Source: a virus
IMG/VR virus record: IMGVR_UViG_3300042484_002647
Span: 1-46,299 of that record
Strand: one strand, 5' to 3'
Length of the DNA stretch: 46,299 bases
The notes under the pieces are model-generated. The model ran no database searches, had not been told where the DNA came from, and saw only the letters and a program-made list of their open reading frames with translations. Below are positions 1 through 46,299 of this stretch, one piece after another. The translations under genes and the position numbers were made by a program. Each line of letters opens with the position of its first letter. Position 1 is the first letter of the stretch.

Positions 1-28
1 GTGCCCAGATGATAAAGTGTCAGAAAAC

Positions 29-36
29 AATAAATA
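29..36 (+). promoter_or_regulatory. Late-promoter-like box AATAAATA
   Basis: The octamer AATAAATA lies about 27 bases before the first complete gene. T4 late promoters use TATAAATA, and T4-like cyanophages are known to use a looser NATAAATA, so this fits a late promoter for the tail-fibre-like genes. It is only eight bases and A/T-rich, so chance is a real alternative. A modest AGGA ribosome site follows at about 9 bases from the start codon. Confidence 0.4.
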
Positions 37-62
37 AGCATATTAACCAGGATTAATGATTT

Positions 63-1736
63 ATGGCGTATACCCTAAACAAAACAAATGGCGATCTGCT
101 TACTGTTCTAGCAGATGGAACCACTGACACTTCAACTACTAATCTGACATTGGTGGGCAAGAACGCCACCAGTTATGGCGAAGCCATTAACGAGAACTTC
201 ATTAAAATAATGGAGAGTTTCAGCAGCAGCACGGCTCCCAGCGTACCATTGCAAGGACAATTGTGGTGGGACAGTACAAACAAACAATTGGCTGTATATC
301 AGGGAACAGCTTGGAAGGTATTTTCACATGCCGTTCCCAGCGCAACAGCCCCGTCAGCGGCACCCACAGCTGGTGATTTATGGTGGGATACTATAAACGG
401 CCAATTGCGTGGGTACACTGGCAGTGCATGGACATTAGTTGGACCACAGACTCCCATTGGTGCAGCTACTACTGATTTCCAAGGAAATGCAGCAACTGAT
501 ACATCGTCAGCATCACACACGGTGGGCAACGTAATTGTCAACAACAAATTGGCTGCAATTTTCAGTACAGATGCCACAGTATTTACTCCAGCATTTACAT
601 ATCCCAGCAGTGGTATTACCAAAGTCAATCCTGGCCTGAACTTCACCAGCACGGCTGAACCCACTGCAATTTCCACACCAAATATGACAGTTGGTGTCAG
701 CTCAGGCAACGTGCAAATTACCGCACTGACAACAAACTACGGATTCAATGTAACAGCCAATGTGGGTGGAACTCCTCGCAGCGTACTGTACGTATCTGGC
801 GCCACGGGTGACGTGACATTCAATGGAAATGTCAACTTCCCAACAGCTAATCCTGTGACTATATCCAATGTTTCCAGCAACATTAGCCCCACAGCCAATG
901 GTACTCAAAATTTAGGTAGCACTACTTCGTATTGGAATCAATTGTATGTTCGTAATGTCAATGCATTGGGCAATATCACCGTCGGTGGAACAGCAACAGT
1001 AACTGGTGCAACCACTTTGAGCAGCACACTGGCAGTAACTGGTGCAGCAACATTGAGCAGCACACTGGCAGTAACTGGTGCAGCAACATTGAGCAGCACA
1101 CTGGCAGTGACTGGTGCAGCTACATTAAGCAGTACACTGGCAGTGACTGGTGCAGCAACTCTGGGAAATATTGTAACAACAAGTGGTCTTTTTTGGGCCA
1201 ATGGGGTCAACTATACGTCCACCATACTAGCTACCTCCTTTATCGGTATCGCCAGTAACATCACTCCATCAGCCAATCTGACATTTAATTTGGGCAGTCC
1301 CACTGCATATTGGAATAATATATATGGTACGGCCATACAAGCGCAATATGCTGACTTGGCTGAAAGATTTGAGGCAGATGGGGAGTACAGTCCAGGAACA
1401 GTAGTTGAATTGGGCGGATCTGCCGAAATTACTGCTGCTGTAGAAGAATTAAGTGAGAAGGTGTTCGGAGTCATAAGTACTAGAGCAGCTTATTTAATGA
1501 ACTCCGGTGCTGGTAACAACCAAACACATCCCCCAATTGCAGTACAAGGTCGAGTACCAGTTAAAGTAACTGGTCAAATCCGCAAAGGTGACCGTCTGGT
1601 CAGTGCTGGTAATGGTATTGCTCGTGCAGGTTCACGTAGCGAAATCACCACATGGAACGTCATTGGTCGAGCATTGGAAGATAAATTAGACGACGGCGTC
1701 GGAGAAATCGAAGCCGTGGTCAAACTAAATTCGTAA
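63..1736 (+). CDS. Tail-fibre-like virion protein with tandem 12-residue repeats
   Basis: 557 residues, probably a phage tail fibre or other virion surface protein. The N-terminus (MAYTLNKTNGDLL) and the two following short modules with GQLWWD and GDLWWD near residues 65 and 105 match a head domain often seen in fibre-like proteins of marine T4-like phages. The middle is Thr/Ser/Ala/Gly-rich beta-type sequence, with two copies of an 'N(I/L)GS.T.YWN' motif, and a run of four near-identical 12-residue repeats (ATLSSTLAVTGA). The last 130 residues, starting YADLAERFEADGEY, form a compact conserved domain found at the C-terminus of many such fibres, where it may help trimerisation or assembly (inference). 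The next gene follows after 14 bases with its own AAAGGA site, so the two are probably cotranscribed. Exact position in the virion cannot be read. Confidence 0.75.
   Translation: MAYTLNKTNGDLLTVLADGTTDTSTTNLTLVGKNATSYGEAINENFIKIMESFSSSTAPSVPLQGQLWWDSTNKQLAVYQGTAWKVFSHAVPSATAPSAAPTAGDLWWDTINGQLRGYTGSAWTLVGPQTPIGAATTDFQGNAATDTSSASHTVGNVIVNNKLAAIFSTDATVFTPAFTYPSSGITKVNPGLNFTSTAEPTAISTPNMTVGVSSGNVQITALTTNYGFNVTANVGGTPRSVLYVSGATGDVTFNGNVNFPTANPVTISNVSSNISPTANGTQNLGSTTSYWNQLYVRNVNALGNITVGGTATVTGATTLSSTLAVTGAATLSSTLAVTGAATLSSTLAVTGAATLSSTLAVTGAATLGNIVTTSGLFWANGVNYTSTILATSFIGIASNITPSANLTFNLGSPTAYWNNIYGTAIQAQYADLAERFEADGEYSPGTVVELGGSAEITAAVEELSEKVFGVISTRAAYLMNSGAGNNQTHPPIAVQGRVPVKVTGQIRKGDRLVSAGNGIARAGSRSEITTWNVIGRALEDKLDDGVGEIEAVVKLNS
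1011..1154 (+). repeat. Four tandem 36-bp in-frame repeats
   Basis: Four consecutive 36-base units encode four copies of ATLSSTLAVTGA (the first reads TTLSSTLAVTGA). Units 2 and 3 are nearly base-identical and unit 4 carries several synonymous changes. The unit length is a multiple of three, so recombination between units would change fibre length without breaking the frame. Confidence 0.9.
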
Positions 1737-1750
1737 AGGATACACAGTAA

Positions 1751-2704
1751 ATGTCATACTCACAAGGCGGAATTATCGATGCCGCAGACTACAACACATT
1801 TGTAGGCACTAGTCCCAGCAGTACAACCAACCGAATTAATACAGTTTGGTCAGTGGGAAGTGGATCAGCTGGATACGGACAGACTGCTGTCAGTCAAGTG
1901 TCTGCTGCTGGAATAGTAACAGCCACTCAATGGGCATCACTTATCAACACATTGAACAGCATATTGACTCACCAAGCGGGATCCGGATCAGGCATTAGTG
2001 CCACCGTTGCTGGCAACAAAATCAACCATTTAAGCTCTCTTTCAACAAGCATTACCACTGGTTATACCAACCGTTTGAATTTTGCCAGTAACTCGGCTGT
2101 AGTTGCCGGAACTAACCAGACTACTGCCTGGACCACCACTTCAACAGCAGCTACGTTGGCCAGAAGTTTTGGCATACGTGCTGCATTTGCCAGTGCTGAT
2201 CAAGCTCGTTACTTTTTTAATTCCGGTGGAAGATTAAAGTTAAATGTTTCTGGCACCCAAAACGCTAGTGCCTCAGCCCGAACCAATGCTGCTATTGCAT
2301 TGTGTACTAATTTGGGTGGTATTGCTTTATTTGCAGCCAACACAAATGGTGGTAGAACAGGTTCTGGTGGTACATTGGGTACCAACGATACCACTAAGGG
2401 ATATCATACCACCACATACAACAGTAACGTAACCATCGTCAGCGTTACTAGTACTACTGCCAGCTATACAACAGATACAGCAACTATAACAGTAAACTGT
2501 AATGGTACACAAGGTAGCAATAATGATAAAGGTCTTCAAGTAGATTTCTGGATTAACCTAAGCTCAACATCCGGCGCCAACGCTGGTGGTTTGAGTGTTA
2601 ATGATGAATTCGGCATCAACGTTATCAGATCAATTGATCTATCATTCCCAGAATTAACTAACCTAAGCAACACCTGGGGTGCAGTCACCATATCATCACT
2701 ATAA
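1751..2704 (+). CDS. Probable virion structural protein
   Basis: 317 residues. The start MSYSQGGIIDAADYNTFVG and the Ser/Thr/Asn/Gly-rich low-charge composition match small structural proteins next to fibre genes in marine myoviruses. A helical-looking stretch near residues 60-80 (ATQWASLINTLNSIL) is followed by long beta-type sequence; no enzyme motif is visible. It is the second gene of a likely two-gene transcription unit and is followed within 25 bases by a strong terminator, which fits the end of a late structural operon. It could be a fibre-associated or baseplate-decoration protein; the exact role is unknown. Confidence 0.6.
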   Translation: MSYSQGGIIDAADYNTFVGTSPSSTTNRINTVWSVGSGSAGYGQTAVSQVSAAGIVTATQWASLINTLNSILTHQAGSGSGISATVAGNKINHLSSLSTSITTGYTNRLNFASNSAVVAGTNQTTAWTTTSTAATLARSFGIRAAFASADQARYFFNSGGRLKLNVSGTQNASASARTNAAIALCTNLGGIALFAANTNGGRTGSGGTLGTNDTTKGYHTTTYNSNVTIVSVTSTTASYTTDTATITVNCNGTQGSNNDKGLQVDFWINLSSTSGANAGGLSVNDEFGINVIRSIDLSFPELTNLSNTWGAVTISSL

Positions 2705-2714
2705 TCCAATATAG

Positions 2715-2743
2715 TTGACAGCTCGGGCATAGTAGTGTAAAAT
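2715..2743 (+). promoter_or_regulatory. Sigma70-type promoter overlapping a terminator
   Basis: TTGACA (2715-2720), exactly 17 bases, then TAAAAT (2738-2743). The -10 box is the loop of the terminator hairpin that follows. A transcript starting about 7 bases downstream would begin inside the right arm, so it could not form the hairpin, whereas read-through RNA from the virion genes would. It would drive the block starting with the 115-residue protein. Confidence 0.7.
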
Positions 2744-2760
2744 CTACTATGCCTTTTTTT
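2726..2760 (+). terminator. Intrinsic terminator after virion genes
   Basis: A perfect 10-bp stem (GGCATAGTAG with CTACTATGCC), an 8-base loop TGTAAAAT, then seven T. It closes the two-gene virion unit. Confidence 0.85.
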
Positions 2761-2773
2761 ATACGAGAATACT

Positions 2774-3121
2774 ATGAGCGACATACCAGAAATTGTTGAG
2801 CAATTAAAGCAAGCCACCAACTATGAACTTAACAAAACATTCCTGCGGGAAAAGATCCAGACAGATCTACACTTCACACATGCTGGTGGTTTGTTTAAGG
2901 CCACACCAGAATTGATATCCTTCGTACATGCCTGGCGTAATGCAGACGATGTATGGCCCTGGGGCGGAGGCGAAAGTATGTATATGGAAGATACGTACGA
3001 CAATCCCATACATATCGAAAATTGTGCAGAATTTTACCGTATTGCTTGTGAACACTATCAAAGAGTGATGAATACCTGGCACCAACAACATGCTGAACTC
3101 CGTAAACTCAGAAAAATCTAG
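2774..3121 (+). CDS. Conserved small phage protein, function unknown
   Basis: 115 residues, charged and mostly helical, with 'NKTFLREKIQTDLHFTH' near residue 20-36 and a C-terminal 'MNTWHQQHAELRKLRKI'. The length and layout resemble a small conserved protein next to structural genes in T4-like cyanophages, whose role is not known to me. It is the first gene after the terminator/promoter element. It overlaps the start of the next gene by 32 bases. No catalytic motif, signal peptide or membrane segment is visible. Confidence 0.65.
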   Translation: MSDIPEIVEQLKQATNYELNKTFLREKIQTDLHFTHAGGLFKATPELISFVHAWRNADDVWPWGGGESMYMEDTYDNPIHIENCAEFYRIACEHYQRVMNTWHQQHAELRKLRKI

Positions 3122-3872
3122 GGGCATACTGTCCTTTGCCTACAATACTGACACCACGGATTATGTCAGCATAGCCCAACGAACATTGCGATTGGCCAGT
3201 CGAACATTGGGTTTGCCCTATACATTGATTACCGACAATCCACAGGACTACGACAATCAACGTTACGATGCAGATACCGGGCAGTTTGTGCAATGGCGCA
3301 ATGCTGGTCGCTATCGTGCATATGATCTCACACCTTACGATGAGACACTGGTGATTGATGCAGACTTTCTGATATTCAATAAAACATTAATTAACGTATT
3401 TGAGCAGGAATTCTGGGATTGGCAAATCATGCGTGATGCCACGGGATTGACTCAGCAATACCCACGTGACATGGGCAAAAATAGTCTGCCCTATGTCTGG
3501 GCCACGGCTTTTGCATTTAGAAAGACGCCCAAGGCTCAGGCATACTTCCAATTGGTACAGCGTATACAAGAAAATTACGGATACTATCGAGCTCTATTTA
3601 ATGTTGAACAACGTAATTTTAGAAATGATTATGCGTTTGCCATGGCCGACATGGCCCTGAGTGGGTATACTGCATCAGGACAACCTGCGCTGTTGGGTCC
3701 GATGTTACACGTGGACAATGCCGTTACCAGCATAACTGCACAGGGCGGCAACTTTGTCATACGTGATGCTGAGCGAGCATTTGTCGTGCCCAGGACCAAC
3801 ATGCATGTCATCAGCAAAGCCTATTTGCAAAGCCAACAATTTCAGGAGTTCATGGACCATGAGTCAGCATAA
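3090..3872 (+). CDS. GT-A-like glycosyltransferase-family protein (copy 1)
   Basis: 260 residues. The core begins GILSFAYNTDTTDYV, runs through a Rossmann-like first half, and has 'LVIDADFLIF' near residues 90-99. A DxD between a hydrophobic strand and a turn is the usual metal/nucleotide-sugar site of GT-A enzymes, so a glycosyltransferase of GT8 type is the best guess. The next gene has the same opening (GYFTFAQNTDQVDYL) and a similar length, so the two are tandem paralogues. The only ATG giving this frame lies inside the previous gene. The donor and acceptor cannot be read. Inference: it adds a sugar to a surface glycan or to a virion protein, given the fibre genes upstream and the sugar genes downstream. 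Confidence 0.6.
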   Translation: MLNSVNSEKSRGILSFAYNTDTTDYVSIAQRTLRLASRTLGLPYTLITDNPQDYDNQRYDADTGQFVQWRNAGRYRAYDLTPYDETLVIDADFLIFNKTLINVFEQEFWDWQIMRDATGLTQQYPRDMGKNSLPYVWATAFAFRKTPKAQAYFQLVQRIQENYGYYRALFNVEQRNFRNDYAFAMADMALSGYTASGQPALLGPMLHVDNAVTSITAQGGNFVIRDAERAFVVPRTNMHVISKAYLQSQQFQEFMDHESA

Positions 3873-4686
3873 AGAACAACAGGGATATTTCACCTTTGCT
3901 CAGAATACTGATCAAGTGGATTATCTGCATCTGGCTTATTTGCAAGCACTAAATATAAAAGCAACACAACGTCATAGTAAATTTGCAGTGGCAGTGGATA
4001 CAGCGACCCGAGATCAAGTAAATGAAGACCATCTATCAGTATTTGATTACATCATCGATATTACACACGATTTTAATAGTGCTGATTCTACTTGGCGGTT
4101 AGCCAATGAATGGCAAGTCTTTTGGCTAACCCCATTCAAGGAAACCATCAAGCTGGAAAGCGATTTACTGTTTACCCGCAGTATAGATCATTGGTGGGAC
4201 GCATTTAGATTACGCAATGTATTCCTGAGTACTGGTTGTAGAAACTATCGGCAGGAATTAAGCACAGTCAGAACTTACAGACGAGTATTTGACGACAATC
4301 ATTTGCCTGATGTATACAATGGCTTGATGTATTTTAGATTTAGCCAGGAAGCACAGCAATTTTTCACCACAGCAAGACAAGTATTTGAAAATTGGCCAAT
4401 GATACGAGACCAACTTCGAGGCTGTGATGAGCAGACTCCCAGCACAGATTTATTATATGCGGTCACTGCACATATAGTTGGCCGTGAGCAATGCACCGCA
4501 CCCAGTCTGGATTTTATAAATTTTGTTCACATGAAGCCAGCAATAAACGGATACGACGAAGATCAGGTATTCTCGGATGTTTTTAATACTGAACAAGATG
4601 GTAATATGATTCGTATCAATAACATAAATCAGTATCACCCATTACATTATCACGATAAGACATGGATTCAACAGATTACGATTTAG
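3859..4686 (+). CDS. GT-A-like glycosyltransferase-family protein (copy 2)
   Basis: 275 residues, a paralogue of the preceding gene. The start MSQHKEQQGYFTFAQNTD is chosen because it overlaps the previous stop by 14 bases and gives the same N-terminus as copy 1; a longer upstream frame is possible but reads through the end of copy 1. In place of the DAD of copy 1 this protein has 'IKLESDLLFTRSIDHWW' near residues 95-111, so the acidic pair is ESD, a variant that may still bind metal. C-terminal residues 'FINFVHMKPAINGY' resemble the closing part of copy 1 around its 'MHVISKAYL'. Pairing of two diverged copies suggests two different acceptors (inference). Confidence 0.55.
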   Translation: MSQHKEQQGYFTFAQNTDQVDYLHLAYLQALNIKATQRHSKFAVAVDTATRDQVNEDHLSVFDYIIDITHDFNSADSTWRLANEWQVFWLTPFKETIKLESDLLFTRSIDHWWDAFRLRNVFLSTGCRNYRQELSTVRTYRRVFDDNHLPDVYNGLMYFRFSQEAQQFFTTARQVFENWPMIRDQLRGCDEQTPSTDLLYAVTAHIVGREQCTAPSLDFINFVHMKPAINGYDEDQVFSDVFNTEQDGNMIRINNINQYHPLHYHDKTWIQQITI

Positions 4687-5048
4687 CCTGGCAGTTGATT
4701 GCTGAAGCAGATGCTGTACGTGCTGCCAAAATGGCTGTAAAAGAGTATCGCCTGTATTATAATGCAGACGATGGCACCATCATCGGCATGTGGGAACGAG
4801 ATCATCCTGTGGGTGATTATATTGTATTGTCTGATCCTGATGAATTTCACAGGTCAAACACCAATCTCATGCGTGTGCGTGACGGGCAGTTAACTGTACT
4901 GGATCCACGTATACAGGATCAATTTAGATTACAACGATCCACACAGGGCCAGCAGGTGGTTCGTGGACATGCAGTAGTGGCACTGGCACCACATGAAACA
5001 TATCAAGACACGGAATTTTATGAAAAAAGAAATAGTGGATGTTGCTGA
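4662..5048 (+). CDS. Small protein, function unknown
   Basis: 128 residues, with an N-terminal helix (MDSTDYDLAWQLIAEADAVRAA) and a beta-type part containing 'YRLYYNADDGTIIGMWERD' and 'DYIVLSDPDEFHRSN'. The 'Y..YY..DDG.I.G' style is seen in small phage proteins of unknown role. It overlaps both neighbours (25 bases upstream, 29 downstream), which argues for a real, translationally coupled gene. I do not recognise a family. Confidence 0.6.
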   Translation: MDSTDYDLAWQLIAEADAVRAAKMAVKEYRLYYNADDGTIIGMWERDHPVGDYIVLSDPDEFHRSNTNLMRVRDGQLTVLDPRIQDQFRLQRSTQGQQVVRGHAVVALAPHETYQDTEFYEKRNSGCC

Positions 5049-5916
5049 CCTCTCATGTATTTATCTAACTTATGATGAACCTAAAAAAGAAGAATTTTGG
5101 ATCAAAATTCAAAACATGGTGCCCTGGGCTAAAAGAGTGGATGGCATCAAAGGTTCAGACGCCGCGCACAAAGCGGCTGCTGATGCTAGTGACACAGACC
5201 GCTTTATTCTCATTGACGGTGATAATATACCAGATGCTGCTTTCTTCAACCTGCAGTTGGTCCTGGACGATGCTAATCGGTCTAGTGTATTTCGCTGGCG
5301 GGCTCGGAATGCTGTCAACGGACTAATGTACGGCAACGGTGGTATGAGTTGTTGGACCCGGGAATTTGTCTACAACATGCGTACACATGAGAACACTGAT
5401 GGCGATGCTGCTAACGACGTGGAGTTTTGTTTCTATCCCAATTACTGGGCCATGAATGATTGCTATAGTACCACTTATCCCAATGCCACTCCATTCCAGG
5501 CCTGGCGAGCTGGATTTCGTGAAGGGGTCAAGATGTGCCTGGATCGTGGAGCAAAGCCCACATTAGCTGAGTTTGAAAGTCGAGTAAACAATCGTAATTA
5601 TGACCATTTATGTATTTGGCAATCAGTAGGCGCAGATGTTGACAACGGTTTTTGGGCCATATATGGTGCCAGATTAGGCACATACTACACCATGCTACGT
5701 GATTGGGATCACACCCAAGTACAAAATTTTGACGCATTGGCCGACATGTGGGCCACATTCAGTAAACATGATGCAAGTGCCAGTACCAGTCTGGGGGATA
5801 CGCTACGCACACGCCTGGGACTGCCCATAGTGGATATGAGTGCAGATGCCAGTAAATTCTTCAAGCACCACTATAAATCAAATTTTAAAAATTCAGGCCC
5901 CATGGTGAGAGAATGA
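5020..5916 (+). CDS. Glycosyltransferase-like protein sharing a domain with the 880-residue modular protein
   Basis: 298 residues. The start at MKKEIVDVADL is preferred because it is preceded by GGA at a normal distance; an ATG 27 bases upstream lacks one. The opening 'CIYLTYDEPKKEEFW', the 'DRFILIDGDNIPD' strand with an acidic pair near residue 66, then 'ARNAVNGLMYGNGGMSCW' near residues 93-110 and 'AWRAGFREGVKM' form a GT-A-like layout. The same order, with 'NPVNGLEYGHMGMIAY' and 'TWRTAFREVLKL', occurs at the C-terminus of the long modular protein at 19906. They are clearly homologous. The GDN acidic motif fits nucleotide-sugar binding; in the long protein the matching site reads differently. 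Role: probable sugar transfer, target unknown. Confidence 0.6.
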   Translation: MKKEIVDVADLSCIYLTYDEPKKEEFWIKIQNMVPWAKRVDGIKGSDAAHKAAADASDTDRFILIDGDNIPDAAFFNLQLVLDDANRSSVFRWRARNAVNGLMYGNGGMSCWTREFVYNMRTHENTDGDAANDVEFCFYPNYWAMNDCYSTTYPNATPFQAWRAGFREGVKMCLDRGAKPTLAEFESRVNNRNYDHLCIWQSVGADVDNGFWAIYGARLGTYYTMLRDWDHTQVQNFDALADMWATFSKHDASASTSLGDTLRTRLGLPIVDMSADASKFFKHHYKSNFKNSGPMVRE

Positions 5917-6629
5917 GAATATTAGTCAACGGTGCCAGCATCAGTGCTAAAAAACATGGGTGGCCATATCAATTACAGAAATTACTCAACTGTGAATTGA
6001 CCAATCTGTCAGTGCCCAGTTGTGGCTACGATTACGTACATGATACCACCATTGCTGAGTTATCTAAACAACCATATGATATAGTATTAATCATGTGGCC
6101 AGCTATTGCTGTACGTACTGATTGGAAAGTGGATGATGCCGCACAATTTGGAAACGATGCCTGGACCAGTACATATCATGCTGAGAGCAATGCCCGAATA
6201 GAATCGGATTGGATATTTGGTGGCAGTCACATTATTGATGAGAGTCAGGATATACCAATGGAGCATCGCAGTAGAATAAGCCGACTGTTTGCCGATTACT
6301 ATTCCGTGGTCAAGCCACCACAATTGATGCGATCATCATTGCTTAAAATCATTACGCTGCAATCGGTACTGCGGGCCACCAATACTTCCTACGTGTTCAT
6401 GATGCCCGCCCCCACTAAGCCCTTGCCTAGATTTTTACATTTATATAACATGATGGATCCCAATGGCTTTTTCGATCAAGAATATTTAATGTCATATTGT
6501 GTCAAGAACAACCTAATGGACCCTCGCGACGTCACTAATCCGGGTGATGTTGATTATCCGTCAGAAGCCGGGCATCAGGCATTTGCAGAATTATTGTTAC
6601 AGCATTTGCGAGCAAAATCATATGTCTAA
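5913..6629 (+). CDS. SGNH-hydrolase-like protein with altered nucleophile motif
   Basis: 238 residues. 'MRILVNGASIS' replaces the usual GDS of block I with GAS, keeping the presumed nucleophile Ser. A Gly-containing 'NLSVPSCGYDYV' stands where block II would be, 'DIVLIMWPAIAVRT' fits the block III strand but lacks the GxN motif, and 'YPSEAGHQAFAELLLQHL' near the C-terminus supplies the His of block V. SGNH enzymes remove or move acyl groups on sugars and lipids; whether this variant is catalytic is uncertain. ATGA overlap with the previous gene and an 8-base overlap with the next place it in the same operon. Confidence 0.55.
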   Translation: MRILVNGASISAKKHGWPYQLQKLLNCELTNLSVPSCGYDYVHDTTIAELSKQPYDIVLIMWPAIAVRTDWKVDDAAQFGNDAWTSTYHAESNARIESDWIFGGSHIIDESQDIPMEHRSRISRLFADYYSVVKPPQLMRSSLLKIITLQSVLRATNTSYVFMMPAPTKPLPRFLHLYNMMDPNGFFDQEYLMSYCVKNNLMDPRDVTNPGDVDYPSEAGHQAFAELLLQHLRAKSYV

Positions 6630-8004
6630 AAGTGATTTCATGGCAAGTGCAGAATGGATGAAGGACAATCTGGGCACGGCCATGTGCCTGGCCAAATGGA
6701 AACAAGTCAGTTTACATCTGCCTACTGGGTTAAATAACAGTTGCTACCATCCACCTTTGCATCCAATTGATGCCAGTTTATTAACCGACAACCCAGGGGC
6801 ACTACACAACACCCCGCATAAGAAAGAACAACGCAAAATAATGTTACGTCAGGAGAAGCCTGCTGAGTGTAGCTATTGTTGGAACATAGAAGAACACGGG
6901 CAATTGAGTGACCGCCATTATCGTTCAGGAGAACCCTGGGCCGCTGAAGAATTCACAGACATAATGAGCAGCACTGGAGATGAAGATGCTATACCTAGTT
7001 ATGTTGAAGTTAATTTTAATCATGCTTGTAATCTCAAATGTAGTTATTGCAGTCCACAGTTCAGCAGCAGCTGGCAACAAGAAGTTGACCGTTGGGGTGG
7101 TTATCCTACTAGTGCTATTCACAATGATCCTAGCCACTTTACTGGCCGTAATAGACCAATTCCTGCTAGAGATGATAATCCATACGTTGATGCCTTCTGG
7201 GAGTGGTGGCCCACGCTTTACACCCGCCTGAAACATTTCCGTATGACTGGTGGTGAGCCACTTATGGATAAAAACACATACAAGGTATTTGACTACGTTC
7301 TGGCTTTCCCTAAATCAGATCTGCATTTAAATGTAACAAGTAATTTCAGTGTTGAGCCGGTGATCTTTAACAAATATCTGGACTATGTCAAACAGTTATG
7401 CAACACACAGATTGAACATTTTATGCAATTTGTCAGTCTGGACTCGGGCAACATTAAACAGGCTGAATACATCAGACACGGTCTTAACGCCAATCGATTA
7501 CACAATTACGTCAATGAGTTTTTAACAGAAATCCCATATCGCAACAGTCTGACATTTATCATCACCATGAATAATCTCAGTGTAACTGGGTTACAACGAC
7601 AGCTGAATTGGATCCTGGATCTACGCAAGCAATATAGTAGCACCTATCAACGGGTGTGGTTTGATACACCATTATTGCGTACACCCACATGGCAAAGCCT
7701 GCAGATTCTGCCACCAGTGTATGCTGACAAATTATCCAGTATAGCGGATTGGATGGAAAAAAATCTAGAAACAGCTGAAACTCCTTTTCAGGGATTCAAG
7801 GATTATGAAGTACAACGTATGCGTCGTGACGTGGACTGGATGAAGGAAGGTCGTAATTTGGATCCGGAGTATATTAAACTACAACGAGCAGATTTTTATA
7901 GATTCTTCCATGAGCACGACCGACGACGCAAGACTAACTTTGAAGAGACATTTCCGGAAATGAACGAATTCTGGAAGGAATGTCGATATTACGCACAGTC
8001 CTAG
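6622..8004 (+). CDS. Radical SAM protein 1 with N-terminal Cys-cluster (twitch-like) domain
   Basis: 460 residues. The radical SAM motif CNLKCSYC gives C136, C140 and C143, which hold the 4Fe-4S cluster that splits S-adenosylmethionine; 'MTGGEPLM' at about 208-215 is the SAM-binding GGEP. Before this lies a Cys-bearing domain (C22, C41, C83, C86 with 'ECSYCW') resembling the auxiliary-cluster SPASM/twitch domain but placed N-terminal, as in the family described as twitch-domain radical SAM proteins in phages and bacteria. The C-terminal tail has 'NFEETFPEMNEFW', echoed in radical SAM protein 2. The start overlaps the previous stop by 8 bases. The substrate is unknown; auxiliary clusters are common in enzymes acting on peptides, but sugar-modifying members exist. 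Confidence 0.85.
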   Translation: MSKSDFMASAEWMKDNLGTAMCLAKWKQVSLHLPTGLNNSCYHPPLHPIDASLLTDNPGALHNTPHKKEQRKIMLRQEKPAECSYCWNIEEHGQLSDRHYRSGEPWAAEEFTDIMSSTGDEDAIPSYVEVNFNHACNLKCSYCSPQFSSSWQQEVDRWGGYPTSAIHNDPSHFTGRNRPIPARDDNPYVDAFWEWWPTLYTRLKHFRMTGGEPLMDKNTYKVFDYVLAFPKSDLHLNVTSNFSVEPVIFNKYLDYVKQLCNTQIEHFMQFVSLDSGNIKQAEYIRHGLNANRLHNYVNEFLTEIPYRNSLTFIITMNNLSVTGLQRQLNWILDLRKQYSSTYQRVWFDTPLLRTPTWQSLQILPPVYADKLSSIADWMEKNLETAETPFQGFKDYEVQRMRRDVDWMKEGRNLDPEYIKLQRADFYRFFHEHDRRRKTNFEETFPEMNEFWKECRYYAQS

Positions 8005-8690
8005 ATATTAAATTCTCTTTCGCACTGGGGATTATTTAAATAATTCACAACAACATCGTACATAATATCAGAAAATCTGGCATTCTCTTCAATACTCATA
8101 TGATTGGCATGTTCACGAGTTCTTGGTTTATGTGGATCAGCAACCCAATCAAATAGCGCAGTCTTGCACCTGATACCAATGGGGTGTGGGTAAACACCAT
8201 GATTAAAGCACGGCAGATGAATTACGTGTGGTATGCCAGATATGATAGTGGGCAATTCATTGAACCATTGTTTGAGAGTCCAATCATGAAAATCTTCTGA
8301 ATGTAGATATTTGTAATACATTTGTGCAGCCTGCATGAAATCTTCCATGGGATATTTTTTATTTAAATCCTGGTAGTTTTTTACCAATCCCCCAGAAGTG
8401 ACACTTGCAATGTTAAATGGTATATCGTAGTCACTGGGTATACGCTGCGCCTCTGTGTGGCACATAATTAAAATCTGTACCGGGGCATTGGACAATTCCT
8501 CTATCAACTTTTTTCTAGTGGACCACCAAGCTATTCCCCCAAACCCATGCCCCCTGGGCGTACCAGTTTTTCCAGTGAGTTTATTACATAGCCTATTAGG
8601 CCAGTAGAAATCTTCATTTCTTGCAGCACAAAAGCTATCACCTATTATTAAAATATCGTTCCAATTTACCATACAGATATTTATTGACAT
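8001..8690 (-). CDS. SGNH-hydrolase-like protein (inverted)
   Basis: 229 residues with 'ILIIGDSFCAARNE' (GDS at 17-19, Ser the likely nucleophile), 'GFGGIAWWSTRKKL' as a Gly block, and 'IQILIMCHTEAQR' as the central strand. A C-terminal His lies in 'HANHMSIEENARFSD'. The start is backed by AGGGGAAG a few bases upstream. The gene is inverted inside the radical SAM block: it ends tail to tail with radical SAM 1 (the two TAG stops overlap in CTAG) and its first codons overlap the -35 box of the promoter for radical SAM 2. This looks like a separately inserted gene (inference). Substrate unknown. Confidence 0.6.
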   Translation of the reverse strand: MSINICMVNWNDILIIGDSFCAARNEDFYWPNRLCNKLTGKTGTPRGHGFGGIAWWSTRKKLIEELSNAPVQILIMCHTEAQRIPSDYDIPFNIASVTSGGLVKNYQDLNKKYPMEDFMQAAQMYYKYLHSEDFHDWTLKQWFNELPTIISGIPHVIHLPCFNHGVYPHPIGIRCKTALFDWVADPHKPRTREHANHMSIEENARFSDIMYDVVVNYLNNPQCEREFNI

Positions 8691-8712
8691 TTATTTCTTC
8701 CCCTGTTAAAAT
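8684..8712 (+). promoter_or_regulatory. Sigma70-type promoter, possibly giving a leaderless mRNA
   Basis: TTGACA (8684-8689), 17 bases, TAAAAT (8707-8712). The ATG of radical SAM protein 2 begins 7 bases after the -10 box, so the expected transcription start falls on the ATG. No ribosome site precedes that ATG. The -35 box overlaps codon 1 to 3 of the divergent SGNH gene. Confidence 0.65.
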
Positions 8713-8718
8713 AAAAAT

Positions 8719-10077
8719 ATGCCCAGAAAACATAACGAAACCGATTTAGAATACAAACACCGTGTAATTGACATCAAATCAGAAAGCTTCTGCGGAGCCA
8801 AATGGTACAACGCCACCATCTGGTTGGGGTCAGGCATGACCACCAGCTGCCATCATCCATTGCCACATAAAGTATCAGTGGCAGAGGTGGAGGCCAATTT
8901 CAAAGCATTGCACAACACCGCACAAAAGAAAGCAGAGCGTGCTCAGATGCAACTGGGGGTCAAGCCAGCAGGCTGCGAGTATTGCTGGAAGATAGAAGAC
9001 ATTGGCCGCGACAACATCAGTGACCGTGTATACAAGACTGTAATTTATGACGACCAGGACTTAGACGATGCATACCATATGGACAGCAATACAGATGTGG
9101 ATCTCCAGACTCTGGAAATCGCATTTGATCGTACCTGCAATTTTGCTTGCAGTTATTGCAACCCAGCTTTTAGCAGCACTTGGGTTAGTGATATTCGCCG
9201 TAACGGACCCTACACCAACTTGGTATCAGACGGTCGCAACCATTTTACTCATGTTCACGATAGTAGCCAATTGTATTCTTTCGGGGAAGATAATCCGTAT
9301 ACACAAGCGTTCTTTAAATGGTGGGAAAGCGATTTACACCGAACTCTCAAAGAACTCAGGCTAACTGGTGGCGAGCCACTGATGTCAGGAGAAACATTTC
9401 GATTGTTGGAATGGTTTAAAACAAATGACACAGACATGCGATTTGCACTTAACAGTAACCTGGGCGCCAAGCCAGAGCTAATTGATCGAATGATTGATGC
9501 CAGCCAAAACATGAAGCATTTCCATCTGTACACCAGCAACGAGGCAGTGGGTTTACAAGCAGAGTACATACGTGATGGTATGGTTTGGGACGACTGGGCT
9601 AACAATGTAGAGAAAGTTTTGACCAATGGCAATGTAGAAGGGTTTCACATGATGTGTACCATCAATGCCCTGTGCCTGAGCAGTCTACATACCTTCCTGG
9701 ACATCATGTTGCAATGGAAGCAGGAATATGGCAAGGACTATCCTACATTTACGCTAAATATTTTAAGATTCCCCAGCTTTCAAAGTCCACTGGTATTGCC
9801 CGACGAACTCAGAACACAATTCCGCTACCGTATTCAAGCCTGGCTAGATGCCAATGGATCCAATGAATTTTTACACCAGATGGAAATCAATCAGATTCAA
9901 CGTTTGATTGACTATCTAGATGTGGTAAAGACACCGCACATGGGCGCAGCAGAGCTGTCGGTATTACAGAAAGACTTTAAGAATTTTTATCAACAGTACG
10001 ACCAGCGTCGTGGCAAAAACTTTACCGAGACATTTCCAGAATTAACAGAATGGTACAATGGCATACAAATACAATAG
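8719..10077 (+). CDS. Radical SAM protein 2 with N-terminal Cys-cluster domain
   Basis: 452 residues, closest in the window to radical SAM 1. Auxiliary-cluster candidates are C25, C44, C86 and C89 ('GCEYCW'); the radical SAM motif CNFACSYC gives C140, C144 and C147, followed by 'LTGGEPLM'. Like protein 1 it has 'SC.HP' in the N-terminal domain rather than the paired CC of proteins 3-5, and the tail 'NFTETFPELTEWY'. So proteins 1 and 2 form one subtype. It is the first gene of the second run of radical SAM genes, with its own promoter. Role: S-adenosylmethionine-dependent radical chemistry on an unidentified substrate. Confidence 0.85.
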   Translation: MPRKHNETDLEYKHRVIDIKSESFCGAKWYNATIWLGSGMTTSCHHPLPHKVSVAEVEANFKALHNTAQKKAERAQMQLGVKPAGCEYCWKIEDIGRDNISDRVYKTVIYDDQDLDDAYHMDSNTDVDLQTLEIAFDRTCNFACSYCNPAFSSTWVSDIRRNGPYTNLVSDGRNHFTHVHDSSQLYSFGEDNPYTQAFFKWWESDLHRTLKELRLTGGEPLMSGETFRLLEWFKTNDTDMRFALNSNLGAKPELIDRMIDASQNMKHFHLYTSNEAVGLQAEYIRDGMVWDDWANNVEKVLTNGNVEGFHMMCTINALCLSSLHTFLDIMLQWKQEYGKDYPTFTLNILRFPSFQSPLVLPDELRTQFRYRIQAWLDANGSNEFLHQMEINQIQRLIDYLDVVKTPHMGAAELSVLQKDFKNFYQQYDQRRGKNFTETFPELTEWYNGIQIQ

Positions 10078-11368
10078 TCGATTCCCCACATACATTAAAC
10101 CAGAACTACTCACTGACCAACAAATACATCGTCTGACAGAGAGTAAATCTTTCTGTATGATGCCCTGGACTCACATGCACGCCTTCCCAGATGGCCGTGC
10201 TTTTCCTTGTTGTCTCAGCGTGGACAAATATCCCATTGGTGATCTGCACAAGAACACAATGGCAGAGGTTTGGAACGATCAACCCCTGCGTGACATGCGT
10301 GTGAAAATGCTGTCGGACGAGCCTACGAAAGAATGTTCCAAATGCTATGAGCAGGAAGATTCGGGCTTTTTCAGTATGCGTAACAGCAGCAACAAAGCAT
10401 TTGGGCATCACGTTAGCGTAGTAGACGACACCCACGAAGATGGCACATATGATGATTTTAAATTGCGCTATTACGATATACGATTCAGTAACTTGTGCAA
10501 TTTCAAATGTCGTAGTTGTGGCAGCATCTTCAGCAGCAATTGGTATCAGGACGAGGTCAAGATGTTTGGTCCCAGACCATATCCACAAATTGCTATTGCT
10601 GGGCGGCACAAAGACGACATGTGGCAACAGATGCAGGAACACATACCACATCTGGAACAAATTTACTTTGCTGGTGGTGAACCATTAATCATGGAAGAAC
10701 ACTATCGTATCCTGCGTGAGTTGGTCAACCGTGAAATGTTCCATGTCCGTCTACAATACAACACTAACTTCTCAGAACTAAAGTTCAAGGGCCAGGATGT
10801 CCTGGAATTGTGGAAACTATTCGATAATGTCAGCGTGGGCGCCAGTCTGGATGGTAGTCATGCTCGTGGCGAATATATTCGCAAAGGCCAAATTTGGTCC
10901 GAGACTGTGGCCAACCGCGAACGCATGTTGAAGACATGCCCTGATGTGGACTTCTATGTCAGCAGTACTGTGAGTATATTTAACGTACTACACATACCAG
11001 ACTTTCACCGAGAGTGGACAGACCTAGGATTGATACAGGCCAAAGATTGGAACATCAATATTTTACAAGGTCCTGATCATGAGCGTGTGAACATCCTACC
11101 CGAGTATTATAAAGATCTGGCCAGACAAAAGATTGCTGAACACATCGCCTGGTTGGAGCCACAGGATCCAGTTACTCGTGCCACCAATGGTTATCGCAGC
11201 CTGATAAACTTCATGGACCAGGACCACGGTAGCACAACTGGTGAGACTGAACTAAATGGTCTACTGTTGGAATTTTTTAAACGTAACTACGCCCTGGATA
11301 AATTTCGTGGTGAAGATTTCTACACCACATTCCCTGAATATCAGGATTTAAAACACCATGCCCGATAA
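10058..11368 (+). CDS. Radical SAM protein 3 with N-terminal Cys-cluster domain
   Basis: 436 residues. The N-terminal domain reads 'SFCMMPWTHMHAFPDG' and 'FPCCLS' with C33, C51, C52, C93 and C96 ('ECSKCYEQE'), a layout much like SPASM domains (C..PW, G...PCC, C..C). The catalytic motif CNFKCRSC gives C147, C151 and C154, followed by 'FAGGEPLI'. The C-terminus keeps 'DFYTTFPEYQDL'. It overlaps protein 2 by 20 bases and protein 4 by 11, so translation is likely coupled and the proteins may be made in fixed ratio. This subtype (paired CC) differs from proteins 1 and 2. Confidence 0.85.
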   Translation: MAYKYNSRFPTYIKPELLTDQQIHRLTESKSFCMMPWTHMHAFPDGRAFPCCLSVDKYPIGDLHKNTMAEVWNDQPLRDMRVKMLSDEPTKECSKCYEQEDSGFFSMRNSSNKAFGHHVSVVDDTHEDGTYDDFKLRYYDIRFSNLCNFKCRSCGSIFSSNWYQDEVKMFGPRPYPQIAIAGRHKDDMWQQMQEHIPHLEQIYFAGGEPLIMEEHYRILRELVNREMFHVRLQYNTNFSELKFKGQDVLELWKLFDNVSVGASLDGSHARGEYIRKGQIWSETVANRERMLKTCPDVDFYVSSTVSIFNVLHIPDFHREWTDLGLIQAKDWNINILQGPDHERVNILPEYYKDLARQKIAEHIAWLEPQDPVTRATNGYRSLINFMDQDHGSTTGETELNGLLLEFFKRNYALDKFRGEDFYTTFPEYQDLKHHAR

Positions 11369-12581
11369 ACTACCTGACTCCATCTGTATGTTGCCCTGGG
11401 TCAGTATTGAGACCAGCCCAGTGGGCACAGTTCGCCCTTGCTGTATGGCACATGAGGAGATCACTGATGAGAACGGTGAGATATACGACCTAAATCGTAC
11501 CGATCTGGAAACAGTATATCGTAGTCCATATATGCAGAAGTTGCGCCAGGATTTTCGTGATGGCGAGAAGCCTGCCACATGTAATCGTTGCTGGGATGAA
11601 GAAGCAGCAGGACGTATCAGCAAGCGTATGAACAGTCGATTGAGATTAAAAACTCAGTATGAGCAGGTGGATTGGTCCAATGACAATCCTGACCAACTGT
11701 GGTTTGTGGATCTCAAGCTGGGCAACATCTGTAATCTCAAATGTCGTATCTGCGGCAGCTGGAGCAGTAGTAAATGGGCTGCAGAAGAAATGGACTATAT
11801 TAAATCCACTGGTCGAGACCCCAAAGCACATCAAGCATATACATGGTTACGACAGGGCAACTGGCCACGCAAGACAGAAACATTCTGGGAAAATATGCGG
11901 AGCCTGTTGCCTAACATCCAATATCTGGAATTCACTGGCGGAGAACCCTGGATGATCAAAGAACACTTTGATCTACTAGAATACGCAGTAGACACTGGTG
12001 ATAGTCAACATATTGATATACACTACAATACCAATGCTACACAATATCCTGGTGGCCACTGGGGCCTATGGAAGAATTTTGGCCGTGTGGATATTGCATT
12101 TAGTGTGGACAATGTGGGCGATAGATTTGAATACGAACGTTATGGGGCCAAATGGCAAGAATCAAACATCATAATTGATGAAATTCATATTATGAAAAAT
12201 ATCAGTGTGCCCAACATTACCACACAGTTATGCTTTACCATCAACATACAGAATGTCTACTACTTAGATGAATTATTGGCCTGGGCAGATACTAAATCCT
12301 TTGGTAGTGTTTACTTTAACATGATGCATGGGCCCGAGCATATGAGTGTGCAGTACATGACGCCTGCGGCTCGAACAATGGTTTTAGATAAACTCAAGAC
12401 CATGTTCTGGACTGGGCACAGGTATCACCAGGATCTGCAAGGGGTCATTAACTTCATTGAACAGGGTCCAGGCAGTGACGGTACAGAATTTTTACGCAAG
12501 ATGCGGCAGACTGATGAATATCGCAAACAATGTTTCACCGATACACATCCTGAGATAGCCAGAGCCATGGGCTATGAATAA
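11358..12581 (+). CDS. Radical SAM protein 4 with N-terminal Cys-cluster domain
   Basis: 407 residues. N-terminal domain: 'SICMLPWVSIETSPVG', 'RPCCMA' and 'TCNRCWDEE' (C10, C28, C29, C75, C78). Catalytic motif CNLKCRIC: C125, C129, C132, then 'FTGGEPWM'. The tail 'CFTDTHPEIARAMGY' is a shorter form of the tail in proteins 1-3. Of the five this is the shortest, with no extension before the Cys domain. It starts inside the end of protein 3 and overlaps protein 5 by 8 bases. Substrate unknown. Confidence 0.85.
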   Translation: MPDKLPDSICMLPWVSIETSPVGTVRPCCMAHEEITDENGEIYDLNRTDLETVYRSPYMQKLRQDFRDGEKPATCNRCWDEEAAGRISKRMNSRLRLKTQYEQVDWSNDNPDQLWFVDLKLGNICNLKCRICGSWSSSKWAAEEMDYIKSTGRDPKAHQAYTWLRQGNWPRKTETFWENMRSLLPNIQYLEFTGGEPWMIKEHFDLLEYAVDTGDSQHIDIHYNTNATQYPGGHWGLWKNFGRVDIAFSVDNVGDRFEYERYGAKWQESNIIIDEIHIMKNISVPNITTQLCFTINIQNVYYLDELLAWADTKSFGSVYFNMMHGPEHMSVQYMTPAARTMVLDKLKTMFWTGHRYHQDLQGVINFIEQGPGSDGTEFLRKMRQTDEYRKQCFTDTHPEIARAMGYE

Positions 12582-13863
12582 ACCTGCAACACTTTGCCTG
12601 GCCCCCTGGACACATACATATCTCAGTCCACAAACAGAACGTAGAATGTGTTGTGCCAGTCGAGAGCCTGCACAAAACTTTCGGCAATACATTGACACCA
12701 GTGCCGGAACTGGCCAATATATACCCATCACCCTGGACGAACATTGGAATGGCGAGCACATGAGATCCGTGCGCCTGCGTATGTTACGTGGGGAAAGTCT
12801 CCCAGAGTGTGAAGTATGCAATGACCGATTGCTCAATACTGATGTTTACCGTAGTTACTTTAATCAGATGTTTGGGCATAAGTATACAGAAGCAATAGCA
12901 GCAACAGATGCCACTGGTTATACCACTATGAAGCCAGTGAGCTGGGATTATCGATTCAGTAATCTTTGCAATTTCAAATGCCGCATGTGTGGTGACATGC
13001 TTAGTAGTGCCTGGGAAACTGAGCAACGACAGTACGATATGGTAAATTGGCATGATCCAAAAAACAATTGGATGCGCCCAGAAATTAAACAGCAAATAAC
13101 TAAATTCCAAGATTCTCAAATTGAGGCAGAGTTTGCCCAAGCAGTAGAAGAGCACAGGGTCGAGGAAGTATACTGGGTCGGTGGAGAACCCCTCATGTAT
13201 GAGCAGCACTGGCGCTATATGCGCCGCATCATTGAGTTAGGGGATGGACCAAATGTTTACGCTAGGTATAATACAAATCTTAGCCGTGTTAATTATCGTG
13301 GTGTTGATCTGTACACTGATATTTTATCTGGGCTTCGCGACTGGCAAATATGTGCAAGCCTTGATGGTACGCAAGAAATTGGAGAGTATATTAGAACAGG
13401 TCTCAATTATAATCAATGGCTCGAAAATTTCCGCAGAGGAATCGAAATCCAAAGAAATCGCAGACAAATGCGAATCGATTTCACCCTCACCCTCCCAGGA
13501 CTCTTCGAAGTCGAAAAAATCCAACAACTCGGGCAGCAGCTCGGAGTGGATATCTTAGCAAAAGTAGTCTTTAGTTTCAGCCCTGACATTGTCATGTCGC
13601 CCTTGGCACTACCCAGAGAATTATTACATCCTTGGGTAGACGAACATATATCCACAGTAAGTGGCGCTCTAAGGGACGTACTGGCTCAACTAAAAACCAG
13701 ACCCACTTTTGCCGAGCAGTGGCCAGACACTTACAAAACTGGACTAATTCGAGGCAAACAAAGGATCGAAAGACTTGAACAAATTAGAAAAGATACGTAT
13801 ACTATGACGGATATCCTGGCACAGCGACCAGAAGTAATAGAATGGTGGAATTCAATTGTATAA
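12574..13863 (+). CDS. Radical SAM protein 5 with N-terminal Cys-cluster domain
   Basis: 429 residues. N-terminal domain: 'TLCLAPWTHTYLSPQ', 'RRMCCASR' and 'ECEVC' (C8, C26, C27, C79, C82), with an insertion of about 20 residues between CC and the next conserved block compared with proteins 3 and 4. Catalytic motif CNFKCRMC: C132, C136, C139, then 'VGGEPLMY'. The tail is more diverged but still ends '.RPEVIEWW'. It overlaps its neighbours on both sides by 8 bases. It is the last of the radical SAM run; the two following small or unknown genes are coupled to it and may act with it (inference). Confidence 0.85.
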   Translation: MNKPATLCLAPWTHTYLSPQTERRMCCASREPAQNFRQYIDTSAGTGQYIPITLDEHWNGEHMRSVRLRMLRGESLPECEVCNDRLLNTDVYRSYFNQMFGHKYTEAIAATDATGYTTMKPVSWDYRFSNLCNFKCRMCGDMLSSAWETEQRQYDMVNWHDPKNNWMRPEIKQQITKFQDSQIEAEFAQAVEEHRVEEVYWVGGEPLMYEQHWRYMRRIIELGDGPNVYARYNTNLSRVNYRGVDLYTDILSGLRDWQICASLDGTQEIGEYIRTGLNYNQWLENFRRGIEIQRNRRQMRIDFTLTLPGLFEVEKIQQLGQQLGVDILAKVVFSFSPDIVMSPLALPRELLHPWVDEHISTVSGALRDVLAQLKTRPTFAEQWPDTYKTGLIRGKQRIERLEQIRKDTYTMTDILAQRPEVIEWWNSIV

Positions 13864-14083
13864 TAAATCGGCTTGGTGCAATACTCTGCTATTGTTGAGA
13901 AACGAATCCTTTGCCACACATAAACCCATTAATATATATCTTGTCACTGAAACAATGAAGATGGTGTTTCCTGGCGAATATGTCGTGGAAGAATATTTCA
14001 ACAAGCATACTATGGTAGTGGATTTACGATTGAAGTTTACTACTCCAGAAGATGAGACGTGGTTCCTGTTACAATATGAATAA
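13856..14083 (+). CDS. Small protein related at its C-terminus to the small gene array near 34 kb
   Basis: 75 residues. The end, 'LRLKFTTPEDETWFLLQYE', matches the pattern of the tandem small proteins at 33.9-34.8 kb (F.F....D...F.LRW/LKY). The start overlaps the radical SAM 5 stop by 8 bases; an internal ATG at about residue 34 is a possible alternative. Because the next gene's ATG is buried in its last codons, it is probably coupled to it. Function unknown. A small partner or a short substrate for the radical SAM enzymes cannot be excluded, but there is no leader-like Gly-Gly or Cys-rich core to support a peptide precursor. Confidence 0.55.
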   Translation: MYNKSAWCNTLLLLRNESFATHKPINIYLVTETMKMVFPGEYVVEEYFNKHTMVVDLRLKFTTPEDETWFLLQYE

Positions 14084-15149
14084 AGTTAAGGTAGTGCTAC
14101 GTGACCCTCTGAGTAAACAGCTATTACTAGACTACACTATTGCAGTCTACGACACACCCATGGCCGCACGTTGGTATACTGCATTGGTGGATCTGTTACG
14201 CAATAATAACTATCTGGAAAAGAACTTCTGCTTCCTGGGTTTCCCTGACAGCCGTCGTGATGTACCTTATATCTGTAATGAATTAAATATAGCTGCGGCC
14301 CAAATTAATCAATTCTTTGATCAAGAATATTGGATAGATGAAATTTATACACCTAAGTTCATCCAAAATTTTGACAGAGGCCCTAATCAGACAGCCATGA
14401 ACCTGCTGCATAATCACTTTGAGCATCTGCAGGGAACAGTTGGTGGTCTGAGCGACTACTACAAGCGAGCAGACTATGACACCAAGTTTGCCATCCGCCA
14501 ACTAAACAATCTATGCCATGAGGCAGAAAGTCTCATGCTGAGTCAACGCAAACAAATCACTGCACCTGAATGGGTACGCCCCAGTCAGATAACAACATTT
14601 TTAAATGCACCCAGGATTGATTTCCCACATGAACTTAAAACACCTTTTACGGAAGCTGGATACGATAGAAAATTCGGGGAAGTTTACCTACATTGGACTC
14701 AGATTGGTAAGACGCTCTACGAGGTTTATCGCGACGAGCAAGGAGTGGATATTGGATCAGCTACTTGTGATGCTATTACTCACCTTAAGTATTATTCAGG
14801 GGAGTTTGATGTGGAGTGGGCAAAAGATATCGTTCATGATGGTCCACATCCGTGGCACACTAAAGAAATGGCAGGGTATCGTGCGTGGCTAGAGCGCAAT
14901 GGCTTTGACTTGAACGACACACAATACAACTATGGATATCATCCAGTGGGCCAAGTAGAACTATCAGAGAGTTTTGGAACCACAGATCCGCAGGCCATAT
15001 GGCCCATGCTCAGTAAACACCTGGATATATTTCAGATCACAGCAGGTGGTGTAACGGCTAGATATGACTACGCCTGGACTGACTCTGATTATTACCAACA
15101 ACAGATCGACAGGTTAAGGCCAGGATATGATTATAGTAGCCGGGGGTGA
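14076..15149 (+). CDS. Unknown protein next to the radical SAM run
   Basis: 357 residues from MNKVKVVLRDPLS; the start is embedded in the previous gene's last codons (ATGAATAA). The protein is rich in aromatic and charged residues, mostly helical in its first half ('NQTAMNLLHNHFEHLQG', 'AIRQLNNLCHEAESLM'), with a C-terminal 'TARYDYAWTDSDYYQQQ'. No Cys cluster, signal peptide or membrane segment is visible. I do not recognise a defined family. Position between the radical SAM run and the SGNH pair, with overlaps on both sides, suggests it belongs to the same pathway, perhaps as a scaffold or substrate-binding protein (inference). Confidence 0.6.
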   Translation: MNKVKVVLRDPLSKQLLLDYTIAVYDTPMAARWYTALVDLLRNNNYLEKNFCFLGFPDSRRDVPYICNELNIAAAQINQFFDQEYWIDEIYTPKFIQNFDRGPNQTAMNLLHNHFEHLQGTVGGLSDYYKRADYDTKFAIRQLNNLCHEAESLMLSQRKQITAPEWVRPSQITTFLNAPRIDFPHELKTPFTEAGYDRKFGEVYLHWTQIGKTLYEVYRDEQGVDIGSATCDAITHLKYYSGEFDVEWAKDIVHDGPHPWHTKEMAGYRAWLERNGFDLNDTQYNYGYHPVGQVELSESFGTTDPQAIWPMLSKHLDIFQITAGGVTARYDYAWTDSDYYQQQIDRLRPGYDYSSRG

Positions 15150-15741
15150 CAGTTTTGTCTGGGGCAGTGAGCTATCAGATCACCGACATGGCGGACATGA
15201 TGGATACAGTCGTCTGACCTTTCCGGCATTGCTAGCCGGAGATAATGAATATGCATGTTTAGCATACCCTGGCGATGGTAACTGGCAGATTATGACTTTT
15301 TTATCCAAATACATAGCCAATCATGGTAATGATGATACGTTTGTAATAGCATGTTGGACTTGGCCAACTCGTGGTCATATGGCATCGACCAGTCGAGATG
15401 CAGTACGTAATGCACAAACACAGTTAAAAGAACATAATATTCCCTACTTGTTTACTTGTGCTGATAATTGTTTATTGGAATGGTTATCAGACGATACAGA
15501 TTGGGACCATTGGTTCCTATTCCCTCCTGCAGAAGAAGAGTGGAATACACAAACACCCAGAGGTTTCTACCAGTGGGCTGTGGAGAATAAATATCCAGTA
15601 GGCCCAGACGGGCATCCATTAGACGCAGCACATCAAGATGCAGCACTACTCATCAAGGACAAATTTAATGAAGTGGTTAAAAAACATCTGGAACAGAATG
15701 GTTCTGGAAATCAGATATCGCAAGAAACTCAAAGAACTTAA
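15127..15741 (+). CDS. SGNH-hydrolase-like protein
   Basis: 204 residues. 'MIIVAGGDSFVWGSEL' supplies the GDS nucleophile block at the very N-terminus, 'CLAYPGDGNWQIM' is a Gly/Asn block, 'FVIACWTWPTRGHM' the central strand, and 'DGHPLDAAHQDAALLI' the C-terminal D..H block. This is a near-complete set of SGNH motifs, so an esterase or acyl-transfer activity on a sugar is plausible. No signal peptide is present, so action would be cytoplasmic. It overlaps the previous gene by 23 bases, and its last 15 codons overlap a 23-codon microgene in another frame. Confidence 0.65.
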   Translation: MIIVAGGDSFVWGSELSDHRHGGHDGYSRLTFPALLAGDNEYACLAYPGDGNWQIMTFLSKYIANHGNDDTFVIACWTWPTRGHMASTSRDAVRNAQTQLKEHNIPYLFTCADNCLLEWLSDDTDWDHWFLFPPAEEEWNTQTPRGFYQWAVENKYPVGPDGHPLDAAHQDAALLIKDKFNEVVKKHLEQNGSGNQISQETQRT

Positions 15742-15769
15742 AAAACGAGATCCTTTTATCTACAAGTAA
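15698..15769 (+). CDS. Candidate 23-residue basic microprotein
   Basis: An ATG frame of 23 codons overlapping the end of the SGNH gene in another frame and ending 1 base before the next ATG. The product starts MVLEIRYRKKLKELKKRD and closes with PFIYK, a very basic amphipathic helix. The last 28 bases are non-coding for the SGNH gene, yet the frame stays open and charged up to the next gene. GGA lies 7 bases before the ATG. Similar short tails ending RDPFIY- are something I recall from marine phage proteins; this is memory, not a search. Alternative: chance frame. Confidence 0.45.
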   Translation: MVLEIRYRKKLKELKKRDPFIYK

Positions 15770-15770
15770 C

Positions 15771-16436
15771 ATGATCAAAAATATTTTGGCAGTGGGTGAC
15801 AGTTTTACCTACGGTGAAGAACTCAACAGTCGTGATGAAGCATACCCCATTAAATTGGGCGAGCTTCTGGGAGCCAGTGTCATCAATGAAGCCAGACCTG
15901 GCTCTGGCAACAAACGCATGATACGAAATGTCATTAAACACATCAGCGAAGGCAATCCAGTGGACCTGGTGGTAATTGGTTGGACCAGTGCTGGCAGAAT
16001 GGAATTTGCCGACATGGCCGGTGTATACGATTTATGGCCTGGCTATGCTGGTGATCTAGTGGGCAAGGCTGATGGATACAATTGGCGCACAGAAATGCTC
16101 AGGTACATTAACCAATATCATGACCCAGCATATCTTTACCAACAATATCTATTGGACATTATATTGATGCAGAGTTACTTACGTACTCAAAACATACGAT
16201 ATGTCATGACACGTATATGTAGCAACGAATATTATCATAACACCTACAAGTATAAATTTAAAAATTTAACAGACAGCATCGACACAACAGACTTTGTGGG
16301 CTGGCCCAATGATGGTATGACTGAATGGACCATGGGTTGTCCCACTGGTCCCAACAACCATTTTCTAGAAGCCGGCCATCTAGTAGTAGCAAACAAATTA
16401 TATGAACATATTAGGAATCGCGGCTGGGTTTCATGA
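15771..16436 (+). CDS. SGNH-hydrolase-like protein
   Basis: 221 residues. Block I is 'ILAVGDSFTYGEEL' (GDS at 9-11), block II 'EARPGSGNKRMI' with Gly and Asn, block III 'DLVVIGWTSAGRMEF', and block V 'NNHFLEAGHLVVANKLY' with the His. The motifs are complete enough to expect the SGNH fold; substrate unknown. It is the direct neighbour of the carbamoyltransferase gene, whose ATG lies 35 bases before this gene's end. Together they could acylate/deacylate and carbamoylate the same sugar (inference). Confidence 0.7.
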   Translation: MIKNILAVGDSFTYGEELNSRDEAYPIKLGELLGASVINEARPGSGNKRMIRNVIKHISEGNPVDLVVIGWTSAGRMEFADMAGVYDLWPGYAGDLVGKADGYNWRTEMLRYINQYHDPAYLYQQYLLDIILMQSYLRTQNIRYVMTRICSNEYYHNTYKYKFKNLTDSIDTTDFVGWPNDGMTEWTMGCPTGPNNHFLEAGHLVVANKLYEHIRNRGWVS

Positions 16437-17883
16437 CGCCAGCGCAACAGTATTAAGTCGCAGTGGTGAAATACTATTTGCTGGGCATTCAGAACGCTAC
16501 AGCAAGATCAAGAGCGACCCCGACATCTGCATCGATCTCATGCGCGATGTACAAGATCACTGGCCCGTTGACCATGTTGCATATTATGAGCGTCCCTGGG
16601 CCAAACAACTTCGCAGACTGTACAGTGGTGAGGGGATTGAGTGGGATAAACTCAGTGTTAAAAAAATATTACAACAACAGTTTGGGCCATGTGTATTGCC
16701 CGACAATATCAGTAGTCACAATCATCATCTGAGTCATGCAGCAGCAGGATTCCAGACCAGTACATTTGATCGCGCGACAGTGGTGATAATAGATGCCATT
16801 GGAGAGTGGGACACTATAAGTATATGGGGTGCTGAGTATGTCAACGGGCGAGCCCAGTACAAACGGCTATGGGGGCAACGTTATCCCCATAGCATTGGTC
16901 TTTTCTACTCAGCCATGACTCAGCGTGTGGGGTTGAAGCCCAACGAAGAAGAATATATACTAATGGGTATGGCTGCCTACGGCAAACGTGGCATGGGCAG
17001 CTGGTTACAGAACCTGACTGTAAAGAACGAATGGGATATTACATTTCAGGACAACATGCACATAGGCGTTGACCCTGGATTACTCAAGCACGTGGGCGAC
17101 ATAGACATAGCTGCCAGCGCACAGTATGTGGCCGAGCAATTGGTGTTAAATGTAATGAAACGTGCAGCTGATTTTGGTTGGAGTAGTAATCTAGTATACG
17201 GTGGCGGTGTGGCATTAAATTGTAGTATTAATCAATATGTGGGGAATTATTTTGATAGAATATGGATTATGCCTAATCCTGGCGACGCTGGTAGTAGTCT
17301 TGGTGCCGCTGCTCTTGCTCTGGGGCATCGTGTTTCCTGGGTCAGCCCTTATCTTGGCCATGATATTCCTGGCATTTACCCTGTTAACGCCGCTCTGGAC
17401 ATTCTGCTTACTGACAGGATTGTTGGTATTGCTAGTGGTCGTGCTGAGTTCGGACCCAGGGCATTAGGCAACAGAAGTTTATTAGCGGACCCACGTGGTC
17501 CAGATATAAAGGATCAAGTAAATGAAATTAAAAGACGCCAGAAGTTTCGTCCCTTCGCACCCGTTATCCTGGAGGAATTTGTGGATCAATACTTCCATAT
17601 GCCTCGTGGTTGGGACGCTAGCCCTTACATGCAATCTGTCGGCATTTGCCTGCGCCCTGACCTATACCCTGCTATTTCTCATATCGATGGCAGTAGTAGA
17701 GTACAGACAGTTAAAAAAGATTGCGGAAGTGGAATCCGTGAACTATTAGAAAAGTGGTTTGTGATAACTGGGTGTCCTATGTTGCTCAACACGTCATTGA
17801 ACATACGTGGCGAGCCCATGGTAAACGATGTGTCAGATGCTCAGAGGTTTCAGAAGGTGTATGGAATCAAGGTATTGACGTGA
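16402..17883 (+). CDS. Carbamoyltransferase (NodU/TobZ/CmcH family)
   Basis: 493 residues. The family transfers a carbamoyl group from carbamoyl phosphate, via carbamoyl-AMP, to a hydroxyl of a sugar or antibiotic. The N-terminal Kae1-like domain shows 'MNILGIAAGFHDASATVL', the metal-binding 'NHHLSHA' (about 107-113), 'VIIDAIGEWDT' (about 128-138) and the 'VYGGGVALNC' glycine loop (265-274). The C-terminal YrdC-like half shows 'EFGPRALGNRSLLADPR' (349-365) and 'KFRPFAPVILEE'. It is a little shorter than most family members (about 550-600 residues). No signal peptide. It sits between two SGNH genes, with overlapping ends, pointing to decoration of a glycan. Phage copies are uncommon. Confidence 0.9.
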   Translation: MNILGIAAGFHDASATVLSRSGEILFAGHSERYSKIKSDPDICIDLMRDVQDHWPVDHVAYYERPWAKQLRRLYSGEGIEWDKLSVKKILQQQFGPCVLPDNISSHNHHLSHAAAGFQTSTFDRATVVIIDAIGEWDTISIWGAEYVNGRAQYKRLWGQRYPHSIGLFYSAMTQRVGLKPNEEEYILMGMAAYGKRGMGSWLQNLTVKNEWDITFQDNMHIGVDPGLLKHVGDIDIAASAQYVAEQLVLNVMKRAADFGWSSNLVYGGGVALNCSINQYVGNYFDRIWIMPNPGDAGSSLGAAALALGHRVSWVSPYLGHDIPGIYPVNAALDILLTDRIVGIASGRAEFGPRALGNRSLLADPRGPDIKDQVNEIKRRQKFRPFAPVILEEFVDQYFHMPRGWDASPYMQSVGICLRPDLYPAISHIDGSSRVQTVKKDCGSGIRELLEKWFVITGCPMLLNTSLNIRGEPMVNDVSDAQRFQKVYGIKVLT

Positions 17884-18746
17884 TACTGCCAGGAATACAG
17901 CTGACTTCCCGGATTAATTTAATACTTGATAAAACTGGCATAGACACCCCAGAAACATGCCTAGATCTAGACCATTGGAGAAATTTTCCTGATACTGTAC
18001 ACTATGTATATAACAGTCGAGGTTTTCGTGACGCTGAATGGCCCATCAATGATCTAGCAGAATGTATATGGTGTATAGGTGATAGTTTCACCGTAGGCGT
18101 TGGTAGTAAATTTAATAATTCATGGACACAAGTACTACAGCGTATCACTGGCCGTAGATGCGTTAATATCAGTTTAGAGGGTGCAAGTAATGCATGGATG
18201 GTTCGCCAGGCCAATATGATTATTCAAGAAATTGCTCCACGTAATTTAATAATACACTGGAGTTATTTACATCGTGACGAAAATCCGGACTCGTCATTGA
18301 CTGATGAGGATCGTCGTATAAGACATATTGCTGATTTCACCACTGAAAAACAATTGGATCATTTTGCCAGTAGTGTTAATCAATTAATCGATTCCAACTA
18401 CACCAATATAGTACATTCGTTCATACCCCATGGCATACCAGACTGGTTCGATAAAAATTTGTCACATGCATGGAATCAATTGCGTGGTGCAGATTGGCCC
18501 AGGGATTATCCACGAACAGTCAGTGAATTTGAATGTTTACCGGATTTTATTAAACAAGAGCTTCGTGAGCACAGTATGTATTACGAATTTTTCGATGCGG
18601 CCATTATACACGGTCGAATTACTAAAATAATCGGTACACCGTTTATATCACCATTGGATACATTAGACCGGGCTCGTGACGGGCTTCATTATGATGTTTT
18701 GACTTCAACTGCATTTGTTGAACAAATTATTGAGTTACTTGTTTGA
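17880..18746 (+). CDS. SGNH-hydrolase-like protein with N-terminal extension
   Basis: 288 residues from a GTG start chosen because GTGA overlaps the carbamoyltransferase stop and AAGG precedes it; the longer ATG frame (330 residues) would overlap the carbamoyltransferase by 130 bases. About 60 residues precede the nucleophile block 'CIWCIGDSFTVGVG'. 'CVNISLEGASNAWMV' is the Gly/Asn block, 'RNLIIHWSYLHRDEN' the central strand, and 'DGLHYDVLTSTAFVEQII' the C-terminal D..H block. This fits an active SGNH acyl-esterase or transferase. The extension contains 'YVYNSRGFRD', seen in other GDSF proteins with a substrate-capping N-terminus. Confidence 0.65.
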   Translation: MILPGIQLTSRINLILDKTGIDTPETCLDLDHWRNFPDTVHYVYNSRGFRDAEWPINDLAECIWCIGDSFTVGVGSKFNNSWTQVLQRITGRRCVNISLEGASNAWMVRQANMIIQEIAPRNLIIHWSYLHRDENPDSSLTDEDRRIRHIADFTTEKQLDHFASSVNQLIDSNYTNIVHSFIPHGIPDWFDKNLSHAWNQLRGADWPRDYPRTVSEFECLPDFIKQELREHSMYYEFFDAAIIHGRITKIIGTPFISPLDTLDRARDGLHYDVLTSTAFVEQIIELLV

Positions 18747-18752
18747 TATCAG

Positions 18753-19907
18753 TTATGTACATTTAAAATCCCCGCTAATGGCTTTTATATTACAACATAA
18801 TTCTTGCCAGCACGAATCCAAAAACTCTGTACTGTTGAACAGTTGATAATTGTGGTCCAACACTGGTTGCATTGCTATTAACATATCTTGTAACTGTTCC
18901 AGGCTGTGCCCACATATCCATGCAATAACATCACCAATTGCTGATAGGCGTTGTACAGGATCCTCGATAGCATCATAGCTTTCATCCCACCACTGATCAA
19001 ATGTTTGAAATCCATATTCCCGTAAATATTTTAGATTATACGCTGGCCCAGCCAGTACAAACGGCATGCGACTTATGATGGGTTTGAAGATCTTTTCAGT
19101 CAGGTGATATTTTCTTTCCCAGAAACATGTTTCAGTAACCAGATAGCAGAACGATTCTTGTGATTCTTTGACAGCACTGAGACTAAAACTATGATTGGGT
19201 ATAATTGCTTGATCTTGGTAATCTATTCGTAATGGAAAGTTTAATCCATCCAATGTAGCTATGGCAGAGTCGGCATACACCTGGGTAATATGCCCTTGTA
19301 AAACCGCTGCATTGATGTTTTGTGTGTAATGTGATTCATTATCCTCAGGGCACCGTTCGTTGTAACTGACGTAGCCATCATCCAGTATATTGCGGTCAGC
19401 CAATTCAGCGATGAGCAGACTGCGATATACGCGGCGTGAGCTGGTCAGGCGATTAAAACTGATGTATTTGCGAGAGAGTTTGCGCTGACCAGGATCGACC
19501 AATTGGGCATGATATCTGGCACCACGGAACCAATCGTGAGCAGCAAATGCATGATGAAAGTAATATACCGACTGCCAACCATAACGCTCAATTAGCTGGT
19601 CCAGTGCATCGCTATTCTTCTCAGTGGAGACCAATATGAATGGGCCCTTGTAATTGGCCACAATATGATCAAATAGTTCATAATTGAATTCCCCATACAG
19701 GGGTTCCTGGTCATAAAATACAAACATGGGACCACGATAGTCGGGCGGCCCAGGATATGGCCAAAAAACGATACTATCGTCAGCAAATCTTTCCAGACAT
19801 TCTGGTGATGTTGATCCGTATGGCATTAGACAAAGTAGTCGGGGATCTGTTATAATGGTGCGAAGATATAACCAAATGTTTTCGTAGTGACTATGGATAT
19901 TATACAT
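18753..19907 (-). CDS. Exostosin/GT10-like glycosyltransferase-family protein (inverted)
   Basis: 384 residues. The last third, with 'FCYLVTETCFWERKYHLTEK', 'FKPIISRMPFVLAGP' and 'LREYGFQTFDQWWDESYD', is the donor-binding region found in exostosin-like and fucosyltransferase-like phage and bacterial proteins (E..F....TEK..KPI). The N-terminal half has 'MFVFYDQEPLYGEF' and 'KYISFNRLTSSRRVYR'. Family members transfer a sugar from a nucleotide donor. The gene is inverted and its ATG overlaps the ATG of the long modular protein on the other strand (shared CATG). Its end is 6 bases from the SGNH gene's end. Confidence 0.6.
   Translation of the reverse strand: MYNIHSHYENIWLYLRTIITDPRLLCLMPYGSTSPECLERFADDSIVFWPYPGPPDYRGPMFVFYDQEPLYGEFNYELFDHIVANYKGPFILVSTEKNSDALDQLIERYGWQSVYYFHHAFAAHDWFRGARYHAQLVDPGQRKLSRKYISFNRLTSSRRVYRSLLIAELADRNILDDGYVSYNERCPEDNESHYTQNINAAVLQGHITQVYADSAIATLDGLNFPLRIDYQDQAIIPNHSFSLSAVKESQESFCYLVTETCFWERKYHLTEKIFKPIISRMPFVLAGPAYNLKYLREYGFQTFDQWWDESYDAIEDPVQRLSAIGDVIAWICGHSLEQLQDMLIAMQPVLDHNYQLFNSTEFLDSCWQELCCNIKAISGDFKCT
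19827..19856 (+). promoter_or_regulatory. Sigma70-type promoter for the modular protein
   Basis: TAGACA (19827-19832), 18 bases, TATAAT (19851-19856), inside the inverted glycosyltransferase gene. It would start transcription about 43 bases before the ATG of the 880-residue protein. TAGACA is the same -35 variant used at several promoters on the other strand further right. Confidence 0.6.
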
Positions 19908-22548
19908 GTTTGATGTTTTCTATTACGGGCCCAAGCCCGGCTTATTTGAATTTGAAAGACCTGCTGATAGTTTGGAACATGCTGCGGCTCTGTGCCGTAC
20001 TGGCTATTACTGGTATATTTATGGGGGCAATGACTACACTGAATTTGATTTTAGTTATCGTCCTGTGCCCTGGGAAAGTCAGTACACTCATGTCTGGCCC
20101 AGCCAGTGGTGTGAGTATGGCGGAACATATCTGGCACATGCAAGCACGATAGAAAATCGTCAGTGGCATTTCCACAAACTAACAGTTCAGTCCAAGCCCA
20201 CAACAAATAATTGGAATACGTTGATGGCGGTCGCCGATTTTGATTATAGTTGGCACCCGCATCCATTCGACCCTCCATTCATCTATATTTTTGGTAATCA
20301 ATGGTATCCTGCTGAGATAATGCCCACGGTGGAATACCATGTGCTGGGTGCTACAGAGCGCAAGTACATGACAGAACCTCATGCCAACTTGGCTGAGCGT
20401 CATGACAACCATTGGCACACATTGTACGATTGCGATTGGGATTATAGTTGGAGGCCTGAACCAGAAAGCCCTGCCTACATTTTTGTATTTGGCAACCAAC
20501 ATTGGCCAGCAGTAAAAATGCCCACAGTGGAATACCATATGCCGGGTGCAACAGAACGCAAGTACATGGATTATCCCGTGGCTGGACTTTTGCCTGACAA
20601 AACTCATTGGTCAATTCCTGAAGAAGTAAATTCAGACTCGATTGATTTTAGTTGGGTTCCTGATCCCAATGAGGCTCCATTTATCCACCACTTTGGAACA
20701 GAATATCAACAGAGCGTGGGACTTACCTATACAGTACCCGGAGCCACAGAGCTTAAATTTGCTGGTTCTGTGCCTGTTCGTGGCGAAAATCACAATGTTC
20801 TTGAAGTATTAGACATATTTTTCGTAGATAAAAACAATGCCACTGCACAGACACGTTACGACAGATTAACAATAAAGTACCCCCGAATACAAAAGATTCG
20901 ATATGCCAACAGCATGACTGAAACCATTGAGCGTTGTGTGGCCAGAACCACTACAGCCAAATTTTGGGTCATTAGTTCAGAGTACAATTATGATGATTTT
21001 GATTTTGCCTGGCATGCCGAGCCCTGGCAACATCAGATGACCCATGTGTTCCCCAGCCAGCATCAGAAATGGTCAGATACTTTCCTCATCAACAAGTGGG
21101 AATTTCAACGCCACGTACTATGGGCTGGATCACTGGACCAGTTCCCCAATTTAAACTTTGTGACCAACCAGACTGTGACCAAGCCCGAGAACCTGCACAA
21201 CATTTATTATGTAGATCATGGCAATGGTAGCATAGCCCGGCATCAATACGATATGCTGCGTCTGGATCATCCTGATATAGTTATCACCAGATTTGTGGGC
21301 AACTATCTGGATACGTTCAAACGCATCATGTCCACTGCTGAGACAGAATATGTCTGGATCATCAACAGCATCTGCGACTATTCAGAGTTTGATTTTACCT
21401 GGCAACCCGAGCCCTGGCAAGCAGAAATGATTCATGTGTTCCGCAGCGATCATACCCGGCAAGGCGACACATTCTACATACACGTGGAGTCATTTCGGCA
21501 ACAGATGTATGAGCTGGACATACTGGATTTTTTCAACGTCATCAACTATTGCGAAGATCAGTTCGTTCATAGATTTGATTGTCCTATACATTTCTACACT
21601 GGTGACGATCTGGTAGCGGAAATTCAGAATTATAAATTTGAAACTCCGTATGTGTTCTTTACCAAGGACCGCGACCGATATAGTAAAGGAATACTCAGAT
21701 CCATAGTCCCAACTTTTGTCATGTGGAGTGAAAAAGATCGTGCAGCGGTCAGATACAACGGCTCAGGCAGCAGTGCTCTGGTGCCCAGAGACATTAAATC
21801 ACACCTGAAAACACAAATATACGACTATCCCTATATATCCAAAAGACACGTTGGTATGACAGACGACCCTTTGGACATTGTGTTTATCAGTAATGGTGAA
21901 CCCGACGAACAACGGATGTTTGACCATACCGAGTACATGTGCAACCGTACAGTGAAATGGTGTAGTGGAGTCCAGGGACGTACAGCAGCATATCAAGCAG
22001 CAGCACGACTGAGTAGTACTCCCTGGTTCTTCATGGTGTTTGCCAAACTGTCAGTATTGGGTGGCGGATTTGACTGGGACTGGCAACCTGACTATTTCCA
22101 ACAGCCCAAGCATTATATATTCAATGCTAAGAATCCCGTTAATGGTCTGGAGTACGGGCACATGGGTATGATTGCCTACAACAAAAATCTAGTACTGGTC
22201 AATAACAATCCTGGTCTGGATTTTACACTGAGTCAACCACATGAGTCGGTGCCTGTACTCAGCGGAACAGCACACTTCAATCAGGATGCTTGGATGACCT
22301 GGCGTACTGCCTTCCGTGAGGTGTTGAAGCTGAAGTATTTCCAGGACACGGCCCCCACCTTGGAGACAGAGCATAGACTCAATACCTGGCTGACAGTGGC
22401 ACAGGGCGAACATGCTGAGTATTGTCTGATGGGTGCAGTTGATGCCGTGGAATATTATGCCGAAGTGGCTGGGGATTATGAACTGCTGAAGTTGAGCTTT
22501 GACTGGGCCTGGTTACAAGACCGATTTAACGCAAGTAGACCTGTATAG
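19906..22548 (+). CDS. 880-residue modular protein with a C-terminal glycosyltransferase-like domain
   Basis: Six repeated modules precede a C-terminal domain. Modules 2-4 (around residues 100-290) each carry 'D(F/W)(D)YSW.P.P', 'FG...' and 'P.VEYH..GATERKYM'-like strings; modules 1, 5 and 6 carry 'FDF.(W/Y)...PW..(Q/E)MTHVF.S' and, in 5 and 6, a Rossmann-like 'D(I/L)..(F/Y)(F/Y)VD..N' start. The C-terminal part (about 655-820) with 'DIVFISNGEPDEQRMF', 'NPVNGLEYGHMGMIAY' and 'TWRTAFREVLKL' is homologous to the 298-residue protein at 5020. No signal peptide or membrane segment is seen. The repeats look like degenerate GT-A units, so this could be a multi-domain glycosyltransferase or a glycan-binding scaffold. 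No cysteine clusters. Confidence 0.65.
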   Translation: MFDVFYYGPKPGLFEFERPADSLEHAAALCRTGYYWYIYGGNDYTEFDFSYRPVPWESQYTHVWPSQWCEYGGTYLAHASTIENRQWHFHKLTVQSKPTTNNWNTLMAVADFDYSWHPHPFDPPFIYIFGNQWYPAEIMPTVEYHVLGATERKYMTEPHANLAERHDNHWHTLYDCDWDYSWRPEPESPAYIFVFGNQHWPAVKMPTVEYHMPGATERKYMDYPVAGLLPDKTHWSIPEEVNSDSIDFSWVPDPNEAPFIHHFGTEYQQSVGLTYTVPGATELKFAGSVPVRGENHNVLEVLDIFFVDKNNATAQTRYDRLTIKYPRIQKIRYANSMTETIERCVARTTTAKFWVISSEYNYDDFDFAWHAEPWQHQMTHVFPSQHQKWSDTFLINKWEFQRHVLWAGSLDQFPNLNFVTNQTVTKPENLHNIYYVDHGNGSIARHQYDMLRLDHPDIVITRFVGNYLDTFKRIMSTAETEYVWIINSICDYSEFDFTWQPEPWQAEMIHVFRSDHTRQGDTFYIHVESFRQQMYELDILDFFNVINYCEDQFVHRFDCPIHFYTGDDLVAEIQNYKFETPYVFFTKDRDRYSKGILRSIVPTFVMWSEKDRAAVRYNGSGSSALVPRDIKSHLKTQIYDYPYISKRHVGMTDDPLDIVFISNGEPDEQRMFDHTEYMCNRTVKWCSGVQGRTAAYQAAARLSSTPWFFMVFAKLSVLGGGFDWDWQPDYFQQPKHYIFNAKNPVNGLEYGHMGMIAYNKNLVLVNNNPGLDFTLSQPHESVPVLSGTAHFNQDAWMTWRTAFREVLKLKYFQDTAPTLETEHRLNTWLTVAQGEHAEYCLMGAVDAVEYYAEVAGDYELLKLSFDWAWLQDRFNASRPV

Positions 22549-23662
22549 CATCCACCACTTGTTCGATTTCACCATCTGTCATTTCAGGATAGATGGGCAA
22601 GCTCATACATTCGCGAGTAAACGCTGTGCTGTGTCTGTACTGCTCATGACGGTGTCCGTCGTATTTCCAACTAACAGGTAATTCGGCCAGAGTCTGTGTG
22701 TAGTGAAATTTGGTCTCTATACCTTCCTGTTCCAGAGCCGTCTGTAACCCATGGCGTTCAGACAGTCTGATCACATACTTGTGCCAGGCATGGACAACAC
22801 CATCTGCCACCACCGGCACATCTACGTAGTCACGTAATTCACCAGTGTAGTATTCAGCTATTTCTCGACGGCGGTCCTGCCAGGCATCAAAGTGTCGTAA
22901 TTTAATCAACATCTGAGCGCAATCGCTTTCTGACATCTTGCTGTTGGTGCCCACGAAGTTATGGTCATGATGTTTGCCATTGTTTCGTAGGTCATATAGT
23001 TCTTCAGCCCAGCCCAGGTCGTCAGTGAGTATCATGCCACCTGATCCATAGTTGGGTAAATTCTTGGTGGGATCAAAGCTCAGTACGCTGACATCGCCCA
23101 GCTTGCCTGACGGTACACCGTTGTAACTGGCACCAAAACTCTGAGCAGCATCTTCAATGATTCTGAGATTATCATCATTGTTAAAAAATCCTGAGATCAT
23201 ACGAAAGCGATCATAATCCACTACATTACCAAACAGATTGGCATACATGATGGCACGGATGCCTGCACCTTTCAGGGAGTAGTCCATGCTCTCCAAATCA
23301 ATCAGTGCCTGGTCATCTGTGTCACAGAATACTGGCACATGTCCGGCCATGATCACGCTGTTGACTGTGGCAGCAAAACTGATGTTGGGTATTAACACCT
23401 GACTTTCTGGGGCCAGCATGGCCTGCATGGCCATGATCAGTCCCTGAGTACAACTGTTGACCGCTATACCATGCTGTCGTCCAGTTCGTTGGGCCATGGC
23501 TATTTCAAACTCCAGGGTATATATTCCATCCAGCACCTGACCACTGGCATAGACCTGGTCCACTGTGTCCATGATCTCTTCACGTAGATTTTGATATTGG
23601 CGTTTTAAACCAAAGAAGGGTATTACAGTCTTGATTGCCAAAACGTTGACTCCGTTAACCAT
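22526..23662 (-). CDS. DegT/DnrJ/EryC1-type sugar aminotransferase
   Basis: 378 residues, fold-type I PLP enzyme that converts a keto-sugar nucleotide to an amino-sugar, usually with glutamate as donor. Seen: 'IPFFGLKRQYQNLREEI' N-terminus, 'GIAVNSCTQGLIMAMQ' cofactor phosphate loop, 'IIEDAAQSFGASYNG' (170-182), 'LSFDPTKNLPNYGSGG' with the Schiff-base lysine at K200, and the C-terminal 'LPIYPEMTDGEIEQVV'. Length is normal. The ATG overlaps the epimerase gene by 40 bases; a TTG seven codons later, preceded by GGAG, is a possible true start. It ends tail to tail with the modular protein, overlapping by 23 bases. Confidence 0.92.
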   Translation of the reverse strand: MVNGVNVLAIKTVIPFFGLKRQYQNLREEIMDTVDQVYASGQVLDGIYTLEFEIAMAQRTGRQHGIAVNSCTQGLIMAMQAMLAPESQVLIPNISFAATVNSVIMAGHVPVFCDTDDQALIDLESMDYSLKGAGIRAIMYANLFGNVVDYDRFRMISGFFNNDDNLRIIEDAAQSFGASYNGVPSGKLGDVSVLSFDPTKNLPNYGSGGMILTDDLGWAEELYDLRNNGKHHDHNFVGTNSKMSESDCAQMLIKLRHFDAWQDRRREIAEYYTGELRDYVDVPVVADGVVHAWHKYVIRLSERHGLQTALEQEGIETKFHYTQTLAELPVSWKYDGHRHEQYRHSTAFTRECMSLPIYPEMTDGEIEQVVDAIQVYLR

Positions 23663-24594
23663 TTGTGATACAGTTGAAACCCCTCGGGTACTGACACTGA
23701 AGGAGTATACCCTAATAAGTCAGCAGCACGATCAATACTCAATCTGCCGCGACTGGGGAAGTCGGCATCCTTGCCACGTATTTCCAGGGTACCTGTACCT
23801 GCACAGGCTATGGCCATTTCTGCGGCATCTTTCAGCGTATAAAGGCGTTGATCACTGCGAGTAATGTTAAAAATATTGCCATTGGCGGCAGTTAATGTCG
23901 CGGCCAGTACTATGCCCTGTGCGGTGTCTGATACGTAAGTAAAATCCAACACTTCGTCAGCACCGTTTATCTTCAGAGTCTCGCCCCTAATGGCACCCAG
24001 CATGAACTTGCTGACCACACGGTCTTCGACGTCACGTGGTCCATATACAGCACTGGGACGAATGATCACATGGTCAAAACATCCGCGACGTGAATAGTCT
24101 TCAACTAACCGCTCTCCCTGGTATTTCATAATACCGTATAGTCCCTGGGGATTACAGACAGCATCTTCAGTCACATCGTTATCGAAGTCACCATACACCA
24201 TGCTGCTGCTGATGTACACGAACTTGGGTATGTGGTGTCGGTGGGTCAATTCCAATAGTTTTACCAGTGCCGGAGTCATGACCTCAGCAGCCCAAACGGG
24301 TCGTTGGCTGACTACTTTCTGTCGGGGAAAGCTGGCCAGATGAATGACTGCATCCACTGCACCGGCTCGTTCAAAGTTCACTGCCACGGCTCGGTAATCT
24401 CTGATGTCGACGTCATGTATGGTGGCCTGGAATTTTTTTTGGCGTTCATCAACCAGATATTCTATTTCTTGTGCAGGCACAAATCCGTAATTGGTCATGC
24501 AGTCAATTACCAGGCACTCATGGCCCAGTGATTCCAATTGTTCAACTACATTGTGTCCGATAAATCCAGCACCGCCCGTTACGATAAATTTCAT
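23623..24594 (-). CDS. NAD-dependent sugar-nucleotide epimerase/dehydratase
   Basis: 323 residues, extended short-chain dehydrogenase. 'VTGGAGFIG' (5-13) binds NAD; 'VIHLASFPRQ' and 'VYISSSMVYGD' supply the Ser, and 'YGIMK' (Y153, K157) the catalytic Tyr-Lys pair; 'IIRPSAVYGPRD' and 'DFTYVSDTAQGIVLAA' are typical of UDP-glucose 4-epimerase and dTDP-sugar enzymes. It probably makes the keto or epimerised sugar used by the aminotransferase encoded next. The ATG overlaps the previous stop as ATGA, and the end overlaps the aminotransferase, so the pair is coupled. Confidence 0.9.
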   Translation of the reverse strand: MKFIVTGGAGFIGHNVVEQLESLGHECLVIDCMTNYGFVPAQEIEYLVDERQKKFQATIHDVDIRDYRAVAVNFERAGAVDAVIHLASFPRQKVVSQRPVWAAEVMTPALVKLLELTHRHHIPKFVYISSSMVYGDFDNDVTEDAVCNPQGLYGIMKYQGERLVEDYSRRGCFDHVIIRPSAVYGPRDVEDRVVSKFMLGAIRGETLKINGADEVLDFTYVSDTAQGIVLAATLTAANGNIFNITRSDQRLYTLKDAAEMAIACAGTGTLEIRGKDADFPSRGRLSIDRAADLLGYTPSVSVPEGFQLYHKWLTESTFWQSRL

Positions 24595-25628
24595 AGTGTT
24601 CCGTAGATATCTCTTATTGTGTGTGTATTGGGTTCTAATAATTTGTGTAGATCTTGAGTATTGTCAGGAAACCGTTCCAATTGCCATGTTTTGAAATTTA
24701 AATTATGTTTGTAAATCATCACATGCTGGATAACGGCTTCCTGCACCAATGTTAAATTGTATGGCAGCAGATCCAATGGGTAATTGTTAACGATGCTGTT
24801 GCATATGTGATCCAGAGCCCAACTAAATTGCATGGACTGTGCCTGCACCTGTCTCCAATCATAATATATAGGCATCCAGGTTTGCAATCTGTCAGGATCA
24901 ATCGTTAGTTCCAGATAATCCATTACTCGATGTATGACTGAGTTATTGAACCAAAACTCTTGTGCCTTGATCCATAAATGTGGATAATTGAAAGCAACTC
25001 CGTCGATGGGATCTTTTTTGTGGGAAAGATCTACATTTAGCGCAACAAACTCTCTGAAATCCCAGATGGAATCCAGTGATCCATTTTTGTTCCATTGTTG
25101 CTGTTGATCCGGGAAAAAATGCGTCATCATATCACACAATGCATCTTTTGCCGAATGGTTAATTTGATTGGTTATGGGTGTACGTTCTTGTCCACGCCAA
25201 TTCCAATTGTATACTGGATCCTGACAATCTAAGAATATTAAAGGCACTTTTCTTTCAGCACATAGTTGCCAAATCTTGCTGAAGTCTTGCAGTCCGTATT
25301 GTATTACTTCTGATATTTTTTCTGGCAATTGGTCCAAGTCCGTACCCACGCCATCAATCATGCCAGCGATATTCAATGTAGCAGCATAGAGACTGGATAG
25401 ATCAGCACCTTCTTGTTGCAATCTGTCAATGGTAAATAATGTCTGATTGTATCCAGCAGGATGATTTTTCTTATGACCATGTGCATTTAACTTTTTTATT
25501 GGATTAGATGATAAATCCAGCCAACCTGAGTCGATGCTGAAAAATTTATCATGCCCAGCCAGATAGTGTATGCTCCAATCCAGGAAAGTACAACCACATG
25601 AAGTTATACTAGCAACACAGAAGATCAT
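24591..25628 (-). CDS. Unknown protein with a sulfotransferase-like N-terminal motif
   Basis: 345 residues. The opening 'FCVASITSCGCTFLDWSIHY' resembles the phosphate-binding entrance loop of sulfotransferase-like phage proteins (S.GSTFLDWSI), but with Cys at positions where Gly/Ser is usual. The remainder is Trp- and Asp-rich, without a membrane segment; 'VPLIFLDCQDPVYNW' and 'WQLERFPDNTQDLHKLL' are strands and helices of no family I recognise. ATGA overlaps link it to thyA upstream and the epimerase downstream, so it lies in the nucleotide/sugar operon. A sulfotransferase or sugar-modifying role is only a guess. Confidence 0.55.
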   Translation of the reverse strand: MIFCVASITSCGCTFLDWSIHYLAGHDKFFSIDSGWLDLSSNPIKKLNAHGHKKNHPAGYNQTLFTIDRLQQEGADLSSLYAATLNIAGMIDGVGTDLDQLPEKISEVIQYGLQDFSKIWQLCAERKVPLIFLDCQDPVYNWNWRGQERTPITNQINHSAKDALCDMMTHFFPDQQQQWNKNGSLDSIWDFREFVALNVDLSHKKDPIDGVAFNYPHLWIKAQEFWFNNSVIHRVMDYLELTIDPDRLQTWMPIYYDWRQVQAQSMQFSWALDHICNSIVNNYPLDLLPYNLTLVQEAVIQHVMIYKHNLNFKTWQLERFPDNTQDLHKLLEPNTHTIRDIYGTL

Positions 25629-26533
25629 ACAGCCATATCCGCTCGAATTGGTGGATGTGATATATACCCATCCAGGCGAATATCTGACATGGTAAATTTG
25701 GTGATGTCTGTGACATCTGGATTCAACCAGAGTTGTGGTGCAGGCAAGGGTTCACGCTTCAATTGTTCTTTTACCTGATCTATGTGATTGAGATATATGT
25801 GTGCATCGCCCAGCGCATGAACGAACTCTCCAACCTGTAACTGACACACTTGAGCTATCATATGCGTGAGCAAACTATAGCTGGCGATATTAAAAGGTAC
25901 TCCCAAAAACATATCACAACTTCTCTGATACATCTGGCAACTTAACTTACCATCTGCAACATAGAACTGAGCAAACGTGTGACATGGTGGCAGAGCCATC
26001 TGGTCTAATTCGCCAGGGTTCCAAGCTGATATTATGTGTCGTCGTCCATGCGGATCACGTTTGATTCCATCGATCAAGTTTACCAACTGATCGACTTCTT
26101 TAACATGCAACTTGCCGCCACGGTTGAAATAATTACCAAAATCATCTCGGTAATGTTCTTGTTGATGGGCAACCGGTGTGCGCCAATGTCGCCACTGTAC
26201 TCCGTATACTCTGCCCAGGTCACCTTCGTACTTGGCATGAGGTTGCCAGTAGGGTGCCAGTGCATTGGGAGTCCAGATGGTCACAGTACCATCGCTGGTG
26301 CCATGTGTTATTTCTGCTAGCCTGCGTTCATCGCCTGATCCTTCGATCATCCACAGTAGTTCGCCTACACATGCTCGCCATGCCAGCTTTTTGGTTGTCA
26401 CTGCGGGAAATTCATCTGCTAGATTGTATCGTTGTTGCATACCGAACAGGCTGACAGTGCCTACGCCTGTGCGATCGTCTCTTTGTGTACCAGTGTCAAG
26501 TACTTGTTTTAGTGCGGCCAAATATTGGAGCAT
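25625..26533 (-). CDS. thyA: Thymidylate synthase (ThyA)
   Basis: 302 residues. Methylates dUMP to dTMP using methylene-tetrahydrofolate. Seen: 'RDDRTGVGTVSLFG' (18-31), 'WRACVGELLWMIEG', 'DLGRVYGVQWRHW' (105-117), the catalytic Cys in 'ALPPCHTFAQFYV' (C184), 'QRSCDMFLGVPFNIASY', and 'LGDAHIYLNH'. All key residues are present and the length is normal. The gene follows dihydrofolate reductase with a 38-base overlap, the usual phage pairing to regenerate tetrahydrofolate for DNA synthesis. Confidence 0.97.
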   Translation of the reverse strand: MLQYLAALKQVLDTGTQRDDRTGVGTVSLFGMQQRYNLADEFPAVTTKKLAWRACVGELLWMIEGSGDERRLAEITHGTSDGTVTIWTPNALAPYWQPHAKYEGDLGRVYGVQWRHWRTPVAHQQEHYRDDFGNYFNRGGKLHVKEVDQLVNLIDGIKRDPHGRRHIISAWNPGELDQMALPPCHTFAQFYVADGKLSCQMYQRSCDMFLGVPFNIASYSLLTHMIAQVCQLQVGEFVHALGDAHIYLNHIDQVKEQLKREPLPAPQLWLNPDVTDITKFTMSDIRLDGYISHPPIRADMAV

Positions 26534-27002
26534 ATGTTACCATTGTTGATTTAAAGTCAGGGGCTACACTGGCTGAAGTCATTTCGAAGCCACGTAGAAA
26601 TACCTTGAGGTCTATCTTAGTATCTACTTTAAACGAATTTTGGAAATGTGTCAAGTGGACCTGATCCAATATATCTATACATTCAATCAATAAATTAGGA
26701 CCACCAATTACCCAGACGATTCGATCTGGATGTTGTTGTTCCAGGGCCAATACCTGTTCTCGAATGTCACCACTTATACGCCCAGCATTGAATACTGGTC
26801 GATTGCTGGCTACATATACGATACGCCCGGGCAAGGGCTTGGGCATTTTGGGATCGTCCCAGGTCCTACGACCCATGACCACCACATGGTTGGTTGTTTG
26901 TTTCTGGAAATGGGCCAGGTCGTGAGCGTTATGGGGCCAAGGCAATGTGCCATTGAGTCCCATACCGCCCCAGAAGTCCGAGGCAAATATGGCATTTATC
27001 AT
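26496..27002 (-). CDS. Dihydrofolate reductase
   Basis: 168 residues. Reduces dihydrofolate made by ThyA. 'INAIFASDFWGGMGLNGTLPW' start (with the conserved G-x-x-G-L-P-W), 'DLAHFQKQT', 'HVVVMGRRTW' for NADPH, and 'VWVIGGPNLL' are all typical. The acidic residue after the N-terminal loop is D28 in 'HNAHDLAHF', as expected. The ATG overlaps the preceding stop (ATGA), and the end overlaps thyA. Confidence 0.93.
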   Translation of the reverse strand: MINAIFASDFWGGMGLNGTLPWPHNAHDLAHFQKQTTNHVVVMGRRTWDDPKMPKPLPGRIVYVASNRPVFNAGRISGDIREQVLALEQQHPDRIVWVIGGPNLLIECIDILDQVHLTHFQNSFKVDTKIDLKVFLRGFEMTSASVAPDFKSTMVTYAPIFGRTKTST

Positions 27003-27343
27003 AGATTTTTTAGTAAGATGTCTGTTGCTGGTTGAACTGCTTTGGCCACGTGCTCGACACTGATGAAAAACTCCACACTTTTGATAATTTCATCCAGGCG
27101 GTGCAGTCTGTCATTAATGTCGGACTCGAGATCTTCGGGTGTTGAACCTTCAGACAGCATTTCTTGTATATTGATTTTTACTTTGGTTCCATCAATAAGG
27201 TTCACGGTGATGCTTTTTAATACAGAGACAGGGGCTTCATCCTTTTCTACATCTTTTAAAATCTGTCGCCACTTGTCTCTTTCCGTGATGGTTAATTTAA
27301 GCTGCTTGTTTTTTCGCGGCGGTTTTTCTGGTTTTTGTGACAT
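26999..27343 (-). CDS. Small helical protein, function unknown
   Basis: 114 residues with a basic N-terminus (KPEKPPRKNKQLKL) followed by charged helices, 'TVNLIDGTKVKINIQEML' and 'DINDRLHRLDEIIKSVEFF', suggesting a coiled coil. No enzyme motif. It starts inside the end of the upstream gene (47-base overlap in another frame) and its stop overlaps the DHFR ATG, so it belongs to the same operon. Similar small proteins occur near folate and DNA-metabolism genes in T4-like marine phages, as far as I recall. Confidence 0.6.
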   Translation of the reverse strand: MSQKPEKPPRKNKQLKLTITERDKWRQILKDVEKDEAPVSVLKSITVNLIDGTKVKINIQEMLSEGSTPEDLESDINDRLHRLDEIIKSVEFFISVEHVAKAVQPATDILLKNL

Positions 27344-27971
27344 TCTTGGCTGCTACCGGGTTAAGTTCTGCTGCTTCGCCTTCCAGTCTTTTGGCTTCAG
27401 CCAGCAACTGTTCAGCTTGCATCTTCATGTTAGCTGCTTGAGCTATGCGTTGTGTGGCCAATTGCTCGTCACTGAGAACGTCACCAATTGTTGCAATACT
27501 GGGATCTGCAACCTGGGTACGGCTTGCTGGACTTACTCCAACTTCACGTGGCTCACGCCGCTTAGTGGTCATACCACTATTGGCATCTAGATCAGCTAAT
27601 TTCTTGATAGCATCTTCACCAGTCCTCATTTCGTTCAGGATGTTGTTTAGTTCATCCAGTCGCACACTTGACTTGGCATTGGGAGTAATAATAACCTGAT
27701 TGGTGTTGACTTTTTTCAATTGGCCAGTGCGATGCAACGACTCCAGACAATTGCCACCATCTTTCATGGTCACACGGAACAGAGCGTCAGCCAATTCTTC
27801 TGAGTTCTGTCCTACAGCACTTTCCAGACAACTCATGACCTCGTCATGAAACATCTGTGACAGAGTGTCACTATATAGTACCAAACACATGTGTTCGTCA
27901 CCAGGGATCTGGCGATATACCAGAACGATTTTTTTATTGTTGTGTCGTCCAACATGTTTTAACATTTGCAT
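27297..27971 (-). CDS. Conserved T4-like marine phage protein, function unknown
   Basis: 224 residues. The N-terminal 110 residues ('MLKHVGRHNNKKIVLVYRQ', 'PGDEHMCLVLYSD', 'ALFRVTMKDGGNCLESLHR') are a conserved domain I associate with T4-like marine phages; the rest is a linker, a helical stretch 'AQAANMKMQAEQLLAEAKRL' likely to form a coiled coil, and a Lys/Ala-rich basic tail, which suggests nucleic acid or protein contact. AAGGAAATTAAA before the ATG supports the start. The end overlaps the next gene by 47 bases. It could be an assembly or DNA-processing accessory protein (inference). Confidence 0.65.
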   Translation of the reverse strand: MQMLKHVGRHNNKKIVLVYRQIPGDEHMCLVLYSDTLSQMFHDEVMSCLESAVGQNSEELADALFRVTMKDGGNCLESLHRTGQLKKVNTNQVIITPNAKSSVRLDELNNILNEMRTGEDAIKKLADLDANSGMTTKRREPREVGVSPASRTQVADPSIATIGDVLSDEQLATQRIAQAANMKMQAEQLLAEAKRLEGEAAELNPVAAKNVTKTRKTAAKKQAA

Positions 27972-27972
27972 T

Positions 27973-28215
27973 TTAATTTCCTTGTGGGGGTTCTTCAGCA
28001 GCTGGTGCTGGTGCCTCTTGACCCACGACGCCCTGGGCTTTTAGGAAAGCAAATAAACGGTCGTGGAGTCCGCCCACAGTGGACATTTCTTCAGCCTTGA
28101 TGGCGCCGCGTTGGGCGACAATCTGAATAGTCTGTAGGGCTAGAGTTAGGTCTGCCAGAGTCAAGCTGGGTGCAGCTGGTTGCTCTGATGCAGTATTTTG
28201 ATCTTGGTCTGACAT
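27973..28215 (-). CDS. Small acidic/Pro-rich phage protein
   Basis: 80 residues from MSDQDQNTASEQPA; the start is supported by GGAG 8 bases upstream, whereas the longer frame has no such site. A helical middle ('LTLADLTLALQTIQIVAQRG') and 'GLHDRLFAFLKAQG' lie between low-complexity ends ('APAPAAEEPPQ'). It ends 1 base before the next gene start. Function unknown; conserved shape similar to small proteins beside the previous gene in other T4-like phages. Its ribosome site lies in the 3' arm of a large hairpin (see the element at 28217). Confidence 0.65.
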   Translation of the reverse strand: MSDQDQNTASEQPAAPSLTLADLTLALQTIQIVAQRGAIKAEEMSTVGGLHDRLFAFLKAQGVVGQEAPAPAAEEPPQGN

Positions 28216-28216
28216 G

Positions 28217-28277
28217 AATATCTCCATAATAATAACAATCAATTATATTTAACTGATGTTATTACCCAGGAGATATT
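28217..28277 (-). promoter_or_regulatory. Long hairpin enclosing the ribosome site of the next gene
   Basis: In the minus-strand RNA a 9-bp outer stem (AAUAUCUCC with GGAGAUAUU), a 4x4 internal loop, a 7-bp stem (UAAUAAC/GUUAUUA), one bulged U, and an 8-bp stem with one G-U pair close on a 4-base loop AAUA. The 3' arm is the GGAG that precedes the 80-residue gene. On the plus strand the same element would be followed by seven T, so it could also stop antisense transcription. It is a small-scale pairing read by eye, not a folded prediction. Confidence 0.6.
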
Positions 28278-28283
28278 TTTTTA

Positions 28284-28574
28284 TCAGAATATCATGATAT
28301 TGGAGGTGTTAATGGTATCCAGCATCAGCCCAAAAAAACTGGCTTCTGCACCCTGCTCAAAGGCAGCACGTTTGCACACGGTAACGCTGCCACCTGCTGT
28401 ATGGGTATAGGTATCACCAAACCAGAATCGACCAGAGAGGTTGTTCCAGATCCAGTCAGTAATTTCCTTTTCAGGGCATTTTATGTCAAAATCCACACTT
28501 GTAAAATGCACTGGCTGGTGCTCAAGTCTGCGTAAACCCCATACCGCCAGTGGATTTGCTTCTGAATTAATCAT
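28284..28574 (-). CDS. Small protein, function unknown
   Basis: 96 residues. 'NPLAVWGLRRLEHQPVHFTS' start, 'KEITDWIWNNLSGRFW' middle and a hydrophobic 'EASFFGLMLDTI' near the end. Small conserved proteins with 'W.L..L.....HF..' are frequent in T4-like phages; no function known to me. It begins inside the end of the preceding gene (8-base overlap) and is followed by the hairpin element. No signal peptide. Confidence 0.6.
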   Translation of the reverse strand: MINSEANPLAVWGLRRLEHQPVHFTSVDFDIKCPEKEITDWIWNNLSGRFWFGDTYTHTAGGSVTVCKRAAFEQGAEASFFGLMLDTINTSNIMIF

Positions 28575-28899
28575 GTTTTTTCATGATGATCCGGCCACCT
28601 TGGACATCAAATTCTTCTTCCATGTCATTATGGATGGTCTGGATTTTGATCTCGCCCAGATCTGGTTGCACGATTTCAATCTTGGTGGACAGCACCTCAT
28701 TGGCAGTGGTACGGAACGTGTCCAGGATTTCCCAACTGCCGGTGATCTGTGCAATTTCCACAGCACGGGCCAGATCTTCCAGGGCCATTTCCACAGCCAA
28801 AATACGTTCACGTGCCTGAATTAAATCTTCAGGAGCATTGATGTAGGTGGCCTCGGGCACCGGCAGATCCTTTTCTTTGACTTCAGTGGTTTCACTCAT
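28567..28899 (-). CDS. Small acidic protein, function unknown
   Basis: 110 residues from MSETTEVKEKDLPV, chosen because GAGAGCAAG stands directly upstream; a longer frame adds seven residues. It has an acidic N-terminus, a long helix ('LIQARERILAVEMALEDL'), 'KIEIVQPDLGEIKIQTI' as a beta pair and an acidic/basic tail. No catalytic motif. It lies between two other small genes with 8-base overlaps. Confidence 0.6.
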   Translation of the reverse strand: MSETTEVKEKDLPVPEATYINAPEDLIQARERILAVEMALEDLARAVEIAQITGSWEILDTFRTTANEVLSTKIEIVQPDLGEIKIQTIHNDMEEEFDVQGGRIIMKKHD

Positions 28900-29182
28900 C
28901 TTGCTCTCCTGAGAGTTCAATTACGGTTTCCAACAGACTGATCAGGGTCAGTACAGATTTGCGATTCATCTCGATCTGAGTCACTGCACCATTCCCGTTT
29001 TTAAAATTCAGGATGGCACCATCATCAAAACTAGTACTGGGTCCTACGCTGTAATTAACTTCGGTTGATTGTCCCATGTTTATTTCCTTTTCCTGTTGCT
29101 GATGTAATGAATATATGTCTGTGGATACCTGCTGCCAATCCGTGGCACGGGGCCACGGAATCAGGCCACGAAAGTTGAACAT
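28892..29182 (-). CDS. Small protein, function unknown
   Basis: 96 residues if translation starts at the ATG overlapping the VWA stop (TAATG). A second ATG about 35 codons later (MGQSTEVNYSVG) has a clearer AAGGAAATAAAC site, so a 61-residue form is possible or even the main product. The shared part holds 'DDGAILNFKNGNGAVTQIEM' and ends 'LLETVIELSGEQDE'. Both forms could be made. Function unknown. Confidence 0.55.
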   Translation of the reverse strand: MFNFRGLIPWPRATDWQQVSTDIYSLHQQQEKEINMGQSTEVNYSVGPSTSFDDGAILNFKNGNGAVTQIEMNRKSVLTLISLLETVIELSGEQDE

Positions 29183-30441
29183 TATTTACGAGCCTCATCT
29201 TCGTAGTGGGCCCAGATACCCCAGGGCGGTTCGCAATCGGGATTGCCTTTGATGATCCAAACTGTATCACAGTAATTTTCATCGCCCCAGCCACGTCCAG
29301 GAATACCGTCTGTAAACATGATGAACTTCTTGGGTTCAATACCATGTTCCTTCATGTAGTCCCAGTTGGCTTCAAACAATGTACCGCCACCACCGGCTGG
29401 CTCGTATTGCATGATGTCGGCCATGGTGTCGCTGTTAAACGATTGGTCATTGTAGATCTCGGTGTCAAAACACCATACGCGAATATTATATTCGTCGTAT
29501 GAGTCCATGATGCCCTTGATCTCGCTTAAAAAGATCTGGCTGTCTTTAGCACTGATACTACCTGACTGGTCAATGCTGATGGCCACATCAATGGTCTCGC
29601 CGGGCTTCATACCAGGCAAGATGGCATCCATGTGCCAACCGCGACGGCTGGGGCGGGCCCAGGTAAAGTCCGACTTGATGGTGCTCTGGATTTGTTGTTC
29701 CAGTAATTCCTTCCAGCTGATCTTGGGCTCAGTCAAGTCTTTGACCAGACGACGCACACCTGATGGTAAGTTGCCAGCACCACATGTCTGTGCAGACTGC
29801 AACATGGCTTCTTTGACTTCGTCACGGATGGCTTTGCGTTCAGCTTCGCTCAAACGTGGGCGACCTTTGCCCAGGCCTTCTTGGTCACCGTCGCCTTCAC
29901 CGTCATCAGGATCACCTTCACCATCCAAATGCTCGTCCAGAACGTTCTTGAGCAATTCGCTGAGATTGATCTTGTTGCAGTTCTTCATGAGATCGTCGTA
30001 GACTTCTTCAGCACTCATGCCCTTGTATTTGGCATCGTACAGCATACCACATACAGTGATACGGTCACCAATCTTTTGATCAATCAGGTCGCTGTTGACA
30101 CAGAAGTCATCTGCAATGTTCCATACTTTGGGATCGCGGTGGCCCCGACGGCCCATGTGATCGTATACAGCATGTAGTACTTCATGACCGAACAGGAATT
30201 CCACCTGCTTGAGCGGCATCTTGTTGACGAATTCTGAGTTGTAATAAAATTTACGTCCGTCTGTTGCGGCTGTGCCACACCAGTCATCAGCATTGACCAG
30301 AGTCAAGCGAGTGGCCATGTTGCCAAAGAACGGAGCCTTGAGCAATAGTCCAATACGGGCGGTAATTAATTTTTCACGTGCCGCAGCATCTGTCTTGGGA
30401 TTGGTGACAGTTACGGGCTTCTTTTCTGCTACATCTGACAT
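29182..30441 (-). CDS. Zincin-like metallopeptidase fused to a VWA-like domain
   Basis: 419 residues. The N-terminal domain has 'HEVLH' (H86, E87, H90) and 'WNIADDFCVN' (108-117), a zinc-protease-like site; a Gly/Asp-rich acidic linker follows (about 170-195), then a VWA domain with MIDAS-type 'DQSGS' (D291, S293, S295). This layout matches the family of putative metallopeptidases with VWA-like domains (DUF2201 type) and the CobT-like partners of MoxR ATPases. The partner ATPase is encoded one gene upstream. Whether the protease site is active is unknown. It has its own promoter and an AAGGACTT ribosome site. Role: perhaps a chaperone or protein-remodelling pair in the infected cell. Confidence 0.85.
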   Translation of the reverse strand: MSDVAEKKPVTVTNPKTDAAAREKLITARIGLLLKAPFFGNMATRLTLVNADDWCGTAATDGRKFYYNSEFVNKMPLKQVEFLFGHEVLHAVYDHMGRRGHRDPKVWNIADDFCVNSDLIDQKIGDRITVCGMLYDAKYKGMSAEEVYDDLMKNCNKINLSELLKNVLDEHLDGEGDPDDGEGDGDQEGLGKGRPRLSEAERKAIRDEVKEAMLQSAQTCGAGNLPSGVRRLVKDLTEPKISWKELLEQQIQSTIKSDFTWARPSRRGWHMDAILPGMKPGETIDVAISIDQSGSISAKDSQIFLSEIKGIMDSYDEYNIRVWCFDTEIYNDQSFNSDTMADIMQYEPAGGGGTLFEANWDYMKEHGIEPKKFIMFTDGIPGRGWGDENYCDTVWIIKGNPDCEPPWGIWAHYEDEARK

Positions 30442-30467
30442 AATAAGTCCTTTTTCAGTATACTGCT

Positions 30468-30496
30468 ATTGTACATTTAATTGAATTCAGCGTCAA
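30468..30496 (-). promoter_or_regulatory. Early-type sigma70 promoter upstream of the VWA gene
   Basis: On the minus strand TTGACG, 17 bases, TACAAT; transcription would begin about 20 bases before the ATG. The -35 box follows 2 bases after the stop of the upstream gene. Confidence 0.65.
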
Positions 30497-30497
30497 G

Positions 30498-30965
30498 TTA
30501 GAAATTCAGCACCAGGTGGCCATCAGCAATATCCAACAGCAATTGCTTGCGATGGATTTCCAGGCTGCGAGTCCAATAGTTGGTGCCCCTGAATTGGGCA
30601 TCCTGGTTCTTGACACCGTACCGAAGGATGACATGGGTTCGCATACTGGTGACCTCCCAGTTGGAATGACTCAGGTGTCTGAATTTATAAGTCCCATTCA
30701 GTGTATGTAGTCGAAACCATTCATCATAGTCCTGTATAATACCATTTTTCTGAACTGGCAGGCACGAGTAATCTGCAATTCGGTCGGCATTGGATTTTTT
30801 GGACTGGACCAGAGCCATGCGTGTCAATTTTTGGCCGATGCTGGACAGATCCCGGCCATCCAGACCTATGAGCATGGCATAACTGACCAGGCCACGTACC
30901 TGTTCCTGTTTCTCCACTGGGAATCTTTTAAAAACTAATTCTTGTAATTCTTGATCTTCTGTCAT
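30498..30965 (-). CDS. Conserved phage protein between the ATPase and VWA genes
   Basis: 155 residues. 'ERVFKRFP'-like start (LVFKRFPVEKQEQVRGLV), 'GLDGRDLSSIGQKLTRMA', then a conserved charged C-terminal half with 'HSNWEVTSMRTHVILRYG'. Its place between the MoxR and VWA genes suggests a link to that pair (inference). The start has no clear ribosome site, so it may depend on a transcript from the ATPase gene. I do not recognise the family. Confidence 0.6.
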   Translation of the reverse strand: MTEDQELQELVFKRFPVEKQEQVRGLVSYAMLIGLDGRDLSSIGQKLTRMALVQSKKSNADRIADYSCLPVQKNGIIQDYDEWFRLHTLNGTYKFRHLSHSNWEVTSMRTHVILRYGVKNQDAQFRGTNYWTRSLEIHRKQLLLDIADGHLVLNF

Positions 30966-30980
30966 TTCATCACACTTATT

Positions 30981-31011
30981 AAAAAATGGGGACTTACGGC
31001 GAACCTGCCCC
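30981..31011 (-). terminator. Weak terminator-like hairpin after the ATPase gene
   Basis: Minus-strand RNA has GGGG, a 16-base loop, CCCC, then A and six U. The stem is only 4 GC pairs, and an alternative 5-bp stem (ACGGC/GCCGU) competes, so this may be a partial terminator or attenuator. Confidence 0.3.
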
Positions 31012-31030
31012 GAGCCGTGACTAGCGGATA

Positions 31031-32140
31031 CTACGAATGATCCTTGCTGGATGCAGCAATGATGTATTTACCAAACTTCTTGTGAAACTCATCAAAGCTC
31101 TTCATCTTACCGGGCAACAGGGGCAATGCGTAGGTAGTCATTGCTACACGGGCACCCATGACCACCAACTCTGTGGTAAAATTATCCATCATAAACCGCA
31201 GGAACATATCTGCTTGCGGATACCACTCAGACATGCCAGTCTTGCCCAGTTTACGGTACTGGTCCTGCAACTCGTAGCACATGGCCACTGTCAGCGAGTA
31301 CATGGCTGAAATCTCCTTGACTTTCAGTTCAGTTACCTTGCCTGACAAAATGTCAGTGGGCTTGGGCATCTGACCTGCAACCTTGCGGTGGGCCATGAAC
31401 TCATGCGCCACGCCATCACCCACTGTACCAGCAACCAGGTCCATCAACTCAGCATCGCTGGCATCTGCGTCGTACAAGAACTCTGACACAAAGGTCCATG
31501 AACGTGGAGTAGCAAAGCTACGTGAGCTGGACTTGGGATCAAAGTCAAACAATTTCTGTTTGGCAAAACCAATAAAGCCCACCACGTCTTTGTGGATCTG
31601 GTGGTTAACGGCCCACTGTTCCCACGATGCGTGGTCTGGACGGATCTCCATGTGGACAAAACGGTTGGCCAAGGGGCTGGGCATACGGTATGTCACGCCC
31701 TTGTCGCTTTCACGGTTACCAGCAGCAACGATGACCACGTTGTCAGGCAACACATATTTACCAATACGGCGGTTCAGAATCAACTGATAACCAGCAGCCT
31801 GTACAGCAGGTGCAGCTGAGTTCATTTCATCCAGGAACAACACGATGATGGGATACTTGTCAGCCATTTCCTGGTCAGGCAAGTCGATGGGAGGAGCCCA
31901 ATCCATTTTTTCGTTGTTCTTGTTGAAGAACGGAATGCCACGGATGTCAGTGGGTTCCATCTGACCCAGACGCAGGTCAATCATGTGACCACCCAGTTCT
32001 TCAGTCAGGTTTGCAACCAAATCTGACTTACCAATACCTGGAGGACCCCACAAGAATACAGGGCGTTTATTTTTAAAGCAACGCAACACACGGCCACGGG
32101 CTTCGCTTGGGGTAACACTACGGGCTTCAGTCACAGCCAT
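31031..32140 (-). CDS. MoxR/CobS-like AAA+ ATPase
   Basis: 369 residues. Walker A 'GPPGIGKS' (32-39), Walker B 'IIVLFLDEMN' (97-106), sensor-1 'VIVAAGNRESD', and the 'FVHMEI' strand of the MoxR/CobS group. Cyanophages commonly carry a homologue annotated cobS; here the partner is a VWA protein, the standard MoxR pairing, in which the ATPase remodels a target together with the VWA protein. A good ribosome site AAGGAG precedes the ATG and a promoter with perfect TATAAT stands 49 bases upstream. Likely cytoplasmic, expressed early. Confidence 0.88.
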   Translation of the reverse strand: MAVTEARSVTPSEARGRVLRCFKNKRPVFLWGPPGIGKSDLVANLTEELGGHMIDLRLGQMEPTDIRGIPFFNKNNEKMDWAPPIDLPDQEMADKYPIIVLFLDEMNSAAPAVQAAGYQLILNRRIGKYVLPDNVVIVAAGNRESDKGVTYRMPSPLANRFVHMEIRPDHASWEQWAVNHQIHKDVVGFIGFAKQKLFDFDPKSSSRSFATPRSWTFVSEFLYDADASDAELMDLVAGTVGDGVAHEFMAHRKVAGQMPKPTDILSGKVTELKVKEISAMYSLTVAMCYELQDQYRKLGKTGMSEWYPQADMFLRFMMDNFTTELVVMGARVAMTTYALPLLPGKMKSFDEFHKKFGKYIIAASSKDHS

Positions 32141-32188
32141 TTTTACTACTCCTTGGATTTAAATTAAATTGTGTACTAGGGAAAACAA

Positions 32189-32217
32189 ATTATACATTTA
32201 ATACAATTTCGTGTCTA
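32189..32217 (-). promoter_or_regulatory. Early-type sigma70 promoter of the ATPase gene
   Basis: TAGACA, 17 bases, TATAAT. The TAG of the -35 box is at the same time the stop codon of the 40-residue membrane protein upstream. Confidence 0.75.
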
Positions 32218-32337
32218 GTTGCTGGGTAACATTTTTACAACACAATAGATGACCGCGGCCACCAGGCCAGCCTCGGCCACAGCCATGGCCAGGATGGTCA
32301 GTAGGTCACGTAACATGGTGGCAGGATGGGTTTTCAT
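32215..32337 (-). CDS. 40-residue single-pass membrane protein
   Basis: MKTHPATMLRDLLTILAMAV opens the protein and one membrane helix of about 20 residues follows (LTILAMAVAEAGLVAAVIYC). The ATG has a GGAG site 10 bases upstream; a longer frame reads through the previous gene's end. A very small membrane protein between early genes; role unknown. Candidates are host-takeover or membrane-perturbing functions (inference). Confidence 0.6.
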   Translation of the reverse strand: MKTHPATMLRDLLTILAMAVAEAGLVAAVIYCVVKMLPSN

Positions 32338-32338
32338 A

Positions 32339-32620
32339 TTATGAACTCCAGTAAGATTCCGATGCTGGGTTACAGCACCAAGGGGTGTCACGATCAATCT
32401 GCACATTGGCGCCTGTCATTAAATTCTTAACAGTGACCATGGTGGGGTGGTACTCAAAGCGGTAGCCCTGGGTAGCAGGGTACAAATCATACAGCTCGTT
32501 ACTTTCACGACGCATGTCAGCTTCAGTGCGATCCTTCCACACTGTGGTACTGACAGCACGCTCACCTGATTTAGTGCGGCCATCACGCTTGTAAATGTAC
32601 ATGGTGTAATCTTGCTTCAT
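32339..32620 (-). CDS. Small protein, function unknown
   Basis: 93 residues from MKQDYTMYIYKRDGRTKSGE; AGGAG directly upstream fixes the start (a longer frame adds 13 residues before it). Beta-type 'YIYKRDGRTK' and 'QGYRFEYHPTMVTVKNLMTG'. It has its own promoter 31 bases upstream. No family recognised; the 'Y.R.GR....R.V...VW' pattern is common in small early phage proteins. Confidence 0.6.
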   Translation of the reverse strand: MKQDYTMYIYKRDGRTKSGERAVSTTVWKDRTEADMRRESNELYDLYPATQGYRFEYHPTMVTVKNLMTGANVQIDRDTPWCCNPASESYWSS

Positions 32621-32650
32621 CTTGAACTCCTGTTTGTTTACCATATCAAC

Positions 32651-32680
32651 AGTATACAATTAAAGTGATTTATCAGTCAA
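32651..32680 (-). promoter_or_regulatory. Early-type sigma70 promoter
   Basis: TTGACT, 18 bases, TATACT, reading into the 93-residue gene. The -35 box overlaps the TGA stop of the 58-residue gene. Confidence 0.7.
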
Positions 32681-32849
32681 ACCGCTCGTATACGTCGTCA
32701 ACAGCAAATTCTGGATAGTCCCGACGAACCGCCGTCCAGGCCTGGTCAAGGCTCTCAGCCCGCACCTCAAAATAGCCTTCAACGTTGGGCTCGTCGAAGA
32801 AGTACATGGTGTATTCCACTGAGTAAACTTTCATACATGTAGATGTCAT
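32673..32849 (-). CDS. 58-residue protein, function unknown
   Basis: 58 codons from ATG with AAGGAG 8 bases upstream, followed by a TGA. The product has 'KVYSVEYTMYFFDEPNVEGY' and 'ESLDQAWTAVRRDYPEF', an amphipathic beta-helix mix much like the neighbouring small proteins. Its coding character (aromatic, charged, no rare-codon runs) and the strong ribosome site argue for a real gene. Function unknown. Confidence 0.6.
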   Translation of the reverse strand: MTSTCMKVYSVEYTMYFFDEPNVEGYFEVRAESLDQAWTAVRRDYPEFAVDDVYERFD

Positions 32850-32858
32850 ATATACTCC

Positions 32859-33065
32859 TTAGGCTGTAAAATCGTAAGCGTATTCGCCGTGCATTGCAAC
32901 ACTGACCTGGACCCGGCCGTTGTAGTCCTTAAACAGCATGGAAAACACACGGCGAGCATCTGGCTCTGTGGCTTGTACAAACAGGGTGCCGTTGCAAAAA
33001 TAGGCCTGGCGGTCTTGCTTGATAACTTTTGCAACCTTGTCCAACACCGTCTTTTCGAAACCCAT
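32859..33065 (-). CDS. 68-residue protein, function unknown
   Basis: Start MGFEKTVLDKVAKVIKQDRQ, set by AAGGAGCAGTAC directly upstream (the longer frame lacks one). Later 'AYFCNGTLFVQATEPDARR' and 'NGRVQVSVAMHGEYAYDF'. The 'A..FCNGTLFVQ' half suggests a small RNA- or protein-binding fold, but no family is recognised. It is the first gene behind its own promoter and is 9 bases from the 58-residue gene, so the two are cotranscribed. Confidence 0.6.
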   Translation of the reverse strand: MGFEKTVLDKVAKVIKQDRQAYFCNGTLFVQATEPDARRVFSMLFKDYNGRVQVSVAMHGEYAYDFTA

Positions 33066-33095
33066 GTACTGCTCCTTGTTGTTCACTATAACTAC

Positions 33096-33124
33096 AGTAT
33101 ACAATTAAATGATTTACCTGTCTA
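33096..33124 (-). promoter_or_regulatory. Early-type sigma70 promoter
   Basis: TAGACA, 17 bases, TATACT, about 24 bases before the ATG of the 68-residue gene. It lies right behind a terminator hairpin. Confidence 0.75.
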
Positions 33125-33137
33125 GAAATGATCCATG

Positions 33138-33159
33138 AAAAAGCCCTGATTTCAGGGCT
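33138..33159 (-). terminator. Intrinsic terminator after the nuclease-like gene
   Basis: In minus-strand RNA AGCCCUGA pairs with UCAGGGCU (7-8 bp, very short loop), then UUUU. It ends the 157-residue nuclease-like gene and insulates the next promoter. Confidence 0.7.
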
Positions 33160-33183
33160 AAAAAGTGTTGTTTTTACACAACA

Positions 33184-33657
33184 TTATCCAGCTTGAAAGT
33201 TCCATAAATTGCAGCCCATATTACGGAATTTCTGGATAAAGGACTCCTCGTCCACGCTGACCATGCATACGGATTCGTCATTTATCAGCTGAGTGGGGCT
33301 GGCACGAGCCCACAGCATCAGTCGGTTGCCTGGGACGCTGAGCCAACTGATAATACGTGTGGCATTGTTCTCACCAGTCTTGCCATTGGTGCCACTGAAC
33401 CCGCCTCGGTGCTGAGTACAACGGCCCTTGAGTGTTTTGCCAGCCTTGCCCACGTATGCGATGTCCACTACGCCAGCATCATTGTATTTTACCCACAAGT
33501 ACACCAGACCTGTGACTTTGGCATGGGTGCCTTTGCGTACCCAGACAGCATTCAGATCGAATTTCGGAAGGCCGCCTCCATCAGGTAGTTCTAGATACCC
33601 AGCGGGCATGAAATAATATTGATTGATGGCTGCTTCGATATTTTTTGACAGACTCAT
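33184..33657 (-). CDS. GIY-YIG-nuclease-like protein
   Basis: 157 residues. 'GLVYLWVKYN' (50-59) and 'AYVGKAGKTLKGRC' (67-80) match the GIY and YIG strands with the downstream Arg, then 'TQHRGG' and a Glu in 'DEESFIQKFRN' near the end. GIY-YIG enzymes cut DNA; the exact spacing and the first strand (YLW for GIY) are loose, so this is a divergent member or a look-alike. It has two candidate upstream promoters and a long leader. Possible role: host DNA degradation or recombination (inference). Confidence 0.5.
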   Translation of the reverse strand: MSLSKNIEAAINQYYFMPAGYLELPDGGGLPKFDLNAVWVRKGTHAKVTGLVYLWVKYNDAGVVDIAYVGKAGKTLKGRCTQHRGGFSGTNGKTGENNATRIISWLSVPGNRLMLWARASPTQLINDESVCMVSVDEESFIQKFRNMGCNLWNFQAG

Positions 33658-33681
33658 TTTGACTCCAGTTAAGATAGCATC

Positions 33682-33711
33682 AGTATACGATTAATGTGAT
33701 TTATCAGTCAA
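33682..33711 (-). promoter_or_regulatory. Early-type sigma70 promoter
   Basis: TTGACT, 18 bases, TATACT, about 25 bases before the ATG of the nuclease-like gene. Confidence 0.7.
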
Positions 33712-33860
33712 GGTGAAGCCCTGTAGACGGAAGCGACTCGGTACAGGGCTTCGGGTTTGCAGACTTTCGGGAGCGATTCTACTCATCTGCTGTACAACTT
33801 GTGCTGCTGCATTTTTTAAAGGAGGTATTGGCGTAGTATCTTGACAGCACCTTTCACTAC
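33712..33860 (-). ncRNA. Gene-free structured stretch: possible small RNA or long leader
   Basis: No supported coding frame in about 150 bases. A promoter lies immediately upstream on the minus strand. Near its 5' third the RNA holds AUACCUCCUUUA, the same as the anti-Shine-Dalgarno core of 16S rRNA; its 3' end is a perfect 11-bp inverted repeat (GAAGCCCUGUA with UACAGGGCUUC, 16-base loop, at 33715-33752). No T-run follows the hairpin, so termination there is not certain and the RNA may be the leader of the nuclease-like gene. A 31-codon frame inside it has no ribosome site. Confidence 0.4.
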
Positions 33861-33866
33861 ACTACC

Positions 33867-33895
33867 AGTATATAGCTTTTAGCTTACCTGGTCAA
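33867..33895 (-). promoter_or_regulatory. Early-type sigma70 promoter
   Basis: TTGACC, 17 bases, TATACT. It drives the gene-free stretch that follows and lies just behind the stop of the small gene array. Confidence 0.7.
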
Positions 33896-33903
33896 GATAT
33901 TTT

Positions 33904-34125
33904 TCAACCATATTTCAATTGGAACCAGATGCCAGTGGTTTCGTCTGGAAAGGTAAATTCTGAATATCGTGGAGTAATCGGGGCACCGAATCCATTACTG
34001 TACTCAGTGTGATGATATTCGAAAGTAAAATCTCGATCACGCATGATGCCCTGCTGCTCCAACTCCTGGACTATGGCCAGGGTATCCAGAGCTGATGCTC
34101 CTGCCAGTGTCACAATCATGACCAT
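33904..34125 (-). CDS. Small array protein 4 (C-terminal F.LKYG)
   Basis: 73 residues, last of four tandem genes. It ends 'EFTFPDETTGIWFQLKYG', the same pattern as the other three and as the small gene at 13856. The upstream part ('LAGASALDTLAIVQELEQQG') differs completely. The start (ATG) is embedded in the last codons of the preceding gene. Function unknown; the shared end suggests a common binding surface and a variable head. Confidence 0.6.
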   Translation of the reverse strand: MVMIVTLAGASALDTLAIVQELEQQGIMRDRDFTFEYHHTEYSNGFGAPITPRYSEFTFPDETTGIWFQLKYG

Positions 34126-34391
34126 CTCAATAAAAATGCTGTGAATCCTGACTCATCGTCAAATCTCAGTCTTGTTTTATAGTCAATTGAAATACACGCA
34201 CCGCCAAACGGTTTGAGTTCACGATCTATAATTTCGTTTTGTCTTGCATATTGCATGTACGGGCTACAACGCTCTCGAACGTTGACTTCATGACAGTTAA
34301 ATATCATGTTACGCCACCAACTTGGCACCAATATCTCAGAAGGTTCATCCCAAACCGGCGGCTCGACCCAAAAGTATTCTGATTCTTCCAT
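34116..34391 (-). CDS. Small array protein 3 (C-terminal F.LRWS)
   Basis: 91 residues from MEESEYFWVEPPVWDEPS; an ATG one codon earlier is equally possible but would stand only 2 bases behind AGGTGG. Head: Trp/Glu-rich, with 'WWRNMIFNCHEVNVRE'. Tail: 'TRLRFDDESGFTAFLLRWS'. Its AGATGG/ATG junction with the next gene is built from its own last codons. Function unknown. Confidence 0.6.
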   Translation of the reverse strand: MEESEYFWVEPPVWDEPSEILVPSWWRNMIFNCHEVNVRERCSPYMQYARQNEIIDRELKPFGGACISIDYKTRLRFDDESGFTAFLLRWS

Positions 34392-34591
34392 CATGACCAC
34401 CTCAAGGCAAATGCCGCGGCATCATGTTGATGTTTAAAATGAAACTGGCCCGGTCCTGAGTATACCCATTCATTGTTTCGCCCCCAGGCATCCATGCACC
34501 ATTGGTAACAAGCACCCCAGCTGCGATTAAGTACGAAAAACCTGGAACCATGATCATTGGGGATGGTGACGACTATCCAGGCTGATTTCAT
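34391..34591 (-). CDS. Small array protein 2 (C-terminal F.LRWS)
   Basis: 66 residues from MKSAWIVVTIPNDHGSR. Tail: 'FHFKHQHDAAAFALRWS'. The last codons AGG TGG TCA TGA encode RWS-stop and at the same time supply a ribosome site AGGTGG and an ATG for the next gene. The aromatic 'RSWGACYQWCMDAWGRN' head is not similar to the other copies. Function unknown. Confidence 0.6.
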   Translation of the reverse strand: MKSAWIVVTIPNDHGSRFFVLNRSWGACYQWCMDAWGRNNEWVYSGPGQFHFKHQHDAAAFALRWS

Positions 34592-34791
34592 AACCACCTC
34601 AGCGAAAACATTATGGCATCACGCTCGTGTTCAAAGGAATAGCCGTTCATTCTATCTTCTTCGTCACACAGGGTATGCCAGTCTTTGATATTGTTTTCCA
34701 TAAACCAATTTCGGATATTTCGCCCATATGCAATCCTACCTAAGGCATAATCCACCGGATAGTCATACCTTACATCATGCCATTTAGTCAT
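34588..34791 (-). CDS. Small array protein 1 (C-terminal F.LRWL)
   Basis: 67 residues from MTKWHDVRYDYPVDYALG (another ATG stands directly before). Tail: 'YSFEHERDAIMFSLRWL', whose AGG TGG TTA TGA codons carry the ribosome site for the next copy. It follows the SleB-like gene with a 3-9 base junction. Function unknown. Confidence 0.6.
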   Translation of the reverse strand: MTKWHDVRYDYPVDYALGRIAYGRNIRNWFMENNIKDWHTLCDEEDRMNGYSFEHERDAIMFSLRWL

Positions 34792-34796
34792 CATGA

Positions 34797-35378
34797 TCAC
34801 TTCATTGCATAAAAAATATGTTGGCCCACTTTATGTACCTGGCGATCAGCCGCAGCCCAGAAGGGTTTTACATAGTCGGCATGGTAGTGCATACTGTGTT
34901 CCAGATGTTTTATCCGCTCACCGTGGATAAATTTATCTGCTGCCAGTATGCTGGCCCGCCATAATGGGCCATGCGGTTCTTTCACAGGTTTAGCTGTCCA
35001 ACTGAACTGAGCACGAGCATACACCACTTTACACATGTCATTGCCCCAGCGTCCGTCTCGCAATCGATTCAAGGTGACCTGTGCCACAGCAATCTTGCCT
35101 GCATGATCTTCCACACCAGCTTCATAGAATATATTTTTGGCCAGGCACTCACGTTCACGAGCAGAGATTTTCAATACTTCATGACTACGGTACGATACTG
35201 CTGTACCCAATCTCTGGACTTCCTGTTGTAACTCTAACACCTGACCTTTTAAATCAGCCATTTCAATCTCATAGACTTCCACCTGATGTGATACACGATT
35301 CAACTGTGATATCACTGTGACGAATCCCGCCACCATCACACAGGTGGTAATGATACTTGCCACTGGTAATTTTGACAC
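34797..35378 (-). CDS. Membrane-anchored SleB-like cell-wall hydrolase
   Basis: 193 residues from a GTG start (no ATG keeps the membrane segment). N-terminal hydrophobic helix (about 5-24), then a heptad-like coil ('HQVEVYEIEMADLKGQVLEL'), then the hydrolase domain: 'LAKNIFYEAGVEDHAGKIAV', 'VTLNRLRDGRWG', 'CKVVYARAQFSW', 'HYHADYVKPFW' and the end 'KVGQHIFY'. This is the SleB/CwlJ-type fold (Hydrolase_2) that cleaves peptidoglycan; the Glu after FYEA is the probable catalytic acid. As a phage protein it may be the endolysin, held in the inner membrane until release (signal-anchor type, inference). Preceded by its own early-type promoter. Confidence 0.85.
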   Translation of the reverse strand: MSKLPVASIITTCVMVAGFVTVISQLNRVSHQVEVYEIEMADLKGQVLELQQEVQRLGTAVSYRSHEVLKISARERECLAKNIFYEAGVEDHAGKIAVAQVTLNRLRDGRWGNDMCKVVYARAQFSWTAKPVKEPHGPLWRASILAADKFIHGERIKHLEHSMHYHADYVKPFWAAADRQVHKVGQHIFYAMK

Positions 35379-35409
35379 AGTACACCATCGGACTAGTTAA
35401 GTAACTGAC

Positions 35410-35438
35410 AGTATACATTTTATGAATTTTGGTGTCTA
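35410..35438 (-). promoter_or_regulatory. Early-type sigma70 promoter of the hydrolase gene
   Basis: TAGACA, 17 bases, TATACT. The TAG is the stop codon of the upstream gene. Transcription would begin about 25 bases before the GTG. Confidence 0.75.
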
Positions 35439-35813
35439 TCTGCCGTGTGATTCCATGTTGTTTAAATACAACGGTAGATCACCAGCATGTAATTGCAGCA
35501 TGACGTAATCAGATTCGCCATATACAACCAATCGGGTCACGGTCTGGATATAGTAGGGTGCCTGAAACAGACGTTCCAGTTGTAGCAGTTGGCGTGGATA
35601 TATTCGATGGTCGCCCAGGTCCACGCTGAAGTGTGGCAGTCCAGCAGTCTTGCTGAACCAATGATGGCCCAATTTGGTCAGTCGTAGACTGTGGGGATTT
35701 GTGGGATTGTACCATACGACATATAAGGGACTGGCCGTAGAGGGATCCAACGACAGATCGGTCAGGACCTGTTGTTGAAACTGTTGTTGACTAAGGATAT
35801 ATTTTGTCACCAT
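35436..35813 (-). CDS. Unknown protein
   Basis: 125 residues. 'LYVVWYNPTNPHSLRLTKLG' then 'HFSVDLGDHRIYPRQLLQLE' and 'TRLVVYGESDYVMLQLHAGD': a mainly beta protein resembling small phage proteins with a 'SLRLT..G..WF' motif. Its ATG overlaps the previous gene by 23 bases. No enzyme motif; function unknown. Confidence 0.6.
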   Translation of the reverse strand: MVTKYILSQQQFQQQVLTDLSLDPSTASPLYVVWYNPTNPHSLRLTKLGHHWFSKTAGLPHFSVDLGDHRIYPRQLLQLERLFQAPYYIQTVTRLVVYGESDYVMLQLHAGDLPLYLNNMESHGR

Positions 35814-36078
35814 GACGCAATAGAACCACTGAGAATTTGTCAGTCTTGAACATCACGTTGAGTTTCTTGGCCAGGTTGATGGCATGGCCGCTGTTGCTGA
35901 ATGATACCTTTTTGTATTTGGGTCCGGGATAACTGACCAGCATGTTCTGTGTCTTGAGATTGATGGGTTGATCGTCGAAATACACAGCCCAGATTCCTTC
36001 ACTGGCCAGCACTTGCTCGCTCTTGTAGTTGGATTTGTTTACATATTCCAGCAGTATGGTGGGTTTGGGTCTTGACAT
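35791..36078 (-). CDS. Unknown small basic protein
   Basis: 95 residues. 'KPTILLEYVNKSNYKSEQVL' start, 'WAVYFDDQPINLKTQN' and 'YPGPKYKKVSFSNSGHAINL'; a small alpha/beta protein with a basic end. GAGGAATAGAC gives a good ribosome site, and a late-promoter-like CATAAATA is 20 bases upstream. Function unknown; expressed perhaps late as well as early. Confidence 0.6.
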   Translation of the reverse strand: MSRPKPTILLEYVNKSNYKSEQVLASEGIWAVYFDDQPINLKTQNMLVSYPGPKYKKVSFSNSGHAINLAKKLNVMFKTDKFSVVLLRHGDKIYP

Positions 36079-36097
36079 GTCTATTCCTCGATACTTT

Positions 36098-36105
36098 TAT
36101 TTATG
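36098..36105 (-). promoter_or_regulatory. Late-promoter-like box CATAAATA
   Basis: Minus-strand CATAAATA, about 20 bases before the 95-residue gene, fits the NATAAATA late motif of T4-like phages and resembles the box at 29-36. A short GCTG/CAGC hairpin is just upstream. Confidence 0.4.
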
Positions 36106-36122
36106 CTGGAAAACAGCGTATA

Positions 36123-36338
36123 TTACTTAAATCCACCGCCATCCATGCCCACTTGTATCACTGGCTCAGGACCATCACTTCTACGTGCCAAATCAGCGAT
36201 TTGTGTTAATAAACCGTAGATTTCAGCATGTAAACTACGTGCTTCAGCCGCACTCAACACCAACTCTTTACGTTGGGTTTGATTCATTAATTTAACCTTA
36301 TCGTTGAAGTTTTTAATGTGAATACTGGGTTCACTCAT
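36123..36338 (-). CDS. Conserved small T4-like phage protein
   Basis: 71 residues. 'MSEPSIHIKNFNDKVKLMNQ' and 'ELVLSAAEARSLHAEIYGLL' match a small protein I recall from several T4-like cyanophages and pelagiphages; its role is not known. It ends with a Gly-rich tail. It overlaps the next upstream gene by 8 bases. Confidence 0.7.
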   Translation of the reverse strand: MSEPSIHIKNFNDKVKLMNQTQRKELVLSAAEARSLHAEIYGLLTQIADLARRSDGPEPVIQVGMDGGGFK

Positions 36339-36789
36339 CGTTCAGGCCTGTCATGGCAATGTGGAATGGTCCCTGTGTGGGGTAACGATTGACTGTGATC
36401 ATTTTGGGACAAAAGTGACTTTCCCAATCATCTTTCAATTTGATCAGATAATGTCCGGCACAGTAGTAGCTGCGGCTCTTGGTGGTTTTGGTGTACACCG
36501 GCAACTTACGTGGTACATTGTACAGGACATTGTGTGGACGACCGCCCACTGGATATCCGTAGACTTCCCAATTGCCAGCGGCAGTTTTATTGGCCGGTGC
36601 ATGTTTGACCATCTGGATGTTGTACTTCTCAGCCAGCTGTTTGATGGTGGGAAATAGTTCACGAGCCTCGTCATTGACATAGACGAAACCGCCGTCCTCA
36701 ATGGCCTGGATGGTGGCAATCTGCTCACCATCTTCTTCCACGATCCAAAATTTATTCTTAACTACTGGTTTTGCGATGATTTCACTCAT
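36331..36789 (-). CDS. Conserved T4-like marine phage protein, function unknown
   Basis: 152 residues. 'KNKFWIVEEDGEQIATIQA' opens a beta sheet; 'PTIKQLAEKYNI' is a helix; 'NWEVYGYPVGGRPHNVLYNV', 'PVYTKTTKSRSYYCAGHYLI' and 'WESHFCPKMITVNRYPTQGP' are the strongest conserved parts. It is a well-conserved unknown protein of T4-like cyanophages as far as I recall. ATG overlaps the methyltransferase stop (TAATG). Confidence 0.7.
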   Translation of the reverse strand: MSEIIAKPVVKNKFWIVEEDGEQIATIQAIEDGGFVYVNDEARELFPTIKQLAEKYNIQMVKHAPANKTAAGNWEVYGYPVGGRPHNVLYNVPRKLPVYTKTTKSRSYYCAGHYLIKLKDDWESHFCPKMITVNRYPTQGPFHIAMTGLNDE

Positions 36790-37595
36790 TAGATAAACTC
36801 CTGGAGTTGGGTGTGATGAATCAATACTAGGTCTTCGCTACGACGATCTACAGTTGCTGGCTCTAGTGTACCGGGATAGAAAGGCAGATAGCCAATGTCT
36901 TTGATGACGTCGAACAATTTCTGACTTTCTACATCAGTGTAGGCAAAGAACCATTCAGTAAATATTACGGGTTTAATTCGGTCTAGGAAGTCCTGGCTGG
37001 ATTCCAGAATAGAACAGTCATGTCCTTCTGTGTCGGTCTTGATGAAGCCTATATTCGATATTTCCTCTTCACTCAGGTATTTAGCACACAGATGCTCCAG
37101 TGTCAGGCCAGGAACAGTGATTCGATTGCCAGTCATGCCTCGCATACGTTGCTGCAGGCCCTGTGTCCAGGCAGGGTCAATTATGCCGCCATTACACATG
37201 GCATTATTGTGATCCAGAATTTCCACGGCTGCACAATCCTCAGTGGTTACAGCTTCACCAGCTGTGACAAAGTGGCCCAGATGAGCATTCATGTTGCAGG
37301 CAAAGTCCAGATATTGTTTAATCATGGGATTGGGTTCCACACTGAGTACAGTACCACGTGCCAGGTATTGCATGGGGATGGCAGTGTCACCTGAGTGCCC
37401 GCCAACATCAATGCAGGTCATACCAGGAGTAATAAATCGATCCCAACCATAATGATTCAGATATAGATCAAAGATACTCAACAGACTGCGTGAACCTTCG
37501 CCAGCATGGTCCATTTCGAACCAGTATGCGGCATCTGCCCCGGCACCAATGCGGTGCCCGCAGCGGATTTTGGGTAGTTCAAAAGTTGTTTCCAT
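36789..37595 (-). CDS. FkbM-type methyltransferase
   Basis: 268 residues. S-adenosylmethionine site 'MTCIDVGGHSGDTAIPM' (59-75, D63-G-G), 'GTVLSVEPNPMIKQYL' (motif with the acidic ribose contact), and the C-terminal 'IGFIKTDTEGHDCSILES' that marks FkbM proteins. FkbM members O-methylate sugars or lipids. In a phage next to sugar genes in the same window it may cap a glycan (inference). Both ends overlap the neighbours by one base pair of TAATG junctions, so it is coupled to them. Confidence 0.85.
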   Translation of the reverse strand: METTFELPKIRCGHRIGAGADAAYWFEMDHAGEGSRSLLSIFDLYLNHYGWDRFITPGMTCIDVGGHSGDTAIPMQYLARGTVLSVEPNPMIKQYLDFACNMNAHLGHFVTAGEAVTTEDCAAVEILDHNNAMCNGGIIDPAWTQGLQQRMRGMTGNRITVPGLTLEHLCAKYLSEEEISNIGFIKTDTEGHDCSILESSQDFLDRIKPVIFTEWFFAYTDVESQKLFDVIKDIGYLPFYPGTLEPATVDRRSEDLVLIHHTQLQEFI

Positions 37596-37987
37596 TAGTT
37601 AAGCATCATTTCCATAGTTACATACTGCCCAATTCGTTCAGCGACCGGTTCGCCATCGGGAATCAGATATGTTTTGGTGACATTTTCATGAGTCTTCTTG
37701 TCGTAGACTCGGACTTCCAGCACCAGGCCACCACGGCAACTCAGCACATTGAAACGAATACTGTGATCCATGTTGACACCGTCACTGGCGTCTTTGATCA
37801 CAGGGCCTTCGTCTCTTGTGCGAGCTATCTGCCAATTTTTGTGTACCACTTGTGAATCCCGTATGCCGTTGCCATCATGGATTTCATCCAGACAGTCCTG
37901 CTCGGCTTTGAGTTCGGGATATTTTGCTTCGGCACGATGCCAGCACCAACGTGCTTTACGATAAAACCATTGATCAAACCATTTCAT
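37595..37987 (-). CDS. Unknown protein, conserved in T4-like phages
   Basis: 130 residues from MKWFDQWFYRKARWCWHRAE; AAGGG 6 bases upstream sets the start. The Trp-rich, basic N-terminus is followed by 'DHSIRFNVLSCRGGLVLEVR', a beta motif, and 'GEPVAERIGQYVTMEMML'. No membrane segment or signal. Similar proteins occur in cyanophages as unknowns. Confidence 0.6.
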   Translation of the reverse strand: MKWFDQWFYRKARWCWHRAEAKYPELKAEQDCLDEIHDGNGIRDSQVVHKNWQIARTRDEGPVIKDASDGVNMDHSIRFNVLSCRGGLVLEVRVYDKKTHENVTKTYLIPDGEPVAERIGQYVTMEMMLN

Positions 37988-38016
37988 TTTTATTCCCTTG
38001 TTATTTGTTTTTAATA

Positions 38017-38583
38017 CTACCAATCCGAACTGGGACCACTGTCGCTGGATGAACTATCACTCCAGCTGCTGGAACTGTCGCTGGAACCGAAACTACTGGA
38101 ACTTGATTTTCGACTATCGCTGTCATCTAGGCCAAAGTCTGCGGTGGGCTTTGAGTGTGCAGGTGCCGGCGTACTGCCGAAACTACTGGCCAGACCCGCC
38201 AAGGCCATTATTGTAAGCAAATCTGGACCGGAATTGACAGGTTGTGCTGAGGTAGTGCCACCACCTGGTGTTGAGTATGGTGTTATATTAGCCGTACTCT
38301 GTGCTGCCGCATTGCCCAGATTGGCATATACAGGAGTTACATTTTGCATACTGTTAACACGCAGTCGTTCAGCACGATCCTGTAACTGTACTGCTTCTTG
38401 CTGTTTCTTAAGGTTCTGTTGTTCACGATCCTGGTTTTGTTTTGCGAACCATTCGGCATATTCCTGTTGTAGTTTTATTTTCTGCTCTCTACTGCGAACA
38501 AAATGCCTTCGCAGTAGAACGGCGCCAACAACTGCGGCAACGAGAACAAATACAACGACTGCTAACGCAATAATATCTTCCAT
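38017..38583 (-). CDS. Membrane protein with Ser/Asp-rich tail
   Basis: 188 residues: an N-terminal membrane helix (about 5-24, 'IIALAVVVFVLVAAVVGAVL'), a basic stop-transfer RRHFVRSREQK, a helical 'QQEYAEWFAKQNQDREQQNL' region likely coiled coil, a Pro/Gly/Thr linker, and a last 30 residues made almost only of Ser, Asp, Gly and Trp. The short N-terminus would sit outside with the charged part in the cytoplasm. Function unknown; possibly a membrane-remodelling or host-interaction factor. It is coupled to the next upstream gene by TAATG overlap. Confidence 0.65.
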   Translation of the reverse strand: MEDIIALAVVVFVLVAAVVGAVLLRRHFVRSREQKIKLQQEYAEWFAKQNQDREQQNLKKQQEAVQLQDRAERLRVNSMQNVTPVYANLGNAAAQSTANITPYSTPGGGTTSAQPVNSGPDLLTIMALAGLASSFGSTPAPAHSKPTADFGLDDSDSRKSSSSSFGSSDSSSSWSDSSSSDSGPSSDW

Positions 38584-39020
38584 TATTCTTCAACTCCGAA
38601 ATGTTCTTTGAATCTATCTCTATAAAGTTCTTTAGCATGTTCTAAAAAAGTTCTATACAAATCATTATCATAATCGTCTTTACTCATAAATCTCAAAGGA
38701 TCAATGGCTCTTGTCAGATGGACGTCGGATGAATAAGTGAAATAATTATATTCTAATTTACTTTCCCTGTTATAAATTTCGTCAACTATAGATTTTCTAA
38801 TAGGATTATTTTTAGCATATTCTGATTTAATTTTTTTATCTTCTTCTTCGAGTTGCTGGTTATAGATTTCAAATTCTGCTAAAGTCATTTTTGAAATCAT
38901 CTCCTCAGATTTGATTATGATATCGGGAGCCTTTAGTTCTTTTAATCGGTTTAATCTCAACCTTCTTTCTTCTTGAAACTTTTTATTTCTACTAATAGTA
39001 TCTTCGATAATTTCACTCAT
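38583..39020 (-). CDS. Charged helical protein, function unknown
   Basis: 145 residues, very rich in Glu, Lys and Arg ('KKFQEERRLRLNRLKELKAP', 'YNQQLEEEDKKIKSEYAKNN'), so probably a coiled coil. The base composition is more A/T-rich than in neighbours. The end 'YRDRFKEHFGVEE' resembles the end of the next upstream gene (LHFGVKE). No catalytic motif. Confidence 0.6.
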   Translation of the reverse strand: MSEIIEDTISRNKKFQEERRLRLNRLKELKAPDIIIKSEEMISKMTLAEFEIYNQQLEEEDKKIKSEYAKNNPIRKSIVDEIYNRESKLEYNYFTYSSDVHLTRAIDPLRFMSKDDYDNDLYRTFLEHAKELYRDRFKEHFGVEE

Positions 39021-39241
39021 TCTTTAACTCCGAAATGTAGTATACCACCCGGTCCATTATCGAAATGTTGTTCAATACGCTGGGCATAATGATCGCCTTC
39101 CTTGGTACCATCCATTACAGCATTGACACATTCAAACACCATCAACTCAAACAACTTTTCAAATTCACTGTCCCATCTCGAAATAAAATTGTCGGGCATA
39201 AATCCGGCTTGTTCGGCAAGTTGTTTAAGTTTCTCGTTCAT
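39017..39241 (-). CDS. Small conserved phage protein
   Basis: 74 residues from MNEKLKQLAEQAGF; the ATG follows the SPFH gene stop directly (TAATATG). 'EQAGFMPDNFISRWDSEFEK' and 'LFELMVFECVNAVMDGTKEG' match a small family found repeatedly in T4-like cyanophages, often with 'AEQAG' and 'L.V.EC'. Function unknown. Confidence 0.7.
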   Translation of the reverse strand: MNEKLKQLAEQAGFMPDNFISRWDSEFEKLFELMVFECVNAVMDGTKEGDHYAQRIEQHFDNGPGGILHFGVKE

Positions 39242-39242
39242 A

Positions 39243-40040
39243 TTACTTGCCAATCATCAAGCCAGTCATATTGCTGGGAACAATAATGGTCTGTACCTTG
39301 CCGTTCTTAACACCTTCAGAGATGTTCAACGCAGCCTGAGCATTCATGTAAGCAATGCTGGCCGAGCTTTGATTGGTAAGTGCTGCCATACGACGAGATT
39401 CTGCTTCGGCAGTTTTAACTTCAACTTCCTTTTGCAGTAATTCGTTCTTTGATCGAACCAGTTCGTTAGCACTAGCAACCACACTATCAGCAGGAGTTAG
39501 CGCACGAATAAGAACTTGGCTTACTGTAATTGAACCAGCAAGATTTTCATCTGCCAAGGTCTTGGCAATGATGTCTTTCATATCCTGTTCCATTTGGGCA
39601 CGACTGTCGTTCATAGTCAATGCGTCATATTTACGAGCAGCTTTGTAGGCAGCGTTGCGTGATGCATTGAAGATGTAGTTGAACATCAAGTAAGTGTCGC
39701 CACCATGCTTAACGTGAAAGCTACGGTTCTTGCTAACATACAATTCGCTAACTTGTGTGGGGTTGATATTATAGATGACAGTGACATCCATGTCTTTCAT
39801 AGTGCTGTTGTCTCGGGCCAAGGGAGTCATGTCATCAATTTTAACTGACACATCACGAACTGGGAAGGTCAGTACATCACCAATGAGAGTTTGATTAAAT
39901 GATCCGGGCAGCAACTCACCTGGTTTTACCTGTTTATCAAAGCCAACTCGTACACCCACTTCACCGGTTTCGATACGGGTACAACCCGCTGTGGTTGCGA
40001 TCAGGGCTGCTACAACTGCGAGTTTGAAAGTGCGATTCAT
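39243..40040 (-). CDS. SPFH/prohibitin-like lipoprotein
   Basis: 265 residues from MNRTFKLAVVAALIATTAG; AAGGAATCTT stands before the ATG. A basic start, a hydrophobic stretch and a TAGC box at residue 17-20 read as a lipoprotein signal, so the mature protein would be anchored by lipidated Cys20. The SPFH domain follows ('GEVGVRVGFDKQVKPGELLP', 'FPVRDVSVKIDDMTPLARDN', 'MDVTVIYNINPTQVSELYV'), then 'LAGSITVSQVLIRALTPADS' and an Ala/Glu-rich coil. SPFH proteins form membrane-associated rings with proteases; in phages the role is unclear. Confidence 0.8.
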   Translation of the reverse strand: MNRTFKLAVVAALIATTAGCTRIETGEVGVRVGFDKQVKPGELLPGSFNQTLIGDVLTFPVRDVSVKIDDMTPLARDNSTMKDMDVTVIYNINPTQVSELYVSKNRSFHVKHGGDTYLMFNYIFNASRNAAYKAARKYDALTMNDSRAQMEQDMKDIIAKTLADENLAGSITVSQVLIRALTPADSVVASANELVRSKNELLQKEVEVKTAEAESRRMAALTNQSSASIAYMNAQAALNISEGVKNGKVQTIIVPSNMTGLMIGK

Positions 40041-40048
40041 AAGATTCC

Positions 40049-40225
40049 TTAGAATAAAATAACGAAAGTTGTTAATACTACAACAGATAGTACAGCACAT
40101 ATTGTACTGATGGTTAAAAGTTTTGTCAACGCCCATGCTTGCTTCTTAGTAGCAAGTCTGAGCCCCATGATACCATAATAAAAAAAACAAAATAATACTG
40201 CAAATGCTATTAGTGCTCTAAACAT
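40049..40225 (-). CDS. 58-residue two-helix membrane protein
   Basis: MFRALIAFAVLFCFFYYGI is the first membrane helix and 'LTISTICAVLSVVVLTTFVI' the second, with a basic middle (LRLATKKQAW). AAGGATAATA stands before the ATG. The SPFH promoter lies within this gene (TTGACA inside codons TTG ACA). Function unknown; a holin is conceivable because of two helices and small size, but nothing specific supports it. Confidence 0.6.
   Translation of the reverse strand: MFRALIAFAVLFCFFYYGIMGLRLATKKQAWALTKLLTISTICAVLSVVVLTTFVILF
40101..40129 (-). promoter_or_regulatory. Early-type sigma70 promoter for the SPFH gene
   Basis: TTGACA, 17 bases, TACAAT inside the small membrane-protein gene. Transcription would start about 54 bases before the SPFH ATG. 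Confidence 0.65.
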
Positions 40226-40481
40226 TATTATCCTTGGTGAGTTCCACTACTACTTGTAATCTTTCTTCTGCATGGCGAACCAACATCAATGCTTCTGCCA
40301 CGGCTGGATGTTGCTTGGCCAGACTCTGCATACGAGCCTCTTCGTACATCTTGATCTGAGCCCAGACCATGATCTGTTTGGCATTTTGACTTAGATCAAT
40401 AGCCACCGATTGCTGATCCGAAACAGATCCCATAGGTATTGTTTCCAGCCAGATGCTATTGGGATAGACACTGGTGATCAT
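40218..40481 (-). CDS. Small protein, function unknown
   Basis: 87 residues from MITSVYPNSIWLETIP; ATGA overlaps the stop of the previous gene, so translation is coupled. It has 'QSVAIDLSQNAKQIMVWAQI' and a long helix 'AVAEALMLVRHAEERLQVVV'. A longer frame exists but begins inside the previous gene. Function unknown. Confidence 0.6.
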   Translation of the reverse strand: MITSVYPNSIWLETIPMGSVSDQQSVAIDLSQNAKQIMVWAQIKMYEEARMQSLAKQHPAVAEALMLVRHAEERLQVVVELTKDNNV

Positions 40482-40849
40482 ATTACCAACCCGATAATGG
40501 CCAAGTATGTCATCATGTGTAATAGTTGGTCCAGGCCCAGCAACCACCAGAAGTATTCGGATGTAGTTGCAGTCCAGCCCATGCGGGCATTAAGATTCAT
40601 TTTGGCCCAGTCAATGTGATAGTGGAACAAGGCATCCAACAGGGCCAGGAACAAGATATCTTCCCAGGCAAATGCCAGCAAACAGGCAGCGGTGCCCACA
40701 CCATGTAGTCCAGCGTGTAAGATACCACCTGGATGGCCATATTTTCCTTTATTACTCCACTGGTATTGTGTCTGGCAAATAAAGTCGATTACGAAATGCT
40801 TGACCGAGAACAGCAAAAATAGTGTCAGCATTGTGATATGAATACTCAT
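40478..40849 (-). CDS. DUF3307-like membrane protein
   Basis: 123 residues, several hydrophobic helices (about 5-22, 40-62, 96-122) and 'VKHFVIDFICQTQYQWSNKG', 'GGILHAGLHGVGTAACLLAF', 'ALFHYHIDWAKMNLN'. The His/Asp pattern H..IDF..Q....NKG..H..LH and HYHID is that of DUF3307 membrane proteins. Function not known for the family. ATGA links at both ends. Confidence 0.7.
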   Translation of the reverse strand: MSIHITMLTLFLLFSVKHFVIDFICQTQYQWSNKGKYGHPGGILHAGLHGVGTAACLLAFAWEDILFLALLDALFHYHIDWAKMNLNARMGWTATTSEYFWWLLGLDQLLHMMTYLAIIGLVI

Positions 40850-41055
40850 TGCGATTTTTCCCTTTGTTGTTTAAATTGATCCCTGCATGCCTGTTTGACT
40901 TTGGCCGGATAGTCGGGATGAAATTCAGCCATGCTGCAATCGTACGATCGAAAATTGGCAGGTGGTGCGTTTATCAGCAGACCCACCAACAGTACAACCA
41001 TGATGATGATCAGCACCAGTGTAATGACATTGCTGAACCAATGATATAATCTCAT
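40846..41055 (-). CDS. Single-pass membrane protein
   Basis: 69 residues from MRLYHWFSNVITLVLIIIMV; one membrane helix (about 8-30) followed by a soluble tail with two Cys ('YDCSMAEF', 'KQACRDQF') that could form a disulfide, and a basic end. The ATG is overlapped by the exonuclease stop (ATGA). Could be an outer-side small spanin-like protein, but no lipobox is seen; role unknown. Confidence 0.6.
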   Translation of the reverse strand: MRLYHWFSNVITLVLIIIMVVLLVGLLINAPPANFRSYDCSMAEFHPDYPAKVKQACRDQFKQQREKSQ

Positions 41056-42041
41056 TCTGGGTATCCTGCACTCAACCATTGAGCATACTCGGCAGCCTGA
41101 TCGCCAATCTTGACCAGATCATATTTGCCGCAGAATTTCATGAAGTGCAGACCTATTTGCGCTTGTTGTTTGGCTTGCTGACCGTCGCGGACCGTAGCAA
41201 TGATGATAGCTTTGACATCCTCTGGCTGGGCCGAGAGGTCGACAAGCGTCCGGTTGCGTTCGTAGAGGTCGAGTACCCGGTGCTCTTCACCGTTGTGATC
41301 AACCCACCTTTGGAGCATGAGGTTGTTCCACGCAAAGCCTTTTGCGGTCTGGTCTTCATAGGCCTCTTGGAGTCCGACTTTGTTTTTGCTGCTTTTCGAC
41401 CTGACACCAGGAAAGGCTGAGAATATGTTATCCGTCGGATCGCCGCGGATAATTTTTTCAAACAGGATAAAGGCAGGGTCAGGGATTTTTTTGGGCTCTT
41501 TAGTTTTTTTATCTTTGACTGGGGCACCCTTTTTGTCAAAAATGCCATTCGTCGTGTGTAGCTCATCAGATATTCCATTATATTGTTGTACATTGTCTGC
41601 CAACAACTGATAGAAATCAGTATCGCTGCTGACAATGGTGTGCTGATCTTCAGGATGATTTTGGATCCATCCTGCCACTAAGTCGTCAGCCTCCAGGCGA
41701 CTGTGCTGTAGTACTGTACAATTGGTCTTCTCACGAATAAATGTCTGCAGGGCATCAAACGTCTCCCAGAACAGGCGATCTTCTTCCTGCTCTGTTTCAG
41801 TTTGTGCAGCCCTACTCACGGCTCTGTTGGCTTTGTAAGGAGTATAGAAGTCCTTACGCCAGCTGCGCCCTTCCAGACACCAGACCACATGGTCGGCTTT
41901 CTGGTCACGAAATGCTTTGTTGACGCTACTCAGTGTAACGTGTATGGCAAAGCCCAATTTGTCCCAGGTGTCGCTTTGACGATGGGCACTGTGGCGGGCT
42001 CTGAAGAATGTATTAGCTGTGTCTACGATTAAATATTTCAT
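41052..42041 (-). CDS. 5'-3' exonuclease of the T4 RNase H / FEN type
   Basis: 329 residues. Metal-binding acidic residues of the FEN family: D7 in 'YLIVDTANTFFRARH', 'LEADDLVAGW' (E117, D119, D120), 'IVSSDTDFYQLL' (D140, D142), and 'GDPTDNIFSAFPGVRSKS' (D201, D204) with the helix-hairpin-helix. 'FYTPYKANR' (65-73) is the DNA-contact motif. The enzyme removes RNA primers and 5' flaps during phage DNA replication. No ribosome site precedes the ATG; a promoter is placed so that the mRNA would begin at the ATG. Length matches T4 RNase H (305). Confidence 0.9.
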   Translation of the reverse strand: MKYLIVDTANTFFRARHSAHRQSDTWDKLGFAIHVTLSSVNKAFRDQKADHVVWCLEGRSWRKDFYTPYKANRAVSRAAQTETEQEEDRLFWETFDALQTFIREKTNCTVLQHSRLEADDLVAGWIQNHPEDQHTIVSSDTDFYQLLADNVQQYNGISDELHTTNGIFDKKGAPVKDKKTKEPKKIPDPAFILFEKIIRGDPTDNIFSAFPGVRSKSSKNKVGLQEAYEDQTAKGFAWNNLMLQRWVDHNGEEHRVLDLYERNRTLVDLSAQPEDVKAIIIATVRDGQQAKQQAQIGLHFMKFCGKYDLVKIGDQAAEYAQWLSAGYPE

Positions 42042-42047
42042 GATGTA

Positions 42048-42076
42048 ATAGTAGCATTTATTGATTATTGTGTCAA
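42048..42076 (-). promoter_or_regulatory. Sigma70-type promoter, possibly leaderless, for the exonuclease
   Basis: TTGACA, 17 bases, TACTAT; the ATG begins 7 bases after the -10 box, the same geometry as the promoter at 8684. The -35 box lies in the last codons (Leu-Thr-Gln-stop) of the upstream SGNH gene. Confidence 0.65.
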
Positions 42077-42781
42077 CGCCAATCGCACCACGTGCGGATA
42101 AATGAATTCTGCCCAGGCATCATGGGCATCTGGCCCGAAATGATATGATCCTGGATAAACGGTTTGAAACCCCTGGGCCAGGCACCAATTGTAGAATGTA
42201 AAATCGGGATTATAGGGTTCCAGATATGCGCCTTGCCAATCGTTGTGGGCAGTAACACTCAGGGGAAGAAATGTATTGAAAAACAGATGTTTGATGTTGA
42301 GTCGTTGTAAATCACAGTGCAATGCGTGTATGGTCTTGTGTGCTTCACGCATACACTTGGCATAATCGATGTTGATGACCCAGTCTTTGTAAACGTTTTT
42401 CAGCTCTGCAGGCCAGTCATCACCCACGCCACCAGCACTTATTTGCCAGGTCTCGTCACCCCAGAACCATTCTTTTCGTTCCCAGGTACTCCAGCCAATG
42501 ACAATGTAATCAGGATATTTGGCTCCTGCATAGTTGTTGCTGGACAGGTAATTTATAGTGGTACGGATAATACGACCATTGCTGCTGGCACTTTCTGCAT
42601 CACATGCCAATTCAGCGTCCATCTTCTGTGCCAATCGATTGCCCCAGCTGACGGCCAGATTGTCAGGATGCGGCTCACGACCGCGATCCCAATATTGACT
42701 GTCGTCTCGGGCAAAACCATGTGGGTTAACTGCCTCGGCGGCCGCAGTATGACTGTCACCGTTGACGTACAATATGGTCAC
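42065..42781 (-). CDS. SGNH-hydrolase-like protein
   Basis: 238 residues. 'TILYVNGDSHTAAAEAV' (GDS at 8-10), 'CDAESASSNGRIIRT' as Gly/Asn block, 'DYIVIGWSTWERKEWF', and a C-terminal 'SYHFGPDAHDAWAEFI' with D..H. The motifs are good for an active SGNH fold. It lies in the early operon, unlike the other five. ATGA overlaps the gene upstream. Confidence 0.7.
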   Translation of the reverse strand: MTILYVNGDSHTAAAEAVNPHGFARDDSQYWDRGREPHPDNLAVSWGNRLAQKMDAELACDAESASSNGRIIRTTINYLSSNNYAGAKYPDYIVIGWSTWERKEWFWGDETWQISAGGVGDDWPAELKNVYKDWVINIDYAKCMREAHKTIHALHCDLQRLNIKHLFFNTFLPLSVTAHNDWQGAYLEPYNPDFTFYNWCLAQGFQTVYPGSYHFGPDAHDAWAEFIYPHVVRLALTQ

Positions 42782-43209
42782 GATACCTCAGAGCGTCCGT
42801 CACCTAGATCACGTCGGTCAATATTACGTGGTCGTAAGTCAATGGGCTGATTGGCTTCCCATTGTTCAAAGTTTTCCTGCACTACATTGCGGCATACTGC
42901 CTGGAACCAACGATCCACGATGGCATCTTCAGTTTCGCCAGCCTTGGACTGGTAACCTTCCTTGACCAGATTGACAATGAATTTGTCGTTCCAATCCAAT
43001 TCAAAGGCGCCATTGCCAATATTTTCAGGATCCAGCTCTATGCTGATGATGCCCACATACGGTTCGCCTGCCTCAGTGGCAAGATCCTTGGCCGACTTCT
43101 CGACTTTTCGAGTACGTACTGTCTTCTTGGGTGCTGCTGGTTCTTTCTTTATCGGGGCCTTCTTGGCCACTGTCTTTTTAATGGTTTCGGCTGTTTTCTT
43201 AGTTGCCAT
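42778..43209 (-). CDS. Conserved T4-like marine phage protein with Lys-rich N-terminus
   Basis: 143 residues. The first 45 are Lys/Ala/Thr/Pro-rich ('KKTVAKKAPIKKEPAAPKKT'), typical of disordered nucleic-acid-binding tails; the rest ('EPYVGIISIELDPENIGNGA', 'FELDWNDKFIVNLVKEGY', 'DRWFQAVCRNVVQENFEQWE') is a conserved globular domain that I recall from T4-like cyanophages. Function unknown; DNA association is plausible. Confidence 0.7.
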   Translation of the reverse strand: MATKKTAETIKKTVAKKAPIKKEPAAPKKTVRTRKVEKSAKDLATEAGEPYVGIISIELDPENIGNGAFELDWNDKFIVNLVKEGYQSKAGETEDAIVDRWFQAVCRNVVQENFEQWEANQPIDLRPRNIDRRDLGDGRSEVS

Positions 43210-43675
43210 CTGTATTCTCCTTGACTTCTATCCAGGTGTGGTCTCCCAACCACTTTACTGCTACAATATACTCGTACCATACAGGAGCACCAGCTGACCA
43301 ACCTGCCGGTCCCATGCCGCACAGTATGAGTTCGTTCCTGCGTGTATCTTGCACCAACCAGTATGTCTGCCCATGTGCTATCTGGAAACTATACTTAGCC
43401 TGATGAACCATGTCGGTCAAATCTAATCTGCGCTTGATATCTGCTGCTTGGCGCTGCAATACAGCAACAAGTTCCATGATCCTGTCGTATTCTTGTTGGG
43501 CATGTATACGGGCCACGTTCAGCATGATGTCTTTTTGTCGGGTGACAGGCACTAGATCAAATGCAGGACCGCCAGCTTCAGTAGGATAAGGCGTGATGTT
43601 ACGATTAAAGAACGGTACAACCACATTGCCAAAACTGCTGTCGTAACTGTCGCGACCCTTGACTATGTTACTCAT
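43199..43675 (-). CDS. DUF2452-like protein
   Basis: 158 residues. 'TRQKDIMLNVARIHAQQEYD', 'ELVAVLQRQAADIKRRLDLT', 'HQAKYSFQIAHGQTYWLVQD' and 'CGMGPAGWSAGAPVWYEYI' are the landmarks of a small helical-plus-beta family (DUF2452) common in bacteria and marine phages. Function unknown for the family. ATG overlaps the end of the next gene upstream. Confidence 0.65.
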   Translation of the reverse strand: MSNIVKGRDSYDSSFGNVVVPFFNRNITPYPTEAGGPAFDLVPVTRQKDIMLNVARIHAQQEYDRIMELVAVLQRQAADIKRRLDLTDMVHQAKYSFQIAHGQTYWLVQDTRRNELILCGMGPAGWSAGAPVWYEYIVAVKWLGDHTWIEVKENTDGN

Positions 43676-43881
43676 TCAATCAGACACTTTAAAAAATATT
43701 GTGTAGAGGTCATCCACAGCACTGGTGTATTTAATACCATGCGTGACCGACCACTATAACCCCAGGTCAGCCAGATCAATCGGCCGGTGCGATAACATCT
43801 TTGTGGCCGCCAGGCAAATTGCCTTTGCCAAAGCCTACCTGTTGATTCGATAGTATACATAAGATTGTCCACAGGCATCAA
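43672..43881 (-). CDS. Small basic protein
   Basis: 69 residues, Arg/Trp-rich ('GRLWQRQFAWRPQRCYRTGR', 'LIWLTWGYSGRSRM'). ATGA overlaps bind it to its neighbours, but otherwise support is thin. Function unknown. Confidence 0.5.
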   Translation of the reverse strand: MMPVDNLMYTIESTGRLWQRQFAWRPQRCYRTGRLIWLTWGYSGRSRMVLNTPVLWMTSTQYFLKCLIE

Positions 43882-44759
43882 GCCAAGCTCGCATACAGAT
43901 GTTGTTGTAGATTCAACCGCAGACCATTCTCCACACAGTACTGACCTGTGTATTCATGGTTACGTTGATTGGCTTCTAGATTAAGTAACCCTGGTTCCCA
44001 GAAGCTGATGACCTCATCTACAGTACTGCGCTCAGCCATAGTGATGGTGCCTTTCTCAGAACGCAACAGTTTGATCCGTTGTGGTAAACTGTTGTACACA
44101 TTCATTGGACTACAGTAGATCTGCTTGCCTGTGCGGTCTCGCCACTCCAGTGCCCAGTCAGGAATACTACTATACGGACTAGCGGGATCAGCACTTACCA
44201 CAAACTTCAAACAGTCTGCACGATCTAAAATAGTTTTGCTGGGGGCAAAGTACTTGATGGCACGGCCATTCTTCTCCACACATTTGGGACTGCAAACCAG
44301 GGTAACGCCTGGGGGTACAACAGTATCAGGAATTCCGTTGCTTTCGACCTGCACTTCTTTAAAGTTGTGCAACTGTTGTGCCATAAACCAGCTAATATTG
44401 TCCTGGATTAACGGTTCACCACCTGTCATAACCAATACAATGTTGGGAAACTTTTTGCCCGGCAAGTTGGGTACGTGTGCCCACGCAGGAACATCCTTAC
44501 CTTTGTTGGTCCAGAATGCTTGGATAGTTTGTTCCATTTTAGTTTCAATTTGATCGTAAGTCATCCAGTCACCGTCATCAAAGAATGTATCGCAGAAGCT
44601 GCAATCTAAGTTGCACTTGGCCAGCCGAATGAACAGAGCAGGCATACCAGCATATGGTCCTTCGCCTTGTAGAGTAAAGAACATACTTGTGACAAACAAG
44701 CTATCAGCAGGAGCATCCTTGAAATACTTCTTGCCTACGATTTCATTAGTACCAAACAT
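43878..44759 (-). CDS. queE: 7-carboxy-7-deazaguanine synthase (QueE)
   Basis: 293 residues. Radical SAM enzyme of queuosine/deazaguanine synthesis: rearranges carboxytetrahydropterin to 7-carboxy-7-deazaguanine. 'FTLQGEGPYAGMPALFIRLA' and the cluster motif CNLDCSFC (C49, C53, C56) followed by 'VMTGGEPLIQD'. It is longer than most bacterial QueE (about 210-230), with insertions around 'KGKDVPAWAHVPNLPGKKFP', a form known in T4-like marine phages. No folE, queD, queC or dpdA is in the window, so the DNA or tRNA use cannot be judged here. Confidence 0.9.
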   Translation of the reverse strand: MFGTNEIVGKKYFKDAPADSLFVTSMFFTLQGEGPYAGMPALFIRLAKCNLDCSFCDTFFDDGDWMTYDQIETKMEQTIQAFWTNKGKDVPAWAHVPNLPGKKFPNIVLVMTGGEPLIQDNISWFMAQQLHNFKEVQVESNGIPDTVVPPGVTLVCSPKCVEKNGRAIKYFAPSKTILDRADCLKFVVSADPASPYSSIPDWALEWRDRTGKQIYCSPMNVYNSLPQRIKLLRSEKGTITMAERSTVDEVISFWEPGLLNLEANQRNHEYTGQYCVENGLRLNLQQHLYASLA

Positions 44760-44773
44760 TTAGAGTCCTTGAA

Positions 44774-46144
44774 TTAATGTGTTATTGTAACAGGTCTGCC
44801 AGCAAAGGTCAACAGGCCCTGATGCCAATGATCATTCGTATCCAGAATAATGTCGGCACCTGATGATGTGATGTTGTCAATAAAGTTCTGACGTATCTGA
44901 CGCAGACAATCCTTGCCCAGTTTGATCAGACTGTATTCCATCCAGAAGGCATTACTGACCCAGATATAACTCTGATCATAGTTGGCACATATATTGACCA
45001 ACCTCTGTTGTCCTTCGGAATCGTATAAGTTGATCTTTTCAAATCGGTGTTCACGATGGCAGTATTCATTCCATTTTACTCTGAATTCTTCAGGTGACAG
45101 ATTGAGTTCACGCAGGATATGATCATATGTATCAGACCACGCACCTGACGGCAGACATGGATGGTGTCCGGGATTTTGATCTTCAAATTGTCGGCATACG
45201 ATTTCATAATTGGCCAGAGTACCGGACCAGGAGTCTATCAGATACTTCTGAAACTTCAGGGCAATGTCACTGAAGTCAAAAACAGTCACAGCAGTATTGT
45301 CATCGAATCCATTCTGTACCATGTTGCAGAACAGTTTCAATCCACTGGCGACACCTGCATAGTGATCAATATGTGTACCAGCTGGTATAGTAGTCAATGG
45401 CTCAGTGTTCAACACATAGTATTGTCGCTGCACTTGATCTGCCAGATGAGCTATCAGTCCAACATAATGTATCTGAGCTGGGTGTTGTCCGTTATACGCT
45501 CCGCCAGCCAAGAACTGACCAAATGCTACTGAATCCTGATCAGGATATAGATGATGTTTGCAATCACGTATCCATTGGGGGATATTCATAATTTTATATC
45601 CGTGGTCCAGGCAGGCACGAATGACTTCAGCACCCTGTTGCAGGAATGCGCCTGTATATTGCCGTGTGCCAGTCAGGGGCTTCAACCAAATTGGTGTATA
45701 GTTGTCATGGAATGTCAATGCACTGGCCTCAAACTCAGTGCTGACAAAATCATAGGGTCGATGTTGATGTGCCCAGACTGGTGAGCCCATGGATCTCCAG
45801 GTCTGAAAATTTACAGCAAATATCTGTGGATGCAGATGCGGGTATTGATCTGGAAAGTTCATGATGTGACATACCAATGGTGACCGATGCAGTATACCCA
45901 CATTGACGAGATCGTAATACAGATTACGGTCCTGTGTGGTATGGCCAGCAGCAACAACCACTACCCAATCTGTATCTGCTGGCACTTCCAGTGCAAATGT
46001 GCGATCCAGATCTGTAGAGTCAATCACCATGAAGTTATGCTGGTATGGTAACTGTTGGTAAAAGTTGGCCAGGTCCAGTACGCTTTGTTGATAGGCTGCG
46101 TCTAGATGTGATATGTTGTTGTACTTGATTATGACTTTTTTCAT
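44774..46144 (-). CDS. Unknown 456-residue protein
   Basis: 456 residues. The N-terminal part ('KKVIIKYNNISHLDAAYQQ', 'DTDWVVVVAAGHTTQDRNLY') resembles the nucleotide-sugar half of GT-like proteins; a middle with 'PAGTHIDHYAGVASGLKLFC' and 'VFDFSDIALKFQKYLIDSW' follows. No clear cofactor motif. It is in the early operon upstream of queE. I do not recognise a family; a glycosyltransferase-like N-terminus is a possibility. Confidence 0.55.
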   Translation of the reverse strand: MKKVIIKYNNISHLDAAYQQSVLDLANFYQQLPYQHNFMVIDSTDLDRTFALEVPADTDWVVVVAAGHTTQDRNLYYDLVNVGILHRSPLVCHIMNFPDQYPHLHPQIFAVNFQTWRSMGSPVWAHQHRPYDFVSTEFEASALTFHDNYTPIWLKPLTGTRQYTGAFLQQGAEVIRACLDHGYKIMNIPQWIRDCKHHLYPDQDSVAFGQFLAGGAYNGQHPAQIHYVGLIAHLADQVQRQYYVLNTEPLTTIPAGTHIDHYAGVASGLKLFCNMVQNGFDDNTAVTVFDFSDIALKFQKYLIDSWSGTLANYEIVCRQFEDQNPGHHPCLPSGAWSDTYDHILRELNLSPEEFRVKWNEYCHREHRFEKINLYDSEGQQRLVNICANYDQSYIWVSNAFWMEYSLIKLGKDCLRQIRQNFIDNITSSGADIILDTNDHWHQGLLTFAGRPVTITH

Positions 46145-46299
46145 TCTGATATAAACACCTGAGTTATGTAGTCGAAAGTTCTGTCCATTTTACTGTAATC
46201 TTCTGCACCTGTGGCTATGATCACACGACCAAAGCACAGTCTGGGATCAGTGTTGGTTTCGATGCCCCAGCGTGTGCGAAAGAATTCCTGATGTTCGCT
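46141..46299 (-). CDS. C-terminal part of an unknown gene, cut by the window edge
   Basis: The last 52 codons of a gene that continues beyond the window. Visible end: 'RWGIETNTDPRLCFGRVIIA' and 'YSKMDRTFDYITQVFISE'. Its TGA overlaps the next ATG (ATGA). The family cannot be judged from this piece. Confidence 0.65.
   Translation of the reverse strand, partial: SEHQEFFRTRWGIETNTDPRLCFGRVIIATGAEDYSKMDRTFDYITQVFISE

Follow-up and report, generated by a model that had tools for sequence, protein, structure and literature searches.

A fixed set of five divergent N-terminal-twitch radical SAM enzymes in a putative glycan-tailoring module of large T4-like phages

T4-like phages rich in radical SAM genes are already on record (PMC7029224; PMC5332604, in its accessible part). 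In pelagimyophages, the host recognition cluster is noted in passing to contain radical SAM gene cassettes (PMC7029224), and 12 radical SAM genes of the marine T4-like genome TARA_ERS488813_N000010 were, according to the accessible part of that report, which gives neither their arrangement nor their family, read as Fe–S metabolism (PMC5332604). Polysaccharide-modification clusters of jumbo cyanophages combine sugar-nucleotide genes with paralogous glycosyltransferases in large phages (PMC7824862); the term radical SAM is absent from that review. At the enzyme level, BtrN of butirosin synthesis is a twitch dehydrogenase that holds one four-Cys auxiliary [4Fe-4S] cluster and oxidises an aminocyclitol (PMC9012708).

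The locus described here resembles the pelagimyophage clusters in its T4-like carriers, in its site after a giant VrlC-type protein (so named by position and size) and tail fibres, and in its GT8-type genes. Like TARA_ERS488813_N000010, as far as the accessible part of that report goes, it comes from a T4-like phage with many radical SAM genes, and it shares with the jumbo cyanophage clusters the combination of sugar-nucleotide genes and paralogous glycosyltransferase (GT)-like genes in large phages. By comparison, no count, order or partners are given for the pelagimyophage cassettes (PMC7029224), whereas five orthologues, their fusions and a module of ~15 genes are resolved here. In the literature searched, which covers few subscription papers, neither the fixed cassette of five members nor its fusions were found described.

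We analysed a stretch of 46,299 nucleotides (the window), the virus record IMGVR_UViG_3300042484_002647, which is probably a fragment of a virus genome. A sequence-only reading of the window had proposed five radical SAM enzymes with Cys-rich N-terminal domains. All five ORFs are confirmed at the positions proposed, and each matches NF033640 (NCBIfam, N_Twi_rSAM, twitch domain-containing radical SAM protein; curated cut-off 170 bits):

6622-8004, plus strand: R1, N-terminal-twitch radical SAM enzyme, 460 aa (290 bits, E 2e-86)
8719-10077, plus strand: R2, 452 aa (308 bits, E 9e-92)
10058-11368, plus strand: R3, 436 aa, with an N-terminal SPASM/twitch match (401 bits, E 7e-120)
11358-12581, plus strand: R4, 407 aa (335 bits, E 9e-100)
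12574-13863, plus strand: R5, 429 aa, the most divergent lineage (285 bits, E 8e-85)

The NF033640 matches are nearly full-length, and their scores, all far above the cut-off, rule out chance resemblance. CxxxCxxC, GGEP and an N-terminal domain with four to five Cys are present in each of the five proteins, and Pfam SPASM (PF13186) is matched above its cut-off at the N-terminus of R3 (E 6e-13, residues 33–97) and R4 (E 3e-7, residues 10–79). As in BtrN, four Cys for a single auxiliary cluster, here predicted from the sequence, are conserved in R1–R5. This is distinct from BtrN in two respects: the twitch domain precedes the radical SAM core in R1–R5 and follows it in BtrN, and R3–R5 carry a fifth N-terminal Cys, giving a CC pair. 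The NF033640 model is silent on function, and the fixed five-lineage cassette is a feature of the phages described here.

As the earlier reading had noted, R2–R5 overlap directly, by 20 bp (R2/R3), 11 bp (R3/R4) and 8 bp (R4/R5). R1 and R2 are parted by an ORF on the opposite strand, which is not general in the module:

8001-8690, minus strand: SGNH-like ORF with a GDS motif (by visual inspection) and an upstream AGGGGAAGAAATAAATG; homologues in 6 loci only

The five proteins fall into the two subtypes proposed, R1 and R2 (30% identical) clustering apart from R3–R5 in the tree. The C..PW motif ascribed to all five is found in R3–R5 only, the corresponding residues of R1 and R2 being CLAKW and CGAKW.

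The tree set comprised 414 distinct NF033640-type radical SAM proteins from viral relatives fetched with R3 and R1, of which 414 contain CxxxCxxC and 412 contain GGE. Five lineages are resolved, each with one window copy and with about one copy per locus (R1, 78 loci; R2, 72; R3, 76; R4, 74; R5, 68, with a clade stem length of 2.13). Across ~110 viral loci, one orthologue clade corresponds to each cassette position and the order is fixed. In the tree set, R1-R2-R3-R4-R5 is kept in nearly all loci that are not truncated at the edge of a contig, and some loci have additional copies; the additional copies placed in the R3 and R4 clades have weaker branch support (0.79 and 0.59, respectively). Loci L028–L032 and L034 contain R3- and R4-like copies only. 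Pairwise identity among R1–R5 is only 20–30%, and the five are therefore, as judged from their sequences, ancient paralogues and not a recent local expansion. The "expansion" suggested for this phage gives way to five old orthologous lineages, and recent tandem duplication was rejected on the same grounds.

The earlier reading presupposed that the Cys residues are conserved among homologues, and this is the case: the four N-terminal Cys are 89–100% conserved within each clade and the SAM-cluster Cys 100%, with seven Cys 100% conserved in the R1 clade. R1–R5 are under purifying selection, with dN/dS values of 0.02–0.16 against the nearest relative, contig 3300042898_002111, the ratios of R1–R3 being rough because dS is close to saturation.

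Since retrieval through R1 and R3 biases co-occurrence, loci were also fetched by the neighbouring genes E and F (listed below), independently of the radical SAM genes. Among the matches listed, the radical SAM family is found in 75 of 80 E loci and in 79 of 80 F loci. The five E loci without it stop within ~2 kb of E and thus count as cut loci, and true absence of radical SAM genes from some E-bearing phages was rejected. Again among the matches listed, 73 loci, with 64 distinct E proteins between them, extend from E to F, and all 73 contain R1–R5 in order; there they are separate genes in 66 loci, with R3 and R4 fused in six and R1 and R2 fused in one (L218). The fusion proteins are 841–897 aa long and contain two CxxxCxxC and two GGE motifs each; some of these loci share one contig, so that independent fusions number fewer than seven. 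Fusion of neighbours within the set is good evidence for joint action of the enzymes, and co-function of R1–R5 is supported by synteny together with the R3+R4 and R1+R2 fusions. Independent single insertions of the five genes, a possibility for which a neighbourhood survey had been suggested, were rejected on the fixed order and co-occurrence. Five in a row, which the sequence-only reading had called unusual, is the rule in this virus group.

The same observations bear on the alternative of generic auxiliary metabolic genes, in which the five would serve host metabolism or Fe–S chemistry without acting on a single pathway. Phage radical SAM genes have been discussed in the context of Fe–S metabolism (PMC5332604, accessible part), and one is known as the haem-synthesis gene ahbD (PMC9301287). 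However, independent metabolic genes would not be expected to keep a fixed order, to fuse with one another or to have an obligate neighbourhood, and the presence of 5–21 members of one family per contig (23 long carrier contigs) also argues against this explanation, which we consider improbable.

Upstream of R1, the window contains the following genes:

63-1736, plus strand: tail fibre with an autoproteolytic chaperone-like C-terminus (match to phrog tail fibre, E 2e-9; sub-threshold match to PF11962, E 9e-4); 64/79 loci
1751-2704, plus strand: A, conserved gene adjoining the fibre; 71/79 loci
2774-3121, plus strand: B, conserved 115-aa protein; 71/79 loci
3090-3872, plus strand: C1, weakly GT8-like glycosyltransferase with a PYDET..DAD motif; paralogue pair in 74/79 loci
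3823-4686, plus strand: C2, paralogue of C1, weakly GT8-like; pair in 74/79 loci
4662-5048, plus strand: D, 128 aa, poorly conserved; 69/79 loci
4993-5916, plus strand: E, highly conserved GT-A/nucleotidyltransferase-like protein; 75/79 loci
5913-6629, plus strand: SGNH-like ORF that overlaps R1 and groups with the other SGNH-like proteins, 22 loci having close homologues

A is probably a structural protein, and B is perhaps an assembly chaperone. The C1/C2 profile has glycogenin as its sole PDB match (E 0.05–0.5). The LIDGDN motif is invariant in E, whose predicted structure (pLDDT 84) weakly resembles GT-A or nucleotidyltransferase folds, the best PDB matches being HddC, SunS and WrtF (E-values no lower than 5e-3, TM ~0.3). 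The glycosyltransferase assignment of C1/C2 and E is thus a tentative one, drawn from weak matches.

Downstream of R5 lie further partners. Counts out of 80 refer to F-anchored loci, among the matches listed, and are lower bounds because these loci have limited flanks:

14052-15149, plus strand: F, conserved partner; 62/79 loci
15127-15741, plus strand: SGNH-like hydrolase or acyltransferase, clustering with 15771-16436; 52/80 loci
15771-16436, plus strand: SGNH/GDSL-like protein (PF19547 E 2e-8; Lipase_GDSL_2 E 8e-4); 54/80 loci
16402-17883, plus strand: NodU-type O-carbamoyltransferase (PF16861 E 3e-47; PF02543 E 3e-34; phrog Nol-like E 6e-89); 76/80 loci
18753-19907, minus strand: c9-type protein; family in 47/79 loci
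19906-22548, plus strand: E-prime, 880-aa repeat protein with an E-like domain, clustering with E; 65/80 loci
22526-23662, minus strand: DegT/DnrJ/EryC1 sugar aminotransferase (PF01041 E 5e-82); 51/80 loci
23623-24594, minus strand: nucleotide-sugar epimerase/dehydratase (PF01370 E 7e-40); 47/80 loci

The predicted structure of F (pLDDT 87) has no fold match in the PDB (best E 1.6), and its significant viral-library matches, one of them in Agrobacterium phage Atu_ph07, are all uncharacterised. The TEK..KP C-terminus of the c9-type protein may recall GT10 glycosyltransferases; the window copy has no Pfam match and no credible PDB match. Neighbour clustering gives the module order as fibre, A, B, C1, C2, D, E, R1, (c9), R2, R3, R4, (c9), R5, F, SGNH genes, NodU-type, c9 and E-prime, with the DegT aminotransferase and the nucleotide-sugar epimerase downstream of E-prime on the opposite strand. 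The module comprises ~15 genes, and its partner genes are constant in kind and order across loci.

The conserved small proteins B and D and the fibre, all upstream of the R genes, raise the alternative that the R enzymes work like SPASM peptide maturases and modify residues in the fibre or in the products of A, B or D by cross-linking, epimerisation or oxidation. Many SPASM enzymes do work on peptides (PMC9012708), and R3–R5 are weakly similar to the peptide maturases StsB, AlbA and DynA. The R enzymes are nevertheless distinct from SPASM peptide maturases in that the SPASM/twitch match of R3 and R4 is N-terminal, not C-terminal, in that they have four to five Cys only, and in that no conserved precursor-sized ORF, and no RiPP precursor, was found between the R genes, by which the peptide option loses support. 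Moreover, the overlap of R5 and F in 46 of 62 loci leaves no room for a precursor, the alignment of D has no invariant column, and modification of a peptide or protein would leave the NodU-type, DegT and epimerase genes unexplained. We therefore regard this alternative as unlikely, if somewhat less so than a set of unconnected metabolic genes.

Sugars are carbamoylated by NodU-type enzymes, amino- and deoxy-sugars are the products of DegT enzymes and epimerases, and SGNH proteins acylate or deacylate. Together with the GT-like neighbours, these partners make a sugar or glycan the likely substrate of R1–R5. Of the two options named in the earlier reading, the glycan is thus favoured and the peptide disfavoured. 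By sequence, the nearest enzymes of solved structure include viperin and SkfB, neither of them a sugar enzyme, and BlsE, whose substrate is a sugar nucleotide. Our preferred reading, which we hold to be moderately probable, is that R1–R5 form one set in a conserved phage module that makes and decorates an unusual glycan, the substrate and target being deduced rather than observed.

In such a module, the core cluster of each R enzyme would cleave SAM to a 5'-deoxyadenosyl radical, and the enzymes would each abstract hydrogen at a position of their own on one shared sugar or oligosaccharide; action at different glycan positions is suggested by the five lineages, which are divergent and form a fixed set. 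The BtrN-like N-terminal cluster with its four Cys might serve as electron acceptor or donor, and the outcomes could be oxidation, epimerisation, deoxygenation or coupling steps. The GT-like proteins C1, C2 and E may assemble the glycan, which the NodU-type protein would carbamoylate and the SGNH proteins would acylate or deacylate. Step-wise modification of one polymer by R1–R5, as put forward from the sequence, is plausible. A bolder version, in which the five act as an ordered radical assembly line of one hydrogen abstraction each and so convert a simple sugar chain to a unique glycan on the tail fibre of a widespread T4-like phage group, appears doubtful.

A combination of radical SAM enzymes, carbamoyltransferase, aminotransferase and glycosyltransferases could also hypermodify phage DNA bases. 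A radical SAM enzyme is present in some phage base-modification clusters, and the window includes two genes that would fit such a role:

25625-26533: thymidylate synthase gene
43878-44759: QueE-like gene

Two families of thymidine hypermodification, PF18746 and PF18724, gave no match in 16 records, in searches run without a positive control, and the module is tied to tail-fibre genes, not replication genes. We consider DNA the least probable substrate, at a very low likelihood.

If the product is a glycan, the chances appear roughly even that it is attached to a protein of the virion, either the tail fibre or a different one, a target suggested by the adjoining tail fibre gene. The host envelope is a less probable target, though a serious one; host LPS is favoured as the target of the GT8 genes in similar phages (PMC7029224). 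A virion or envelope glycan would bear on host recognition and rival exclusion by these phages and would point to new sugar chemistry in an enzyme family of which no characterised member was found. A gene set that is widespread in large aquatic phages and has had no explanation would thereby gain a testable role that links five radical enzymes with sugar genes.

The carriers are large T4-like phages of lakes and seas, up to 364 kb, and 16 of the 23 long carrier contigs encode a T4-type Gp23 capsid protein. The window itself starts at the fibre; in two carrier contigs (L353 and L354), the module is preceded by a virion protein of 4,190 or 4,855 aa, together with fibre or other structural genes, and in one of the two by baseplate-wedge genes (PHROG matches). 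Among proteins of isolated phages, the R genes matched only Vibrio phages K566 and K567 and one single-cell virus, at 22–27% identity, and E and F had no match.

A scan of genome contigs also placed the family in bacteria, among them Bdellovibrionota and Flavobacteriales. A tandem array with members of all five classes lies on a Bacteriovoracaceae chromosome (L123) and adjoins, by visual inspection, an obg-like gene. Many bacterial NF033640 arrays, L123 and L192 among them, have no visible sugar genes alongside. NodU-type genes lie near NF033640-family genes in several bacterial loci, and on another chromosome (L153) such a radical SAM enzyme is joined to a NodU-type carbamoyltransferase in one 934-aa protein. 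The phage module itself is carried by five MAG contigs, which are probably phage sequence in bacterial bins.

The protein F, encoded by the conserved module gene that follows the five N-terminal-twitch radical SAM genes R1–R5 (NCBIfam NF033640), is confidently modeled (pLDDT 87), and comparison of its predicted structure with the PDB revealed no fold match. LHNHFE and CHE.E motifs are conserved in F, and these sequence motifs suggest a metal site. Window genes considered here are:

63-1736, tail fibre
14052-15149 (+), F
43878-44759 (-), QueE-like radical SAM protein

The tail fibre carries AVTGAATLSSTL-type repeats in tandem, and its C-terminus gives a weak Peptidase_G2 autoproteolytic match. 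The QueE-like protein matches phrog_2076 (E 9e-44) and possibly acts in 7-deazaguanine DNA modification.

Among viral relatives, an extra radical SAM enzyme with its SPASM domain at the usual C-terminal place is encoded at L023:6312-7331, and some of these relatives have such a gene inserted after R1 and ahead of R2. Vibrio phage K566 (L115), which has been sequenced, encodes four distant NF033640-family members (~22–23% identity) and is a candidate for study in the laboratory.

Family members also occur in bacterial sequences. In a Bacteriovoracaceae chromosome (L123:6040-18036), radical SAM genes representing all five phage classes form a tandem array that encloses a small, secreted-looking ORF. 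In a Bacteriovoracaceae genome (L153:1069-3873 (-)), a NodU-type carbamoyltransferase and an N-terminal-twitch radical SAM enzyme are joined in one protein, the sole example among the ORFs searched. Metagenome-assembled genomes (MAGs) gave two further sets of contigs:

L125, L127, L129-L131, L133, L135, L137-L139, L141, L142: Elusimicrobia MAG bin-0981, family members
L116, L117, L118, L168, L169: MAGs labeled Pelagibacter, Verrucomicrobia and Rickettsiales, phage module

The spread over at least 12 contigs of bin-0981 is either unusual or a sign of phage inside the bin.
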